64,000 bases of DNA, from assembly GCA_949710005.1 (NCBI GenBank), contig OX453285.1, forward strand, positions 7,549,632 to 7,613,631, given 5' to 3'. The DNA comes from Ricordea florida. Lineage: Eukaryota; Cnidaria; Anthozoa; Corallimorpharia; Ricordeidae. A program made the position numbers and the translations under genes. Under the pieces are notes generated by a model. That model was not told the origin of the DNA. It was given only the letters and a program-made list of their open reading frames with translations, and did no database searches. Positions within the stretch are counted from its first letter, which is position 1. Each line of letters opens with the position of its first letter. Of the stretch, positions 1-64,000 are shown in pieces.

Positions 1-1337
1 TTGAAGACGGAACGTTTCCTAAGTACAAAAATTATGGATTTCTTCAACAAAAACTGACAGTTATTGCTCGAAATGAACAAGCCCTGACTGAAAAATATTC
101 CCGAAATAAAATTCTTTGAGGAAAAAATAAACTTCCTCGCTGCAGTAAACTATATCTACACCAGCTACGCTCTATTTTCATCGCCGGATTTTATTACATG
201 GCGACGACACTTGGTCATATGAACAATTGTGGAGTGATAAAAAATGTGGATCGGATAAAAAAGTTGAAATAACTTGTCTGGTTCTCGAATATGAAGCGCA
301 ACTACTGCGACGAGCTGCCTGATTCATGACCTCTTACGAACTCGGGCGCTGGCTAATCTTCGAAGATGTCGTCTAGTTGCTTCTCTGAAACTGTCGAGTA
401 GCTGTTGATGGAATTCATATTCTTTTCTTCCGAAAAGTAGGAAACGTGTAGAGTTTTCACATGTTCTTCTGACGACATTATTTTCCCACGGCGTTCAGGT
501 CAGTCCTGGTTTTGTTTACCGTGTTACGGTTTTTGTTTGTCGAGGTGAATTCGCGTATCCCAGCGTTGAATTGGGTTCTGCAAGTGATTGTATATGAAAG
601 ACCATATATTTTAACTGCGGAGTTATATGTAATGAGATTGATTGATCATCGTAGTTATGTACACAACTTAAGCAGCTGTGAAATTAAAGCCTGGAAAAAA
701 ATCGGGTTCTGTTGCCTGCGCCAGAAACACGACTTCGTCTATCGGTGCAGTAGTCCGCCAAAATAATTCATTATCCTTGGCAAAATTTAACTAAATTTAT
801 CAAATGCCTCATGCATCAACTAATATTTTTCATTTGAAAAATATGTTAGATAATAAATCTCTTAAAAGATGTTTTGTTTCATAATATCGCTGAGTATTTT
901 TACTCGTTCTTTGTATTTTAACTCGCACTGCGGACTCGTCGAAATACAGCTCAACTCGTAAAAATACTCTGCGATACTACACGCCAAAACATCTAATAAG
1001 ATATATTTTTTCGATGTACTTGGGTGATAAAGTAGAGTACAGTACTGTGCAGTACAGCCCTATCAGAATAACGAATTCAATTTATAACCTTTCTTTTCCT
1101 GCTATGCACTATTCGGTGCCATCCAAAAATGGATTACTTAATAATTATTCGGCTCTGATCCTAAAAGCGTTCTTTTTGTGTGTTTCCATTCCCCATCCAC
1201 GCACCATCACTTCCAAAGAGACTAACCTCGTTGTCCTTGAACATTACAATCTGGCTCTAATTCTTGGCATTTTTTATCAGTGGTGCAATTACCACATGGA
1301 TTCCTCAGAGCATTATTTTCATACTTTTTTTATGTAG
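1..1337. other. Unassigned, probably intronic sequence
   Basis: No coding homology, RNA gene or clear repeat is recognised. The stretch is AT-rich and ends in a pyrimidine tract plus TAG that serves as the acceptor of the first recognisable host exon. Short open frames here lack any family signature. Confidence 0.4.
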
Positions 1338-1535
1338 GGCCATATAAGCTTGTTGTTGGCGTCCCGTCAAGATTAGAAGACGTTATTGATTATGCCGATT
1401 ACAAGAAGGAGGCTACCGTGGAGTCCACAGTTGATGAGATAACGTTGGAAGACGAGCCTGACATAGAAGATATAGAAGACATCATTTCCGGGAGCATAAC
1501 TCTTAATACCAGCCAGTTATTCGTACTTTCAGCTG
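1338..1535 (+). CDS. Host VWD/EGF gene, exon A (acidic segment)
   Basis: The open frame is bounded by a TATGTAG acceptor and a CTG|GTAAGC donor. It starts and ends in phase 1, which fits the next exon. It encodes about 66 residues, including an acidic stretch rich in Asp/Glu (DEITLEDEPDIEDIEDI). No domain is recognised. It is assigned to the host extracellular gene by strand and by the unbroken phase chain of the next exons. Confidence 0.5.
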
Positions 1536-2110
1536 GTAAGCGAACAACAAACCGCTGTTGTGTCAAGTTTATTTCACGAACTCACAAGACATGCTTTGAA
1601 CTCCTGTGAAAACAATAGGTCCGCAAAGCACGCCGGGTAAACTGGAGTCACGTGGTGATAGAAAAGTTAAAATGTTGTCTCGATATCGGAATAATATGGT
1701 TACAAGTGGTTGACTTTTTTCACTTTTTATAGTTTCATTGAAGTCAGTGAACTTAGAGTTGAGGAAAAGAAAAGAAAAATAGTCCAATTAAACTAGTTAT
1801 TAGTCTATTTTTATATCAACGTCGTACTTCGCAATGCATCGGGCTGAAATATTTTGTATCGTACTCGCATATCGAGCGATTGAACCTAACTTTCAATAGC
1901 CCTGGTACTTTTTAAGTCAATTTTGGAAACCTGGCCACCGAAATATTGAAGCCAGTGTATAGGCAGCTTTTGATTGCTGTCTATACACTGCGATATACGT
2001 TAAAATTGCAGTGTACAAAGACATTCAGAGTAAATCTAATTTCAGTGGCGATGTGTATGACTCCTCCATACTGGTTGTTTTTTTTGTTTGTTTCTCTTTT
2101 TGTTTTTTAG

Positions 2111-2351
2111 AAGCACCGATTTACAAATGTCTTGGACACACTTATGAAATCGAAAATGGACTTGTACACTCATTTTACTTGGTAATAGAGAAGAAAAACT
2201 TGACGAATCTACAAATCGGCGACATTTTAGTGTCAAACACTAGCCAGGGTTGGATTGAAACCGTTGAGAGAGTCAGTGATACTCCAAATGCAGTCTACAT
2301 AGAAACAAAGCTGCAGCGATGCGGTGAAAACTCGGAGTGGCCGAACGAAAG
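2111..2351 (+). CDS. Host VWD/EGF gene, exon B
   Basis: Bounded by TTTTTTAG and AAAG|GTATGC; phase 1 in, phase 2 out. It encodes about 80 residues (YKCLGHTYEIENGLVHSFYL onward) with two Cys and an N-glycosylation-type NLT and NTS, consistent with an extracellular protein. The domain family is not recognised. Confidence 0.55.
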
Positions 2352-2454
2352 GTATGCTGACCAATGGAAAGCGTCATAACCTTCAAAGGATGCCAGGATT
2401 TGCATAGTTTCATTGCGGAAAAAGGAAACAACAACAAAAAAAGAAAATACCAAA

Positions 2455-2455
<1 letters not shown>

Positions 2456-2514
<59 letters not shown>

Positions 2515-2515
2515 T
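2456..2515. repeat. (AC)n microsatellite followed by poly-A
   Basis: About 18 AC dinucleotides followed by a run of about 20 A, within the intron after exon B. Confidence 0.95.
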
Positions 2516-3128
2516 ACGTTTACAGAAACCTGGAAGACTATTGGCTTCACTTAGGATGCATGATTAACAGGCGTGTGTTTCTCGAAAGACCCGAGAAACT
2601 ATATCAGCAATCGTTGTACAAACGTGTCCTTGATTTTGTGGCAGAAGAACTTCTTGGTGAAGACGTTCTCATGCTACAACGTTTCAAAAGCAGAAACATT
2701 CTTCTCTGTTACCAATTCATAATTCTCTGTTACCAAACTACAGTACGATTTTTTGCGCCCGAATGTCCCGAAATATCTCGGGATTCCCAAGAAACGCTCG
2801 CCCGAACAGATGCACATTATTAGTTGATTATTTCTTGTGTTACTGAGCGTCAACTTTTATTTTTTGTTGTTGGGAAATAGACTTTCAAAGAATGCACGCA
2901 AATTGTTTGCCTCAGGTTTTAACTGTAATATATCAAACACGAGATACAGTGTTTTATCACATATCAAACATCGAGAGGAGAGTTGAAAATACTACACACA
3001 GTGGAGTGTTTTGACAAAATTCGAGGTGTTTTATATGTCGTGAGACACATATCGAGTGTTGTGTATAGCTTCTCCAACGAAATTATTTAGAAGGAAAAAT
3101 TAGCTATGCAAAAACGAGCCGTGTTTCA

Positions 3129-3440
3129 TCAGATATCCAAACACCTCACGGTGCCTGATTTCCTTTGTCTTTCCTTTATGCATTATTAATGAGTTTGAGA
3201 AGTACTTTTCAGATATCCAAACACGTCACGGTGCTTGATTTCCTTTGTCTTTCCTTTATTCATTATTGATGAGATTGAGAAGTAATCCAGATATCCAAGC
3301 ACGTCACAGTGCTTGATTTCCTTTGTCTTTCCTTTATGCATTATTGATGAGTTTGAGAAGAAGTTTTCAGATATCCAAACACGTCACGGTGCTTGATTTC
3401 CTTTGTCTTTCCTTTATACATTATTGATGAGTTTGAGAAT
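3129..3440. repeat. Tandem repeat, about 80-bp unit, 4 copies
   Basis: Four copies beginning CAGATATCCAA(A/G)CAC at about 3129, 3211, 3288 and 3367, each running through GCTTGATTTCCTTTGTC to TTTGAGAA. Diverged single copies occur near 16,560 and 33,840, so this is a dispersed repeat that has expanded locally. Confidence 0.85.
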
Positions 3441-3598
3441 TGTATGCATATATATGGTAAGGAGAGAGATGAAGATGTCAGATACTACAGTGACATCTCC
3501 AGTAAGCAGCCCCCCCTCAGGGCGAAGGTTTCATAGAGATTAATCAGAAACTATCATAATCCTGCAGGGTGGCAAGGGACATTGTCCACGAACAACAC

Positions 3599-3965
3599 GA
3601 TTTTCCTGTTCTATAGTTCAAATTGTTTGTTAAGTATGGACAATTTCTTGATTTCTTGATTTGTAAGGATAAAGCCAAACTACGTGCATCAAACTCTTTG
3701 TAGCTGAGGTGAAAACGATTGAAAACTTCTCATCAGGACGGCCAAAAGTTGATGATTTATCCCAAATTGCACTCGAAATCATGTGATTACCTATACAAAT
3801 TGTTCAAATTGTTTGTTAAGTATGGACAATTTCTTGATTCCGAAATTGAAACAGTTGTAAGGACAAAGCCAACCCAAGTGTATCAAACTCTCTTTGTAGC
3901 CGAGGTGCAAACGATTGAAAAATTCTCATCAGGAAAACCAAAGACGGGACGGGACGGGACGGGAC
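3599..3965 (+). repeat. Diverged duplication of about 150 bp; coding-like
   Basis: Two related segments (about 3610-3745 and 3805-3940) share TTGTTTGTTAAGTATGGACA and TCATCAGGA. The second has an open frame (LYKLFKLFVKYGQFLDSEIE) that may derive from a transposable element or gene fragment. It ends in a GGGAC pentamer repeat at 3946-3965. Function is not recognised. Confidence 0.5.
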
Positions 3966-4197
3966 GTCTTGGCAGCTTTAAAGAGGTGGCCACTTTTAAA
4001 ATAGAGATTTAACTTACAAGACTCGTATGCAGTTGTTTCTGGGCTTTGATTACTGACCAGTTATTTATACGTGACCGCTTAATGTAGGTTCTACTATTTT
4101 CAGTTTCGTAAATCCATGTACGAACACTAATTCTTAAATCAGACTTAAGGTAATATTTACGTTAACAGTGGAATTTTCGTCGTTTGAAACTCTTTAG

Positions 4198-4354
4198 ATT
4201 TACGCAAAGCAGAAAACACTTTTCCACTTCTGCATTTTGTACCGGTGGAGATAACAACCCTGGAATGATCATCTCATCAAATGACGCAAGTGGTTCACAT
4301 TTTGCCGTAAACGACTCCATTGTAGGAAGAGCAAGTGACGGATTCATTGCTAAG
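4198..4354 (+). CDS. Host VWD/EGF gene, exon C
   Basis: Acceptor CTCTTTAG, donor CTAAG|GTAGTG; phase 2 in (matching exon B) and phase 0 out. It encodes about 52 residues (FCTGGDNNPGMIISSNDASG region) without recognised catalytic motifs. Confidence 0.5.
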
Positions 4355-4535
4355 GTAGTGTATCCTATATTTGCGCCAGAACAGAGCTATCCTACGTTGT
4401 ATAAAGAGATTTCGTTCTAGGGAAACTGCGACGGTGGAAAATTAAATACCAAGACACCAATTAGATCAATCAATAGAAACTGTGAGATAACAGGATAGCA
4501 GACTTTTTGAGCGTTATCTCCTCGTACCTCCAAAG

Positions 4536-4721
4536 GTTGTGCAGGTGCATCCAAGAGAAGATTTCACTGTTATAGAAGTTGTTTCAGCAAGTGTGGGAGA
4601 AAGTAGGTCGATAACAACGGGAGTGGAAGTAAACAAACTTGTCAGTCAGCACAGGCGAACACGACGTTCAACAGACAGATACACCAGAGATGTTTCATTT
4701 TATAAATATGCAAGACAGAAG
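4536..4721 (+). CDS. Host VWD/EGF gene, exon D
   Basis: Acceptor CCAAAG, donor AGAAG|GTGAGA; phase 0 to 0, exactly 62 codons. It includes a dibasic RRTRRSTDR stretch that could be a furin-like cleavage site (inference). No domain is recognised. Confidence 0.5.
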
Positions 4722-5180
4722 GTGAGAAAATTATACAGAGCCTTACTGAAAGTCAATCTGTACGTGTAAAGCCAATGCGTTGTTTCCGTTTAACCCACTG
4801 CTTACTCTATAGAGAGAAATGGGATAAATCTGATATTGACCCTAATTAGCTGCATCAATGTTCATGATAGCTATCACGAAGTGTGCTAAATCAGTAAAAT
4901 TTTAGCTAAGCAAGTGAAATTCTGAGCACACTGAAAACATTTGGAAAACCATCCCCTTTTACCAGGAGCCCATCAAGATTGATGCGTTCCTGCTTTTACA
5001 TGTGAGTCTTGCCTGCTATTTTCTATATGTATTTGTCAATTTGAGTTGTGACTTGGTTGTCGAGCATAGTACAGCCAACTGTAGCCATCTTTGAAGTCTA
5101 GTTTTGACCGCTAATCTTTCTTTTTCACCGGAAACAGGTGTAACATGACAATATTTTTATGTTTTGTTTTCTGTTTCAAG

Positions 5181-5359
5181 ATCTTGTCATCTTATGGCTT
5201 ATCAGTAGAGGGTGGTCTTACACTTTCCTTTGGTATCGAAGTTTTTGTGGAAATTGAAAAGGAAGAGGTTACAAGAGAAGTTAAGGACGCATCGGTTGGC
5301 CTGATCATACGAGGATCCTTGAAACTTCAAGTAGATTTTAAAGTATCCGACAGTCTCAG
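5181..5359 (+). CDS. Host VWD/EGF gene, exon E
   Basis: Acceptor CTGTTTCAAG, donor CTCAG|GTTTGC; phase 0 in and 2 out. It encodes alternating hydrophobic/polar strands (GLTLSFGIEVFVEIEKEEV), like a beta-rich extracellular module. Exons F-H have a similar texture. Confidence 0.5.
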
Positions 5360-5650
5360 GTTTGCATCTCTGAGTAATCAGCAGTTGATTAATTATTCTT
5401 ATAATAAGCTACCTTGTCGTGGGGGCCGTGTTTTCACGAGCGGTTTATCAGGTCGCTTAGCGAGTGACAACCGAAAATAGCGTGAAAACAGTTGTTTAAG
5501 CGAGTAGGGAAATTGCAATAGAATTCTGATTAAGCCAACAAACAAGGTAGCTTATGCGACTCAGCAATCCATTTCCACTAATAAGGAGCCACTTGCGGTG
5601 CCAAATTCGACAGGCTGTCACATTGAAAGTGTTCAGTTGTATTTTTGTGC

Positions 5651-5887
5651 TTATCTCTTCTCCACTGGAATCGCTCGTGGTATGTTTGTATCTTGTCTTG
5701 CTAGATGTGGCCTAACTAAATTACAAACAGCCCGAAAAGTTTTCCTTGACAAACGGAAATGTTCCCGCCATATGGCATCTTTATGCCGGCTTAAAACCTT
5801 ATGCTCGAACCAGAATTGTGGCCTTTCAAGAACCCAGGCGAGCATTTTACGATTTTTCTTATGTAACTGGAAAAAAGCACTCCTCAC
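5651..5887 (-). pseudogene. PIF/Harbinger transposase N-terminal fragment
   Basis: The minus-strand frame contains FWFEHKV, the FRLSRKTFRAVCNLVRPHL helix and the RQDT..PRAIPVEKR block, in the order typical of Harbinger (DDE_Tnp_4) transposases. The catalytic DDE part is absent, so this is a truncated relic inside a host intron. Confidence 0.7.
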
Positions 5888-6009
5888 TTTCTTTTCCTCC
5901 AGCTCCTAATTGGGGGCAATCCCAGCCTTTGTTGAAATCAGTTCCTCCGTTGGATGAAAATCAAGCGCATAGACACAGAAATCAAAAGAAGGAGGGCATA
6001 CCACTGGAA

Positions 6010-6400
6010 AAATTAACCATTTCCATATGGAAGAAACATGGTTTTAGTGTGGTTTTTGTTTCGTTTTTAAAAAAGTGCCTTTTTCCAAAGTGGGATATTC
6101 TGCAATTCTGTGTTTGGATTTGCGATTTTCCAAAGGTGGAAAATATTTTCAAACAAAATTTAAGAGAACATGGAAAATGTAATTTCCAATTTTGGGTTTG
6201 TAAACATCCGCAAAGGGAATTTCTATTTGCCAAAGTTGGAAAATCCGTATCTCCATTTTTGGTTAACTACTTATCCAAAAGCAAAATTTCGTATTTCACA
6301 AGAAGGAATAATGCAGTGGAAAATTGATTTCCAAACTTGGATTCACAAAGGCCAAAGGTGGAATGTCTATTTTCCAAATGTGAATACTTAAGTTGAAAAT
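6010..6400. repeat. Degenerate repeats with TTTCCAAA / TGGAAA boxes
   Basis: Palindromic TTTCCAAA...TGGAAA boxes recur every few tens of bases. The open frames across this stretch look like by-products of the repeat rather than genes. Confidence 0.5.
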
Positions 6401-7624
6401 TTCATATGATATCCATGCTTGGTTGATGAGCGTGAACAAAAATCAAATTAGGAAAGAAAAAGCTAAACTTCAAAATGTCCAAACCAAGCACATTAAATTA
6501 AAGGGTCTTAGGCAAATGGTGGCTTCAAAAATCGATTTAGGCAATGTTGTTGTATATGTTGTAGTTCAAATTTATCCTTGGTTCAAATTTTATTTTCCTT
6601 TGTTTCAATCTCATTATCATACATTACCATACCAAAAAACAAAGGAAAACAAAATTTAAACCAAGGATAAAATTGAACTGCAACATATGCACTGTATGAA
6701 ATATTTCATTTATTTGTAGTGCGATTAGGGATGTAAGTGTAGATTTGACACTTGCAGAACGGGCCATTTCTGAGTTGCTGTTTGCCTCGGTTTCGGAGTG
6801 AGTCTTGGTGCTCAGCTACTGAAAGGGAAATGAGTTTGCTTTGCATAAGAATACGCAACTAATTTCCATTTGAATGGCTGTGCACCAGAACTCGCTTTGA
6901 AACCGAGATATGCAGCAACTCGGAAATTGGCTATTAAGGCTTTCACTCCCAAGACGTGATCAGCATTGAACTTCTCCATACAAGAACAGAGTAATGTGTC
7001 GCTCACTGTTGATGAGAATCACAGAAATGATCAACTCAGACATCACGAATTGATCAGACACCCAATTCTCCAAACTTAAAACCAAACGTATGAGAGTGGC
7101 TTATGAGAATTGCTATTCATATCTTGGAAATTAAGCACTTGCTTAAAAGCCTGGAAAAAGAACATCAAATTTTTTTTGAGTTTAAAAAGCAGTTTCCCCG
7201 TCTACGCGCGTTGTTGAGAATCTCTAATCCGTGGTGTAAGTTACGAACCCTATTTTTCCTGATAGATTTATGGCCCGCTTCGCTTTTGGGCCATAAATTC
7301 GAGTGAAAAAAAAATGGTCTGCAACTTAACAACATGGACCTTGAACAAGGCGGATGGTACAATTTCCATGATTTCCGTCAATACAAGAAGTCAAACACAT
7401 TTGAAAGATATTGTACATTTTCTGTAGTAGAACACTCTATAAGTAAAGGGCGGGGAGGAAGAATTTTTGTAACACGCTCCTGTGAAAGACCAATATCATC
7501 TGCTTTCAAATCATACCGGATAAGTTAACTGTTGATTGAAGTTTAGTCCGCGAGTTCAGGTTGGAAAGAGGTTTCTTAGAAGTAGCGAAATTCCAGTCTT
7601 CTTTTATTTGTCTTGTAGCTATAG
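6401..7624. other. Intronic sequence without recognised gene
   Basis: Only a short palindrome around 7266-7296 (TTTATGGCCC ... GGGCCATAAA) stands out. No coding family is recognised. Confidence 0.4.
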
Positions 7625-7748
7625 CAGGAGTGCAAATGTGATGAGGAAAAAGCAACTTGGAAAGAACATTTACATCAAAATTGCTATGATCAGGATCCCA
7701 GCAGGAATTTTTCTTTCGATGACTGGCAGCGTAACCGCATCGGTATCA
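7625..7748 (+). CDS. Host VWD/EGF gene, exon F
   Basis: Phase 2 in (matching exon E) and phase 0 out, ending ATCA|GTAAGT. The acceptor is a tandem TAGCAG (NAGNAG) site, so the exon may start at 7625 or 7628 in the same frame. It encodes a beta-strand-like segment (IRIPAGIFLSMTGSVTASV). The next recognised exon starts in phase 1, so at least one exon between 7.8 and 16.7 kb was missed. Confidence 0.5.
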
Positions 7749-7945
7749 GTAAGTTATCAGTTCATTTTATTTACTAAGTGCGTGGTCAAGATAGTGGCAT
7801 ATTGGTCAAGTGTTTTCCTTGTTGTTTTGCGTTTTTTTTTTTTTTTATCTTTTTATTCCGAGACAAAAATTGAGGAAACAAAAACGGCACGAAAAAAAAA
7901 GAACAAAACTAATATCCAGCCAACTAGACCCAACAAGCTTGGTCA

Positions 7946-8408
7946 TTAAGGCCTGGTTTTCACTACTACGCAAGCATAAGCAAATAAAAACAGAGAAAAA
8001 CGTGGCCTGAGGGGCTTTACAAGACAAAAGAACGGTGATTTTCTTTGTTTGTTCTTTTGTCTTTACTTTCCTTATGCTTGGTCTTTCATGAAATAAACTG
8101 ACAAGTCTTTACAAGACTCAGAACCATGCAGTAAAATATTGTGAATTTAAATTGAGTAGAGATATAGAAAAGAATCCTCCATTGTATATTGACCCTAGCT
8201 AGATAGTTGCAGCACCTTATAGTCAGACAAAAGAACGGTGATTTTCTTTGTTTGTTCTTTTGTCTTTACTTTCCTTATGCTTGGTCTTATGTCGATGTCT
8301 TATGCTTATGTCAATGTCTTATGTCATACGCTTTACTTCATTCCTTTGTGTTCTCCTTTGTTTTCTGCTAATCCTTATGCTTGCGTCGTAGTGTAAACCA
8401 GGCTTAAA
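7946..8408. mobile_element. MITE with TTAA target duplication
   Basis: Inverted ends GCCTGGTTTTCACTACTACG and the complement of CGTAGTGTAAACCAGGC are flanked by TTAA on both sides (7946-7949 and 8405-8408). A TTAA duplication is typical of piggyBac- or Kolobok-type elements. The interior carries a duplicated 64-bp hairpin segment and no transposase. Confidence 0.75.
8024..8287. repeat. 64-bp direct repeat split by a 137-bp segment copied at 10 kb
   Basis: A segment with arms GACAAAAGAAC / GTTCTTTTGTC occurs at about 8024-8087 and again at 8226-8287. Between them lies a 137-bp block (about 8090-8225) that recurs nearly identically at about 10,017-10,155. Confidence 0.85.
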
Positions 8409-8587
8409 GAATTTATTATATGGTCATTTTGTCTTATTTTGTTTTGCGGAACTAACGGGCAATCCCGAGCATGTAAGGTCAGCCTATCTTGCCGACTCTG
8501 GTAGCCAATCATCAGATCTCAGGATTCCCCTTACCTTGCCCGCTTGCGGAAGCAGACATGGAATAATTTAGGTTAACCTTTTTTATA

Positions 8588-8632
<45 letters not shown>
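8588..8632. repeat. (ATT)n microsatellite
   Basis: About 14 ATT trinucleotides. Confidence 0.95.
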
Positions 8633-8633
<1 letters not shown>

Positions 8634-9492
8634 TCGAGCTTCTTGTTGAAAACCCGAGTTATAAATTGGACTTCGTTATTGTCTTCGTTCTTGAGACCCA
8701 AAACGCAGTCTATCAAGTAAAGCGCACGCGCTGAGTATGCTTTCATGAAGTATTTACCCAGATAAGCTTCAAAGCACATGGCTATCATGGCGGCCAGAAA
8801 GATGCCCCGTGATTAAAGGGGAAATATGTCTTTTCACACGTTCAAACTACGTACAAAAGCACACACTATTCGTGGTAGACCCACACTTAAAGATGTCGAG
8901 TGTTTTCGGAACGTGTCCTCGGTGCGCGAACTTTACAAGTGTTGATTCCACTATCAACTTTACTCAAAACTCTTGAAACTCAACGATTTTAATACTTAAG
9001 CTCCTGGGTAAAACTCAGGATAAAATCTCCGATAACAATCGATCGACCACTTTCCAAACCAACTAGGTCACATGGTATAAAGTTATACATACTTAGTCTC
9101 TCGGATGTCACGCCATCCCTATAAAACGGTAACAACAACGAGAGATCAACTCGGTCAACGTACGAGCGAATACTTTTGAGTGAGCCTTCTATCGAGAACT
9201 GTGCTATATCAAATGAACTATCTACTGAACTGTCTAATGTAAGCTCAAAACCTATCCAAGAGCATCGTCGACTATCTAGACATGATCGTGAACCAAGTAG
9301 AATACCTATATTTGGAATACTATTTGGAATATCTTAAGGACAAGAGCAGAAAGGTTAGAATGTTTCTTTACGAACGTATTCCTTCAACTATACTCAAATT
9401 ATCTAAATTGTATTGTTATGTGAAAGCTAGAGAAGAAGAAAGCAAAGTTTACTTTGAAATGCGCTGAGAAATTTAATCATCGTACAAGAATG
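8633..9492. other. Intronic sequence without recognised gene
   Basis: Nothing recognisable beyond short palindromic words. The open frame at 9282-9467 has no family signature. Confidence 0.35.
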
Positions 9493-9981
9493 TTAAGAGC
9501 GAATGCACACAAAAATCGAGCAAGGTGCGGCCACAACTCAAAACCTAACCTACCCTTATTTTGAGTCTAAAGGAAGATTTTAGTGAGATTAAGAAGGTTT
9601 TGGGTTTAGATCGAATTTTGTGAGAAAATCGAGATTTTCGATTTCGACGGTTTGAGGCCTCAATTTACTGTCAAAACCGGACAACGTGAACGCTGCCTTA
9701 TGTGGTTAGTAGATGTTTTTTGCCGGTTCTAGCGCATCCCCTGGAACCCGGAACCAGGAAAAACCGCCCAAAACCATGAATAAATATAATATTCCAATGG
9801 CTGATCTTCTTGGTAAATTAATATGTTTGGTGATTATTCCATCCTTATCCAGATTAATTATTAATGGTTCCGTTAATCTCACTAAAATCTTCCTTTAGAC
9901 TCAAAATAAGGGTAAGTTAGGTTTTGAGTTGTGGCCGCGATTTATCGATTTTGCTCGATTTTTGTGTGCATTCACTCTTAA
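9493..9981. mobile_element. Inverted-repeat element carrying a capsid-gene fragment
   Basis: Inverted repeats of about 100 bp (9493-9592 and 9873-9981) begin TTAAGAG(C/T)GAATGCACAC and run through GAGTCTAAAGGAAGATTTTA. Between them, 9776-9871 is nearly identical in DNA to part of the capsid-like gene at 60.1 kb. The minus strand stays open for about 36 codons and keeps the INLPRRSAI core. It looks like a MITE-size non-autonomous element that captured, or was reduced from, a Polinton capsid gene. Confidence 0.75.
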
Positions 9982-10016
9982 AATGTATATTTAGTCAGTA
10001 TTTGTCATTGTTTTCA

Positions 10017-10155
10017 TGAAATAAACTGACAAGTCTTTACAAGACTCAGAACCATGCAGTAAAATATTGTGAATTTGAATTGAGTAGAGATATAGAAAAG
10101 AATCCTCCATTGTATATTGACCCTAGCTAGATAGCTGCAGCACCTTATAGTCAAG
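10017..10155. repeat. Second copy of the 137-bp direct repeat
   Basis: Nearly identical to about 8090-8225, beginning ATGAAATAAACTGACAAG and ending CACCTTATAGTCA. Confidence 0.9.
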
Positions 10156-10164
10156 GTTATTTAG

Positions 10165-10350
10165 TAAATAAACCCCTTCTGGCGGCTGGTATATCGGAGG
10201 ATAATGCCCGCGGCTGAGAGATTGTCCGAAAAATGAACAGTTGGCCGAGAAGCGAAGCTTCGAGGGCATATGTGAAATTTTGAGGACAATCTCTCAGCCA
10301 AGGGCATTATCCTCCGATATACCAGTAAGCCAGAAAGGGGTTTATTTATT
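10165..10350. repeat. Foldback (palindromic) element
   Basis: Long inverted arms AATAAACCCCTTCTGGC ... GCCAGAAAGGGGTTTATT enclose GGTATATCGGAGGATAAT and its complement. No coding content. Confidence 0.85.
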
Positions 10351-12379
10351 TTATAACCCTCCGCGATCGCGAGTTGATTCTTACTTTGAACGTGTTGAAG
10401 AAAAAGAAAAAGAAATCGTCTGACTGGGATTGCGACTGACGCAAACACTGCACGTACATTGATTGGTTAAAATTGTTTTACGTAAACTGTGATTGGACCA
10501 GAGCTTGACAAGCTGTCATGTCGAACATACTCTCGCAACGCCCCTTACATGAAAATCTCGAAAACACGGCAGTTTGGTTTATTTTGTCAACTGCGTTGTT
10601 CGAGAAGTCAAAGCTAAACGTTTCCAGTGTATTAGAAAAGAAAATTCAACAATACCACTAACACTGCGAAAGAAATTACACCCATGAAAAAAAGAAATTG
10701 GAAAATCTCGTGTTGTTGGAGGATTTACGTTAAAAGTGGATTGTTCGCAAACTTGGCTTTGTTGTTGAATGGCGGGCGCTGAGTAGGTCGAAGAAAAAAA
10801 ACAGGTGGAAGAACTATAGTTCCAAGAATAGATTGAACGGACTGAACTGAATTTTGTTGAGCTATTAATCGACCGATATTTGCTGATGACTCGAACAGTT
10901 TTCCTGTACTTGGAATTGCATTGTTCGACTTGAGGGATTCATAATTATCTCTTGCGTAGTTTATCGTTTTTGGCTTGGAAAGTTTTCTCAGCTGGCAGCT
11001 TTAAAGACAGTGGGAAGTGTAGCTTTGTGCAAAACCAGCCTTTTTGCACATTTCAGTGGGGAGATTTTCAAGAATTTGATTGCCCAAGGGTTCGTAACTT
11101 TTGCTCGCCTCGAGGCCAAAAACACCAACAGCTTATTGTGTTGATTTTCTGTTTTATCCGGAGCTACAGCTGCGGCTAACTACTAGACTACGATCACTGG
11201 ATTCTACAAAACGAGTTTGTTTAAAAAGAGACTGACTTTGTTGTGTTTTCTTGCGACTGAAAAATCGCCGGGCAAATATCCACGCGGCCGAGGTATATCG
11301 CCTGATACCCGTCCAGCTATTTGACACCACGTGACCCAAAATAACCAATAAAATAGCGCGAAAATTAATCAGTGGGTTATAAGAGTTGATATTTGGACAA
11401 AATGCAGAACAACAATGTGTTCCAATGAGAATAATCATAAGTAAAGAAGCCCGAGTTTGTGTAGTTATGCGTCTAGTTTTTTGTGGCTACTGCGTTATAG
11501 GCAGGAAGCCACTTATGTTATCGTGTTGTAAGAGTGTCCACTACACGCGCATTGAGCGCTGGGATGTCAAGAAGAGTTTTAAGTAAAACTACGCCGCCAG
11601 ACCCATGGTTGAAAATAATTCATATGGATATTGGATTCATTGAAATGAACGGCCACGGACGGTAATGCTTCAACTTAATACAGCTTGCTTCGGATGTAGT
11701 TTGTAACTAGTTCTAGTCACCTAACAATCATGTTGTTATTACAGTAATTAGAATCCACCTTTGGTTTTTCAATGACGTACTTGCTTCAATAATAGTAATT
11801 CGCACCTGATATTTTCAAGCAAGGTGCAGGAGAATTTTAACATATTCAACCTGACTCTGTCATTTCGCAAACTTATCTTTTCAAGTTTTACATTTAGAGT
11901 TGTACCTTATAGTACAGTCAGTTCTCTGCAATTTCTAGTTTCTAGAGACTAATTTTGTTCCCTTATAATTATTTGAGAGATGGTTTTATGGTGAAGTTAC
12001 GAAGATTTTATTATAATCTTGCATCGAAATTACGCAAGTTAGGCAGGAAGAGGAAAGGGTTGTGTTTTAGTTCTACTCAGTGTAAGCGGTAGCCACATGC
12101 AGTCATAAGCTGCCTTTTTTTATTTGTTAACCGCAACAAATGCGCTTTTTTTACTCCAACTTCAAAATCTTACGTTCACGCGGCTTGCGATGATTACAGT
12201 GCATTGCTTGGACACAGATTTTGCCGCTCAAGCAGCAATTTAAACTTAAGGCATTTAATGGGATAATATCATGGGTGACAAAGTACTCCTTAATTTTGGC
12301 GCGAAATTTTAGCGTTTCTACTACTACATGAGAAATTTCTGTAATTTGATTGGCTAAGAGCAGTGGTATTTCTGCTTAA
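10351..12379. other. Intronic sequence without recognised gene
   Basis: No exon of the host gene, transposase or RNA gene could be supported. Open frames are short and featureless. Confidence 0.35.
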
Positions 12380-12439
12380 TTCGAAATACCTACATGTGAA
12401 AATTACAAACCTTTTGCGAGTAGTAGTATAAACAAATAA

Positions 12440-12590
12440 TAGCATGATTTGTACGTGGTATTTGGCTTAAATACCACTCGAGATATTTCAAAATTGTCTC
12501 AAATTTCACTCGCCTAACGGCTCTTGAAATTACGTACAACAATTTTGAAATATCCCTCGTGGTATTTATACCAAATATCACTACAAACTA
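12440..12590. repeat. Foldback element
   Basis: Arms around AAATACCACTCGAGATATTTCA and the complement of TGAAATATCCCTCGTGGTAT, centred near 12,513. A non-coding palindrome. Confidence 0.75.
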
Positions 12591-13310
12591 CGCTATTACC
12601 TATACTAATTTATAATTTCACATGTGAAATTACAATGTTGTTATGACAGCTTCTCGTAGGGTGCCAAGATGGCTTCTAGGTTTGAAAATGTGAAGAATTA
12701 ATTTGTTACCCATGATATTAATAGGGAATCAAATGGTGTACTCGTGAAATTAGGGAATATTTTCATTTGCATTTTGGTCAAAATCTAATAATTAGAATTT
12801 GGACAAGGCTGCAAATGTTTTTGTTTCTTGACAGAACATATGTCCGACTAACTGACCATTTTGGTCAGATAAAACAAAACTGTAGTCGGACATCACCAAA
12901 AAAAAATTGAGAGTTGAATTTTATTCATCTTTACTAGTAAACAATACATGATAAGAAATTGTCCGGAGTTCATGTCCAACCACAATAGGGACTTCGTTGG
13001 ACATGAGCAGCTAATTTGGTTGGCCAATGACCGATGACCGACTTTTATTTGCATCCCTGTTTGGACAAAACGCGCGTGAAATTATTCCCTTATTTCTGTC
13101 GTCACCATTTGATTACACATAGTAACATGAAGGGAACGGACAAGCTAGACGAAATATCATTCTCGACAGCATTGTATTCTTTGCATACCTGTGGCAATCC
13201 CAGTCTGAAAATGGGTTTTTTCTTTTCCTGTTTTCTCCTGTTAGAAAATTGCATTATTGCGCAAGATTGCCTATAGAAGGGTTAACAGAGGGTCTCAATG
13301 GGGTGGTGAC

Positions 13311-13983
13311 TTTTACGGCTAACGGTTAATGTTTTTGACTGTTTTACGGCTAACGGTTAATATTTTTGACTGTTTTACGGCTAACGGTTAATATTTTTGG
13401 CTGTTTTACGGCTAACGGTAATATATTTGACTGTTTTACGGCTAACGGTTAATATTTTTGACTGTTTTACGGCTAACAGTTAATATTTTTGACTGTTTTA
13501 CGGCTGACGGTTAATATTTTTGACTGTTTTACGGCTAACGGTAATATATTTGACTGTTTTACGGCTAACGGTTAATATTTTTGACTGTTTTACGGCTAAC
13601 AGTTAATATTTTTGACTGTTTTACGGCTAACGGTTAATATTTTTGACTGTTTTACGGCTTACGGTTAATATTTTTGGCTGTTTTACGGCTAACGGTTAAT
13701 ATATTTGACTGTTTTACGGCTAACGGTTAATATTTTTGACTGTTTTACGGCTAACAGTTAATATTTTTGGCTGTTTTACGGTTAACAGTTAATATTTTTG
13801 GCTGTTTTACGGCTAACAGTTAATATTTTTGTCTGTTTTACGGCTAACGGTTAATATTTTTGACTGTTTTACGGCTAACAGTTATAATATTTTTGACTGT
13901 TTTACGGCTAACAGTTAATACTTTTGGCTGTTTGACGGCTAACGGTTAATATTTTTGGCTGTTTTACGGCTAACGGTTAATAT
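13311..13983. repeat. 31-bp minisatellite, about 22 copies
   Basis: The unit consists of TTTTACGGCTAACGGTTAAT followed by ATTTTTGACTG. Copies vary at ACGG/ACAG, GACT/GGCT and a few indels. Confidence 0.95.
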
Positions 13984-14239
13984 TCCCAAGTATACATAGC
14001 ATGATAGCGATCGGTGCGAGTGGTTCGCAGGCCAAAGAGCCGGCCTATAATATATTCGGTGCTTGTTGTTGGTCCCAAACATCGTTTCTTCGCTTTCGAT
14101 TTTAAACTTGGGATCACGCTGAATGGTATCTTTTTCAGTGTTCCCGAAAAGTGGAAATTTCGGTATTTTCGAAAATTATCGTGTTCCATTCAAAAACTTC
14201 CAGTCGGAGTGTTCTCCAGTCTCCTCGCATGCATGATTT

Positions 14240-14425
14240 ACTCTGCGAATACGAAGGAACCGTTTCTTGCATGAAGCCCTTTATACGGTTCCGACTTCTT
14301 CGCATGAAGCACGAAACTGCCGACAGTAAGGGTATTTCGCTTTCATCATCAAACAAGAGCGAATTGAAAATGAAATCGGGATCATCGCAATCGGTTGCTG
14401 CGTAAATTTTTGAAACAACCGCCAT
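14240..14425 (-). pseudogene. Harbinger-like transposon gene 5' fragment
   Basis: The minus-strand frame begins MAVVSKIYAATDCDDPDFIF and contains NRIKGFMQETVPSYS, resembling the region before the DNA-binding helices of cnidarian PIF/Harbinger transposases. The frame then departs from that family, so this is a fragment within a non-autonomous copy. Confidence 0.4.
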
Positions 14426-14776
14426 TTTGAACACAAGCGTCACGGCATCAGGACTCAAGAAGCCTGGGGCAAAAGCTGACCACATGACGAGCCTAGAATA
14501 AGCCCGTTCCATTGGAGAGCGAAATTTCCGAAAATTCAAACTGAAAATTTTTGGTGAATGGAAAGCCCTCCAAGTGTCACAATTGTTTTTCTACCGTGGT
14601 AACCAAGGAAGCTGATTTGTCAACTTGATTCCGATTAGTAAACAAACCAAGATCACGAAGGAATTCAAAACAGCCATCGCAAAATATGAATGACGAAGTA
14701 GATAGTTTCAAACCAGGAGCGAATCACCCTCCTGGTCAAACTTATAATAGCCGGAAACAAATTCGTGTTTATCTTA

Positions 14777-15471
14777 CTTAGGGCCTGATTACATGGCGAA
14801 TTTCAGCCCGGGTTGAAATTTTAGCCCGGCCAACCGGGCTGAAATTTCAGCCCGGCTTCTGAAACAAATCCTCTTAAAATCAAATTGTCGATTACATGGA
14901 GAGGGATTCAGCCCGGGGCGCAATTCAGCCCGGGCCAGAAATCCTAGCCCGGTTTTTGAAACCGGGCTAGGACTTTCAGCCCGGCCAAACGGGCCTGAAA
15001 ATCTGAAAAAATCTCATGTAATCGAAACGGAATTTCAGCCCGGGCTGAAAAGTGAGCTGGGACATGCGCAGTGATTTTGTTTTCCAGGAAACAAGATGGC
15101 TGCCGCTACAAAAGAGAAGCTATTTCAATTGAATAAAGGAGATAAAATAGAGAATCTTATTCGTTGCCTCGCAAATTTCAAAGCTCAGATTGAGTATAAG
15201 AACATCGACTTCAATGCAGGTTAAACAGTATGAGGCTGTCAGAGAAGCCATGGCTCGCATTTATGAAGAAGAACCGACTTTCTTCACGACTCGTGTTCTC
15301 GGCGTCATTTTGATTCTCCTGAGACTGTTCGCGCACAATTTCATATTTGGCGCCGAGGCTAATATTTCAGCCCGGGCTGAAGTTCGTCATGTAATCGCAA
15401 CAAAATTTCAGCCCGGTTGGCCGGCTGAAATTTCAGCCCGAGCTGAAATTCGCCTTGTAATCAGGCCCTTA
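14777..15471. mobile_element. PIF/Harbinger-type non-autonomous element
   Basis: Terminal repeats GGGCCTGATTACA and TGTAATCAGGCCC are flanked by TTA on both sides, matching a 3-bp PIF/Harbinger duplication. The interior has repeated CAGCCCGGG boxes near both ends and a MYB/SANT-like gene fragment. Confidence 0.75.
15096..15300 (+). pseudogene. Harbinger MYB/SANT-like gene fragment, frameshifted
   Basis: ATG at 15096 opens MAAATKEKLFQLNKGDKIEN followed by LIRCLANFKAQIEYKNIDF, the trihelix/MYB-like N-terminus of the Harbinger accessory protein. The frame shifts near 15,215 and continues as VKQYEAVREAMARIYEEEP. Lies inside the GGGCCTGATTACA element. Confidence 0.6.
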
Positions 15472-16742
15472 CTGTCGGCTTCAAGCCAAACCGTTGTCCG
15501 CGTTTAACAGGTTACAAATTTACCGAATGGCGTAATTTCGGCTACAAGACGAAACCCAATTATTAGTGAAATTTCTGTAGAAACTTAGAGATCTTTCTGA
15601 CAAAATCGCTCGGTTTAAACATGACGTCGACAAGAACTGCACATACGATATACATGTTTTTTTTGCCGTCGCGGAACAAGCCATATGATACCAACCTTAA
15701 TCGTGAACTGACACATTCAAGTTTGTTCGAAGACGTATTATAAAGTGGAGCGCAAGTGAACGATCCCTGGAGCGTCCTTTTTTTTGACTAAATACATGTT
15801 TTTATCCCTGATTAGTGACTCGGTCAATTGACTCGGACTCACTCGGCCGGAGTCATTTTTGACTCAGGCTCACATTTGACTCGGTCAGCCGATAAACTTG
15901 AACTCATTATATTACGATCCTTGTACACTTCTACTGAACGCAAATGACACAAATTTGAATGGTTCGATAAAACAGTTTCAAAAAATTGAACCGTTTGATA
16001 TCAAGGCTTCAAATAGGTAGTCCAGTGCGTGTTGGCTTCTAGAACCTCTTGTCTGGCCCTTCGGTCACAATGACACTCAATCATGACAATCAGGTAATGC
16101 TTTTACTTTTGCGAGGAAAGTGAATGCTATGCAATACTGTCCGTCTTTATATATAGGGCTCCCTGACACATACAGTGTGGACAAGTGGAAGTGTTGCTCT
16201 TGGAGGCGAATGCCGTTGGTCTTCAGGTTGCTCTTTAACGCACAACAAGGTACAGTCTGCTAGACAAACTCATTAACACTTTATATCCCTAACCATACAC
16301 AAAACTGTGGAAACCCTCCGACAACTGCGTATCGATAGTGGCCAGGAAATCAGCTTATTTCCTGAGCGTTTCTGAACGGATTCTTTTGGTGTTTTTTTTT
16401 TTTTCATTTTTGCTATTGTTTTTCCTTTATTTCGTTTTGCGGGACAAAGCGACAGGATAGAGCCGTCTCTCTCCGTCAGGTAGCCAATCGTGCTGTGTAT
16501 GATATAACTTCTTGAACAAAATGATTTAAACGGAGAAATTAACGGTGCAAAGCGAGTCGTGTTTCGTCAGATATCAAAACATGGCACGGTGCTTGATTTC
16601 CTTTGTCTCTCTCTTATGTATTATTGATGACTTTGAGAACCGAGTGGCATTTTACAGTAGAGACGTCAAACTCGGCTTGAAGGAGTATCTATTGTCTAAA
16701 ACAAAATCTAAGAGCCATTCTCTCATTCCTTTTAGTTTACAG
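15472..16742. other. Intronic sequence, no gene recognised
   Basis: Contains TGACTCGG-type short repeats near 15,820-15,900 and a diverged copy (about 16,558-16,640) of the 80-bp repeat of 3.1-3.4 kb. Confidence 0.4.
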
Positions 16743-16898
16743 CTGGATCAAACTGGGATAACAGACAGACTGAAGTGGGTATTGGGGCGAACCTGGCGGT
16801 AACAGTGACACCAAGAATCTCGTTCGAATTTCCAGTAACCCCAAGATGGTTTGGTAGACTGTTCAAATACAAGTGGTTCAGACCTCTCAAGAAACTCG
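16743..16898 (+). CDS. Host VWD/EGF gene, exon G
   Basis: Acceptor TTTACAG, donor CTCG|GTTAGT; phase 1 to 1. It encodes about 52 residues: NRQTEVGIGANLAVTVTPRI, then FEFPVTPRWFGRLFKY and basic residues. Alternating strands resemble exons E and H. Confidence 0.55.
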
Positions 16899-17014
16899 GT
16901 TAGTATTAACTACATTAATTCCCCTTTGTACGTTTAGGTGCGTTATCTGTAACGTCCACTCAGCACGCCGTAAGGAAGCACAAGATCATACTTTATTTGA
17001 ATTTAACACTGATG

Positions 17015-17025
17015 ATAATGATAAC

Positions 17026-17063
<38 letters not shown>

Positions 17064-17072
17064 TAATAATAA
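17015..17072. repeat. (GATAAT)n / (AAT)n microsatellite
   Basis: Runs of GATAATGATAAT grading into AATAATAAT. Confidence 0.9.
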
Positions 17073-17570
17073 GACCCATCAATCACTGCCTACTGGAAAA
17101 TAAAACTTTCAGGAGAGCGACAATGAAAAACCATAGTACCAACAAAGGCCACCCTCTGCAGTACTGGAGGATTAAAACGCGAAAATTTTATGGGATGTAT
17201 CTTTCCAATTTTAGAAGGCACCAAACAAAAAGAGTAAATAAAATAGACGTGGCAGTGTACGACAAACAGACTAGTCACTGGACACTAGTTAAAGGCACTG
17301 TCTGCCAAGTTGGCACAATTGCGGACAAAGCAGTAATAATGATAATGGTGATGTTGATGGCTTTATTGGCAACATCTCTACAGTGTAGCTCTTCATTTAC
17401 CATTTACAGCAATGTATTAAAAGACAATAATTAATGCTTTACTGTAGTACATATTAGAATATACTAAAACAGTGGATAGCGTTGATGGTGCGCTCTGATT
17501 GGCTGGTCAAACTCCAACTATCCTGTGCTTTTTACCTCCGAGTAACTTGTGAAAAGTGAATTTCGAAAAA

Positions 17571-17865
17571 AATGGCGTCCCGGTTTACATACGTGACAAG
17601 CGAAGAAATCATCCAAATTGACAACGAAGCAATCCTTGAAAACACAAAGAAAGCGACTATATTTGGTTTGGTCGTGTTCAAAGGTAATGGTTTATGTTTT
17701 TAGCCAGGAGTTTATCGATAAAAACCAACGAGAAAGGTTTTGTTTACAAATGGAAATTAATCTTGTGTCACCAAATTTGATGTCACTCGTTCACTTGAGA
17801 ACCAAAGTTGAATTATATTTTTGACAGAATGGTTTCAAATAAAAGAAAGAGTTTGCAACTCCATT
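17571..17865 (+). pseudogene. Crypton/DUF3504-type gene fragment
   Basis: ATG near 17,571 opens MASRFTYVTSEEIIQIDNEA with NTKKATIFGLVVFK, then an apparent GT donor (AAAG|GTAATG). A second piece after TTTTTGACAG at about 17,827 gives EWFQIKE, continuing the FK-EWFQ join typical of DUF3504 (Crypton-derived) proteins. The rest is missing. Confidence 0.45.
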
Positions 17866-17998
17866 TGAAATAATGTCGCCACTAGAATAGACAAATGTCT
17901 TCAGAAATTCTTTGGCATCGAAAAAACGAGGCGTACTTGAGAAGTCCTCCATTTTCCAAGCCATTTTCTTTCTGAGGTGTTCATTAATTTAGTATATA

Positions 17999-18420
17999 CT
18001 GTTATGAGATGTTTCTAGAACCTGTTAAGTATGCGGATGTTTGCGTAATCACGCAATCTTCCTTCTAGAGAATTCTAGAACACACAAACATGATGTAAAC
18101 TAGTTTAGTAATTCTTCTATAAATAGTTATTATTGTAATATTTCGAATGTTCTTGAACTATCTGTAAATGTATTTAAGGAGTGTCGGTTATCGCACAACT
18201 CTAGCAGTTACGTACTAACGCTCGGAAGCAGTCTGGATTTTTTCCCCGAATACCGAAGCCGCACGTACATGGAGGCCACAATATGAAAGCTGACGTCAGC
18301 AAGACTTGTGATACATCCTGATAACATTGTACGTTAATATTAAACATACCATCATAGCGCTAACGGTATATTGTACTACACTATTATACTCTATTTACTA
18401 CTAACCAAATGCCAAGTATG
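17999..18420 (+). mobile_element. Possible solo LTR of a retrotransposon
   Basis: Begins TGTTATGAGATG, has a TATAAATAG box near 18,118 and a promoter-proximal stretch (TATTTAAGGAGTGTCGG). No matching second LTR or polyprotein is seen and the 3' edge is not defined, so this is a weak call. Confidence 0.25.
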
Positions 18421-20310
18421 TGGGTCATCTACTTGAGCGAGTACTGATATCTCCCTTGACTTTGAGAAACTCTGTCACTGATCCTGTACATCTTGCTTTT
18501 GGTGACTGATTACCTTGGACGACCCTGTACGACCTCGACGACCTCACTTCCCATCGTCGCGCATTGAATAATCAAAGCAACAAGAACATGAAGCTGTACG
18601 GCTGTACGAGCTAACATCTGGCATGGAATTTCACGAAGTCGAAGCATCATTGGCCAAAACGACCAAAATGTTCTATCACATTAAGTATTAACTGGAAAAG
18701 GCTGTGATTGCAAACCACAGAGTTAAACTGTAGGCTGGCTCGCGCTTGCAAAACAACCAGATGCCGACCGCCTGCCGACCTTTCTAAAGAGTGTGATCAC
18801 CGCAGACAATTTTTTGTTCACCGAAAATCGCGACTTAAATGTTGTAATAACCGCAAACCGCTTCGTGTCTTCAGTGAAACCGCAATACCGCGAGTTAAAA
18901 TGAAAATTACCGCTATACCGCGAGTTAAAATGAAAATTACCGCAAAACCGCACCAAAAATAACGCAAAACCGCATCACCGCAAACCCTTACGTCCCCCTC
19001 TATCCGAAGGAGAATTGAAGTTGTTTGCCCTCAAGTAGATATCTCAAAGGAGCTCGTGAGTTATAGAGTTTGTGGTGACTGGACTTATTTAGATTTGAAG
19101 TAAGAGATAGCTTGTTAGCGTATACTTAAGTTTAGCGATCGCTCCCTTTGTAGACTACACGAATTTCAGTTGTCAGTTTCAAAGAAATAGTTGAGTTCAT
19201 AGCGGAAGTACGTTTGTCACAGAACAGTCTTACTTATTACTCGGGCTTCCGTAGGAAAGCTCGAGTCTTAAAATACCCTCTGTTCTTTTCTTGGTAGCCA
19301 AAATTGAGGTCATAGTCCCAGGCGTTACTTGTGTGCACCGTGGAAACTGGGGGTAAGAAGGCGAAGTCATGTACTCGCTCTTCGTAAACAACCTAATTTA
19401 CAGAATGCTGTGTTTTGTGAAGAATGTTTTGCAAGAATTCAAATGCACACGCCGTCCGTGATAGGCCTACACTAAACGATATCGAGCGTTGTCGGAATAG
19501 GTTGTCAATCCACGAATTCTTTAGCTTAAAGGCGGCCAAAGCGCATACTTGTTCTACGGGATGACAAATGAGCCATGTGTTAGTTGCCAAAACTGTGACA
19601 GCCGATTAAACAACAAACTGTGATGCTGAGACGAACACATCACTTGCTGAAAAAATCAGGTATGTTCGTGAACACAACTTCGAATGTGACTACAGAAGCA
19701 ACTTGAATAGTAAGGTTAAATATCTAAGCTTAGCTCTTCGTTAAGTATCCTGTTTCTGTGATTGGTTTTTATTGCTTTCAATACTTGTAAAGCACGATTT
19801 GGTATTGCGTAAGTAATCACTATTATTATTTTACAAGCGATCGTAAATGTTGGTTTCCTCTTTGCACGGAGTTGCATGTGCTTGATAGAAGAAAGACATG
19901 ATGAATACTCTTGATGACTGTGAGCTACTAGAAAACGTTTTCAATATGACTAATGTACATGAACATAATAATGTTACAGTGTCAATAAAAGTTCAACAAT
20001 TCAGATCTCGTTATGCAGAGTATGTATATTATGACTGTACTCGTGATTTGTGTAAGCGGCTGTACACACGTCAATAAAATAGATATATATTTTTTGTCAC
20101 ACAAGTAATTAATCTGACTGTTGGCACAAATAACCGTTTAAATGTGGGACTGTTGTGACTGATAACGAAAATTCCCCACACGGATCCCGCATGTAGTTTC
20201 GTATACATTTTACGCGTGATAAATGCTCAAGTAAAACGCTTCATACGAAGCCCAAGTGAACGCTCCTCAAGCGTCTTGTTTTTGTATTTGTTGTCTGGTA
20301 ACTATACTAA
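18421..20310. other. Intronic sequence with ACCGC-rich repeats
   Basis: The 18,760-18,990 part is a cluster of ACCGC words with a tandem CGCGAGTTAAAATGAAAATT unit. No gene is recognised in the rest. Confidence 0.4.
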
Positions 20311-20418
20311 AACAACTATTCACCTCAGTGTCGGTGGCTAGTGGTGGATATTTAGCTCGGCGCTTCGCGGTTCGGTAAATATCCACCACTAGCCACCTCC
20401 ACTTCGGTGAATAGTTGT
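20311..20418. repeat. Foldback element, about 108 bp
   Basis: Near-perfect palindrome with arms ACAACTATTCACC ... GGTGAATAGTTGT and inner TGGCTAGTGGTGGATATTTA and its complement. Confidence 0.9.
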
Positions 20419-20952
20419 TAATTGTCCACCTCCTAGGAAGTGAATATAACCAGGGCTTCCTGGTAATCCTTGTGCCAGTCAGATTTTATTTAGGGAAAAA
20501 TCAAAATGGCGTCCAAGCTGCCGAAATATGGCCGCCACCGATTCAGCCACTATTCACCTCGAATTCTGAGAATGATTGTCAATTATTCTGTGAAGTTGAA
20601 GTAAATGTTCCTAAGCAACTCTTCACCGAGATTAATTAGCATAATTGTTTTAGTACAACAAACCTCACATCACAGTGACGCTCACTGGCACAAAGCTTTT
20701 TCAGGAGCCCCGGCAATTTGGTTCCTGGTCTCGGCAAACGCAAAACAGATAATACAATTGGTTCGTCCGATTTAAATCGGTCTGTTTGATTGAACAATTG
20801 AACCGGTGACGTGATATAATCTTATTCACGGCCTTTTCCCACTGATAACCACCTATAATACGTAATAAAATTCCTTGCTATTTAACCATATACTGTACAT
20901 ATTATCTTTTGCTTGTAGCTTCAATTTTGTTTTAATGTTGTTCCCTATACAG

Positions 20953-21187
20953 TTGGAGCAATTAAGAAAAAGGTGGACTTGTCTTTGTCCCTGTCAGTGA
21001 GTGCGCCATTCACCGCCAGTGTATCGATGATGCATCCTTCTTCGGAGTGTGACCAGGCCGACAAACCTGCTTTAATGCAAGCTACGTTTGGAATGGGTAA
21101 CCTGATATGCACTTTTTCCGTCACCTTTGTGGGGAAGTCCTTCGAGGTTCCGTTTAAAACAGATTTGTCGGCTGCGCGGACTGCCAG
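20953..21187 (+). CDS. Host VWD/EGF gene, exon H
   Basis: Acceptor CTATACAG, donor GCCAG|GTAATT; phase 1 in (matching exon G), phase 2 out. It encodes about 78 residues, with VDLSLSLSVSAPFTASVSM and three Cys. The next recognised exon begins in phase 1, so an exon between 21.2 and 27.1 kb is missing from this annotation. Confidence 0.6.
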
Positions 21188-24100
21188 GTAATTAGTCAGT
21201 CGAGGAGGGGGAACGCTACGGTTTTCTCTCTCTCCCAAATATTTCCTCGCTTTCTCTCCCTTCCCCCTGTATTCATAAATAAGTAATTACTATATTCCTA
21301 GACTTTTACCCAACTAAAGAGGGACTGCCGTTGATTGATTCTTGGCCACGTGGTCCTGACCGAGTTCAAATGTATCCCGAGCGGGGTACAATTCAGTAAT
21401 TGTACACTGCTCGGGATACAACAGCACGTGATCAAGGCGTGGTGGAAGATGGCGTGATAGAAGGCAGGAAAAATAATGCAAGTTTTTACTTTCGTAAATG
21501 AACTCAACACTAGGTTTGAAGTTATTGAACTTGGTAAGGTCAGAGACTAGTTTTTCAGATACTGAAAATCATTCATTCAGCGTTTTTGGGAATTAAACTT
21601 TTGTTCTTATAAGTGCCATTCTCCTCTTTATTACTTGTCACTGTTGAAGTGAAAGTCTAGGAATATAACAAGACAGTTGATATCAGGTTTCTTAGAAAAC
21701 CTTCGTCTTGGGAAACATCAGGACTCTCGGAAAACAAAATTGTTTTTCCACGACCTGCCGTTACCCTTTCGCACCCAAAAGGGACCAATGTAAAACTTCT
21801 CTTTACAACCATCAATACATTGTCAACACAAATAATAAGAATTTTAAAAGATAATTAACTTAGAAACGCTGAATTGATCTTATATCAAATTTTCCAAAGT
21901 GGTTTATAAGAAAGTGTATGGAAGTCGCTCAGGAAAATTCCTCTTCAAATCTTGGGAATGAAAAGTTTTGGTGTATAATGACCAGGAGCCTATTACTAGG
22001 AACGCTCCTATGAGTTTGGTGGTGGCCCCAGGACTAGACGTCCGTCTATGATACCTTTACTTGCCATCTACATTAAACAAGTGGACTCGATACGTATGTA
22101 TTGCCTAAATCTACTTTCTAGGTCGTCAAGCAAGAACCAAAGATATAAGGAAGCTATTCTGGTAACTACTTGATGCAGGCTGTGGTTTGAGAGGTTCACC
22201 CATTAAAATAGTGGTCTGCGTTATAAATATAGTCGCCAAGCTTTACCTCAGCTGTACTCTAGTCGTACGCATCCTTAGCCGTACTTCAGTGTTCTTAATC
22301 TTCCCTAGCCCATGCTTACTTTAGTGTCCTTTCTATGTGAGTGCCTGCACCAAGTACTTACCGCAATTCTATTATAGCGTACACAGACTCGAACTATCAT
22401 GCTAACTGTTTTACACTTTCTTGCTTTCAGTTTTTGCACCTGTCCAATTCCCATATCAAAGGTAACATATAATGGGAAAAGATACCGTTTATTATCATTT
22501 CACCACTTTACTGTCATTTTGCTGTAAACAATGTTTCGCTCAATAGCTACGTTCGTTCGTAGAAAGTTATTTACAGCAGTCGACTTAACAAATCGTATTG
22601 TAGTCGATAAGATTACAGACAACGCTAAACCACATTCAATTTGTTTTTTTACTGCAATATTAACGTAAAAAAATGTTTTTTTCAGAGCGTGACCAAGGTC
22701 GTGACACAAAGAAAGAGCAGGCGTTGTCTATAACTTTCTCACGATACGATTGGTTTATTTCCAAAAATAAGCGTTTCTGATTGGCTATTAAATTGCGTGA
22801 CACATTGACGCGAGCAGCGTTGTCTAGGTGTTCATCGACAACGGCAAATGAGCCTATCAGATTTCGAGATTAGTAGCAATTGTGGTAAAAAAATAAAACC
22901 TTTATCTTATATAGTGCAACCGTGTAGTATCCTAGATGCAATTTTTTCTTGAGCCAAGCAGCTCTGTTTAAACTGTGAATGCGGGCAGTGGGGCTCTGCA
23001 TAAAGCAGTAATATAACTCGCTGAGAAGTCAATGCTTTTCTTACCTTATGGTATGTATGTCATACCATGAGGTTTAGTGATGGTTGGATTGGTCACTCCA
23101 TTCCCGTTAGACAATTAATTTATGCATTGAATCAGCATTAAATGTGAATTAAACAGGTTCTCCCTTGTCTCCCCTACTAGGTATGATTTTGTCCACAAAG
23201 TCGTGCAATTGTTTTATGTTCACATATGTGGAGGGAGGGGGTAAGACAAAGCGGCAGCACATGTTTACAAAATTGCGTCTATTGTCTCGAGCCCGAGGCA
23301 AACATTGTCAAGGCGGGTTTTCGTTCCTTTCGCTCCATCTTTGATCAAAATACACTTTTGAAGATCTCACGAACGAACAGGAAATGTGTTCAAGAATGCT
23401 CGAGTGGAAAGAAATGGGTTTTAAAGTCTTAAAAGTGACAGATGTCTCCAATTTGAACGGCGAGTAATCGATCAGTTGTAGCAAGTAAGAGTGCACAAAA
23501 CGAACTATTCGGAATGAACGCTTTTTGGTCTAGGGAAAAGGCATCACTTCATAGAATAATTACCACATACCGTGAGGTAGCGCGAAGGAACCTTTGGTTA
23601 AATTAGAGAGGTGATAGCGGAAGTATGAAAGAACTAGAGGCCTACTTTAGGACCTTAAGTCGCCATAATTTTTGGCGATCTTAGGCGACTTAAGGTGACT
23701 GAACATGACTAGGCCTAGTCTAGCACCTTTTAAGTTCGCCCAAAGTTACGGCAACTTTTCCTTAGGCAATTTAAGGCGACTTAAGTAAAATTGACAAAAG
23801 AAAAACATGGCGACTTAAAGCGATTTAACTAGCCAGAAGTAGCTTAACACATTTTTTGAATTACAGTACTGCATTGGAACAACGACTGCAAGACCAACAC
23901 CGACACCGACACCGTCACCAACACCGTCACCAAAACCAATCGGCCCTGGCGAAGAAAAGGGTGGCAGGTAGCATAGACGATAAAAATAATAAGATCCTTT
24001 TGATTGGCAGCTAAAGTTAGTTATTTGATATGAATGTCGATATAAACAGCTTCTGGTAGATAGTAACAGTTTTGGTCTGTTTGGTGCAACAGACAGGTAG

Positions 24101-24463
24101 TTTTTAAAGAAAAACATTTTTGCCAACAAACCTTTGCCCAAGGGTAAGACTTCCTTCGCCAAAGCACTTGATTTAATTCTACAGAAGGCACCCAAAATTG
24201 AGTCTACAAAAATAGATCGAATAACAAACCGCATTGTGTTTTAATCCCAAAATGGTTTCCTAGAAACTTTGATCCAAGACTCTTCCACAAATTGCTCTGA
24301 AATAATTTGCGGCGCCTTTTTCTCAGTAATCGTAAAGTTAGAAGATCGCCGTGTGGTAATGAGCCCTGTTGTGCTGGCAGTCGCCGAGGTCCCGGATGTT
24401 CGCAGCCAGATTTTTGGCCACGCAGAGGTAAGATTAATGACCGGCATTTTGACGTTAATATAA
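21188..24463. other. Intronic sequence with small palindromes
   Basis: Includes a 50-bp palindrome at 21,371-21,420 (TGTATCCCGAGC / GCTCGGGATACA), a GGCGACTTAAG repeat cluster at about 23,650-23,820 and a short (GACACC)n run near 23,895. No gene is supported. Confidence 0.4.
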
Positions 24464-24606
24464 TTATTGACCAAGCGTGGGAGCCGTACTGGGAGAGTAC
24501 CAGCCCTAGGTCTTGACTGTACAGACCGAGTGACGCGAGGTCCGTCCAAAAGAGAACAAGGGCAGATATTGTCCTAGTACGGTCCCAAGTGAGCTTGGTC
24601 AATAAG
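24464..24606. mobile_element. Short inverted-repeat element
   Basis: TTATTGACCAAGC at 24,464 and GCTTGGTCAATAA ending 24,606 are perfect inverted ends. The 143-bp length and lack of coding capacity suggest a MITE. Confidence 0.6.
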
Positions 24607-26039
24607 AGATTTATTACATGACTGGAAACTTCATTTGGAATTTAGTTACTGAAGGAATCATTCGGGCTAAAACCCGGCGGCTACTGGGAAATATTTAGCT
24701 TTGTAGGATCAGATATGAAAATATCATCAATTGGCCCTTGGATTGCTTAAGTCGTGTAATGAAGCGTTATAGTGACTTGGGAGTCATGCCATTTTCACAT
24801 CAACAGCGCATTTGTCACTTTTTGTATGCGCATTGAAAGACCTACCCGGTTAACCAATTCTCGTCCAAGGAGGAGCAGAAAAGCGGTATCAGAGCGTTCA
24901 ATGTCTAACATTTCCCGGGAAAGCATGCTCCCGTCCCTACTCAAAAATCTTGCCGGTGGCGCCTATGTCCGCTTGGTGAACCAATAAATCCGGTGCCTTA
25001 CACCGTTTACCGAAATTTCCCACAATATAATTTCCCACGAATTCCAAAGCCTTACGCATTCCAGTGAATCTTATAGGGCCTCTTGTTTTGTTTGAGAAGC
25101 ACCCAACGTCCCTAACAATACCACCTTGTGACTTTCCCAGGATGTTCCAGGAACGGCATACCCCTGAGTACGTTTGGCTGTGGTGCTATATGCCTTTGTT
25201 TTGGACGTTGGAGGGGACCATTTTGTGACATATTGATAGTCTTCGGTGGTGGAGACCCACACTTGGCAACTTTGGATGGTTGGTAGACGAAACAATAAAC
25301 ACTTTGCTCTATTAATAGTAATTGTTTGACTTTTAAAGGATAAGTTAGAAATGAACTTTTCCAGAAGCATATAAAAACTTTGGAAATCGCTCTGTAAGAG
25401 TTAAGCTCCAAGCAATGTTTTTGTTTCTAAAATGTAGCCCTCTTGGCTTTCGATAGCCAGTTAGCATTGGATTTTAACCAAGGCCAAACTGCTTTTGCAC
25501 TCTTTATAAAGTCATTATAAACATGCGATATCTTACTCTCAAGGAAATATCTTAAATTTGTTGTTGTTGTTTTATTTGTCTTTTTTTTCTCCTTAATGTC
25601 CCATCTCCTCCTTTCTTGGTTAATGTTGAAAATTGGTATCGCCTGGCTAGCTCATGAACATGCCTACATCAGAAGAAGGGGAGAGGAGGCAATAATATTT
25701 TATTCCTCAATTTATGGCCAGCCAAGACCCATTAGCAGGGACCTTCGTGTGTGTTAGGTGTTGTCCCCATCACTGCACAAAGTGAAGCCATTCCAAGGAC
25801 ATATTTAGCGCGAAACTCACTTCCAAACAAGAAGAATTAGAAACGTTGGGAAAAACTCTAAAGAGTTCGCCACAACGAACACCAAAATAATAATATGACA
25901 ACCTATGTGGCCTTTTTGTATTCAAATGCAATTGTTATCCCAAGTATCTCAATCTAAGTATACCAATTGATTTCTATAAAGACATGTACACATTTTTAAT
26001 CTGGCAGACAATGAATCAATATAACTCTTAAACTAAAGC
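24607..26039. other. Intronic sequence, no gene recognised
   Basis: No exon with supported splice sites and no transposase signature is seen. Confidence 0.35.
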
Positions 26040-27000
26040 ACAAATATTGGAGGAAATAATCTGGAATAACAGGTTTATTAAAAATTAAAATAGAAGGTAG
26101 AGAATGGCACAACGCTGGAATAACTAAACTTACAGATATCTTCAACAAAAACAAACTCCTTACTCCTGACGTATTTTGCAACCAATATTTTTTTGAAGTC
26201 CTCCAACGTTGTGAAAGATCTCGCATTGTGTAGCGTGTTCCCTCGATATTGGATTCGAATACTAAAGGACATCCATGATTCTTGTGCTCCAGTCTCAGAT
26301 ACTGTCAACATGTTACCAATAAACAAACGTTCTTGCAAAATAGCGACTCGGGGCTTAATTGTCAAAAAGTTCCAACCTCCAACTGCTGAAAGAAGAATGA
26401 GGCAGGCAAACTTAGATGACAAGGCAATTCAACATATCTACAATATTCCATTTAATGTCATTAAAGATGTTAAACTCGCCATCTTTCAATACAAAGTCGT
26501 ACATCATATTCTGCCAACTAACTCAACCTTATGAAGAGATAAAATTAAAAGGAAAGACCAATGCCTTCTCTGCCAACAAAAACAATTACTAAACCACGTA
26601 TTTGTTTCATCTTTATTTGTCAAAGCTTTTTGTCAGAATTTACGACTGACTTAGGTTGAATGTCAAAAAGTTACGATTCCGTAGAGCTTAAAGAAGAAAA
26701 TATTTTTGGCGTCACTAACAATATCGCGCTACAACTTGGCTCGGCTATTGCATTTACAGCAGCGCGAGAGAAGAAGACCCGTATTTCTTTGATACCTTCC
26801 TTGCTGTTCTGAGAAGCAAACTAGACATAGAAAAGTACAAATCGAAGCTATAAATCAATCTTTAAATACAACATAGAACTAAGACCTACCTTCTTGTCTG
26901 TGACACTTAAGCCGCGTTATGTGTACTGTAAATTGTAATCAAACAATTTTTCTGTTAACTTTTAAAACTAACCCTTGTATTGTAATATCTTTGCTTGCTT
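26040..27000 (+). mobile_element. LINE (non-LTR retrotransposon) 3' relic
   Basis: The broken + frame includes AIQHIYNIPFNVIKDVKLAI, then FQYKVVHHILPTNSTL, stop, then KDQCLLC and a later H, matching the conserved C-terminus of cnidarian CR1/L2-type reverse transcriptases (hydrophobic helix, ILPTN, Cys/His knuckle). Several stops and shifts show it is dead. Confidence 0.6.
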
Positions 27001-27091
27001 GTATTTATCAACAAAAAATATTCACTGGTGATATCTGTGTTATTTTGTAAGGTTCTTGGTTCATTATATAACAAATCTTGCTATTTTGAAG

Positions 27092-27287
27092 GAGTAACAT
27101 ACGACTTCTTTGGTATTGGAGAATTTTGGGGCTGCAAGAGTGTGCCAAATGACTTTGGATTTCAGTATCGCTTTTTCTACTATGAAAGAGCTTCTCTGAT
27201 TGGAGGAGTGGCATTGAAAACTGGGCGGAGCATAGTGACAGTTATGACAGTGAAGACTCAAGACCCTCGAGACCCACCCACTTTACG
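27092..27287 (+). CDS. Host gene exon I: von Willebrand factor D domain, part 1
   Basis: Phase 1 in, phase 2 out (TACG|GTGCGT). It encodes GVTYDFFGIGEFWGCKS, the G.TYDF..GEF.L start of VWD modules, then YRFFYYERASLIGGVALKTG and TVMTVKTQDP. VWD domains mediate disulfide-linked extracellular assembly. The usual upstream GDPH segment should lie in the missed preceding exon. Confidence 0.8.
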
Positions 27288-27747
27288 GTGCGTGTATGTC
27301 AGTTAGTAAGAATTATTAAGACCGTGCCGTTCAGTGTCATTGACCAAAGCTTAACACTTAGAAGGATATGGCGATGATGAGAATGTAATTCAGTCAACAG
27401 TACTGTACTGTGGTACTGTTTGTTTTACTGTACAGTGTTATTCTAACTTTTTCATCTGTGGATCAAACCATGCACTGTGACCGTTCTTTGGAAAGCTACT
27501 GAACAGTATTGTACTGTGGTAAATTGTTTTACTACAGAGTGTGGCTCAAGCTTTTTCTTGTTGATCAAACCATGGAAGTCTAACCATTCCGTGTAAAGCT
27601 GCTGATACTGTTTTATTATTCATGTTGCCATCCGGCAAGTATCATGTGTGTCTGTTGATATGCGTGGATACAGATATACAGTTCGTTCTTTAAGCGCATA
27701 TGTATTTTATAGTCCAGTAACAACGTAACTTCTGTTTTCTTCATCAG

Positions 27748-27896
27748 GATTGACGGGATCCAAATGAATCTAACCCAAAATTCTTCAAGTGTTGCAATCG
27801 ATAATGATGCAGTCTTGTTAGATTATCAAAAACGTTTCAACTCCAGTTCATCAGATGAAAACGGTGTGGTGCTGATATCTCTACAGTACAAATCAG
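27748..27896 (+). CDS. Host gene exon J: VWD domain, part 2
   Basis: Acceptor TTCATCAG, donor ATCAG|GTAATG; phase 2 in (matching exon I, rebuilding an Arg codon), phase 1 out. It encodes about 50 residues with RIDGIQMNLTQNSSS, containing likely N-glycosylation sites. Confidence 0.75.
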
Positions 27897-28179
27897 GTAA
27901 TGAATTGAAGAGCTTGGTGAAAAAGTATGCCAAGTGTCTCTTGTGAGAATTTTTTTCACTTTCCTCCAAAAAATTATATTCTCTGCATAAAAAAAGATGC
28001 TGTAGATTTCTCTTGTATGCTTTGTTTCAAAGCAGAAAAAAGAAACCAAATACGTTCTTGTTTTGTAACGCACCAATTTCATTTGATGTGAATACTAATT
28101 CCATCACACAGAAGGTCACTTGAAATTTTTGCACGCGTTATATTCTGGAAAAGAGGAAACTTCCAAAAAAAAAACGAAG

Positions 28180-28265
28180 ATCGAATGGTTCAACCACTGG
28201 ACTTGTCATCCGGAAGATCCGAGTTCAAGTCCTGCACTCAACCACGTTTGAAAGTGGTCCTCCTT
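28180..28265 (+). repeat. tRNA-derived SINE-like fragment
   Basis: Contains an A-box-like TGGTTCAACCACTGG, a possible 5-bp anticodon-type stem and a B-box-like GAGTTCAAGTCC in tRNA spacing. The stems are imperfect, so a functional tRNA is unlikely. Confidence 0.3.
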
Positions 28266-28441
28266 TTCTCAATTTTAATGTTTTGTTTCTCTTCAATTAA
28301 TCAATTTATCAATTTTTCAATTGATTAGTCCTACTGCCGAGTGTATGTAGAAAGACATTTATACATTTATAAGTGTCTCATTTTAGTTAAAACTTGAATA
28401 GCTTGCTAACAACCCTGATGGGGTATTAATACTTTTTACAG

Positions 28442-28636
28442 GTGTTAGAGTCACCATTGACGTTCGACAAAGTCGGAAGATGGGTAGACAGTATCTTAAC
28501 GTCGTTTACTCCCCAACTGTTGCTTATACTGGTCAAACAGCGGGTTTGTGTGGATTTATGGACAATGATCCGTCGAATGACTTCACTGGACCAAGCGGAA
28601 TTATTTATAACAACGCTGTGCCCTTTGCTGAGTCGT
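28442..28636 (+). CDS. Host gene exon K: VWD domain, part 3
   Basis: Acceptor TTTTTACAG, donor TCGT|GTGAGT; phase 1 in (matching exon J), phase 1 out. It encodes VTIDVRQSRKMGRQYLNVVY and GQTAGLCGFMDNDPSNDFTG, the GLCG.(D/F)..P.NDF signature of VWD modules. Confidence 0.85.
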
Positions 28637-28810
28637 GTGAGTTTGTTGTTGTTCTTGTTGTTGTTGGTGATGATGATGATTAACTAATGCCCCATTCACA
28701 CCAACTAAACATGTTTAGTAAAACCAGGTTTTAAAACACCAAAAACTGGTAAGCGGATACTCGACCTCGTATTTAACTTAACAGCATTTAAACACGTTTA
28801 ACCTTTGCTG

Positions 28811-29903
28811 TAGCCTCCCCCGCAGACATTCTTAGGCGTGCGTCACGCGTTCCTTCCCCACGAACGTCTGCTGATCTGAGCAGGAAATTCCTTTCCCATT
28901 GTTCGCAAATATCAGTTGGATAGCACGTGGAAATTATCGCAGAACCAATCAGCGCTAATCATAAGGTGTTTTGAAACAGGCCGTCCAGTGGGGATGAAAT
29001 TTCCCGCGAGTTTACTCTGCCGTTAAATATTTTCAGGTATGCAAAGTTATTCAAGATCCTTGCTTCATGTATGGCCGAAACACCGAAAAAGTTCGTAGGA
29101 AATAACTGTTTTCTCTGTAGTAGTCCTTTGATTCCTTCTGGCAGAGTACGTGTTTTTGGAAAGAGTTCTGTCTGCATCTCACGCCTCATCGAAGAAGCCG
29201 TGGAAATTGTTGTAAGTTTGTTTTCGTCGAGCGACCCGTTTGTTTGCAGTAACTGTTATAAACGCTTAATTCGAATTCAAAAAAGTTAAGAAAAACCTTC
29301 AATCAGTTCAGGAAGTGATAAAAGAAGATTTCAAGAAAGGGGCATTAAGAACGAAACGTCTTTGCCGAGATTCTGCTGAATCGGACGTTTCGATTGCAGC
29401 GTCAATCGAAAATACAATTGTGCAACGGAGTGCTGCAAAATCATTGAAATTTCAAAATGTTCCTACCACTTCTACTTCTTCTGTTGATCTCCTGGAAAAA
29501 GATGGTGAAATGTTATCCGAAAGAAGTGCAGGTCATTCAGGTCAAGGGGAAACTATCTCTTCGGCCACGCAAGAAATTCCTGAAACTCCGTCAAATGGTT
29601 TGTTTACCTCGCCGCCGTCTCCTTCACTTATTTTGACGTCCACGCCAGTGACAGCCAACTTGAGCTTACATTCATCTCTACAAGCGGAGCCATACAGAAG
29701 TTCAGCAGTAAAACTGTCGATTTTTTATCCAAGTAAAACGGTATCTCCGATATCTCGCGCTAAAATCACTCCGGGTCCAAAGTGCACTTCCCAGATCTGG
29801 AAGTCTGCTGTGATTGGTCTACGTTTTTTCCTGCTCAGATCAGCAGACGTTCGTGGGGAAGGAACGCGTGACGCACGCCTAAGAATGTCTGCGGGGGAGG
29901 CTA
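28811..29903. mobile_element. DNA transposon relic with perfect 9-bp TSD
   Basis: Inverted termini of about 75 bp begin TAGCCTCCCCCGCAGACATT. Both sides are flanked by CCTTTGCTG (28,802-28,810 and 29,904-29,912). A 9-bp duplication fits Mutator-like elements, though the superfamily is inferred from length alone. Confidence 0.8.
29071..29850 (+). pseudogene. Element-borne Cys-rich protein, frameshifted
   Basis: Begins MAETPKKFVGNNCFLCSSPL, with CFLC and later CSNC forming a probable zinc site, then KRLIRIQK. The frame shifts in the A-rich run near 29,280-29,296 and continues as VIKEDFKKGALRTKRL and a Ser/Pro-rich tail ending at the right terminal repeat. Similar orphan ORFs occur in coral transposons; function unknown. 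Confidence 0.5.
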
Positions 29904-30660
29904 CCTTTGCTGTGAACTGGGTCAGTAAGGTATGGAACACTGGTTTGGCCGTGCATCCTTACGAGAACTGATTGGCTAACGAATGTCGCTCCACTTAACC
30001 GATGGGGAATATAACGAAAATGAGTGGCGACTCGATCGCTCGTTTTCCGGCGCTAAGTCTGTACGCCATGCATTTGCTTTGAATTGTGATTGGTTCATTG
30101 TAAGGACTGCTTCTGTTGTGATTGGCCACAGCTATTTCTTTGGCTTTGGTTCTACAATAGTTATTAACCCATTCACTCCCAAGATCTGAGTAGCAATTGA
30201 CTCAAGTGACTGCCATATATTTGGTTTTAAGTTAGTTTGGAGAATTTGGTGTCAGATCAATTCATAATGTCTGAGTTGATTATTTCTTTGATATTTATTA
30301 ACAGTTAGCCATTCATTGCATTGTTTGTGTATGGAGAAGTCCCACGTTGATCTTGGGAGTGAAAGGGCTAAAAGCCGTATTATCCTCGCTTTAAGTGTCA
30401 CTTTATGCTGTAATAGTTAGTGTTAATTAACTAAAGCACACTAATCAAGATCACCCCATTGCTGCCCACCTGCCGGCATATATAAACGTGTGATCTTTAG
30501 ACTGAAAATAAAGTATATGGTCTTTTTATTGTATAGACGTGATTGTTTTACTGGGAATAGCCCTTATGCGTGATGATGTCACGATTTCTTTGGTAACTTC
30601 AAAACGAGGCTTGGTGATGCTTTCGCGGGAATATTAAAAAACATAAAGGTCAGATCGAAC

Positions 30661-31412
30661 ATGACTGCCAATAATTCTACTAAAATCACTCTAACTGAGG
30701 AGGATATCAGTGGTGCTTCGCTAAGAGGAAAAATTCCTAGTGTTCTAACTATTCCCGAATTAAAGAGATGGCTTTCCTGCAGGAAAGGAGCGAAATTAAG
30801 CGGCACGAAGCGGACCTTGGTCGAAAGATAAGATTTGCGCGAAATGCGAAGTTCGCGATTTAGTGCTTCACGATCAGTGCATTTGACTGAAAAACATTAA
30901 ATTTCCCTTCTAGAGTTCAGAGTTATATCGATGGTGGTCTGGATAAGGATCTTGTTGATCCAGACAAGGGAGAAAATATCGCTAGAAAGAGACGAAATCT
31001 GGGTATAAACGCCGACGACGCCGCTGCTGTCAATGATGAGTTTATGTTTCCTTCTCCTACCGCACTGTGGAAAGGAATCGCCGATGGTCGAACAATTCTA
31101 CCGGAATTTACACTTGCGAATATGATGAACTACTTTGTTACACGAAAAGTATGTGATGGAGAAATCGCTGGCGATTTTAAATATGTAAATAATCACTCGT
31201 ACCCGCTTTTTAAAGCCGGACATATTCAAAGGATACGGCTCATCAAAGGGAACGATAGTAATGTTTACTTAAGCGCTGTGTGCTTACCAGAAATGAGAAA
31301 AGATCGCGAATATAAAATCCAGGTCGTCCTTTCTCCTTCTGCTGAAATTTTGTACGCTGAAGATGGCTGTCCAGCTGGCAAAGGACCCTGGCAAAGGACC
31401 CGCAGGAAGTAG
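30661..31412 (+). pseudogene. ISL2EU-like accessory protein (SAP plus YqaJ-associated region), truncated
   Basis: First exon: ATG 30,661 to about 30,828, with a SAP-like helix pair (LTIPELKRWLSCRKGAKLSG). Second exon starts after TTCTAG at about 30,914 (YIDGGLDKDLVDPDKGENIA) and runs to EILYAEDGCPAGKGP, the region before the YqaJ-type nuclease of ISL2EU/IS4EU transposons. The expected donor reads AAAG|ATAAGA instead of GTAAGA. The nuclease domain is missing. Confidence 0.6.
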
Positions 31413-32414
31413 AAAAAGTAAGCTGCTGAGCCTCAGGGTTTTTGGCTGTTCAATATAAATTTCTGTTGCATCAATGATGCACCTTAAAGTGGGACAAAAC
31501 TCTTTAACTTTTTCAGGCAAGTCTCCTATTGACTGCTCACGCGTTGGCCAGATGTCTATTTCTTTAAAACGGTGATACATCGCATTAATCCAGGTAGTAA
31601 TTATTCTAGACACGTGCGATTGAGACAGCTCAAACCGAACGGCCAAATCTTGTTCAAGCATTCCAACACGAAGCCTTGTCAACACAAGAAGCAGCTCATC
31701 TTCGGTGGTTAATTTTCTCGTAGGCCCAGGTTTTAAACCCCCTAAATCTTCACTGTTTGAGTTGGAAGCACTTAATGATCCCCAGTACGTAAGATTGTTC
31801 ATCCCATCGCCTAAGAATTCCAAGAGGCAATAAAACTGTTCTTCAGTAAAACCGGTGTAAAACTTAAAAACCTTGGGGTCTTTAAGCAAATTTTTTACCG
31901 AGAATCGCTTGGCTTCTAAGGCAACTTCGGCTGTCTTCCTTCGGATGACTTCGCTCTCCAGTGATAGCTCCAATTCTTTTATTCTCCGTCTTAAAAGTTC
32001 CTCGTGAGACTCCTCGATATCCAGCTCGATGTCATTGTTTTCGATACCATTCTCTGCGAATTCAGCATCTGCAGCTTCGGTGAATACATCTGAAATCTTT
32101 TGTTGTTTCTTGACCGGCTTACGGTCTTTCGGGGGCTTCCTCGGTTCTTTCTCTTGAACAAAGCAAAACTTAGTCGGAACAGACCCTGGCTTTAAGTTGA
32201 CACAAGAAGAACCCGGCTTTTTTGTAAAGCATTCAGCTTCAAAGTGATCTCCACATATCCTCGAGTGCTCATTCACTGGCGTGTTTGTTCGCCGTATTTT
32301 CGCAAGCCATTTGGATAGTAACTCTTTGTTTTCCAGTGGTAAGCGATGCCAGGACTTTTTGACTTCCATGTCTGAAGAATTTGTACAGCCGTAGGCAATA
32401 CACCAGTGAGGCAT
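31284..32414 (-). pseudogene. THAP-domain DDE transposase (ISL2EU-like), C-terminally truncated
   Basis: The start at 32,414 (MPHWCIAYGC) gives a complete THAP zinc module: C-x4-C, later ICGDHF, then a SVPTKF (AVPTIF-type) box. A charged coiled region and a helix-turn-helix (LAVRFELSQSHVSRIITTWI) follow. RCIIDATEIYIEQP is the first catalytic Asp block of the DDE_Tnp_4 fold. Immediately after it the frame becomes unrelated, so the rest of the DDE core was deleted. It faces the SAP/YqaJ gene tail to tail with no interior left. Confidence 0.75.
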
Positions 32415-32752
32415 TGCGAAAAAAGCGACGAATAAACCACAACTACTGAATATTTCTCCTTGATCGTAAACAAACCACGCGAAGCGTTCACCACCAAGCC
32501 TCGCTTTCATGTTACCAGAAAAATTTGTGACGTCATCCCGCATAAGTGCTATTACATCAGTCATTAAAAATTCATATAAGACTACATCCGGGACCGTAGT
32601 GGCGTATTTTTCATATTCTCACTTGTAAGGATATCGAATGGATGACGTCATTCCCCGCCTTGCGCGATTCAGTTGGTATACAAAACTGCCAAACGAACGT
32701 CTTAATGTGTTTTTGTTTATATGATAAAAAGGAAATTACACGTTTACTCAGC

Positions 32753-32865
32753 TCGAAGATATGAATTTTATCTTCTCGTGGCAAGAACAATATCTCACTC
32801 ATTCGCAATGCTCACTCGCGAGATCTTTTTCTTACCACTGGAACATAAAACTCTTATCTTCTCGC
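32753..32865. repeat. Foldback element
   Basis: Arms AGATATGAATTTTATCTTCTCG and the complement of ACTCTTATCTTCTCG surround ACTCATTCGC..GCTCACTCGCGAG, the same palindromic style as 33.25 kb. Confidence 0.6.
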
Positions 32866-33252
32866 AACCGTGTAATATCGTCTATTTATTATATAGACAC
32901 CGATGAAATACCACGATTTTTCCAGTGACGAAAAAATCATATCTTCATCGCGCGCAGTGAAGATATTATTTTTATCTTTCACGTGTGTGGATATTGGTGT
33001 CGCCATGGTTACCAACATGATTAGCCAATTACAAGAGAGCTTCCCGCTCAGGCACGTCGCCGGTTCGTTTGAAATTTCATTCAAAAAATATTTTCGAGGT
33101 GCGAAGACGGTACGGTTACGGGTGACTTTCTCGATGGGCAGCCAAAATTTAACGTCGATATTTTTTCCGAGCCTGTAGAGTATCCAGGAAGATTTGTCGA
33201 AGTTGTTTTATGTGGAAATTTCATCAGTATCTATAAAATAAACAGAACATTA

Positions 33253-33384
33253 CATGGCCGCTTGGAGATAAGAAATTTCTCTTCTCGTGTTGAAAAAATA
33301 TTTCACTCGTTCGCTGCGCTCACTCGTGAAATATTTTTCAACACTCGAAGAGAAATTTCGTATCTCCGCGCGGCCATGTAATAT
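33253..33384. repeat. Foldback element, about 130 bp
   Basis: Arms ACATGGCCGC...GAGAAATTTC and complement, centred on TCGTTCGCTGCGCTCACTCG. Non-coding. Confidence 0.85.
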
Positions 33385-33454
33385 CCTCTATATAAGTATA
33401 TGATTTATTTTATATGTACCCAAATCGTTTAAAAGCGCTGGATTCCTCTGATAG

Positions 33455-33612
33455 GGAGAGCAAGCCCCGGTCTACAAGGTTCCGGCACAAGAGACTCGTG
33501 GTCTTGGAACGCGTCTAACTTCTTTCACGAAGACGTAATGGATTTGTCCTACACGGATTCAAGCTACGTTCCGCTTTACTCTCTGGATGGAATCTCGCAA
33601 TCTGTTTTGATG
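33455..33612 (+). CDS. Host gene exon L (after VWD core)
   Basis: Acceptor CTGATAG, donor TGATG|GTAAGA; phase 1 in (matching exon K), phase 0 out. It encodes SGTRDSWSWNASNFFHEDVM and SYTDSSYVPLYSLDG, the C-terminal part of VWD-type modules in VWDE-like proteins. Confidence 0.75.
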
Positions 33613-34584
33613 GTAAGAAGTAAGCTATGATGGCTAGATTAACATGAAATCAAAATCATTTGGGTAAGAATAGGTGCCGCAGAAGTACGAGATGCACTGT
33701 TCAATCACACATAAAAATACCGAGAATTGAGTTGAATATTCGAGGAATATTATTGACCCAACTTATCTATTGTTTGGTATGAATTTTCAAAAGAGATGAT
33801 TTAGAAAGGGAAATCAAGAATTTAAAAACAATTCTTGTTTCATCAGATATCCAAACACGTTACAGTGCTTGATCTCTCCTCCATTTTCCTTAGGGTTTTA
33901 TACCGAATTTGAGAAGTAATATATCAAACAGAAAATGAAGTGTTTTATCATGGATCAAACAACGAGGAAGTTGAATGAGTTTGAGAAGATGATTCCCAAA
34001 CCATTATTGCATGTTTGGAAAATGAATAAAATTTTCCTTTTTTATCTCTATTTTCTGCTTCAGAATCATTTTTGAGAAGCTACATCAAACAATCGAGGTT
34101 AATTTTTCTCACACTATTAAACAACCCGGAGTGGTGGGAAATATTTTGCCATGTGCGGCTTTTTTGTCCCCTTAAAACTTTTTAATTTGGTTCATTTCTC
34201 CCGTTTGATATAGTGCTTCAAACTTTCTAAACCTTCGACTAAAAGTTGCAGAAATTATTAGAATTCAAACTGTGCAAACTATCAATGTTTGTTGTGATAT
34301 ATCAAAAACCAGTACGAGTGTTTCGTCAGGGGATGCAATATTAAAGTGAAGTATTGTTCTTCTGTTCAAGATGTTTTGTTTTGATGCATAAATGTTGATG
34401 TCCAGTGAGAAGATAGATGAAAGCCACGTCTGGTTTTCATGTGATCCAAAACACCTATGGTTCTCACATTTGTTTTCATTGTGTATCAAAAGTCATGCAC
34501 GTAACGAATTTAGCCATCTCTTATTGGCTGTAGAACCTATGAATTATTAATGAATTTAGAAAAATTATTCTTGATATTCCACAG

Positions 34585-34702
34585 AAGGCAAACCTAACAT
34601 GTCAAGCTCTAGGCATTTCAGACAGTGACTTACAGAATTGTATCTTTGACGTCGCTGTAACGAATGATACATCATTCGCTGACCAGGAGGGCTTCAAACA
34701 TG
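34585..34702 (+). CDS. Host gene exon M (Cys-rich, VWD C-terminal)
   Basis: Acceptor ATTCCACAG, donor CATG|GTAAGA; phase 0 in (matching exon L), phase 1 out. It encodes CQALGISDSDLQNCIFDVAV and NDTSFADQ, the conserved C...C.FDVA.T.D block closing VWD regions. Confidence 0.8.
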
Positions 34703-35519
34703 GTAAGAAAGACGATGACAGATGATTGTTTGTAGGAAAAGGGTCAGTTGTTCGTTGAGCTCGACTCAGTCCATAATCATAAAGGTTTAAAGCTGCTGCG
34801 TCTGTGGGAACTTGAAACACCCCCAAAATGGATTATCAAACAAGTCGATAATGCAATCCGTAAGATGTTTCGGGCGTCAGCCCTTCGTCAGAGCGAAGAG
34901 ATTCGGCTCAGAGCATGTCGAGCAGTTGGTCCATGTTTTTAAAAGTAAAGTGGTGTTTTTAAATCTTCGCACGAATTTAGGGAACGGTAGATATAATTCT
35001 TCCTCCCGGCCCTCGTGACTTTCGATGGTTAGTCTGGTATGGCTGTAACATTTCATAGGCTAGTCTCCGTTTGGCTCAATTTTCACTAGCACTATTATTG
35101 GTTCTGTGTGATTAGGACAAACGTTTTTCATATACCCAAACACTTACCTTTGTGGCCCCTATGCGTTCCACAGTAAGGAGAATATGCATATATGTTAGAA
35201 TAGCGACACATTATGTTTCATTAACGCTGATCTTTCCCTTATATTCTCATTTTTAGTTGGCAGCTTTATTATCAGTTTGTAAATTGTGACAATGTTTTTA
35301 CCTCTTGCAATGCTCTTGGGATTATTTTAGAAAGAAAATGGAAATATAAGTAATAAACTATCATTATGATTATGATTTAATTTAAATATGCAAGTGCTTC
35401 CTCTTTAAACAAATTTACATGTATTATTTTTTTTTCCTGACATATTTTATCATTCTCTTTTTTGTTATAATAATCCTTTCTTAAATTTTTAATGTTTGCC
35501 ACAGCGTTATTTAAAAATT
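34703..35519. other. Intronic sequence, nothing recognised
   Basis: AT-rich, no exon or transposon signature. Confidence 0.4.
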
Positions 35520-36030
35520 GTGTGAGTTGAAAATATATTTTATCTTTTCTGATTACCTGATTATGATTATGATAATGATTATGATTAGGAGTGTGGTTGC
35601 AATTACGATTGTTATTGTGATTGTGATTTTGATCGTGATCGTGTCTCTCACTGTCTATAACTTATTATGATTGTAATATTAATTGTGATCGTTACCGTGA
35701 CTGACTGTGATTGTGCCTATGATTTTGATCGTGATCGTGAATTGTCAGTTTCACTGTGACTGATCGTAGTCGTGATTGTCATCGTGATAGTGATTGTCAG
35801 TGTGAATGTGATCGTGATCGTGATTGTCAGTGACTGTGACTGATCGTGATCTTGATGGTCATCGTAATCGTGATTGTCAGTGTAACTGTGATCGTGATCG
35901 TGATTGTCAGTGTGATTGTGACTGATCGTCGTCGTGATTGTGTTTGTTATGGTGATTATTATCGCTATTATTATCATTATTATTATCATTATTATTATCA
36001 TTATTATTAATATTACAATTATTATTGCTT
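35520..36030. repeat. Degenerate GTGATCGTGATTG repeat array with (ATT)n
   Basis: Irregular repeats of GATTGTGATCGTGATTGTCA type, then (TTATTA)n. The minus-strand open frame of Thr/Ile/His repeats is a by-product. Confidence 0.9.
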
Positions 36031-36134
36031 TGTATTCAGTACTAGAAATTGAGCGCCAATACTATCGGGGTTGAAACAGTTGAAGGATGCGAATTCTTGC
36101 TACTTTAGTTTTAATCGTTCTTGTTTCCTTTAAG

Positions 36135-36224
36135 AATGCCCAGACCAGTGTTCTGGCAAAGGTCGATGTGTTAACGGAACCTGTCGATGTATAGAAGGCT
36201 GGTCTGGTGAGAGCTGCGACAAAG
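36135..36224 (+). CDS. Host gene exon N: EGF-like repeat
   Basis: Phase 1-1 exon (TTTAAG acceptor, AAAG|GTAATA donor) encoding [18 protein letters not shown] followed by GWSGESC: six Cys in EGF spacing. Confidence 0.85.
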
Positions 36225-36254
36225 GTAATATCCGTGTTTAGCGTTTACCAAAAG

Positions 36255-36420
36255 AGAATGGTTGGCGAAGCATTGAGATCATTCGACTCTCACCTCTGTA
36301 ACCCGGGTTCGATTTCGCGGTCTCCTGTGATGTGGGTTGATTTTGTTGTTTTATATGGCGTCACCTGTGCACCTGGGCGTCATGTGGCTCCTGTCCGCTT
36401 ATACCTTTACTTGATTAATT
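36255..36420 (+). repeat. tRNA-derived SINE-like element
   Basis: Contains ACCCGGGTTCGATTTCG (B-box-like) after an A-box-like region and a TGTGGGTTGATTTTGTTG tail resembling coral SINEs. Ends in an AT-rich tail. Confidence 0.4.
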
Positions 36421-36620
36421 TAATTTAATCCATTCTTACTGCATACAATAAACACAAGTAAGCAGCAGGGAAGGACTAGAAGGGAACCGGAGAACCATAC
36501 GTGATGGTCCACCCGAGGTCTACGTCCCCTTCTCTTTCGAACAGATGTCAAACTACTTGAGCAGCATGTCTCAGTGTAAGGCAAGATTGAATGGAAATTT
36601 TGTATTTCATGGTTTCTTAG

Positions 36621-36716
36621 GCTCATGTCTTAACTGCTCAACGCTTCATGGTCAGTGCGTCAATGGCTTCTGTGAGTGTGACATGGGATGGGAGGGACGC
36701 GCTTGTGACGTAAAAG
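36621..36716 (+). CDS. Host gene exon O: EGF-like repeat
   Basis: Phase 1-1 exon (TTTCTTAG acceptor, AAAAG|GTGGGT donor) encoding GSCLNCSTLHGQCVNGFCEC and GWEGRACD. It is the last host exon before the viral insertion; the next host exon is 25.8 kb downstream. Confidence 0.85.
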
Positions 36717-36875
36717 GTGGGTTTTGTTAAATTCACTATTGCTACTCATGTCACTGGTTGTCTACCATCAACTGTAAGAACTGGTAAGACAGAGATAGTA
36801 CTCGCGCTCTCATTAATAATTGTGTTGATACTCAGTGCAGTTCAATTACTCTATTTATCCACGGTATAAAAATGG

Positions 36876-36881
36876 TAATAG
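36876..36881. repeat. Left target site duplication (TAATAG)
   Basis: Identical 6-bp TAATAG borders the left and right (58,870-58,875) ends of the large element. Polintons characteristically duplicate 6 bp. Confidence 0.85.
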
Positions 36882-37151
36882 AGTAGTTGCATTTGGCCGA
36901 TTCTGGGACAAAAAGGGCGTGGTCAATTTCGTCGGGGGACTGGTTCGGCTCGGCCAGAATTTTTTGGGTGTGGTCCAAAACTTTTGTGCATATTTAATTA
37001 GTTGGGTCTCAACTTGTTCGATTTTTGATCGATGATTTTCTTTATGGGTGTCAATTTTTTCTTTGGGAGTGTCAAGTGGATGGGTGGGGTCGGGAGTGTG
37101 AAATTGGGATTTGGGTTTGGGGTTGGGGTTGAGTGGTATACGAGTTGAGAA
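36882..37151 (+). repeat. Polinton left terminal inverted repeat
   Basis: Starts AGTAGTTGCATTTGGCCG and continues through GGGCGTGGTCAATTTCGTC and TTGATCGATGATTTTCTTTA, closely matching the reverse complement of 58,575-58,869. It lacks about 25 bp present in the right copy near 37,078 and runs up to the ATG of the first gene. Confidence 0.92.
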
Positions 37152-37691
37152 ATGGACAACTATTTTGGAATGAAAACGTCATTTGATTTTCTTTATGACA
37201 ACGTGAATTGTTCAAGAGTTCATGATTTTATAGACAATAATAAGTCAGATATATTATATAGGATTTCAAGGTTCAATCAATGTTTTGTTGAGAAGGTTAG
37301 GCTTACATTTACTATGGCGTATTTTCCTATAGATGATAATGAGATACCATATGAATATTTAAAAGACTTTGATAAGTTGGATACTGATGCTATTGTTAAG
37401 AATTTATGTAGGGATGCTGATTATTTAGTCAATGAGTTGTTAGATTATGATGTTGGGGAAGGTTATTCTCCTAGTGATCTGCTTATCAGTGATCTTTCAG
37501 TTACCGTGTATATAAGTTTCAAAGACGAGTTGTTACATGAAGCCTGTAAGGGTATACACAGACGTATTTTCCTAAATGATTTATGGGAAGAGCTAATGTC
37601 GGTAGCATGGCATCCAAGTAGGTTTGTATATTGGTGTCTTGATGTGGAAGAGTTTCAAGAGTTGAAGGAGCGTTGGGGGGTTCATTGGTAA
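37152..37691 (+). CDS. Polinton left-terminal gene, unknown function
   Basis: 179 residues, unknown function. The C-terminus carries AWHPSRF..WCLD.EEF.ELKERWG, a motif shared with the minus-strand gene at 58,053-58,574 at the other end. WHP-R-type motifs of this sort also occur in large DNA virus proteins (from general knowledge). The ATG follows TTGAGAA directly at the inner edge of the inverted repeat, as in the right-end gene. No signal peptide or membrane segment is visible; the protein is rich in Asp and aromatic residues. A conserved hairpin begins 14 nt after its stop. Confidence 0.8.
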   Translation: MDNYFGMKTSFDFLYDNVNCSRVHDFIDNNKSDILYRISRFNQCFVEKVRLTFTMAYFPIDDNEIPYEYLKDFDKLDTDAIVKNLCRDADYLVNELLDYDVGEGYSPSDLLISDLSVTVYISFKDELLHEACKGIHRRIFLNDLWEELMSVAWHPSRFVYWCLDVEEFQELKERWGVHW

Positions 37692-37705
37692 TAGTAAGTA
37701 ATTCT

Positions 37706-37732
37706 TTTTGTAACATGGATCGTGTTACAAAA
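37706..37732. terminator. Conserved 3' hairpin, copy 1
   Basis: Arms TTTTGTAACA and TGTTACAAAA with loop TGGATCG. It starts 14 nt after the stop of the left-terminal gene. Two more copies follow genes at 57.4 and 58.0 kb with the same spacing, which suggests a 3'-end or termination signal (inference). Confidence 0.7.
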
Positions 37733-37807
37733 GTATAAAAGTTAAATAAGGTTTCAGACGTCGTAGTGATTGGTTTAAGGATTATAATTTTAAAATCCAA
37801 TGATGCT

Positions 37808-38479
37808 ATGGAGAACTTAACAGTGAAAGACTTGAGGTCAATAGCTAAAAAAGCTGGTGTAAGTGTTCGTGGATTCAGAAAGGCTGAATTGCTCGAAGCG
37901 TTATCTGATGTACAACCCGAGAACTTGACAGTGAAGGTATTAAGAACCATAGCTAGGAAGACTGGTATACAAGGTTATGGCAACATGCGTAAAGCGGCTC
38001 TCATTAATGCTGTCGGATCCCCACGAGTGGCTGAAGCTAATGTTCCAATTCCTGGTCCAGTTAGGCCCATAAGAACAAGGCCCGCCCGAGCTTCATATAG
38101 AAGGGCTATTGCTTTTGCCAGGGATGAAATTAACCAGACCATAAATTGGATAGGATCTAATGTTAGAGAACCAAATAGGAGGGCTATTACTAGGAGATTA
38201 AGAAGGGCAGCCAATGTAATTAGAAGGGGACCCGATTATTTCATCCCTCAAAGACATGAAACGGCTCTGAGAGGCTTTTTGAGGACTTATATAGTAAAGG
38301 GTAGAGCTGGGTATGATCCAACTTCATTCCTTAGCGAGGTTAGATCACCATTCTATGTTTTGATGCGTAAACATAGGAAGCCATTCAAGTTGAAGTGTAT
38401 TCTTTCATGCAGCTTCATAAGGAGGAACAACCAGGATAATCGTGTTGTTGAGCGGACCAAGGTCATTTCCATTCACTGA
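37808..38479 (+). CDS. SAP-like DNA-binding protein upstream of PolB
   Basis: The start at 37,808 (MENLTVKDLRSIAKKAGVSV) gives 223 residues. Two tandem SAP/Rho-N-like helix pairs (residues about 2-34 and 40-70, both with LTVK.LR.IA) are followed by a basic Arg-rich region (RRAITRRLRRAANVIRR). SAP motifs bind DNA; here the protein could be a replication partner or terminal-protein-like factor for the protein-primed polymerase (inference). Its stop overlaps the PolB start as TGATG. In related cnidarian elements this C-terminal sequence can be continuous with PolB, so a frame change at this join is also possible. TATAAAAG at 37,734 may be a promoter. Confidence 0.75.
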   Translation: MENLTVKDLRSIAKKAGVSVRGFRKAELLEALSDVQPENLTVKVLRTIARKTGIQGYGNMRKAALINAVGSPRVAEANVPIPGPVRPIRTRPARASYRRAIAFARDEINQTINWIGSNVREPNRRAITRRLRRAANVIRRGPDYFIPQRHETALRGFLRTYIVKGRAGYDPTSFLSEVRSPFYVLMRKHRKPFKLKCILSCSFIRRNNQDNRVVERTKVISIH

Positions 38480-41400
38480 TGGAGACAGTAACAGCTTCAA
38501 CAAACACATTTATTATGTTTGATAATATCAAAGCTAGACTGATTGAATTGGTACAGAAATATGAGAATGAGCGCTCTGGATGGGTATTTGACTATGTTGT
38601 AGATTTTCGTATCCACATAAACCCATTTCAACCGTTTTCTGGAAGTTCATATATTAAACTACCCTCTAAATTAGCTGCTAAGAAGGCAATTATAAATGTT
38701 AAGAATGAAGAAGACCAGGAGTGCTTCAAATGGGCAGTGACATCCGCTGTATTCCCTGTAGAGGTTCATCCTGAGAGACTAAACAAAGAGATGAGAGAAA
38801 ACTCAGAGAAGCTCGATTGGTCAGGAATAGAGTTTCCAGTGGCAGCACTTAGTACAACTCAGATAGATAGATTTGAAAGGCAGAACCCATATGGGATCAA
38901 CATCCTTGGTTATGAGAATGGTGGGCCAACCCTAATCAGGCGTAGTAATAAGTCAGGGGTGGAAAAGATAAATCTACTCTTGATATCAAACAACGAGACA
39001 AATCATTACTGCTGGATCAAGAACATGTCAAGACTTATCGAGTATAATAAGAACGAGCATGCCCGTTTCTATTGTGATAATTGCCTAAACTCATTCAATT
39101 CTGAAAAGTCGTTGGAAACGCATATGGAGTATTGCCTAAACAACGAAGCAGTCAAAGTCCAGATGCCAATTGAAGAGGACGGCAGCCCAAAGTACATTAC
39201 TTTCAAGAACCACAGAAGAAAGATGCAAGTGCCATTTGTGATCTATGCGGATTTCGAGTGTTTCACGGAGAAGATGGATACTTGTTCCCCGGATGATAGG
39301 GATAGCTTCACAAATCAATATCAGAAGCACAAGCCATCAGGATTTTGTTATCTTATCAAGTGTTTTGATGATAAGATATTTGAACCCAAGCTTGCAATGC
39401 GTACAACAAGATCTCCAGATAAGGACATTACAAAAATATTCGTGAAGAGACTGGAGGCTGATATCAAGAAGATTTATGAACAATTCAGAAGCCCAGAGGA
39501 GATTATAATGAAGAAGAAAGATAAAAGGAATGTTAGGAATGCAACTCACTGTCATATTTGCGAGGGTGAGTTGGGGGATGACAAGGTACGTGATCATTGC
39601 CATCTTACGGGTAAGTATAGGGGTGCAGCACACACGAAATGTAATTTCGAATTCAAGGTCCCTAATTTCTTTCCAGTTATATTTCATAACTTGTCTGGGT
39701 ATGATAGTCATTTATTTGTGAGGAATCTTGGTATATCAGAGGGTAAAGTAAATTGTATACCACTTACTGATGAGAAATACATCTCATTTACCAAGGAGAT
39801 TGTTGTGGATACCTTTAGGAATGGGGAGGGTAAGAAGATTGAGGTGAAACGATATATAAGGTTTATAGACAGTTTCAGGTTTATGTCGAGTGGTTTAGCC
39901 AGTTTGGTTAACAATATACCACGAGAGTCTTTGGAGAACTTGGGAAGGTATTATGAAGGTGAGGACTTAGAGCTGTTGTCTAGAAAGGGAGTCTTTCCTT
40001 ATGATTAGTTTGATGGATATGATAAGCTAAGTGAGACAAGTCTTCCACCTAAAGAGGAATTCTATTCAAAGCTTTATGATGAGGATTTAACTGAGGAAGA
40101 CTACAAACATGCCAAGTCTGTGTGGGATAGATTTGAGATGAAGAATTTCAAGAATTATCATAACACGTATCTTAAGGTGGATGTATTATTACTGGCTGAT
40201 GTTTTCGAGAATTTCAGAAGGGTATGTATGAAAAATTATGGACTAGATCCTGCATGGTACTTTACTGCACCTGGATTGGCTTGGGATGCTACATTGAAGA
40301 TAACCAAGGTGGAATTGGAGCTTTTGAGGGATCCAGATATGTTGATTATGATCGAGAATGGCATCAGAGGTGGTATCTCAATGATCTCCACTAGGCATGG
40401 GAAAGCCAACAATCCATATATGAAGGAATACAATCCAGAATTGCCTACAAAGTACATCACATATTTAGACGCTAATGGACTCTATGGCTATGCAATGACC
40501 AAGGCTTTACCAACTCATGGTTTTGAGTGGATGGATGATCAGGAATTGACAGATTGGAGAGACCATCCATGCATATTAGAGGTGGATTTGGAATACCCAC
40601 TAGAGCTACATGATCTACACAATGACTATCCAATGGCTCCAGAGAGATTTGACGTGGAAGGTGTCGTTAAGTTAGTTCCCAATTTGAGGGACAAGAACAA
40701 GTATATATTACATCATGAAGCACTGAAACAGTATTTGTCTTTGGGATTGAAGTTAATCAAGGTACACAGAGGGATCAAATTCGAGGAATCGGAGTGGTTG
40801 AGGTCCTACATTGACTTGAACAATAGTCTTCGAGCTAAGGCTGAGAATGATTTCGAAAAGGACTTCTTCAAATTGATGAACAATTCAGTGTTTGGTAAGA
40901 CCATGGAGAACATTAGGAAGAGGGTGGATATTCAGTTGGTCACAAATGAGAAGAAAGCACGTAAGTTGATTGTGAAGCCAAACTTTCATCACAGGAATAT
41001 CTTTTGCGAGGATCTGGCCGCCTTCCACATGAAGAAAACGAAACTGGTCTTTGATAAGCCCATTTACTTAGGATTATCCATTCTGGATCTGAGCAAGATG
41101 ACCATGTATGATTTCCATTACAAGTACATGAAGCCCAAGTATGGAGATGATGCCAAGTTGCTGTTCACAGACACGGATTCTCTAGCCTATGTTATCCAGA
41201 CTGAGGACTTTTACAAGGACATCAGTCGAGATGTGAGAGACAAGTTTGACACCAGCAACTACCCAAGGGACCATCCATCCGGAATTGAGACCGGAGTTAA
41301 TAAGAAGGTTGGAGGGATGTTCAAAGATGAGGCTGGTGGTGAACAGATAACAGAATTTGTGGGTCTGAGGGCTAAACTGTATGCTTTCAAGACGGATAAA

Positions 41401-41673
41401 CAGAAGGAAGTCAAGAAGTGTAAGGGTGTTAACAAGGCGGTGGTCAGTAAGAGTATAAGTTTCCAGGATTACAAGACTTGTCTTTTCAGTGGCCAATCCC
41501 AGAGAAGGAAGATGAATACCATAAGGAGTCATAAGCATGACATCTATACTGAAACTATCAATAAGATTGCATTATCACGCGAGGACGATAAACGTGTGAT
41601 AATGGAAGATGGGATAAACACTTATGCACATGGTCATTTCAGGACGCTGGAAGGTGGTGATTTAGTGTCTTGA
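38479..41673 (+). pseudogene. polB: Protein-primed family B DNA polymerase with one in-frame amber
   Basis: The whole frame is 1,064 codons plus stop, interrupted only by TAG at 40,006-40,008 (codon 510). Order: N-terminal region; a C2HC finger (CDNC...H..YC); exonuclease motif I DFE (Asp258/Glu260); an HNH/EndoVII-like zinc module CHIC...DHCHLTGKYRGAAH..CN; exonuclease II NLSGYD (Asp409); exonuclease III Y-L-K-V-D; polymerase A YLDANGLYG (Asp664); B KLMNNSVFG (Lys798, Asn802); C FTDTDS (Asp898, Asp900). This is the pPolB of Polintons and adintoviruses, which replicates a linear genome from protein-capped ends. All catalytic residues are intact on either side of the amber. Its last 40 bp overlap the integrase gene tail to tail. 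Confidence 0.93.
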
Positions 41674-42623
41674 GGTACAAATTGAAGCTCTTCACGAACG
41701 AATCCTCGTTTTGGACCCCCACTCAAATAATACAAGACTGGTTGACCCGGCTTGATTATGGTTCGGGCCAAATCATAGACTTCAAGGCTCCATATGGGAT
41801 CAGTAGCCCGCCGTTTGTCACCACCTTCATCTTCACCGGGGGCATATAGATATCTGACTGGGACATCTGGAGGTAACCTCTTCTCATCCAGTCCCACAGG
41901 TCGCTTATAGTCTGGAGTTTTAGTGCCAATTGAGTCCATTTTCAAAGCTTCATCAGGCTCTTTACCAGTAATACGGGTAGTTTCACTATTGAGGGTCTTC
42001 ATGATGTCAGGCAATCTGTTCACCCAAACTGTGGATCTGGTATCACTAACCATCTCTTGAGCGTATTGATGGCTGAATAACTTCTCACCGAGAGTCCTAT
42101 TGGCTCTTTCCACAAAAGCCTGAGCTCTATGATTACCAGCTTCACTCCGCTGGATTGTGACTTCATGCTTATTCATAAGATTTGTTACATCACCCTTGAA
42201 TTCTGTTCCTGGGTCCACCATTAATGTATGTGGCCACTTCAACTTACGGGAATAAATCCTTTGAAAGGCATTGGCAACTTCACCACTCTCCTTTGAGGTC
42301 AATGGCTCGGCATCCTTATATCTCGAAGCAATATCAATCACGACTAATGCATAGCGGTATGTTTTTCTTCTCACTGTATCATGAGGAAGAAACAACAAGT
42401 CCGCTTGATGAATCTGATTAGGCTTATTCACACTCCAATGTGGCCTGGGTATATACTTGGGGGCTGGGAGATAAATTTGCCACAAGGCTTGCTTCTCCAA
42501 CCACTCTTTGGCGACCTTTTCACTAACTTTAGCTGCTTTGGCTAATTTGGGTATGGCCGAGTATCCTTTCCAGTATCCATTAGTGGAATAATATAATCGA
42601 TTTAAAACGTTGGAATCAGCCAT
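41634..42623 (-). CDS. int: Retrovirus-like integrase (rve), D,D35E
   Basis: 329 residues, intact. The catalytic triad is Asp75 (HQADLLFL), Asp137 (MVDPGTEF) and Glu172 (FVERANRTL), with exactly 35 residues between the last two. An N-terminal helical domain (YWKGYSAIPKLAKAAKVSEK) and LYLPAPKYIP-type linker precede the core. A C-terminal SH3-like end (LYYLSGGPKRGFVREELQ) is typical of Polinton integrases. It joins the viral ends to host DNA, producing the 6-bp duplication. It is the only minus-strand gene in the central block; its start is 27 bp from the capsid start, so they share a divergent promoter region. Confidence 0.95.
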   Translation of the reverse strand: MADSNVLNRLYYSTNGYWKGYSAIPKLAKAAKVSEKVAKEWLEKQALWQIYLPAPKYIPRPHWSVNKPNQIHQADLLFLPHDTVRRKTYRYALVVIDIASRYKDAEPLTSKESGEVANAFQRIYSRKLKWPHTLMVDPGTEFKGDVTNLMNKHEVTIQRSEAGNHRAQAFVERANRTLGEKLFSHQYAQEMVSDTRSTVWVNRLPDIMKTLNSETTRITGKEPDEALKMDSIGTKTPDYKRPVGLDEKRLPPDVPVRYLYAPGEDEGGDKRRATDPIWSLEVYDLARTIIKPGQPVLYYLSGGPKRGFVREELQFVPQDTKSPPSSVLK

Positions 42624-42650
42624 TTATAAACAAGAATATAAGCATTTAAA
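42624..42650. promoter_or_regulatory. 27-bp divergent spacer between integrase and capsid genes
   Basis: The only sequence between two oppositely oriented start codons. It contains TTTATAAA on the integrase side and GCATTTAAA directly before the capsid ATG, which resembles the late-gene TTTAAA motif. Confidence 0.45.
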
Positions 42651-43283
42651 ATGACTTCTATATCAAACATTCTTGATACCAATCGTGTTCCAAGGACTCG
42701 TGAAGGGTTGAAGGCTATGACATCATTAAATAGGGTCACGCTAAACCCATCATCTGCAGAACCTGGGGAGACATTATACATTGAAATACCAAGATTGAGT
42801 GAGAATTTAGTGATTGTGCCTGGTAGTGTCTACATAACCTTTGATATGGTTGTAACCGGGCACAAAGACAACACTCTTGTTAATAATTTGGGAAGGAATC
42901 TAATTTCACAATATAAGGTTCTATTTGGTGGTGAAATCATAGAGGATCTTAGTAGATTTGATTTATTCAAAACTTATCATGATTTGTTTTTGACAACTGA
43001 AGATCGTGAGAATAGATTGAGACAGGGTATATCTGATGTTAATATAAGGAAAATTAGAACCAATGCGGGGAACAAAGATACATCAAAAGCAAAGCATAAT
43101 ACTTTAGCCGTGATTCATAACACTAGATATGCTATTCCATTAGATCACACAATCCTCAAAGGTCATGGAGTATTTTATCCAATAGGATTACCACATCCAC
43201 TTAGATTTGAATTGACTTTGGCTAAAGTTTCTGATGTTGTAGTTTATTCAAACAGTGAAACACCACCTGATTATAAATTAACT
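42651..43283 (+). pseudogene. Capsid-like protein (MCP candidate), N-terminal half
   Basis: MTSISNILDTNRVPRTREGL opens a frame that aligns with the minus-strand copy at 60.9 kb: NRVTLNPSSAEPGE, LVNNLGR, FGG..., DRENRLRQGIS, HGVFYPIGLPHPLRFELTLA. Homology stops after DYKLT; the remaining codons to 43,319 come from inserted DNA. Both copies are about 410 residues when the halves are counted together. This beta-rich family recurs in cnidarian Polinton-like elements and I infer a jelly-roll major capsid role. No direct structural proof is visible. Confidence 0.7.
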
Positions 43284-43549
43284 AGAAATACGACTCCAGC
43301 AAAAACCTCGCGAAGCTAGTTTTTGAAGAAGTCACAATGCTTTCATATTTTATTTTTTATTTGATATTTTTCATGTTAGGGTAATCCCCATTATTTTATT
43401 TGTTACGCTGTGTTTGGTACACAATTAGTGACACCTGGTGCAAATTACATGATCAGTATACGGCTCAACACATTGCTTAAAAATTGACCTTTATTTAGCT
43501 CTTTCACTGCCACTGAGAGTGCACCAGAGGGAATAGAAGTAAAATTATT

Positions 43550-44760
43550 GATTATCTTGACAGGGATTACAGAGTCGATGAAGTATCACAATGATATTCA
43601 CTTAACACAAATTGTGTATTTACTTATTATTATTATCATTTTCACTTTTTGTACTTTCTCATTTCTTGTAATTATTATCATGATTATTATTATTGTATTA
43701 ATCATAATCATTCTGATTACTGGTATTGATATTATTATTGTTATTTTTTATATGTAACATAATATACTGTTATGGGGTGGGGGTGTATGTTCTAATCTGG
43801 AAAAAGGTATTTCACTTTTAAACTCAATATTTTCTTACTCGGAGGATGAGTTGAATGCTCCAATTATTTATTGTTTATGCTTTTTTCTTATAACTGCATG
43901 AGATTCATTGTAAGAAGAATCTTCTGATTAGATATTTTATTGTCTACTGCAGTCATTATTTCATTCCTAGGTAACCACAATTGAGAGCATTATGAATAGT
44001 ACATGTTTCAATTTGTGCACTCTCTTCAGTTGAAATGGTTCCCCCAGTGGTAGATAGAAAAATTCCTCTTCCCTCAAAAAGAGATGCCATATCAACAGAA
44101 CTGTGTGATACAATGTCATTACCTAAAACAATTGGAGGTAAAACAATTGGATTCTACAAAAACTTTGAACAAATGTTTGGTAATAGTGAGTACCAACTGT
44201 ATAGTATGTGGTTGTGCTATTTTTAGGTCATATCATAAAAACAATACATGTAAGAAAGAGTTATTGAAATCTTAATATGTTGAAAAAGATGGCTGCACTA
44301 GATATGCCTGTAAAAAATAATGTGAAATCAACATCAATCAGTCAAAAGTATATGCCACATGAAAGTTTAATTGTGCTGTTACAGAAACAGGCAAAATATC
44401 CATACCCAACCAGAGAATAGTATATGATTTTGAATATATGAAAATTTCGATTATAAGAACTGCAGAAGAAAGATTTGATATAAGGATGGTATTTCATCGA
44501 AAAAGTCATGGCAGCTAGAGGTATTGAACTGTAACCAATGACATATAGTAATGAGAAGCACTATTATTATATTACTATCATTATTATAATTATCATTATC
44601 ATTATTACTGGTATTGATATTATTATTATTGTTATATTTTTTATGTTAGACATAATTTATTGTTATGGGGTGGGATGCATGTCCTAATCTTGGTAAAGGT
44701 ATTGTTACTTTACTACTACAAACAATACAAAAATCTTCTTTAAAGCTTAGAATGTAGTGC
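43550..44760. repeat. Diverged direct duplication in the insertion
   Basis: 43,620-43,810 and 44,560-44,710 share (ATT/ATC)n followed by ATTGTTAT...ATGT and TGTTATGGGGTGGG, then TCTAATCT and AAAGGTATT. No coding content. Confidence 0.6.
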
Positions 44761-45306
44761 AGTCATTTGTCTATAAAGTTAGTGTGGAAAATCGTGATTG
44801 AAAGTATAGGGCATTTAGGAAACTTGAAACACTTGTTACTACATACAGCACACTTGCAATGAATATATGAGAAAGATCATAAACATTTTGACATTACAAA
44901 ATGTATTGTCTTCTTTACAAGGTTTTTCCAATGTAAAAGCTCAACTGTATGTTGTGGTTGTTATTAAATGTTAATATTTGACATCATAAAAATGAAGTAA
45001 ACAGCAGAAAATAACAAGGTTAATATGTCTAAGTTTGCAAATTAAGGCTTGTATTAACATTTCATTTGTGGGAAAGGGACAGGGGTTCTAGATAGCAATA
45101 TTACCAGGGGGTCATTGAACTATAAAGGTAAAACTGACCCATTGTGAAAAGGCTATGAAACTTGTTGTATCAACGCAATATTATTGAAACTTTTCAATCA
45201 GAGAATACATATATATATATATATATATAAAAACGTTAGATAAAGCAAGGACGGACAACTTCTGACGATAAAAAAGTTAAAAAGTTAAAAATTTGATAGA
45301 AAAAAC

Positions 45307-45330
45307 GTTTCGGTCTTAGACCTTCGTCAG
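45307..45330 (-). ncRNA. Hammerhead ribozyme core (minus-strand copy)
   Basis: The minus strand reads CTGACGA, a GGTC/GACC stem with TAA loop, then GAAAC: the invariant CUGANGA...GAAA core. Stem III would be very short, as described for Penelope-type hammerheads, which may act as dimers. Confidence 0.65.
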
Positions 45331-45537
45331 TTACAGGAGAAAAAGGACGGAAACTAAGTTTAAATACGGTTACAGTGTGGGAGATTACATACCGAAATGA
45401 AAAATACTATCGTGCTATTAATACATCGTGATTAATACAATACAGGGAAAAAAATGCAAAACGAGAAATACAATGCTGTACTATAAATTACGTCATACAG
45501 GGTGATAATTAATAGACTGTATTATAGACTATAATAG

Positions 45538-45806
45538 ACTGTAGGTTTCGTAACCACAAGTCTGCTATGCTCACAAACAAAACCACTTGTGAGGTAGCAG
45601 TACATTTCAATAAAATTCCACACTCCTTGGATGATTTTGAATTCCAATGCATTGATCAGGTGCAGGCCCCTAATGACTTAGACGAGATCGATAGGTTTTT
45701 AATTACGAAAGAGGCTTATTGGAGTGCTCAACTGTTTTCTATGGCTCCCCATGGCTTAAATAAAAGAAAAGAATTTCACTCCAAAAACAGAATTTGTTAT
45801 AATTAA
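45538..45806 (+). pseudogene. Penelope-like GIY-YIG endonuclease C-terminal fragment
   Basis: The frame from the edge of the left arm reads RFRNHKSAM, then CEVAVHFN..PHSLDDFEFQ and KEAYWSAQLFSMAPHGLNKR. This is the conserved RF.NHK / HFN...HS..D / E.YW...L....PHGLN order at the C-terminus of Penelope-like element proteins. The reverse transcriptase and GIY-YIG motif proper are missing by 5' truncation. Confidence 0.8.
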
Positions 45807-46390
45807 CTTTCTCCTGTGTAAATATGCGTTTGCGCCATAAAGCAGTCCAAAAGCCCTTCCTTGGATTTTGCCAGCTCTTTGGGTGTTAGGTATGCTCAAA
45901 GGCCCTGCCTGGGATCTTATTACAGCTTATTGTTTAAGGGCCCCTCCAGGGATTTTGTTGTTTGTCAACCCTTTAATGCTCCAAAGGCCTCGATTTGGGA
46001 TTTTGTTATTAACCCTGTCCAGCGTAAACGTAGGTTTCTTCTGCATATTTTTGTAAACTAGTTTTCCCGTAATATTTACCGCATTGCAAGAGTCCGTTTT
46101 ATCTATTTTAACTATTTTAGTTTTTAGGTTGAATTTAACCTAGTTCTGCAATTATCCCGCTTTATAATGTAATTTATGCACAGCATTGTATCTTTTTCGT
46201 TTGGTCTATTAATTATCACCCTGTATGACGTAATTTATAGTACAGCATTGTATTTCTCGTTTTGCATTTTTTTCCCTGTATTGTATTAATCACGATGTAT
46301 TAATAGCACGATAGTATTTTTCATTTCGGTATGTAATCTCCCACACTGTAACCGTATTTAAACTTAGTTTCCGTCCTTTTTCTCCTGTAA

Positions 46391-46414
46391 CTGACGAAGG
46401 TCTAAGACCGAAAC
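46391..46414 (+). ncRNA. Hammerhead ribozyme core (plus-strand copy)
   Basis: CTGACGA, stem GGTC-TAA-GACC, GAAAC, followed by GTTTTTT. Sense with the GIY-YIG fragment, in the 3' repeat. Same core as the minus-strand copy. Confidence 0.7.
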
Positions 46415-46492
46415 GTTTTTTCTATCAAATTTTTAACTTTTTAACTTTTTTATCGTCAGAAGTTGTCCGTCCTTGCTTTATCTAACGTTTTT

Positions 46493-46586
46493 AAATTCAT
46501 TTTTGTGGTGAGGCTTGGACTGTGAATCTTCATTGATCCTCCTGACGCAGTGGCATTCTTTGTTGGCTTGAGGCATTTTATAACCG

Positions 46587-46628
<42 letters not shown>

Positions 46629-47507
46629 CAAAGAGAAATACTACTCAGAAGTCAGTAATAACATTTGCTTTATTTTCAAATGATCGCATTGATCACTGAT
46701 AATATTGCAGAACCATCACTTTATAGTGACACTGGGTATATATTCTGTTGAAAATGCTAAACATAACTGCTAGATCAAGAAAATTTTCAATATTTTCACT
46801 GTTGCAATGATATCAGATCACATCGTTATAAATGATTGCTATCACAACTGCAACATTCTGTGTTGGGAATTTCTTCATAATGGAAACGCTATCTTTTTAT
46901 TACGAAAAAATACCTACTTACATTCTCTTGTAATCTGTTGCTTGTCTTCCGATTCCGTTTTTAGACTAACAGAATTATTTTCCAGAGACATCTCCAATCG
47001 CTGAAGTCGTTCCTACTCGGTTTCCCTTAAACTAAGTCGTTTTGCTAAATTTAGTACGCCAATATATGTCGTTATGTAATCGCTCACTCATTTCCTGTAT
47101 TTCTATCAATAACACACTCAGTTTCAAAACTAACTTGGTTGAATTCCTGGTCCTTTTCCCCGCTGTTTCATTTTCCCTTTTTTTTTCTGAGCGAGCAGTT
47201 GTTGTCTTTGCTGCGATGTTTGTTATTCTCCCTGCTGTCGTTTCTTTGAGTCATCCTTTTCGTGTGTTGATTTTCACGGTATTCGAACTTACTCGGCGAC
47301 GATCTCGAGCTAATCTTTCTTGAATATCTCGGATATCTTCTTGCTGGGATGTACTTCCAGGACGAGTGAAATCGGTTTCCACAAAATTTACATTACTTTC
47401 AAAAAAGCATCACCGAATTCCCAATGGCGGAAATTCAGCAGTTCTCAAATGCGCTACTATTGCCAGGTAACCACGCCTGCGAACGGACACCTTTAAAATA
47501 TAGATAT

Positions 47508-47580
<73 letters not shown>

Positions 47581-47660
47581 TAAAAACTCTCGGCTCGATT
47601 TACTCGGGCTTGCGAGCCACGTGGTCTGACCGGAACCGACACGATTAGTAACCTCGCTTC
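46493..47660. other. Rest of the insertion, unassigned
   Basis: Contains (TA)n at about 46,593-46,626 and 47,508-47,582. The minus strand between 47,440 and 47,000 has coding-like pieces (VETDFTRPGSTSQQEDIRDI) with stops, but no family is recognised. Confidence 0.4.
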
Positions 47661-47670
47661 GCGAGGAATA

Positions 47671-48273
47671 AACATGGAGATGGAATATCAGTGTATATCA
47701 AATGATTATTTAGCAAGAGAGGCTGTTGCGTCCTACAAAGCTGGGAAAGGATTCACGTATGAAAAAGTACTTCTTCACAAAACCTTTACAATCTCTGAGG
47801 CTAATGATGTTGTGATAAATCAGCATATTAATGTGCCAAGGAGATCTATGACTGTTATATTATGCCTTTTCACTGCCCCTCATGCAGAAGGTCTTAGGGA
47901 TTCTGAGATTTTTGCAAATCCAAGGATCACATCAGTCAAGATTGACATAGATGGAGTGCCCAACCAAGTTTATTTGAAAGGTATGATGGCGACTGATTTG
48001 TGGCAATCCATAATTAAGCGGGTTGGTCTTAGTGATTCAATTAAGGAATCTGACTTCTATACAGATAAGTTCGCTTTGTGGATTGATTTGAGGACTTATC
48101 CAGATAATGATATCCATGGAAATGGTTTGTATATTCATGCTACTCGTGATGGTGTGACTTTAGAAATTAAGAGAGAGAAGGTAGGAACTAGAGTTCTTAC
48201 ATGCCACATGTTTGTTGCTGCTGACGCCGTCATGACCATTGTTAATGGCGGTCTAAAGGAGATTAGATATTAG
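47671..48273 (+). pseudogene. Capsid-like protein (MCP candidate), C-terminal half
   Basis: Homology to the 59.7-kb copy resumes at the Asn codon at 47,671, just before MEMEY. Landmarks: INVPRRSMTVILCLF, FANPRITSVKIDIDG, SDFYTDKFALWIDLRTYPDN, HGNGLYIHATRDGV, ending ILNGGLKEIRY-like at 48,273. The frame is open, so the only damage to this gene is the insertion. A hairpin lies 13 nt after the stop. Confidence 0.72.
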
Positions 48274-48286
48274 GTTGCTGTATGTT

Positions 48287-48314
48287 TTTCTTCTCACGTT
48301 GTCATGAGAAGAAA
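48287..48314. terminator. Hairpin after capsid gene
   Basis: Arms TTTCTTCTCA and TGAGAAGAAA with an 8-nt loop, 13 nt past the capsid stop and before the ATPase ATG at 48,346. Confidence 0.6.
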
Positions 48315-48345
48315 CATTAATCTAAAGGAGTTAATGTATTGAGTA

Positions 48346-48977
48346 ATGATGAATGAACTCAAAGATATGATTCCATTCAATTGTATCATCACTGGTCCCA
48401 CGAATTGTGGAAAGACCCAATATATAGTGGAACAGCTTCAAGGCCACTATAGGGAAGTATTCGATTATATTGTGTTGATTTGTCCAACATATGCCCATAA
48501 CAAGACTTATAGAGGCTTTGCAAAGGGGACAAACGATTCTTTGTACTCTCACCAGATGCCAGTGATCATGACGAAATCAACAATTTGTTGATGGACTGCT
48601 CATCGTTCTTCTCAGATATGAATGCGCTCATAATATTGGATGATTGCGCCGTTTCAAAGGACCTGAAGAACAGGTCCAACAAATTCATCGATTTAGCCTT
48701 CTCTGGGAGACATATAGGGATATCAGTCTGGGTTCTCACTCAACAACTGACATCTATAGCCAAACCATTCCGTGAAAATGTAGCTTGTGTGGTCTCATTC
48801 CATAACCCATCACAAACGGCGATGAAGATGCTTTTCGAGGAATATGGCGGAGACCTGGATGCCGAAACTTGTAAAAAATACAAGAAGCATCTTATGAATG
48901 AAAAGTATGCCAGACTATGCTTCTCCCTTAGACATCCATTCCAAAATTATTTAGAGATACCGGCTCTTATGGCATAA
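48346..48977 (+). pseudogene. A32/FtsK-type genome-packaging ATPase with one frameshift
   Basis: The first frame (48,346-48,591) has Walker A GPTNCGKT (residues 17-24) and strand VLICPTYAHNKTY. The second frame (active from about 48,552 to 48,977) has Walker B ALIILDDCA, the sensor-like VWVLTQQLTSIAKPFREN and a C-terminal region. Together they form the usual length of Polinton packaging ATPases, which pump DNA into capsids. The two frames are offset by one base near 48,545-48,560, so the gene is broken or needs frameshifting. Stop 48,977 is followed directly by the next gene at 48,980. Confidence 0.85.
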
Positions 48978-48979
48978 TC

Positions 48980-49525
48980 ATGACAACTCCCGAAGATATC
49001 ATGAATGGTGAAACTGTTGTAAATGATCATCAATCAACACCAACCACTAGCGATGATGATTTGAAATCCAAAAGAGAAGAACTCTCAATACTAGCTTGTC
49101 TAGGCTCTACCAAGGAGTATCTTGGTATGCAAATGACCCTGGGGGATATCCATAAATTAACAGATAAGGATGTTGAGAAGTACTACAAGAGGTGTAAGAT
49201 GGTATCGGGTAGGAACATGGCTGAAGGACTAATAGATCCTCCTTTACATCTATTGGCCAGACTAGTCAATTGGTGCCTTAGTAGTTACGGTGGGATAGAT
49301 GAACCAGACGCTTTAGTAAGCGATTGGAAGAGCAACCAGTTGGTCAAGCAGTGGTTATCAGAAATGTCTGGTTCAGTAGTAGTAAAGGGTGGAGTAGTAT
49401 CTACATTACTAATAATAGCTATTACCACTCTCAAGCATATCAAGCTAAGAGATCCACCTCCAGCTACTACTACATTTTATGATCTAACTAATACAGATCA
49501 AGTTGGTGTTGACACTGTCTGGTAA
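48980..49525 (+). CDS. Polinton protein with C-terminal membrane segment, unknown
   Basis: 181 residues (MTTPEDIMNGETVVNDHQST). The soluble N-terminal two thirds includes EYLGMQMTLGDIHKLTDKDV and LHLLARLVNWCLSSYGG. It is followed by a hydrophobic helix VVSTLLIIAITTL near residues 140-153. Two bases separate it from the ATPase stop, so it is probably co-transcribed. The family is not recognised; a virion membrane or assembly role is a guess from position. Confidence 0.7.
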   Translation: MTTPEDIMNGETVVNDHQSTPTTSDDDLKSKREELSILACLGSTKEYLGMQMTLGDIHKLTDKDVEKYYKRCKMVSGRNMAEGLIDPPLHLLARLVNWCLSSYGGIDEPDALVSDWKSNQLVKQWLSEMSGSVVVKGGVVSTLLIIAITTLKHIKLRDPPPATTTFYDLTNTDQVGVDTVW

Positions 49526-49589
49526 AAATAAAAAAATTAAAAATTAAGTTGACCGTGCGATAGAAAGGTATACGAGACAAAAATCAGAC

Positions 49590-50507
49590 ATGTCAAAACC
49601 TATCTTGATCAGACCTTGTCATAAATTCAACTGGAGTAAGATCCTCATTGAAAAACAAAATCCCAATCAATGGGGTGGTGCTTACTCAAAAGTTTATTTC
49701 ATGGGTAAGAACAATGTCAAACGTCCAATATGCATTGAGATCCCTGAACAAAATGTTTGGGGTATTTCAGGTATATGGGATTTTGGACTCAATGAAAAAC
49801 AAAAGACCATGGACAACATACAAGGGCTACAATTTTCATACCCAATGACAAGTAGGGAGACTATGAAGCAGCCCACAGAGTCTGAAAGGTCTATTTTTGA
49901 AATTTTTGAGAAATTGAGGCATGTGGTGGCTACAGCTTTGAAGGGTGGATTTTCTAAAGCATCAAAGGCTACTAAAACCGCTTGTAAGAATGCTGGTCCT
50001 GACAATCTAATAGTGGCAGTGAAGCCCATATACAACTACACCAAAGATCCTAACAAGCCTCAAAGAGCCTATTTTAAGTTGAACACCAAAGATAAGGGTA
50101 AGAAGATGAAGTGTTGGACTAAGATCTATGACGCTGATGATACAGAACAAACATTTGACACATACATGGCAGATATGGGTGACACGCCTGACCTGAGTAC
50201 TGCTAAAATAATTCTGGATTTACAATACATCTACTGGGGGAGTCACAATAACACTCCACATGGTGCATCTATTGGATTACGTGTAAGAGAGGTTAAACTC
50301 ACACCAGTTAAGCGTGATGAAACCTCTTTCTTATTTGGTGATTTATCTGAAGAGGAGGATGATGATGAAGAGGAGGAGGAGGATAACGGCCATTCATTCT
50401 TGAAAGATGATGATGAGGAAGAGGAGCAGGAGGAGGAGGAGGAAGAGGATGAAGAGGAAGCGGCTAAGCCGACCCCAAGTAAGAAAAAGAAACACACTAA
50501 ATTTTAA
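49590..50507 (+). CDS. Candidate ssDNA-binding protein with acidic tail
   Basis: 305 residues. The N-terminal part is beta-rich (KRPICIEIPEQNVWGISGIW), then a basic helix (GGFSKASKATKTACKNAG), further strands (LIVAVKPIYNY; AKIILDLQYIYWGSHNN; GASIGLRVREVKLTPVKR), and an about 45-residue Asp/Glu tail ending in KKKKHTKF. The strand pattern and acidic tail recall viral ssDNA-binding proteins (DUF2738-like or phage SSBs). This is inference from texture; no definite motif is seen. It would be the expected partner of the protein-primed polymerase. Confidence 0.6.
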   Translation: MSKPILIRPCHKFNWSKILIEKQNPNQWGGAYSKVYFMGKNNVKRPICIEIPEQNVWGISGIWDFGLNEKQKTMDNIQGLQFSYPMTSRETMKQPTESERSIFEIFEKLRHVVATALKGGFSKASKATKTACKNAGPDNLIVAVKPIYNYTKDPNKPQRAYFKLNTKDKGKKMKCWTKIYDADDTEQTFDTYMADMGDTPDLSTAKIILDLQYIYWGSHNNTPHGASIGLRVREVKLTPVKRDETSFLFGDLSEEEDDDEEEEEDNGHSFLKDDDEEEEQEEEEEEDEEEAAKPTPSKKKKHTKF

Positions 50508-50518
50508 TATTTGAAGTT

Positions 50519-50541
50519 TCCTAGTATCCATCTTACTAGGA
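50519..50541. terminator. Gene-junction hairpin (first of a duplicated pair)
   Basis: Arms TCCTAGTA / TACTAGGA, 7-nt loop TCCATCT, starting 11 nt after the upstream stop and running into the AGACTTAAAGGT motif. Confidence 0.6.
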
Positions 50542-50552
50542 GACTTAAAGGT
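50541..50552 (+). promoter_or_regulatory. Late-region motif AGACTTAAAGGT
   Basis: Ends 21 nt before the ATG at 50,574. Same motif, allowing small changes, before six other genes of the late block; proposed initiation signal. Confidence 0.55.
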
Positions 50553-50573
50553 TACAATAGATTAACTCATAAC

Positions 50574-51014
50574 ATGTCTGAACAAGAAGTGCAAACTACT
50601 GAACAAATCACTAAAGACTCTGTTGTTGAAGAAAATAATAAGAAAGTCACGCATGGGTATGTCAAGCCGCAGGATAAGGGGGATATACACATATACTTGT
50701 TATCGAAAGATGATGAGGAAGTAAATAATACAACGCTAGAGACTTGTAATTGCACTAATCTAACAAAAGCATTAACCAACATAGTTGGAAAGATAAGAAA
50801 GGATAGGAGAGTGAAGGTTGCCCCTTTCATATTACATGATAATGGGTGTATATACTTTCGCTTCGAATTGGAAAATGATGAGGGTGAGAGGGAAGTAAAG
50901 TATATATTATTTAGAGATGGGGAGGAAGTGAAACATACAGCGCTAAAGAACTTAATAAAAACATTAACAATTGTAGCTTCAGTTGCAACTATAGTTGGAT
51001 TTTTAATTTGGTGA
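50574..51014 (+). CDS. Polinton C-tail-anchored membrane protein, unknown
   Basis: The start at 50,574 (MSEQEVQTTEQITKDSVVEE) is preferred over upstream non-ATG codons because the same leader and ACATGTCTGAA context precede the next gene's MSE start. 146 residues, with a central beta-like region (IYFRFELENDEGEREVKYIL) and a C-terminal hydrophobic anchor (LTIVASVATIVGFLIW). The N-terminus resembles the next protein (MSE..TQVEQIT), so these may be old duplicates. Unknown function; a membrane-associated virion protein is plausible. Confidence 0.7.
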   Translation: MSEQEVQTTEQITKDSVVEENNKKVTHGYVKPQDKGDIHIYLLSKDDEEVNNTTLETCNCTNLTKALTNIVGKIRKDRRVKVAPFILHDNGCIYFRFELENDEGEREVKYILFRDGEEVKHTALKNLIKTLTIVASVATIVGFLIW

Positions 51015-51030
51015 TAGAAAATGTTTAGTT

Positions 51031-51053
51031 TCCTAGTATACCTCTTACTAGGA
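51031..51053. terminator. Gene-junction hairpin (second of pair)
   Basis: Arms TCCTAGTA / TACTAGGA with 7-nt loop TACCTCT, 16 nt after the stop at 51,014. Confidence 0.6.
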
Positions 51054-51064
51054 GACTTAAAGGT
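51053..51064 (+). promoter_or_regulatory. Late-region motif AGACTTAAAGGT, second copy
   Basis: Exact copy of 50,541-50,552, ending 21 nt before the ATG at 51,086. Confidence 0.55.
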
Positions 51065-51085
51065 AATATTATGTTAACTCATAAC

Positions 51086-51520
51086 ATGTCTGAAGATACA
51101 ACCCAGGTTGAGCAGATCACTAGAGAGCCTTCTGTCAAAACAAAGGTCAAAGACCCCAAGAGAGTTCAGGCTGGTAAAACGTTATCAGAAAAGAACAAGA
51201 GGGCCAGAGAGGCTTTGAAACGTGAAGAGGAAAGGGAGAAGAAGGAAAGGGAAGAGAGTGAAAAGGAAGAGGAGAAGGGTGGTTCTGTTGGTGGAAGGGG
51301 TGACTGGATACCAAAATATATGTCATCCCAAACCATTATCCTGACCATAGGTGCAATTGGCCTCGCCGCCTATGCCTTATTCATAAACTATAGAGATAGG
51401 ATAGCTGATATGCATGTGCCAACACTATTCAATCCACCACCACAGCCCAGAGTCATAGAAAGTCAGCCCGTGGTCAACAACAACACAGAGGAAAACGGCT
51501 TAAAAGATGATCTGTTGTGA
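51086..51520 (+). CDS. Polinton single-pass membrane protein with charged N-domain
   Basis: The start at 51,086 (MSEDTTQVEQITREPSVKTK) matches the paralogous leader; an ATG at 51,071 would add five residues. 144 residues: a Lys/Glu-rich helical stretch (KREEEREKKEREESEKEEEK), one membrane helix (IILTIGAIGLAAYALFI) and a short Pro/Asn-rich tail. No family recognised. Overlaps the motif for the next gene. Confidence 0.7.
   Translation: MSEDTTQVEQITREPSVKTKVKDPKRVQAGKTLSEKNKRAREALKREEEREKKEREESEKEEEKGGSVGGRGDWIPKYMSSQTIILTIGAIGLAAYALFINYRDRIADMHVPTLFNPPPQPRVIESQPVVNNNTEENGLKDDLL
51497..51508 (+). promoter_or_regulatory. Late-region motif GGCTTAAAAGAT
   Basis: Lies inside the 3' end of the upstream gene, 18 nt before ATG 51,527. 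Confidence 0.45.
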
Positions 51521-51526
51521 TCATAA

Positions 51527-51748
51527 ATGGCTGAGAATAAGCTCGTAAATACAGCTATTGACTCTACAGTGCTCGTTGGATTGGCAACCGGGATGAACTG
51601 GCTGGTCAAAAAGTTTCTCAAGGAGTCATTAATCGGTGACCCATCGACCAATATCATGAACTTTGTTAAATTGGTGCTTATACTGATTATAGCTATATAT
51701 GTCAAAATCTATTTAGAGGACAAGAAGATAATACCCACAAGCGTTTGA
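51527..51748 (+). CDS. Small Polinton membrane protein (73 aa)
   Basis: MAENKLVNTAIDSTVLVGLA with an amphipathic region and a hydrophobic helix FVKLVLILIIAIYVKIYL near residues 47-64, then a short basic tail. Its stop is two bases before the next ATG. Unknown family; part of the compact membrane-protein cluster. Confidence 0.65.
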   Translation: MAENKLVNTAIDSTVLVGLATGMNWLVKKFLKESLIGDPSTNIMNFVKLVLILIIAIYVKIYLEDKKIIPTSV

Positions 51749-51750
51749 AT

Positions 51751-52125
51751 ATGGAAGACAATGTTTATAATCAACTTGCCAAATATCAATACCTGTATGC
51801 GTTAAGGACACATATTCAAGATTCAATGGTTGCTACATTTAGCAACAATAGAGAACTTAAAATTAAAGATATGCCAAGTACTATTGAAGAGTTATTCAAA
51901 TGGTATTATACGGGAGATAATCGATACCATAACCAGTATGGTGAGCCTCAATTGGAAGATTTCATTTCGAAATACAAAGATATAGCCTCAAAATCTCAAA
52001 GCCACCTACCACACCCATTAACATCCTTTACGTTTGGAATGCTGTCAACCATCATAATAATGTATCCATTCTTGAAACTTTTCAAGAATGACAAGAAATT
52101 TGACCCTAAAAATTCAAAGTGTTGA
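51751..52125 (+). CDS. Polinton protein with C-terminal membrane segment
   Basis: The start at 51,751 (MEDNVYNQLAKYQYLYALRT) gives 124 residues. A helical N-terminus, a WYYTGDNRYHNQYGEPQLED core that I associate with uncharacterised proteins of cnidarian Polintons, and a hydrophobic segment MLSTIIIMYPFLKLF followed by Lys-rich end. Function unknown. Confidence 0.7.
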   Translation: MEDNVYNQLAKYQYLYALRTHIQDSMVATFSNNRELKIKDMPSTIEELFKWYYTGDNRYHNQYGEPQLEDFISKYKDIASKSQSHLPHPLTSFTFGMLSTIIIMYPFLKLFKNDKKFDPKNSKC

Positions 52126-52182
52126 TTTTGTGTCAATGCGCATGCGCTGAAATTGTTTAAGAATAAAATAACAAGTGTATAA

Positions 52183-52587
52183 ATGGCGACTATAGCAATC
52201 ATGCTTGGAGGGGCAGTCCTCAATGCAACAGCCTTCATTGGTGGAAATTATTTAGCAAAGGTCATTAGCGGTTCATTTTCAGATGAACTCGAACTTGAAA
52301 GGGAAAGGCATGACAAGGCAATAGAGAAGTATCAAAAAGATTATGCTGCTTACCAAAAGAAACGAATGGCTCTTATTGACTTTATTAATCGTAGGAAGGA
52401 TGATAAGAATCAAGCCTCTGAGAACATATCAAAGACAGATGAAGCGCTGAGATTATACAATCAAATGGGCAATCCCCCCAAATTCTCTGACTATTACCGA
52501 CCCAATTCAGATCAAAAGACTGGAGAAATGGTTTATGTTTCTGGTGGAATGTTAGCCTTGGGATATATTGCCAGCAAGTGGATATAA
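52183..52587 (+). CDS. Polinton protein with two hydrophobic ends and central coiled coil
   Basis: 134 residues: hydrophobic Gly/Ala-rich start (MATIAIMLGGAVLNATAFIG), central charged helix (ELERERHDKAIEKYQKDYAA), a LYNQMGNPPKFSDYY element and a hydrophobic Gly-rich end (YVSGGMLALGYIASKW). The same architecture is common in cnidarian Polinton-like loci, uncharacterised. Possibly a virion membrane or vertex component (inference). Confidence 0.7.
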   Translation: MATIAIMLGGAVLNATAFIGGNYLAKVISGSFSDELELERERHDKAIEKYQKDYAAYQKKRMALIDFINRRKDDKNQASENISKTDEALRLYNQMGNPPKFSDYYRPNSDQKTGEMVYVSGGMLALGYIASKWI

Positions 52588-52648
52588 TATGGGACCCAAA
52601 CGAGACTTTTGAAATCAATTTAGAAAGTTGCCATATTCAACTTCAAAT

Positions 52649-53608
52649 ATGGCAACTGCTTATGATCCCGATACTAATCTAGATCCAACTAAACTAAATG
52701 AGCCAGGTGATGATGATGGAGGTTATGATGATGGGGATGATACACTTTATTTGAGCCCAATCACAAAGACATCAACCACTCGTCCAATTGACCCTTATGA
52801 TGAAGAGGAGGAAACCTCGTTTGGTGGTATTGATGAAACTCGACCCTTATTGATAGAAGAGATGGAAATAGAACAAGATGAAGCCTGGGCTAAGATTAGA
52901 TCAAGATTCCCCAAAGTTGATACTTCAAAGTTTACAGCTAAACTTAATGAATACAAGCAAGTAGTTGTGAAATTGTTTAGGAAAGGATCAAAACCTCATG
53001 TGTTATTCAAAGGTGATGATGAATTGAATGACAAATTGCCAGATACCATCAAAAATAGTCTAGGCCCAAGAGCAGAAGAAGTTGTGGAAGCTAATGATGG
53101 TGAGATATCAAAGAGAGAGACCATCATCTCCAAAAAGAAGGAGGAACTAAGATTCCATAGGGATAAGCCGCTGAAGACCCCAGAGGAAAGCAGCCAAATA
53201 GAAACTCTGGAGAGGGAAATCGGTGAGCAGGAGGAGGAGATAGCCAATCTGGAAAGTGAGAATGAGAGAATACAGGAACGAATGTCATTGCGGGATCGTG
53301 TGAAGGCCATCTTCAAGAAATACGGATTCACAGTCTTTGCTGTCATGAGTGCCGTTGGAGTGGTCATTGGTGTTATAGTCTCCAATCTATCCAAAGGGCT
53401 ATCGAAATTGGGCAAAGGCGTTGGTGATGGGCTAAAAACCCTTGGGAAGAAACTTGGTGAATTATTGCCTGGGATGGTGGGCGCTATTGTAAGCTTTTTA
53501 TTCAAGACTGCTGGAGAGGTCATTTCATTCCTGGGTAAACATGCTTGGCTGTTAATAATGGCGGTTGTGCTTTACTTCATAGAAGAGTTAAAAAGAAAAC
53601 GTAAATGA
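52649..53608 (+). CDS. Polinton large coiled-coil membrane protein
   Basis: The start at 52,649 (MATAYDPDTNLDPTKLNEPG) gives 319 residues. An acidic N-terminus, a long coiled coil (about 150-220: SQIETLEREIGEQEEEIANL), a conserved RDRVKAIFKKYGFTVFAVMS helix, then Gly-rich amphipathic repeats (LSKLGKGVGDGLKTLGKKLG) and a terminal membrane helix (WLLIMAVVLYFIEEL). Amphipathic Gly repeats between membrane helices suggest membrane insertion or lysis during entry, but no known domain is assigned. Its stop overlaps the next ATG by four bases. Confidence 0.7.
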   Translation: MATAYDPDTNLDPTKLNEPGDDDGGYDDGDDTLYLSPITKTSTTRPIDPYDEEEETSFGGIDETRPLLIEEMEIEQDEAWAKIRSRFPKVDTSKFTAKLNEYKQVVVKLFRKGSKPHVLFKGDDELNDKLPDTIKNSLGPRAEEVVEANDGEISKRETIISKKKEELRFHRDKPLKTPEESSQIETLEREIGEQEEEIANLESENERIQERMSLRDRVKAIFKKYGFTVFAVMSAVGVVIGVIVSNLSKGLSKLGKGVGDGLKTLGKKLGELLPGMVGAIVSFLFKTAGEVISFLGKHAWLLIMAVVLYFIEELKRKRK

Positions 53609-53793
53609 ATCAAATGAAGACTTACTGTGTCAAAGAGAAAAAGCTAACTGATTGTGTGCCTGGTAGTGAAACCTTTACTAAAACATCCAAAGGAAGGCCG
53701 ATGATGAAGTGTAAATGTTCCAGCTGTGGCATCATCAAAACTCGATTCCTCTCATATGCTGATTATAGAAATTTAAAGGTGACTAAGGAGTAA
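53605..53793 (+). CDS. Small zinc-ribbon protein (DUF5679-like)
   Basis: 62 residues (the second Met, MKTYCVKEKK, is an equally good start). Pattern YC..., GSETFTKTSKGRPMMKCKCS, C-x2-C in CSSCG, resembling the DUF5679 ribbon of large DNA viruses (YCVKC...NGRP...C..CG). The first CxxC is altered to YCVKE with a later Cys. The ATGA overlap with the upstream gene indicates coupled expression. Confidence 0.6.
   Translation: MNQMKTYCVKEKKLTDCVPGSETFTKTSKGRPMMKCKCSSCGIIKTRFLSYADYRNLKVTKE
53771..53780 (+). promoter_or_regulatory. Late-region motif ATTTAAAGGT
   Basis: Within the end of the zinc-ribbon gene, 22 nt before the ATG at 53,803. Confidence 0.45.
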
Positions 53794-53802
53794 TCAAACA
53801 AA

Positions 53803-54432
53803 ATGTTGAGCATTACTATGTATGAGTCTGAAACTAGGGTGTATTTGGATCCCCCATTGGAAAAGATTCGGGAGATACAACTCCTCGATTGTATTATACC
53901 CAAACGATTGGTCAACTTCAAGGATCGACAGGGCTTTCTCAAGGAGGATCGACCCATCATAATAATTCAATCCGGTACATACTCTCTACGTGATATACAC
54001 ACAATCTTTCTGAACGATACGGATAATGCCAAGCTATCAATCATTGAGACTGACACTGTTGATTACCTGTATTCCAACAAGAGTTTCAACATTAAACTTA
54101 CGAGAGGGTTACAAGTTGCTCTTGGGGTGCCTGAAACCATAACCCCTGGAAAGTTGTACCCCATAAATATACAGATTAAGGAGCCACTGAGACTTATGTG
54201 TAGTATAGTGGACAATAAGTCGTCATATATGAATAAGACTCAATCTGGAGAACCCGTGAAACTCTCCCCCTCCCACCTCCTTGCCAACATACCATCACAG
54301 GATTATCCAGCCATTCCAGCTCAAAAACATAAGAGCCCCATAGACCACTTCGATTTAAGCATCCTCGACATTGGATGGAAGAAACTTGATCTGAAGGGTT
54401 CTCCCATCACTTTCAGTTTACGATTTAGATAA
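53803..54432 (+). CDS. Penton-like minor capsid protein candidate
   Basis: 209 residues of beta-rich sequence without membrane segments. The N-terminal MLSITMYESETRVYLDPPLE, KIREIQLLDCIIPKRLVNF, the middle SGTYSLRDIHTIFL and a LGVPETI (LGF-type) turn, and the C-terminal HLLANIP...PIDHFDLSILD and SPITFSLRFR, follow the strand order of the single jelly-roll minor capsid (penton) proteins of Polintons. Position among late genes agrees. Assignment is by pattern; structure prediction would settle it. Confidence 0.6.
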   Translation: MLSITMYESETRVYLDPPLEKIREIQLLDCIIPKRLVNFKDRQGFLKEDRPIIIIQSGTYSLRDIHTIFLNDTDNAKLSIIETDTVDYLYSNKSFNIKLTRGLQVALGVPETITPGKLYPINIQIKEPLRLMCSIVDNKSSYMNKTQSGEPVKLSPSHLLANIPSQDYPAIPAQKHKSPIDHFDLSILDIGWKKLDLKGSPITFSLRFR

Positions 54433-54433
54433 C

Positions 54434-54444
54434 ATCTTAAAAGT
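54434..54444 (+). promoter_or_regulatory. Late-region motif ATCTTAAAAGT
   Basis: Just after the penton-like stop, 19 nt before ATG 54,464. Confidence 0.5.
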
Positions 54445-54463
54445 AAGTGATAATCATTCCAAA

Positions 54464-55081
54464 ATGGGTAAATATAAGAAAATATATCCCAACTTAGAGG
54501 CTACTGCCCCTCCTGCACCTCCCCCAACCCCCACTGATGGACCATCATTCAGGCTTCAGCAATGTTGTGATGCTTTGAATAAGCTAAAGTCTGAATTAAG
54601 CCACTATGAGACAGTACTCAAAAAATACAACCGATCCAAGGGTGTACTAATGAATGCAAGCTCGACCTGTGGTATATTGTCTTGCGTTTTGGCAGCTGGT
54701 GGATTGGGCACATCTCTTAGTGGAGTCGGAATCATTGCATCTGTACCATTGGGTGTAGTGAGTGGTGTATTTGTGTGTGCATCCATAGCATGTCAACAAA
54801 TATCCAAGAATCTGTCCAAGAAAGCTGTGAAGCACCAAAACACCATCACACTAGCCAAATCCAAGATAAACACCATTGAAGACCTGGTTTCCAAAGCCCT
54901 TCGTGACAATAAGATCTCTGATGAGCAGTTCTCGTTGATCATAGAAGAACTCAAGAACTTCGAAAAGCTCAAGGCTGAAATAAGGGCTAAAGCTCAAAAA
55001 AATATGAATGGAGAGGACCCATTGGTGTTGAGGCAGAGAGTACGCAAAGAAATACTCAAAGAACTAAAAGGAGGGCCATAA
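54464..55081 (+). CDS. Polinton membrane protein with YPNL and Pro-rich N-terminus
   Basis: 205 residues. The N-terminus MGKYKKIYPNLEATAPPAPP holds a YPxL-type sequence (residues 8-11) and a Pro-rich run. A helical Cys-containing region, a long Gly/Ser/Val hydrophobic stretch (about 65-110: GGLGTSLSGVGIIASVPLGV) and a C-terminal helical domain (DEQFSLIIEELKNFEKLKAE) follow. Similar uncharacterised proteins occur with cnidarian Polintons. YPxL motifs recruit ALIX in enveloped viruses; whether that applies here is speculative. Confidence 0.7.
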   Translation: MGKYKKIYPNLEATAPPAPPPTPTDGPSFRLQQCCDALNKLKSELSHYETVLKKYNRSKGVLMNASSTCGILSCVLAAGGLGTSLSGVGIIASVPLGVVSGVFVCASIACQQISKNLSKKAVKHQNTITLAKSKINTIEDLVSKALRDNKISDEQFSLIIEELKNFEKLKAEIRAKAQKNMNGEDPLVLRQRVRKEILKELKGGP

Positions 55082-55120
55082 CTATAATTTATGAACACAA
55101 CAAATACTAGTGCTAATAGA

Positions 55121-55130
55121 CTTAAAAGGT
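55121..55130 (+). promoter_or_regulatory. Late-region motif CTTAAAAGGT
   Basis: Preceded by TACTAGTGCTAATAGA, resembling the TACTAGGAGA context of the duplicated leaders; 21 nt before ATG 55,152. Confidence 0.5.
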
Positions 55131-55151
55131 GGTTGTACTAAGAACATAATC

Positions 55152-55451
55152 ATGGGTAATAGGCAATCCAGTGAAGAGAAATGTGAGTCCTTGGGACGTG
55201 CTATTACAGATTTCATAAATAACCAACCTCTAAAATATACATGGGAAGAGAAAAACAAATCTTTAGAGTTTGCTACGATGAATGAGTTAACGAATGAGTT
55301 AATGAATAAGATACAAAAAATCGCTGAAGAACAATCCAAATCTATGCTACATTCTTTGAAAAATAACAAAGAAGTCAATGAAGCTATAGATCTTTGGGCT
55401 GAAAAAGAACGTAAAAATTATGCATTTGTTGATGATGTCAAGTTTTACTAA
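55152..55451 (+). CDS. Small Polinton protein with N-myristoylation-type start
   Basis: The start at 55,152 gives 99 residues beginning MGNRQSSEEKCESLGRAITD. Gly2 with Ser6 is the classical N-myristoylation pattern MGxxxS. The rest is helical and charged, with no membrane helix. A longer frame exists only from a non-ATG codon. Unknown family; lipid anchoring at a membrane during assembly is an inference. Confidence 0.65.
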   Translation: MGNRQSSEEKCESLGRAITDFINNQPLKYTWEEKNKSLEFATMNELTNELMNKIQKIAEEQSKSMLHSLKNNKEVNEAIDLWAEKERKNYAFVDDVKFY

Positions 55452-55452
55452 T

Positions 55453-55463
55453 GGCTTAAAAGT
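55453..55463 (+). promoter_or_regulatory. Late-region motif GGCTTAAAAGT
   Basis: Directly after the preceding stop and 32 nt before ATG 55,496; followed by the hairpin at 55,471-55,495. Confidence 0.5.
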
Positions 55464-55470
55464 TTGAACC

Positions 55471-55495
55471 CTTCTACCCAAAATCTGGATAGAAG
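55471..55495. promoter_or_regulatory. Leader hairpin touching the start codon
   Basis: Arms CTTCTA-x-CC and GG-x-TAGAAG with loop AAAATCT, ending at the base before ATG 55,496. Confidence 0.45.
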
Positions 55496-57043
55496 ATGGG
55501 CTTACTCAATGATTTCAGAAATAGGTATCCAAAGGCTGACCGTGGCCAATTCGTATTTGTGACTGATCAATATGGAGGTTACATTAGGTGGAAAGTTAAT
55601 GGGACAACAATCATGTCTTATGATGACCCCACTGGCAAAACATGGACTGATGACCTATCACCCCGTTTGAAAAGACTGCTATGGATAGATTTAGGACTAC
55701 ATGGTGATGAATTGAGCTCATTCCCCAAGACCTTGACTATTGCCAATCGCTCTTACCCAATACCCGCCATTGATTTTGATGACCCCACAAGTAATACCAC
55801 AGATATGCTGACCTCATTGGATATATACGTGTCCAATACGAAAAAATTTACCGCTAAGATGCGTAACGTATTTACCTCCCAAGTTGTGACTTTCAAGTCT
55901 GGTAAACAAAGTCGAAAGTGGTTGAACGCTCCCGACATGAACTATTGGCCTCAACAGCTAAACTTCGCAGTGTGGTGTGCGACCTCTGGTTGTGGAATAA
56001 GTCCTTTCGAGAGCCTCAACTACCCCAAAGTCGTGAGTAGCTTCATTAAGTTTCATGTATACTTCACCATAAGACGTATATTGTATGAATTGAGTCTTCC
56101 ACTACCTGATGAGCAACCTTTTGTAATAAATAACAACCCTTACAGTAAAGTTGCTTATCAAAGATTGTGCGCTGAATTTGGAATCTCAAACAATTCTGAT
56201 TTCAGATGGAAAGGTGAAAGAAACGGGGGTTTAGGTGATATATTTATTGATTATGGTGCTGGATACCATGGAGTAGGTGGAGGATACCAAAATGTTCACA
56301 TGGTAAGGAATTACGATGAAGAGGCTGATCAGTGGCCTGGTGAAGGTGGTAAATTCGCTGATGATGGGGGTAAGAAGGAAAAGGGTGATCTCATCTCATT
56401 CATCCGTAATGATGACTTTGCTGATTATAAATATGCCTGGTTCATTCCAACTAGTGGCTATGGACTCACTAAAGCTGGACTTGGCAGATTGAATCGATCT
56501 GCTGAGGCCTTTGTTTACTGTGTATTGGGGGCTCAAGTCAACACCAGAAACTCGATTGTGGGCACTGGTGGTGGAGCGATCGAGACTCAACAAGAATTCT
56601 TGGCTCTGTTTGAGAGTAGCGTGATTGAGAATGACATTTCAAGTTCGATACAAAGGTATCAGCTGGCCACTCAAGAAGCTAAGTTAAGGCTTGATTTGGC
56701 CATTGCTCCTGGAGTGTGGCTGATGCCAAGTAACATGATAATAAACACAGAGAGTGTGATTGGATATAACAACAACCTCATGAAGGCCACTGATGAGATG
56801 AAATTTGGAACCAACACAAATATAAATCTGGAGACTAAGACTGTGGGAATAAGCCATAATCTTGGATCCTCAAAAGTCAAGTTACCACATGCAGCTGCAG
56901 AGACTAAACAACCAACACCAAAGAATGATCCTCAACCTGAAATCAAAGAATCTCCACCAGAAGAAACAACTAGTAATCATAAAACCAACCTGATACTAGC
57001 AACCATTGGAGTTGCAACTATAGCTTGGATAGCATTCAGATAA
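55496..57043 (+). CDS. Large Polinton tail-anchored protein, unknown
   Basis: 515 residues starting MGLLNDFRNRYPKADRGQFV. No signal peptide; one C-terminal hydrophobic helix (NLILATIGVATIAWIAFR) makes it tail-anchored. The body has recognisable low-divergence segments (WLNAPDMNYWPQQLNFAVWC; YKYAWFIPTSGYGLTKAGLG; AFVYCVLGAQVNTRNSIVGT) and a Gly-rich loop (DYGAGYHGVGGGYQNVHMVR). A Pro/Glu-rich linker precedes the anchor. I recognise no domain. Its size, open frame and late position suggest a structural or entry-related virion protein, but that is only context. Confidence 0.75.
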   Translation: MGLLNDFRNRYPKADRGQFVFVTDQYGGYIRWKVNGTTIMSYDDPTGKTWTDDLSPRLKRLLWIDLGLHGDELSSFPKTLTIANRSYPIPAIDFDDPTSNTTDMLTSLDIYVSNTKKFTAKMRNVFTSQVVTFKSGKQSRKWLNAPDMNYWPQQLNFAVWCATSGCGISPFESLNYPKVVSSFIKFHVYFTIRRILYELSLPLPDEQPFVINNNPYSKVAYQRLCAEFGISNNSDFRWKGERNGGLGDIFIDYGAGYHGVGGGYQNVHMVRNYDEEADQWPGEGGKFADDGGKKEKGDLISFIRNDDFADYKYAWFIPTSGYGLTKAGLGRLNRSAEAFVYCVLGAQVNTRNSIVGTGGGAIETQQEFLALFESSVIENDISSSIQRYQLATQEAKLRLDLAIAPGVWLMPSNMIINTESVIGYNNNLMKATDEMKFGTNTNINLETKTVGISHNLGSSKVKLPHAAAETKQPTPKNDPQPEIKESPPEETTSNHKTNLILATIGVATIAWIAFR

Positions 57044-57084
57044 AAATTGAGATACCCAATCCATAGATCATGCCTTCGTAAATC

Positions 57085-57453
57085 ATGACATCATTGGCAA
57101 TCATTGGCAGTAGATACTTTTCTGACAGTATCTTCTTGAAAGAAGAAATGCATAAAGCCCTAAAGAAATGGAAGCTAAAACTCTCAGACATTCAATTGAT
57201 CGTATCTGGAGGTGCAGAGGGGGTTGATGAAATGGCTAGAGATTTTGCCATTGAAAACGAAATACCATTCAAGGTGTTTGAACCTCAATGGGACTATTAT
57301 GGCAGGGCTGCTGGCCCAATTCGCAATAGAGCTATCATGGAGTGTGTGACGCATGTATTGGCCTTACCTTCTCGTATATACTCACCAGGTACTAAATCAG
57401 CTATTAAGATGGCTAGGAAATACAAGAGAAAGGTTATAGTTGTCTATGTGTAA
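57085..57453 (+). CDS. DUF2493/YspA-type SLOG nucleotide-binding protein
   Basis: 122 residues covering the whole family length. Diagnostic motifs in order: AIIGSRYFSD (Rossmann start), LIVSGGAEGVDEMARDFAIE, FEPQWDYYGRAAGPIRNRAI, VLALPSRIYSPGTKSAIKMA, and a final beta strand VIVVYV. This cpYpsA-related SLOG fold binds nucleotides or ADP-ribose-type ligands; related proteins occur in phages and large viruses with unclear roles. An accessory gene, followed 14 nt later by the conserved hairpin. Confidence 0.88.
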   Translation: MTSLAIIGSRYFSDSIFLKEEMHKALKKWKLKLSDIQLIVSGGAEGVDEMARDFAIENEIPFKVFEPQWDYYGRAAGPIRNRAIMECVTHVLALPSRIYSPGTKSAIKMARKYKRKVIVVYV

Positions 57454-57467
57454 TGATTAAGTGAACT

Positions 57468-57492
57468 TTTGTAACGTGAATCGCGTTACAAA
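57468..57492. terminator. Conserved 3' hairpin, copy 2
   Basis: Arms TTTGTAACG / CGTTACAAA with 7-nt loop TGAATCG, 14 nt after the SLOG gene stop. Flanked on the far side by the 3' end of the convergent minus-strand gene. Confidence 0.7.
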
Positions 57493-57506
57493 TGTTAGTT
57501 GATAAC

Positions 57507-57962
57507 TTATAAGTTTAAGGGGTCACAATCTTGACAAAACTTCCTTATACGTTGATGTTTACAAACATATTCACCAAAACATATGTTACATCTACTCTTC
57601 TTATTATTGGTTTTACGCTTACCATGTATACAATATAAATGAGGGCTACATTCTTTACAATTATATTTTATTATACCATGTGAACAAATACTTGAACCAC
57701 CACATTCTTTGCAATAAGGTTTTTGTCTATCATGTAAACAAATACCGGCACCACCACATTCTTTACAATAATATTTTCGTCTACCATGTAAACAAATACC
57801 AGCACCACCACACTCTTTACACATAAATTTTTGTCTACCAGGTGAACAAATAGAGGAACCGCCACAGTCTTTACAAGAATACTTTACTCTACCATGTGAA
57901 CAAATAGCGGACCCACCACACTCTTTACAAAAACATTTTTGCCTTCCATGAATACAAGACAT
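57507..57962 (-). CDS. Cys/His tandem-repeat (zinc-ribbon-like) protein
   Basis: The start at 57,962 (MSCIHGRQKC) gives 151 residues; an earlier non-ATG frame would run through the hairpin upstream. Five near-perfect repeats of about 18 residues: C-x-H-G-R-x-K-x3-C-K-x-C-G-G-x2-I, plus degenerate ends (YCIHGKRK; VCKHQRIRKFCQDCDP). Similar CxH...CxxCGG arrays occur in giant virus proteins. Probably zinc-binding; function unknown. Codons are AT-rich like the neighbouring right-end gene. Confidence 0.8.
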   Translation of the reverse strand: MSCIHGRQKCFCKECGGSAICSHGRVKYSCKDCGGSSICSPGRQKFMCKECGGAGICLHGRRKYYCKECGGAGICLHDRQKPYCKECGGSSICSHGIIKYNCKECSPHLYCIHGKRKTNNKKSRCNICFGEYVCKHQRIRKFCQDCDPLNL

Positions 57963-58011
57963 TTCTATACCAGTCACTATACTATTTAACACCTTATTCA
58001 ATTTTCTATAC

Positions 58012-58038
58012 TTTTGTAACACGATCTATGTTACAAAA
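58012..58038. terminator. Conserved 3' hairpin, copy 3 (reverse orientation)
   Basis: Arms TTTTGTAACA / TGTTACAAAA. Read on the minus strand the loop is TAGATCG and the hairpin begins 14 nt after the stop of the right-terminal gene, as at the left end. Confidence 0.7.
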
Positions 58039-58052
58039 TGAACTCCTTACGA

Positions 58053-58574
58053 TTAACAATCAATCCCACCCCAACGCTCTTTCAAATCCTTTGACTCTTC
58101 AAAATCAAGACACCAATCCATAAACCTACTTGGATGCCATGCCACACCTATTAATTCCTCACGTAAATAATCAAACCTATATCTATGTAATCTCTTATAT
58201 GTATTAGTATGTATAACAAAAATTAATTCATCAACTAAACAAGTTTCACAATTCTGATCCAAATTACCAAAATATCCACCAAATAATAATTTAACAAAAC
58301 GTTTTCTAGTTATATATTCATAAAAAACTTTATCTATTTTAATCCAAATCTCATCGATTGGTAAGTCATTATTAATATACACATGATTTTTACGATTATT
58401 AAATTTAATCCCGAATTGACTACCACCAACTATAAACTCTTCATACTCTTTTAATAAAGATAAAATTTTAACCTTATTACTTTCAATAAAATCTTTGGTA
58501 TTCAACTTTTCCTTGTTTTTAAACTTCAACTTGACATAATTCAACTTCTTAAACTTTCTCGTTTTCATTCTCAT
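58053..58574 (-). CDS. Polinton right-terminal gene, paralogue of left-terminal gene
   Basis: 173 residues. Basic N-terminus (MRMKTRKFKKLNYVKLKFKN), C-terminus LIGVAWHPSRFMDWCLDFEE and LKERWGG matching the left-end gene. The ATG follows TTGAGAA at the inner edge of the inverted repeat. The two terminal genes with their downstream hairpins form an extended, diverged inverted repeat. Confidence 0.8.
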   Translation of the reverse strand: MRMKTRKFKKLNYVKLKFKNKEKLNTKDFIESNKVKILSLLKEYEEFIVGGSQFGIKFNNRKNHVYINNDLPIDEIWIKIDKVFYEYITRKRFVKLLFGGYFGNLDQNCETCLVDELIFVIHTNTYKRLHRYRFDYLREELIGVAWHPSRFMDWCLDFEESKDLKERWGGIDC

Positions 58575-58869
58575 TTCTCAAAAATCGTATCGCATACCAC
58601 TCACACCCAACCCCAAACCCAGATCCCAATTTCACACTCCCGACCCCCACCCCCCACAAAGATATAATTTTGTCACCTTGACACTCCCAAAGAAAAAATT
58701 GACACCCATAAAGAAAATCATCGATCAAAAATCGAACAAGTTGAGACCCAACTAATTAAATATGCACAAAAGTTTTGGACCACACCCAAAAAATTCTGGC
58801 CGAGCCGAACCAGTCCCCCGACGAAATTGACCACGCCCTTTTTGCCCAGAATCGGCCAAATGCAACTAT
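58575..58869 (-). repeat. Polinton right terminal inverted repeat
   Basis: Reverse complement starts ATAGTTGCATTTGGCCG, one base (G) shorter than the left AGTAG start, then matches the left repeat closely apart from a roughly 25-bp extra segment containing ATTATATCTTTGTGG. Confidence 0.92.
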
Positions 58870-58875
58870 TAATAG
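58870..58875. repeat. Right target site duplication (TAATAG)
   Basis: Matches 36,876-36,881. Confidence 0.85.
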
Positions 58876-59288
58876 TAATGGTAATGAATCTATGTACCAC
58901 ACATATCGACTAATTGTTCATGGCGGTTTACAGTTCTTACTTACTCTAGGGTGAGATCGGGCGTCAGCTTGTAAAGGTGCCTCTGGCAGCCGCTATCGTC
59001 CAGGTTTTGATCTCAACCATCCACCCGATCCATGCCTCAAATCATCAAGCATAAAAAAAGTTATTAAAAGTAACTAACTGTTTGGTGTTAATAACAATCA
59101 TAACAGTCATAATATAAAAAGTTAAAATAAAATAAATATCAATAGGTGTCTGGTTGCCATTAATGTCGTGCGTTAAGGATCATTGTTTACCCTTCAAAGT
59201 TATCACTGCATCCGGATTTAAAATTGGACAGAGTTCGTGCTTGCCGCAGCTCGACAGGGAGACTACCCCAAACTACCTAACCACGATA
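58876..59288. other. Host intron sequence between the two elements
   Basis: Non-coding host sequence; nothing recognised. Confidence 0.5.
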
Positions 59289-59293
59289 AGTCG

Positions 59294-59616
59294 AGTAGAT
59301 GTATTTCGCCGATCCAGGCGCACTGCTTAAAATCCACCTTTTAAAATCCATACCTAAAAACAACCCAAAACCAGTAAAATCCACCAAAATCGAACTAAAC
59401 CCCAAAATCGGATCATAAGAAAACTAAACAACTTCAAGCGAATCACACAGAGCAGAACCAAAATAATAATCCCAAAAAAAACAAAATAAAAATCCCAAAA
59501 ACCAAAATCAAAATCCCAAAAATCAAAATCAAAATCCTAAAAATTTAGTATCCAAATTCGATGAAAATTTATCCCAACGACCCTTGAAAACAACCCGACC
59601 AACAGTTTCAGCGAAT
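59294..59616 (+). repeat. Mini-element left inverted repeat
   Basis: Pairs with 61,068-61,449. Includes AATCAAAATC runs whose differing lengths explain the size difference. Confidence 0.85.
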
Positions 59617-59685
59617 CTCCTAGCAACTTTTCAACAAAATGCAAGCAAAATACCAGCAGATTATCAATAAATAAACCAAAAATAG

Positions 59686-60918
59686 TCAATATTTTATTGA
59701 TAATAACGATTCATCTTGAATTTCACATAAAGCACCTGCTACTAGATATACATGACCGATTATCTGACCAGTGCCAGTTTTATTTCTATGGATGTTTAAT
59801 TTGATTCCTTCATTTCCATTCACTAATGACCTACCGGACCCGTGGATATTATTATCAAAATGAGATCTTAGATCTATCCATAGTGCAAATTTATCCGAGT
59901 AAAAATCGATTTTACTTAAATTATCGGTATCATACCGCTGTTTAATAGAACTCCATAAGTCTATTAAAACCATGCCCTTGGAATGCAATGTATCTGGAAC
60001 CCCTTCGATTTCTATTGAAACAGACGTTATATCTGGATTCAAAAGTTTTTCAGAGTTTCTTAATCCATTATTACTATCATCGATGAATAAACATATTTCA
60101 ATGGCGGATCTTCTTGGTAAATTAATATGTTTGGTGATTATTCGATCTTTATCCTGATTAATTATTGATGGTTCCGTTAGATAAATATTTTCATAATAAT
60201 ATCCCTTCCCATCTTTGTAGACCTGTTCAACACCACTTGATAAGAAATCACTGTGAATAGTCCTGTATTCTAATTCAATATTTGTTAATTGATAATTAGA
60301 TGGGTTAGCAGAATTCGTGTAGTAAACAATATTTTTCACAGCTGCTAGAGTTAACGCGAATTTCAAATTATCTTCCAAAGAGTATGGATAAAAGACTCAC
60401 CCATCGTTTAAAACGGGATGATTAATCGGAATGCAAAATTGTCTTCCATGAATTTTAGATAATAAAACATCTTTGGATTTGCTCGTATCTTTATTACTTG
60501 CGTTTGTCGGCAATCTTCGGATATTTTCGTTTGAGATACCCTGTCTTAATCGGTCACGTCTTTCTTTTTGGGATAAGTAAAGGTCTTTGTATGTCATAAA
60601 TAAATCATATCGATCAACATCCTGAAGCAATACTCCTCCAAAACTTACTTTCAATCGTTTAACTAGACATCTACCGATATCATTGACGATTGTATTGTTT
60701 TCATGATCCGAAACGGTTAAATCGAAGATCAGAAATACGCTATTCAGAACGAGAACCATATTCTGATTTAAACGTGGAATTCCAATCTCGATCATTTCTC
60801 CTGGATTGGCAGTAGACGGATTGAATGTTAAACGGTTTAGGGAGTTTTCTCCTTTTAGTCCAAAACCTGTCCTAGAGTACTGATTGGGATCCAACGATTG
60901 ATTTACTACGTAATTCAT
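59686..60918 (-). pseudogene. Second capsid-like protein (MCP candidate) with one in-frame stop
   Basis: One 411-codon minus-strand frame from ATG 60,918 (MNYVVNQSLDPNQYSRTGFG) to 59,686, broken only by TGA at 60,397-60,399 (codon 174), at a point where the Polinton copy has Gly. Matches the split capsid gene along its length: LNRLTFNPSTANPGE, LVKRLKVSFGG, RRDRLRQGISNENIRRL, FYPYSLEDNLKFALTLA, INLPRRSAIEICLF, FYSDKFALWIDLRSHFDNNI, HGSGRSLVNGNEG. Beta-rich, no membrane segment. Capsid role inferred from its linkage to Polintons. Confidence 0.75.
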
Positions 60919-61023
60919 TTAAAATTGAAAATAGTTTCAATTTTAGTAATGATATTGGAAGCTGCTAAATTATACCAACAACATGTAAGTTGGATTAATG
61001 AATGGTTAAGAAAAGCAAAATTT

Positions 61024-61060
61024 GGAATGTTTATATCCAGGCTACGGATATAAACATTCC
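61024..61060. promoter_or_regulatory. Perfect 15-bp-arm hairpin upstream of the capsid-like gene
   Basis: GGAATGTTTATATCC and GGATATAAACATTCC with 7-nt loop AGGCTAC, at the inner edge of the right inverted repeat and about 105 bp upstream of the ATG at 60,918. Confidence 0.7.
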
Positions 61061-61067
61061 AGCGAAA

Positions 61068-61449
61068 ATTCGCTGAAACTGTTGGTCGGGTTGTTTTCAA
61101 GGGTCGTTCGGATAAATTTTCATCGAATTTTGATTTTAATTTTTAGGATTTTGATTTTGATTTTGATTTTGATTTTGGGATTTTTATTTTGGTTTTTGGC
61201 GTTTTGATTTTGGTTCTGTTCTGTGTGATTTGCTTGAAGTTGTTTAGTTTTCTTATGATCTGATTTTGGGATTTTGATTTTGATTTTTGGAATTTTTTAA
61301 TCCGATTTTGGGATTTTTGATCCGATTTTGGGGTTTAGTTCGATTTTGGTGGATTTTACTGGTTTTTACTGGTTTTGGGTTGTTTTAAGGTATGGATTTT
61401 AAGGGGTGGACTTTAAGCAGTGCCCCTGGATCGGCGAAATACATCTACT
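61068..61449 (-). repeat. Mini-element right inverted repeat
   Basis: Reverse complement of the left repeat, ending GGCGAAATACATCTACT. Contains (GATTTT)n. Confidence 0.85.
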
Positions 61450-61600
61450 AGTCGTACACGCGTTTAACTTCACCTTCAAAGCCACCGGTTGCATAATTAA
61501 CAATTATTGGATGAGGCTGAGTATGATATGAAGAATTATACAGGTCGAGAAGGATAATAACCGCCGAAGCCGAAGGCCATTCTCCTGTTCTCTCAGATAT

Positions 61601-61757
61601 GCAAGTTCAGTGACGTCAAGTGTTCAAGAATCAATGCCATTATACTTCAATTGGCGTTAATTGACGTCACTTGTAGGATAATGAGTGGATGACACATCTG
61701 ACATAACGTCAGATGTAGCATGGATTCTTGGACACTTGACGTCATCTTACTAGATAT
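61601..61757. repeat. Foldback element
   Basis: Arms GTGACGTCAAGTGTTCAAGA and the complement of TCTTGGACACTTGACGTCAT, with an inner CATCTGACATAACGTCAGATG palindrome. Confidence 0.8.
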
Positions 61758-62478
61758 GACGACTTAACCAGGGCATTTTGGCCAGTCAGAAACGTAGAAA
61801 TATTTTGAATGAATAGTAATTCGACTTATTATTTTAAACAGAAACAGAAACCCATCATTAGGACCGTTCAACTGACCTTTGAGATCGAGCGTTTCAACAG
61901 ACCTTTTTATTGTTTTAGAAACGCATTGTCCTTGGCTCTTCGCCTCATAACTGCTTCCATAGTTTTATGATACTGCTTCAAATTATCGCAAAGGGCTGGT
62001 CAAGTTGCGGCGGCTTTGTTATAAACAGAGTTTTGAAAAACAACCCACCTCTCTTAAGACCCCTAACCTCCTTGCAGTGTGCGCGGGAGGCATTATGGGA
62101 TTGCAAAGTGATTGTAGTGAGAAATGGCCTGAACAAAGGGATCATGGGAAAATGAAATATTGAGGAGAGTTCTTCTTTGTGCACAGCTTGCTTAGCAGCT
62201 GTACTATTTTTGCCAAAATGTGCAAACGGCGCCGAAAGCACCATCATTTCGTGTGAACAGCGTTTCTAAAAATAACGTGGTCTGTCAAAACGCCCGATCA
62301 AGAGTATAAAACAGAAACGCTCCTAGTGACAGAAGTGCTTTTGACAGAAATATAAGTCATAAGAACTGTGCAATAAAACTGTGCATTTGGGAGAATTTTT
62401 GAGACTCGGTCCCGTCATTGTGCGATCTGGTCTCGATTTCTTCCAAGACATGCGTTGCTTCTTTGTTTTTTTTTTCAG
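61758..62478. other. Intronic sequence, no gene recognised
   Basis: Ends in a long pyrimidine tract and CAG that serves as the acceptor of the next EGF exon. Confidence 0.5.
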
Positions 62479-62568
62479 CAACCTGTCATAACGTCAACAA
62501 CTGTACAGACTCACTTCACGGTGTCTGCAAGACAACAGATGTCTGTCAGTGTAACCCTGGCTTTACAG
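62479..62568 (+). CDS. Host gene exon P: EGF-like repeat
   Basis: Phase 1-1 exon (TTTTTTTTTCAG acceptor, ACAG|GTATGT donor) encoding CHNVNNCTDSLHGVCKTTDV and CQCNPGFTG. It is in frame and phase with exon O across the 25.8-kb intron holding the viral elements. Confidence 0.85.
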
Positions 62569-62884
62569 GTATGTCATAGGTGACAGAATTCTCTTCCATT
62601 GCACAAGCATTTCATGATCTAGACTATATACGTCAGCAGAGATTCGCCCATGATAGAATAAAAAATGTAGCAATATCTCTTTAAAGTTGCAACATGACAA
62701 AGTGGCAGTTTAGATGCTTTCTAGAGTAGTTAATCAGTATGTTCACATTGCAACCAAAATCTTTCTCGAACCCCGTCTCGAAACTCTCAGAACTGTGAAA
62801 TTGTTGTCGCCTTGCTGGTGTTTTTACATAATATAAAATTCTTTCCTCCATTGGGCTTTTAAGGGAATTAGTAAAACGGTCCAA

Positions 62885-63345
62885 TTGGTGGGAGGAAGGT
62901 GGGCGGGAAGGGAGGAAGAAAAGAGGGTGGGTGCGAAGAGAGGAGGGGGAGAGGGTGGGTGGGAAGGGAGGAGGGGTAGAGGGTTGGTGGGAAGAGAGTA
63001 GGGGGAGAGGGTGGGTGGGAATGGAGGAGGGGGAGAGGGTGGGTGGGAATGGAGGAGGGGGAGAGGGTGGGTAGGAAGGGAGGAGGGGGGAGAGGGTGAA
63101 TGGTAAGGGAGGAGGGGGAGAGGGTGGATGGGAAGGGAGGAGGGGGAGAGGGTGGGTGGGAAGGGAGGAGGGGGAGAGGTTGGGTGGAAAGGAAGGAGGG
63201 GGAGAGGGTGGGTGGGAAGAGAGGAGGGGGAGAGGGTGGGTGGGAAGGGAGGAGGGGGAAAGGGTGGGTGGGAAGGGAGGAGGGGAGAGGATGGGTGGGA
63301 AGGGAGCAGGGGGAGAGGGTGGGTGGGAAGGGAGGACGGAGGTGG
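62885..63345. repeat. G-rich 28-bp minisatellite, about 16 copies
   Basis: The unit contains GGGTGGGTGGGAAGGG followed by AGGAGGGGGAGA. Each copy alone satisfies a four-run G-quadruplex pattern with 1-2-nt loops, on the sense strand of the host gene. Confidence 0.95.
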
Positions 63346-63431
63346 GATAATTGTATCACTATTGTACTTTTATATATCCCTTCATTTGCACAGTTCCAAA
63401 ATTTGTATTGATACTCCTTTATATTTCGCAG

Positions 63432-63584
63432 GGTTTGACTGCAGTATTATTCCTACATGCCACAATGTATCAAACTGCTCAGGAAATGGCGTTTGCGTCG
63501 ACTTTGATGTCTGTAAATGCCATATGGAGTGGTCTGGCGCAAATTGTACAGAGTTCTCATGTGCTCACTTGGATTTTTGCTCAG
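63432..63584 (+). CDS. Host gene exon Q: EGF-like repeat and start of the next
   Basis: Phase 1-1 exon (TTTCGCAG acceptor, TCAG|GTATGT donor): CHNVSNCSGNGVCVDFDVCK, CHMEWSGANCTEFSC and AHLDFC, more than one EGF module. The gene continues past the window. Confidence 0.85.
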
Positions 63585-64000
63585 GTATGTAGCGAGCTAA
63601 AAAGGGACATTTTCTCACATCTTAAACTCTAAGCAGGACATCATCGTCATCACTGACCATTTTTATCCTCGTCGTGGTTATAACAATAACATAATAAGAT
63701 AGCAGCGATGATAATCATCACAGTGACCGTCATCTGAAATTATATTTTCACTCAGCTCAACATTATCGATCTTCATTATTTCAGAAGAGAGCACATGACC
63801 GAAATGACCAAGTTACGTTACCTCTGTCCAAATCTTGTGCCCCATTCACACCAACTAAACATGCTAAGTTGAATTAACACGGGCTTTTACACAGGATTTA
63901 AATAAACTTTAACATGTTCTTTCTATTTTTCCTACATGTCGTTCCAGTGAACTTTCAACCTAGCGCAAGCACATTAACACCACGCATGCGCACGAGGACC
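63585..64000. other. Host intron, start
   Basis: Contains GCCCCATTCACACCAACTAAACATG (in two parts, near 63,840), also present near 28,690, a dispersed repeat. No gene seen. Confidence 0.5.

What the first reader, a model, noticed from the sequence alone, without database searches (positions are those of the whole stretch)
59289..61454. A capsid-only mini-Polinton beside the large one
The unit has long inverted repeats, 5-bp flanking repeats and a single, nearly intact 410-residue capsid-like gene. The first 25 terminal bases match the autonomous element at 20 positions although the rest of the repeat is unrelated. A mobile unit that keeps only a capsid gene would be an unusual satellite: it could use a helper's integrase and polymerase and compete for, or supply, capsids. 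This is my best candidate for an undescribed system.
Basis: partly seen in the sequence, partly recalled or inferred. Interest (0 to 1): 0.88.

Follow-up and report, generated by a model that had tools for sequence, protein, structure and literature searches.

The report
Capsid-keeping satellite of animal Polintons
This 2.2-kb stretch is one decayed copy of an old family of tiny mobile elements that appear to borrow a larger virus-like transposon's ends and machinery but have kept, under natural selection, their own virus shell gene plus one very small second gene.

Summary
The unit is real: element 59294-61449, 5-bp target repeat AGTCG, long inverted ends, a minus-strand capsid gene of the double-jelly-roll family with one stop. 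Of 40 loci fetched, 17 align from the capsid gene into both terminal repeats. Variants seen in one copy fall evenly over codon positions (31% third position); variants shared by five or more copies are 67% third position. So the capsid was under purifying selection while the family spread, and copies decay neutrally after insertion. Five distant members (C-terminal capsid part 53-60% identical) keep the anatomy without other Polinton genes; capsid dN/dS is 0.11-0.16 in the three measurable. Correction: it is not capsid-only. A divergent ~55-residue gene, frame-broken in the window copy, resembles the Polinton integrase N-terminus and also looks selected. Full-size Polintons here share the 5-bp target repeat and end motif, so they are the likely helper. 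Best reading: an ancient Polinton-derived satellite needing its own capsid to propagate. Particles, helper use and the small protein's role are inferred.

The parts
59289..59293 (.). 5-bp target-site repeat AGTCG, left
   Evidence: read from sequence; 5-bp repeats exact in 7 of 15 and with at most 1 mismatch in 12 of 15 copies with both ends found, control 1.0% and 2.4%
59294..59616 (+). left terminal inverted repeat, starts AGTAGATGTATTTCGCCGATCC
   Evidence: 294/310 aligned bases identical to the right repeat
59686..60918 (-). major capsid protein gene (double jelly-roll family), 410 codons plus stop, one in-frame stop; open pieces 60400-60918 and 59689-60396
   Evidence: translation; family hits; selection
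60919..60948 (.). 30-nt gap between the divergent start codons of capsid and small gene; the large Polinton has a 27-nt gap between capsid and integrase starts
60949..61116 (+). second, small gene (about 55 residues in other copies), frame broken in this copy; its 3' part lies in the right terminal repeat; resembles integrase N-terminal residues 38-60
   Evidence: 150 matches listed genome-wide
61068..61449 (-). right terminal inverted repeat
61450..61454 (.). 5-bp target-site repeat AGTCG, right
36882..58870 (+). neighbouring full-size Polinton (probable helper type): 5-bp target repeat AATAG at 36877-36881 and 58871-58875, divergent integrase and capsid, probable polymerase in two ORFs (named from order and content, no Pfam polymerase hit), ATPase; capsid split by a ~4.4-kb insertion (43281-47667)
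41634..42623 (-). integrase (rve, E 6.6e-7, just under Pfam's cut-off) of the neighbouring Polinton; 122 genome matches scored at 95-100% identity, 5 of them with a stop
9776..9875 (-). fragment of the same capsid lineage (90% identical to 60083-60179), carried inside a foldback-type element at about 9490-9984 whose relatives L105-L107 also carry such fragments

Best explanation
The unit is one dead copy of an ancient non-autonomous family derived from a Polinton by loss of everything except the divergent pair 'start of integrase / major capsid gene' between terminal repeats. It spread as a unit. Shown: shared structure, shared gene/repeat junctions, purifying selection on the capsid (and, more weakly, on the small gene) during spread, neutral decay after insertion, and the same 5-bp target repeat and end motif as full-size Polintons of this genome. 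Inferred: a co-resident Polinton supplies protein-primed polymerase, intact integrase, penton and packaging ATPase, and acts on the satellite through the shared terminal 25-30 nt. Inferred: the satellite's capsid protein is needed by the satellite itself (selection on a gene of a defective element needs a benefit to that same element), most simply because it builds or resizes the particle that carries its 2.2-kb genome. Inferred: the small integrase-like protein may bind the element's ends or recruit the helper integrase.
For: Copies: 40 loci fetched, the best of 813 candidates; 17 of 40 align from the capsid into both terminal repeats, 35 of 40 into at least one. Target repeat 5 bp: 7 of 15 exact, 12 of 15 within one mismatch, controls 1.0% and 2.4%. 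Selection: median pairwise dN/dS 0.26 over 762 pairs; third-position share 0.311 (0.284-0.338) for single-copy variants against 0.669 (0.613-0.723) for variants in five or more of 39 copies, and 0.37 against 0.67 using only the 15 copies with both ends. Distant members L080-L084: same anatomy, no Polinton ORF hit in 5 of 5; capsid dN/dS 0.15, 0.16, 0.11, two with saturated dS; small gene pooled 0.32. Flanks co-inherited: capsid third-position and noncoding distances r = 0.65, 0 of 2000 permutations as high. Small gene like the integrase N-terminus: 8 of 8 peptides tried beat all 500 shuffles, hhalign p 1.1e-4 against 0.28 and 0.60 for two other Polinton proteins, same divergent position. End motif core in 8 of 15 satellite ends against 1.7% of random windows; Polinton 5-bp target repeats 4 of 4 where both ends were found, of 10 tried. 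Decay since insertion: half the end-repeat divergence predicts 1.14 stops in the capsid frame, one is seen.
Against: All 22 near-full capsid copies checked are disabled (21 by stops or frame changes; the 22nd is the window copy, whose stop lies between the two query pieces), so present activity is doubtful. No expression, particle or mobilisation data. The window capsid departs from conserved capsid columns more than any of 25 representatives at the 90% threshold (14 of 56 and 17 of 80 columns); 10 of 30 of these are private, 15 belong to the clade, 5 mixed, so relaxed constraint on part of the capsid is possible (the representatives are nearest to another query, which exaggerates this). Noncoding shared-variant rates (0.21-0.36 per site) lie below third positions (0.46), so the flanks are not a perfect neutral yardstick. 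The small-gene/integrase match covers only about 23 residues with hhalign probability 57%. One genome only.
Confidence: 0.72

Rival explanations
1. Recurrent deletion derivatives: an unseen autonomous Polinton lineage with this capsid keeps producing defective short copies; selection acts in the parent and the short copies carry the capsid passively.
For: The unit is Polinton-derived (capsid, integrase remnant, ends); all 22 near-full copies checked are dead.
Against: The gene/repeat junctions are shared (both in 17, at least one in 35 of 40 copies), noncoding flanks co-evolve with the capsid, five members with 40-47% divergence in the C-terminal capsid part keep the same anatomy, and among the listed capsid rows nothing lies between this clade (53% and above) and ordinary Polinton capsids (46-49%). 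Only 150 of 5522 capsid candidates were scored.
Confidence: 0.13
2. Satellite or segment of a virus that mainly lives outside the genome: the units are endogenised pieces of an infectious, possibly multipartite, Polinton-like virus whose other segments are not in this assembly.
For: Strong selection on the capsid over deep branches although all near-full genomic copies checked are dead; long persistence.
Against: In 4 (L076-L079) plus 8 (L105-L112) extra loci I saw no sister element with the same inner repeats or small gene and clear other cargo; hits to one Polinton ORF (37766-38479) near L108 and L112 were not resolved. IMG/VR scans for the capsid found nothing. Abundant full-size Polintons with compatible ends already offer a helper.
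Confidence: 0.1
3. Host-useful capsid (an endogenous viral gene kept as a restriction factor against Polintons).
For: The capsid is selected; Polinton integrases and capsids are abundant and largely uninterrupted in this genome.
Against: Variants private to one copy are neutral (third-position share 0.31) and selection is seen only in shared variants; copies have transposon ends and target repeats.
Confidence: 0.04
4. A single internal deletion of a Polinton beside its parent, of no wider meaning.
For: It lies 423 bp from the end of a full-size Polinton.
Against: Dozens of copies across the genome; capsid only about half identical to known Polinton capsids, while the neighbour's is 92-94% identical to P0050; terminal repeats unrelated past ~30 nt.
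Confidence: 0.01

Closest known systems
Polinton / Maverick (Polintoviruses, adintovirus-like) of animals
   Different: 2.2 kb against about 22 kb for the neighbour; no polymerase, complete integrase, ATPase or other Polinton ORF; distinct capsid clade on the longest branch of the trees built.
Capsid-coding satellite viruses (for example satellite tobacco necrosis virus; recalled, not from a call)
   Same: Works like one: tiny genome whose main product is its own capsid protein, replication from a helper (inferred here).
   Different: Plant RNA viruses; here integrated double-stranded DNA with inverted ends in what looks like an animal genome; unrelated capsid; packaging not shown.
Phage-inducible chromosomal islands (PICIs; passage in PMC6431247)
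   Same: Integrated satellites of a larger element that change capsid formation; a plausible analogue.
   Different: Bacterial, and much larger (the passage gives 15-30 kb of packaged DNA); it describes interference with helper capsids, not a unit that codes for little but a capsid.
Virophages (mavirus, Sputnik)
   Same: Double jelly-roll capsid (their capsids are among the fold matches); satellites; Polinton relatives.
   Different: Full gene sets of about 20 or more and giant-virus helpers (recalled); the unit here has two genes and a likely Polinton helper.
MITEs and other non-autonomous DNA transposons
   Same: Ends without a transposase, internal-deletion origin, many dead copies.
   Different: These normally carry no selected gene (recalled); here the capsid frame is selected during spread.

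Membership tests
Autonomous Polinton/Maverick | protein-primed DNA polymerase B, complete integrase, packaging ATPase inside the element | tested here: not met
   2156-bp unit holds only the capsid and a ~55-residue gene; no Polinton ORF hit in the stretches of five diverged members
Autonomous Polinton/Maverick | major capsid protein with double jelly-roll fold | tested here: met
Polinton-derived non-autonomous element | same end motif as co-resident Polintons | tested here: met
   core motif in 8 of 15 satellite ends against 1.7% of random host windows; all nine Polinton ends carry it but were found with, or are the source of, a pattern that holds it, and the 15 satellite ends were chosen for AGTAG-like starts
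Polinton-derived non-autonomous element | same target-repeat length as co-resident Polintons | tested here: met
   5 bp in both; one of the four Polinton pairs lies in an AT repeat and says little
Polinton/Maverick as described for vertebrates | 6-bp target repeat, (AGT)2//(ACT)2 or (AG)3//(CT)3 ends (PMC8097293, passages) | tested here: not met
   target repeat is 5 bp here, in the satellites and in the full-size elements alike; full-size ends do begin AGTAGT
Satellite virus | encodes its own capsid protein | tested here: met
Satellite virus | needs a helper for replication | tested here: inconclusive
   no replication gene present; compatible helper present; dependence itself not shown
Satellite virus | genome packaged in particles of its own protein | not testable with these tools
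   needs particle-associated DNA or proteomics
Virophage | replicates in a giant-virus factory | not testable with these tools
   nothing seen here points to a giant virus

The most novel reading that the evidence does not exclude
An ancient, two-gene DNA satellite virus of animal Polintons: it keeps its own specialised major capsid protein and a mini-integrase adaptor, borrows all enzymes from full-size Polintons through shared ends, and is (or was) transmitted in particles made wholly or partly of its own capsid. It would be a capsid-coding satellite of an integrated double-stranded DNA element in animals, and indirect evidence that Polinton capsids are used.
Probability: 0.45. Interest if true: 0.93.

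Novelty: new variant of a known kind. Interest (0 to 1): 0.84.

Why it matters
[quoted passage not shown] A defective element that has lost everything except the capsid and a small integrase-like gene, yet kept that capsid under strong purifying selection over deep divergence, is hard to explain unless capsid protein matters for the element's own propagation. The same genome offers many closely related, largely uninterrupted Polinton integrases (117 of 122 scored matches without a stop, 5819 candidates), so a helper/satellite pair could be looked for in one animal. It also gives a simple signature (short unit, Polinton ends, capsid frame with third-position excess in shared variants) for finding such satellites in other genomes, where they could pass for mere deletion remnants.

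Tried and rejected
Rejected readings. (1) Isolated deletion beside its parent: refuted by the genome search. (2) 6-bp target repeat TAATAG for the large element, which I first read and noted: wrong; it is AATAG, 5 bp. (3) Perfect hairpin in the 5' spacer as a conserved signal: not shared by the other aligned copies; the alignment of 31 copies instead led to the small gene. (4) Sister elements with other cargo: 4 extra loci from the inner-repeat pattern (32 hits) and 8 extra small-gene loci (150 listed) held capsid remnants, repeats alone, deletion derivatives, fragments inside a foldback element with ~1.5-kb arms (L105-L107), or the small gene alone (L109, L110); Polinton-ORF hits near L108 and L112 were left unresolved. 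(5) Codon test on the 9776-9875 fragment: 5 nonsynonymous, 2 synonymous, uninformative. (6) My first count of one undamaged near-full copy: it was the window copy itself, so 22 of 22 are disabled.

Led nowhere: viral-contig scans for the capsid and genome contigs found no relative; 35 viral contigs with a 15-mer of the end: none extended to 20 of 25 end bases or held a capsid hit; solved-structure sequence searches 0 hits; structure of the window's own C-terminal piece poor; Pfam found no family for two small-gene peptides. Paper searches gave listings in which I saw no description of a capsid-only or non-autonomous Polinton; with six such phrases returned 0 papers. The library lacks most subscription papers, and Repbase was not searched. 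Passages only were read of PMC4028283, PMC8097293, PMC10120064 and PMC6431247; all other papers were seen as listings.

Full report
What is there. Between 59294 and 61449 lies a 2156-bp unit with long imperfect terminal inverted repeats (323 and 382 nt; 294 of 310 aligned bases identical), flanked by AGTCG on both sides. On the minus strand it carries a 410-codon frame with one stop and no frameshift. It sits 423 bp from the right end of a full-size Polinton at 36882-58870, whose integrase (rve), capsid and ATPase were recognised by weak Pfam matches or homology. That element's own capsid is split by about 4.4 kb of inserted DNA, and what I take for its polymerase lies in two ORFs. The two elements share their terminal motif, then diverge.

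A multi-copy family. The host assembly (G000, 537.8 Mb, 48 contigs, unnamed; a THAP-domain gene in the window suggests an animal, domain, its animal restriction recalled) gave 813 candidates, of which 40 were scored, with 148 matching stretches. I fetched 40 loci, the window copy included. Of 40, 25 span the capsid-3' edge in one alignment, 29 the 5' edge, 18 both; 17 run into both terminal repeats, 35 into at least one, 11 in a single unbroken alignment. Fifteen have a pair of AGTAG-like ends; six of these are 2.04-2.16 kb, the others 1.2-1.8 or 2.3-3.1 kb. A 5-bp target repeat is exact in 7 of 15 and within one mismatch in 12 of 15, against 1.0% and 2.4% when flanks of different copies are paired; 4- and 6-bp repeats are exact in 0 of 15. 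Polinton ORF hits fall in the flanks of 5 of 43 further loci (39 copies and L076-L079); I take them for neighbouring Polintons, because in L059 the integrase is convergent with the capsid, not divergent as in a Polinton; the other four were not worked out.

Selection. Aligning copies to the window copy's coordinates without mending anything, pairwise dN/dS has median 0.26 over 762 pairs and falls from 0.73 for the closest pairs (4) to 0.22 for pairs at 0.20-0.25. Leaving out one segmental duplicate, variants found in a single copy occur at 0.68, 0.64 and 0.60 per site at codon positions 1, 2 and 3, and 0.57-0.64 in noncoding parts: flat, as expected after insertion. Variants shared by five or more of 39 copies occur at 0.15, 0.08 and 0.46 per site, and at 0.21-0.36 in noncoding parts. 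Third-position share: 0.311 (bootstrap 0.284-0.338) against 0.669 (0.613-0.723). The same holds using only the 15 copies with both ends (0.37 against 0.67). Distances at capsid third positions and in noncoding flanks correlate (r = 0.65; 0 of 2000 label permutations as high), so capsid and flanks travelled together. The window copy's single stop fits its age: half the end-repeat divergence predicts 1.14 stops. All 22 near-full capsid copies are disabled: 21 show stops or frame changes, the 22nd is the window copy.

Depth. A protein search of the genome with the C-terminal piece lists 27 rows at 53-100% identity; the other listed rows are 46-49%, ordinary Polinton capsids without a stop (150 of 5522 candidates scored, list not complete). 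The five rows of lowest identity in the upper group (L080-L084) were fetched: all five have inverted repeats around capsid and small gene, and no other Polinton ORF hit. Their ends and target repeats were not worked out, and L080 holds an insertion in the capsid. Capsid dN/dS between the window copy and these is 0.15, 0.16 and 0.11; in two dS is saturated. The anatomy is therefore old and the capsid was selected for as far back as it can be traced here.

The second gene. Aligning 31 copies of the supposed spacer showed a frame diverging from the capsid start. In other copies it is open for about 55 residues; in the window copy it is frame-broken. In the 11 copies tested with it open, both other forward frames hold stops. 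A profile of it matches only one of 446 ORF segments of the large Polinton: the integrase N-terminus. Eight of eight peptides tried outscore all 500 shuffles against the integrase, and hhalign gives p 1.1e-4 (probability 57%, 23 columns) against 0.28 and 0.60 for two control proteins. Position agrees: integrase and capsid are divergent in the Polinton with a 27-nt gap, small gene and capsid with a 30-nt gap here. Shared variants lean to third positions (19 of 37 in five or more copies; 33 of 105 single); against the distant members pooled dN/dS is 0.32 (non-independent pairs, single values 0.20-0.57). Genome-wide 150 matches were listed. Eight fetched loci show what some of these are: fragments carried by a foldback-type element with ~1.5-kb arms (L105-L107; L108 similar but without arms found), small gene with only the capsid start (L111, L112), and two (L109, L110) with no capsid in the stretch. 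The window fragment at 9776-9875 lies in a relative of that foldback element.

Helper. The Polinton integrase has 122 scored matches at 95-100% identity, 117 without a stop, out of 5819 candidates. Ends of 10 such Polintons were fetched; both ends were found in 4, and all 4 have an exact 5-bp target repeat (one in an AT repeat); the window Polinton has AATAG twice. Full-size and satellite ends share AGTAG and a T(C/T)CTGG core about 20 nt in; the core is present in 8 of 15 satellite ends against 1.7% of random host windows. Published vertebrate Mavericks have 6-bp repeats and AGTAGT-type ends, the end repetition being linked to protein-primed replication (PMC8097293, passages). So the same machinery could act on both; that it does is inference. 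The window copy's outermost 82 nt had only 7 matches in the genome: outer repeats differ between copies while inner repeat and genes are shared.

How it most likely works. A Polinton lost everything but the integrase start and the capsid gene. The product kept the ends, so a co-resident Polinton can replicate and insert it. A freely shared helper capsid would leave the satellite's capsid gene without selection; yet it was selected. The simplest account is that the satellite needs its own protein, for instance to build a particle fitting a 2.2-kb genome or to capture packaging; 15 of 30 departures from conserved capsid columns are common to the clade, in line with specialisation or partly relaxed constraint. 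The small protein may act at the ends. None of this was observed directly.

Verdict. I saw no description of such an element in the searches named in Tried and rejected.

Noticed in passing
window 9490-9984; L105, L106, L107: Foldback-type elements with ~1.5-kb arms about 99% identical carry a captured fragment (small gene plus partial capsid) of the satellite; the window holds a diverged short relative.
   Followed up: partly
G000 C2 43.0-43.8 Mb (L109, L110): A cluster of diverged small-gene copies (about 55% identical, several with open 56-residue frames); in the two fetched, no capsid hit. Could be segmental duplication or something kept.
   Followed up: partly
window 43281-47667: About 4.4 kb inserted into the large Polinton's capsid gene, holding a 1.27-kb unit (45225-46496) with 293-nt arms 99.7-100% identical: a recent foldback or MITE-type insertion.
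   Followed up: no
window 57507-58022 (-): The large Polinton carries a 171-residue ORF of tandem Cys-rich repeats; relatives lie near satellite copies L067 and L071.
   Followed up: no
window 57085-57453 (+): SLOG/DprA-like ORF (YAcAr E 1.7e-9, DNA_processg_A E 1e-7) inside the large Polinton.
   Followed up: no
window 6929-7127 and 30179-30376: Inverted repeats about 76-81% identical and 23 kb apart, possibly an older large element.
   Followed up: no
protein clusters P0097, P0031: Polinton capsid clusters with 4980 and 254 member sequences at 90% identity: very large expansions in unnamed sources.
   Followed up: no
G000 genome: Full-size Polintons here make 5-bp, not 6-bp, target repeats (4 of 4 with both ends found, plus the window element).
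   Followed up: partly
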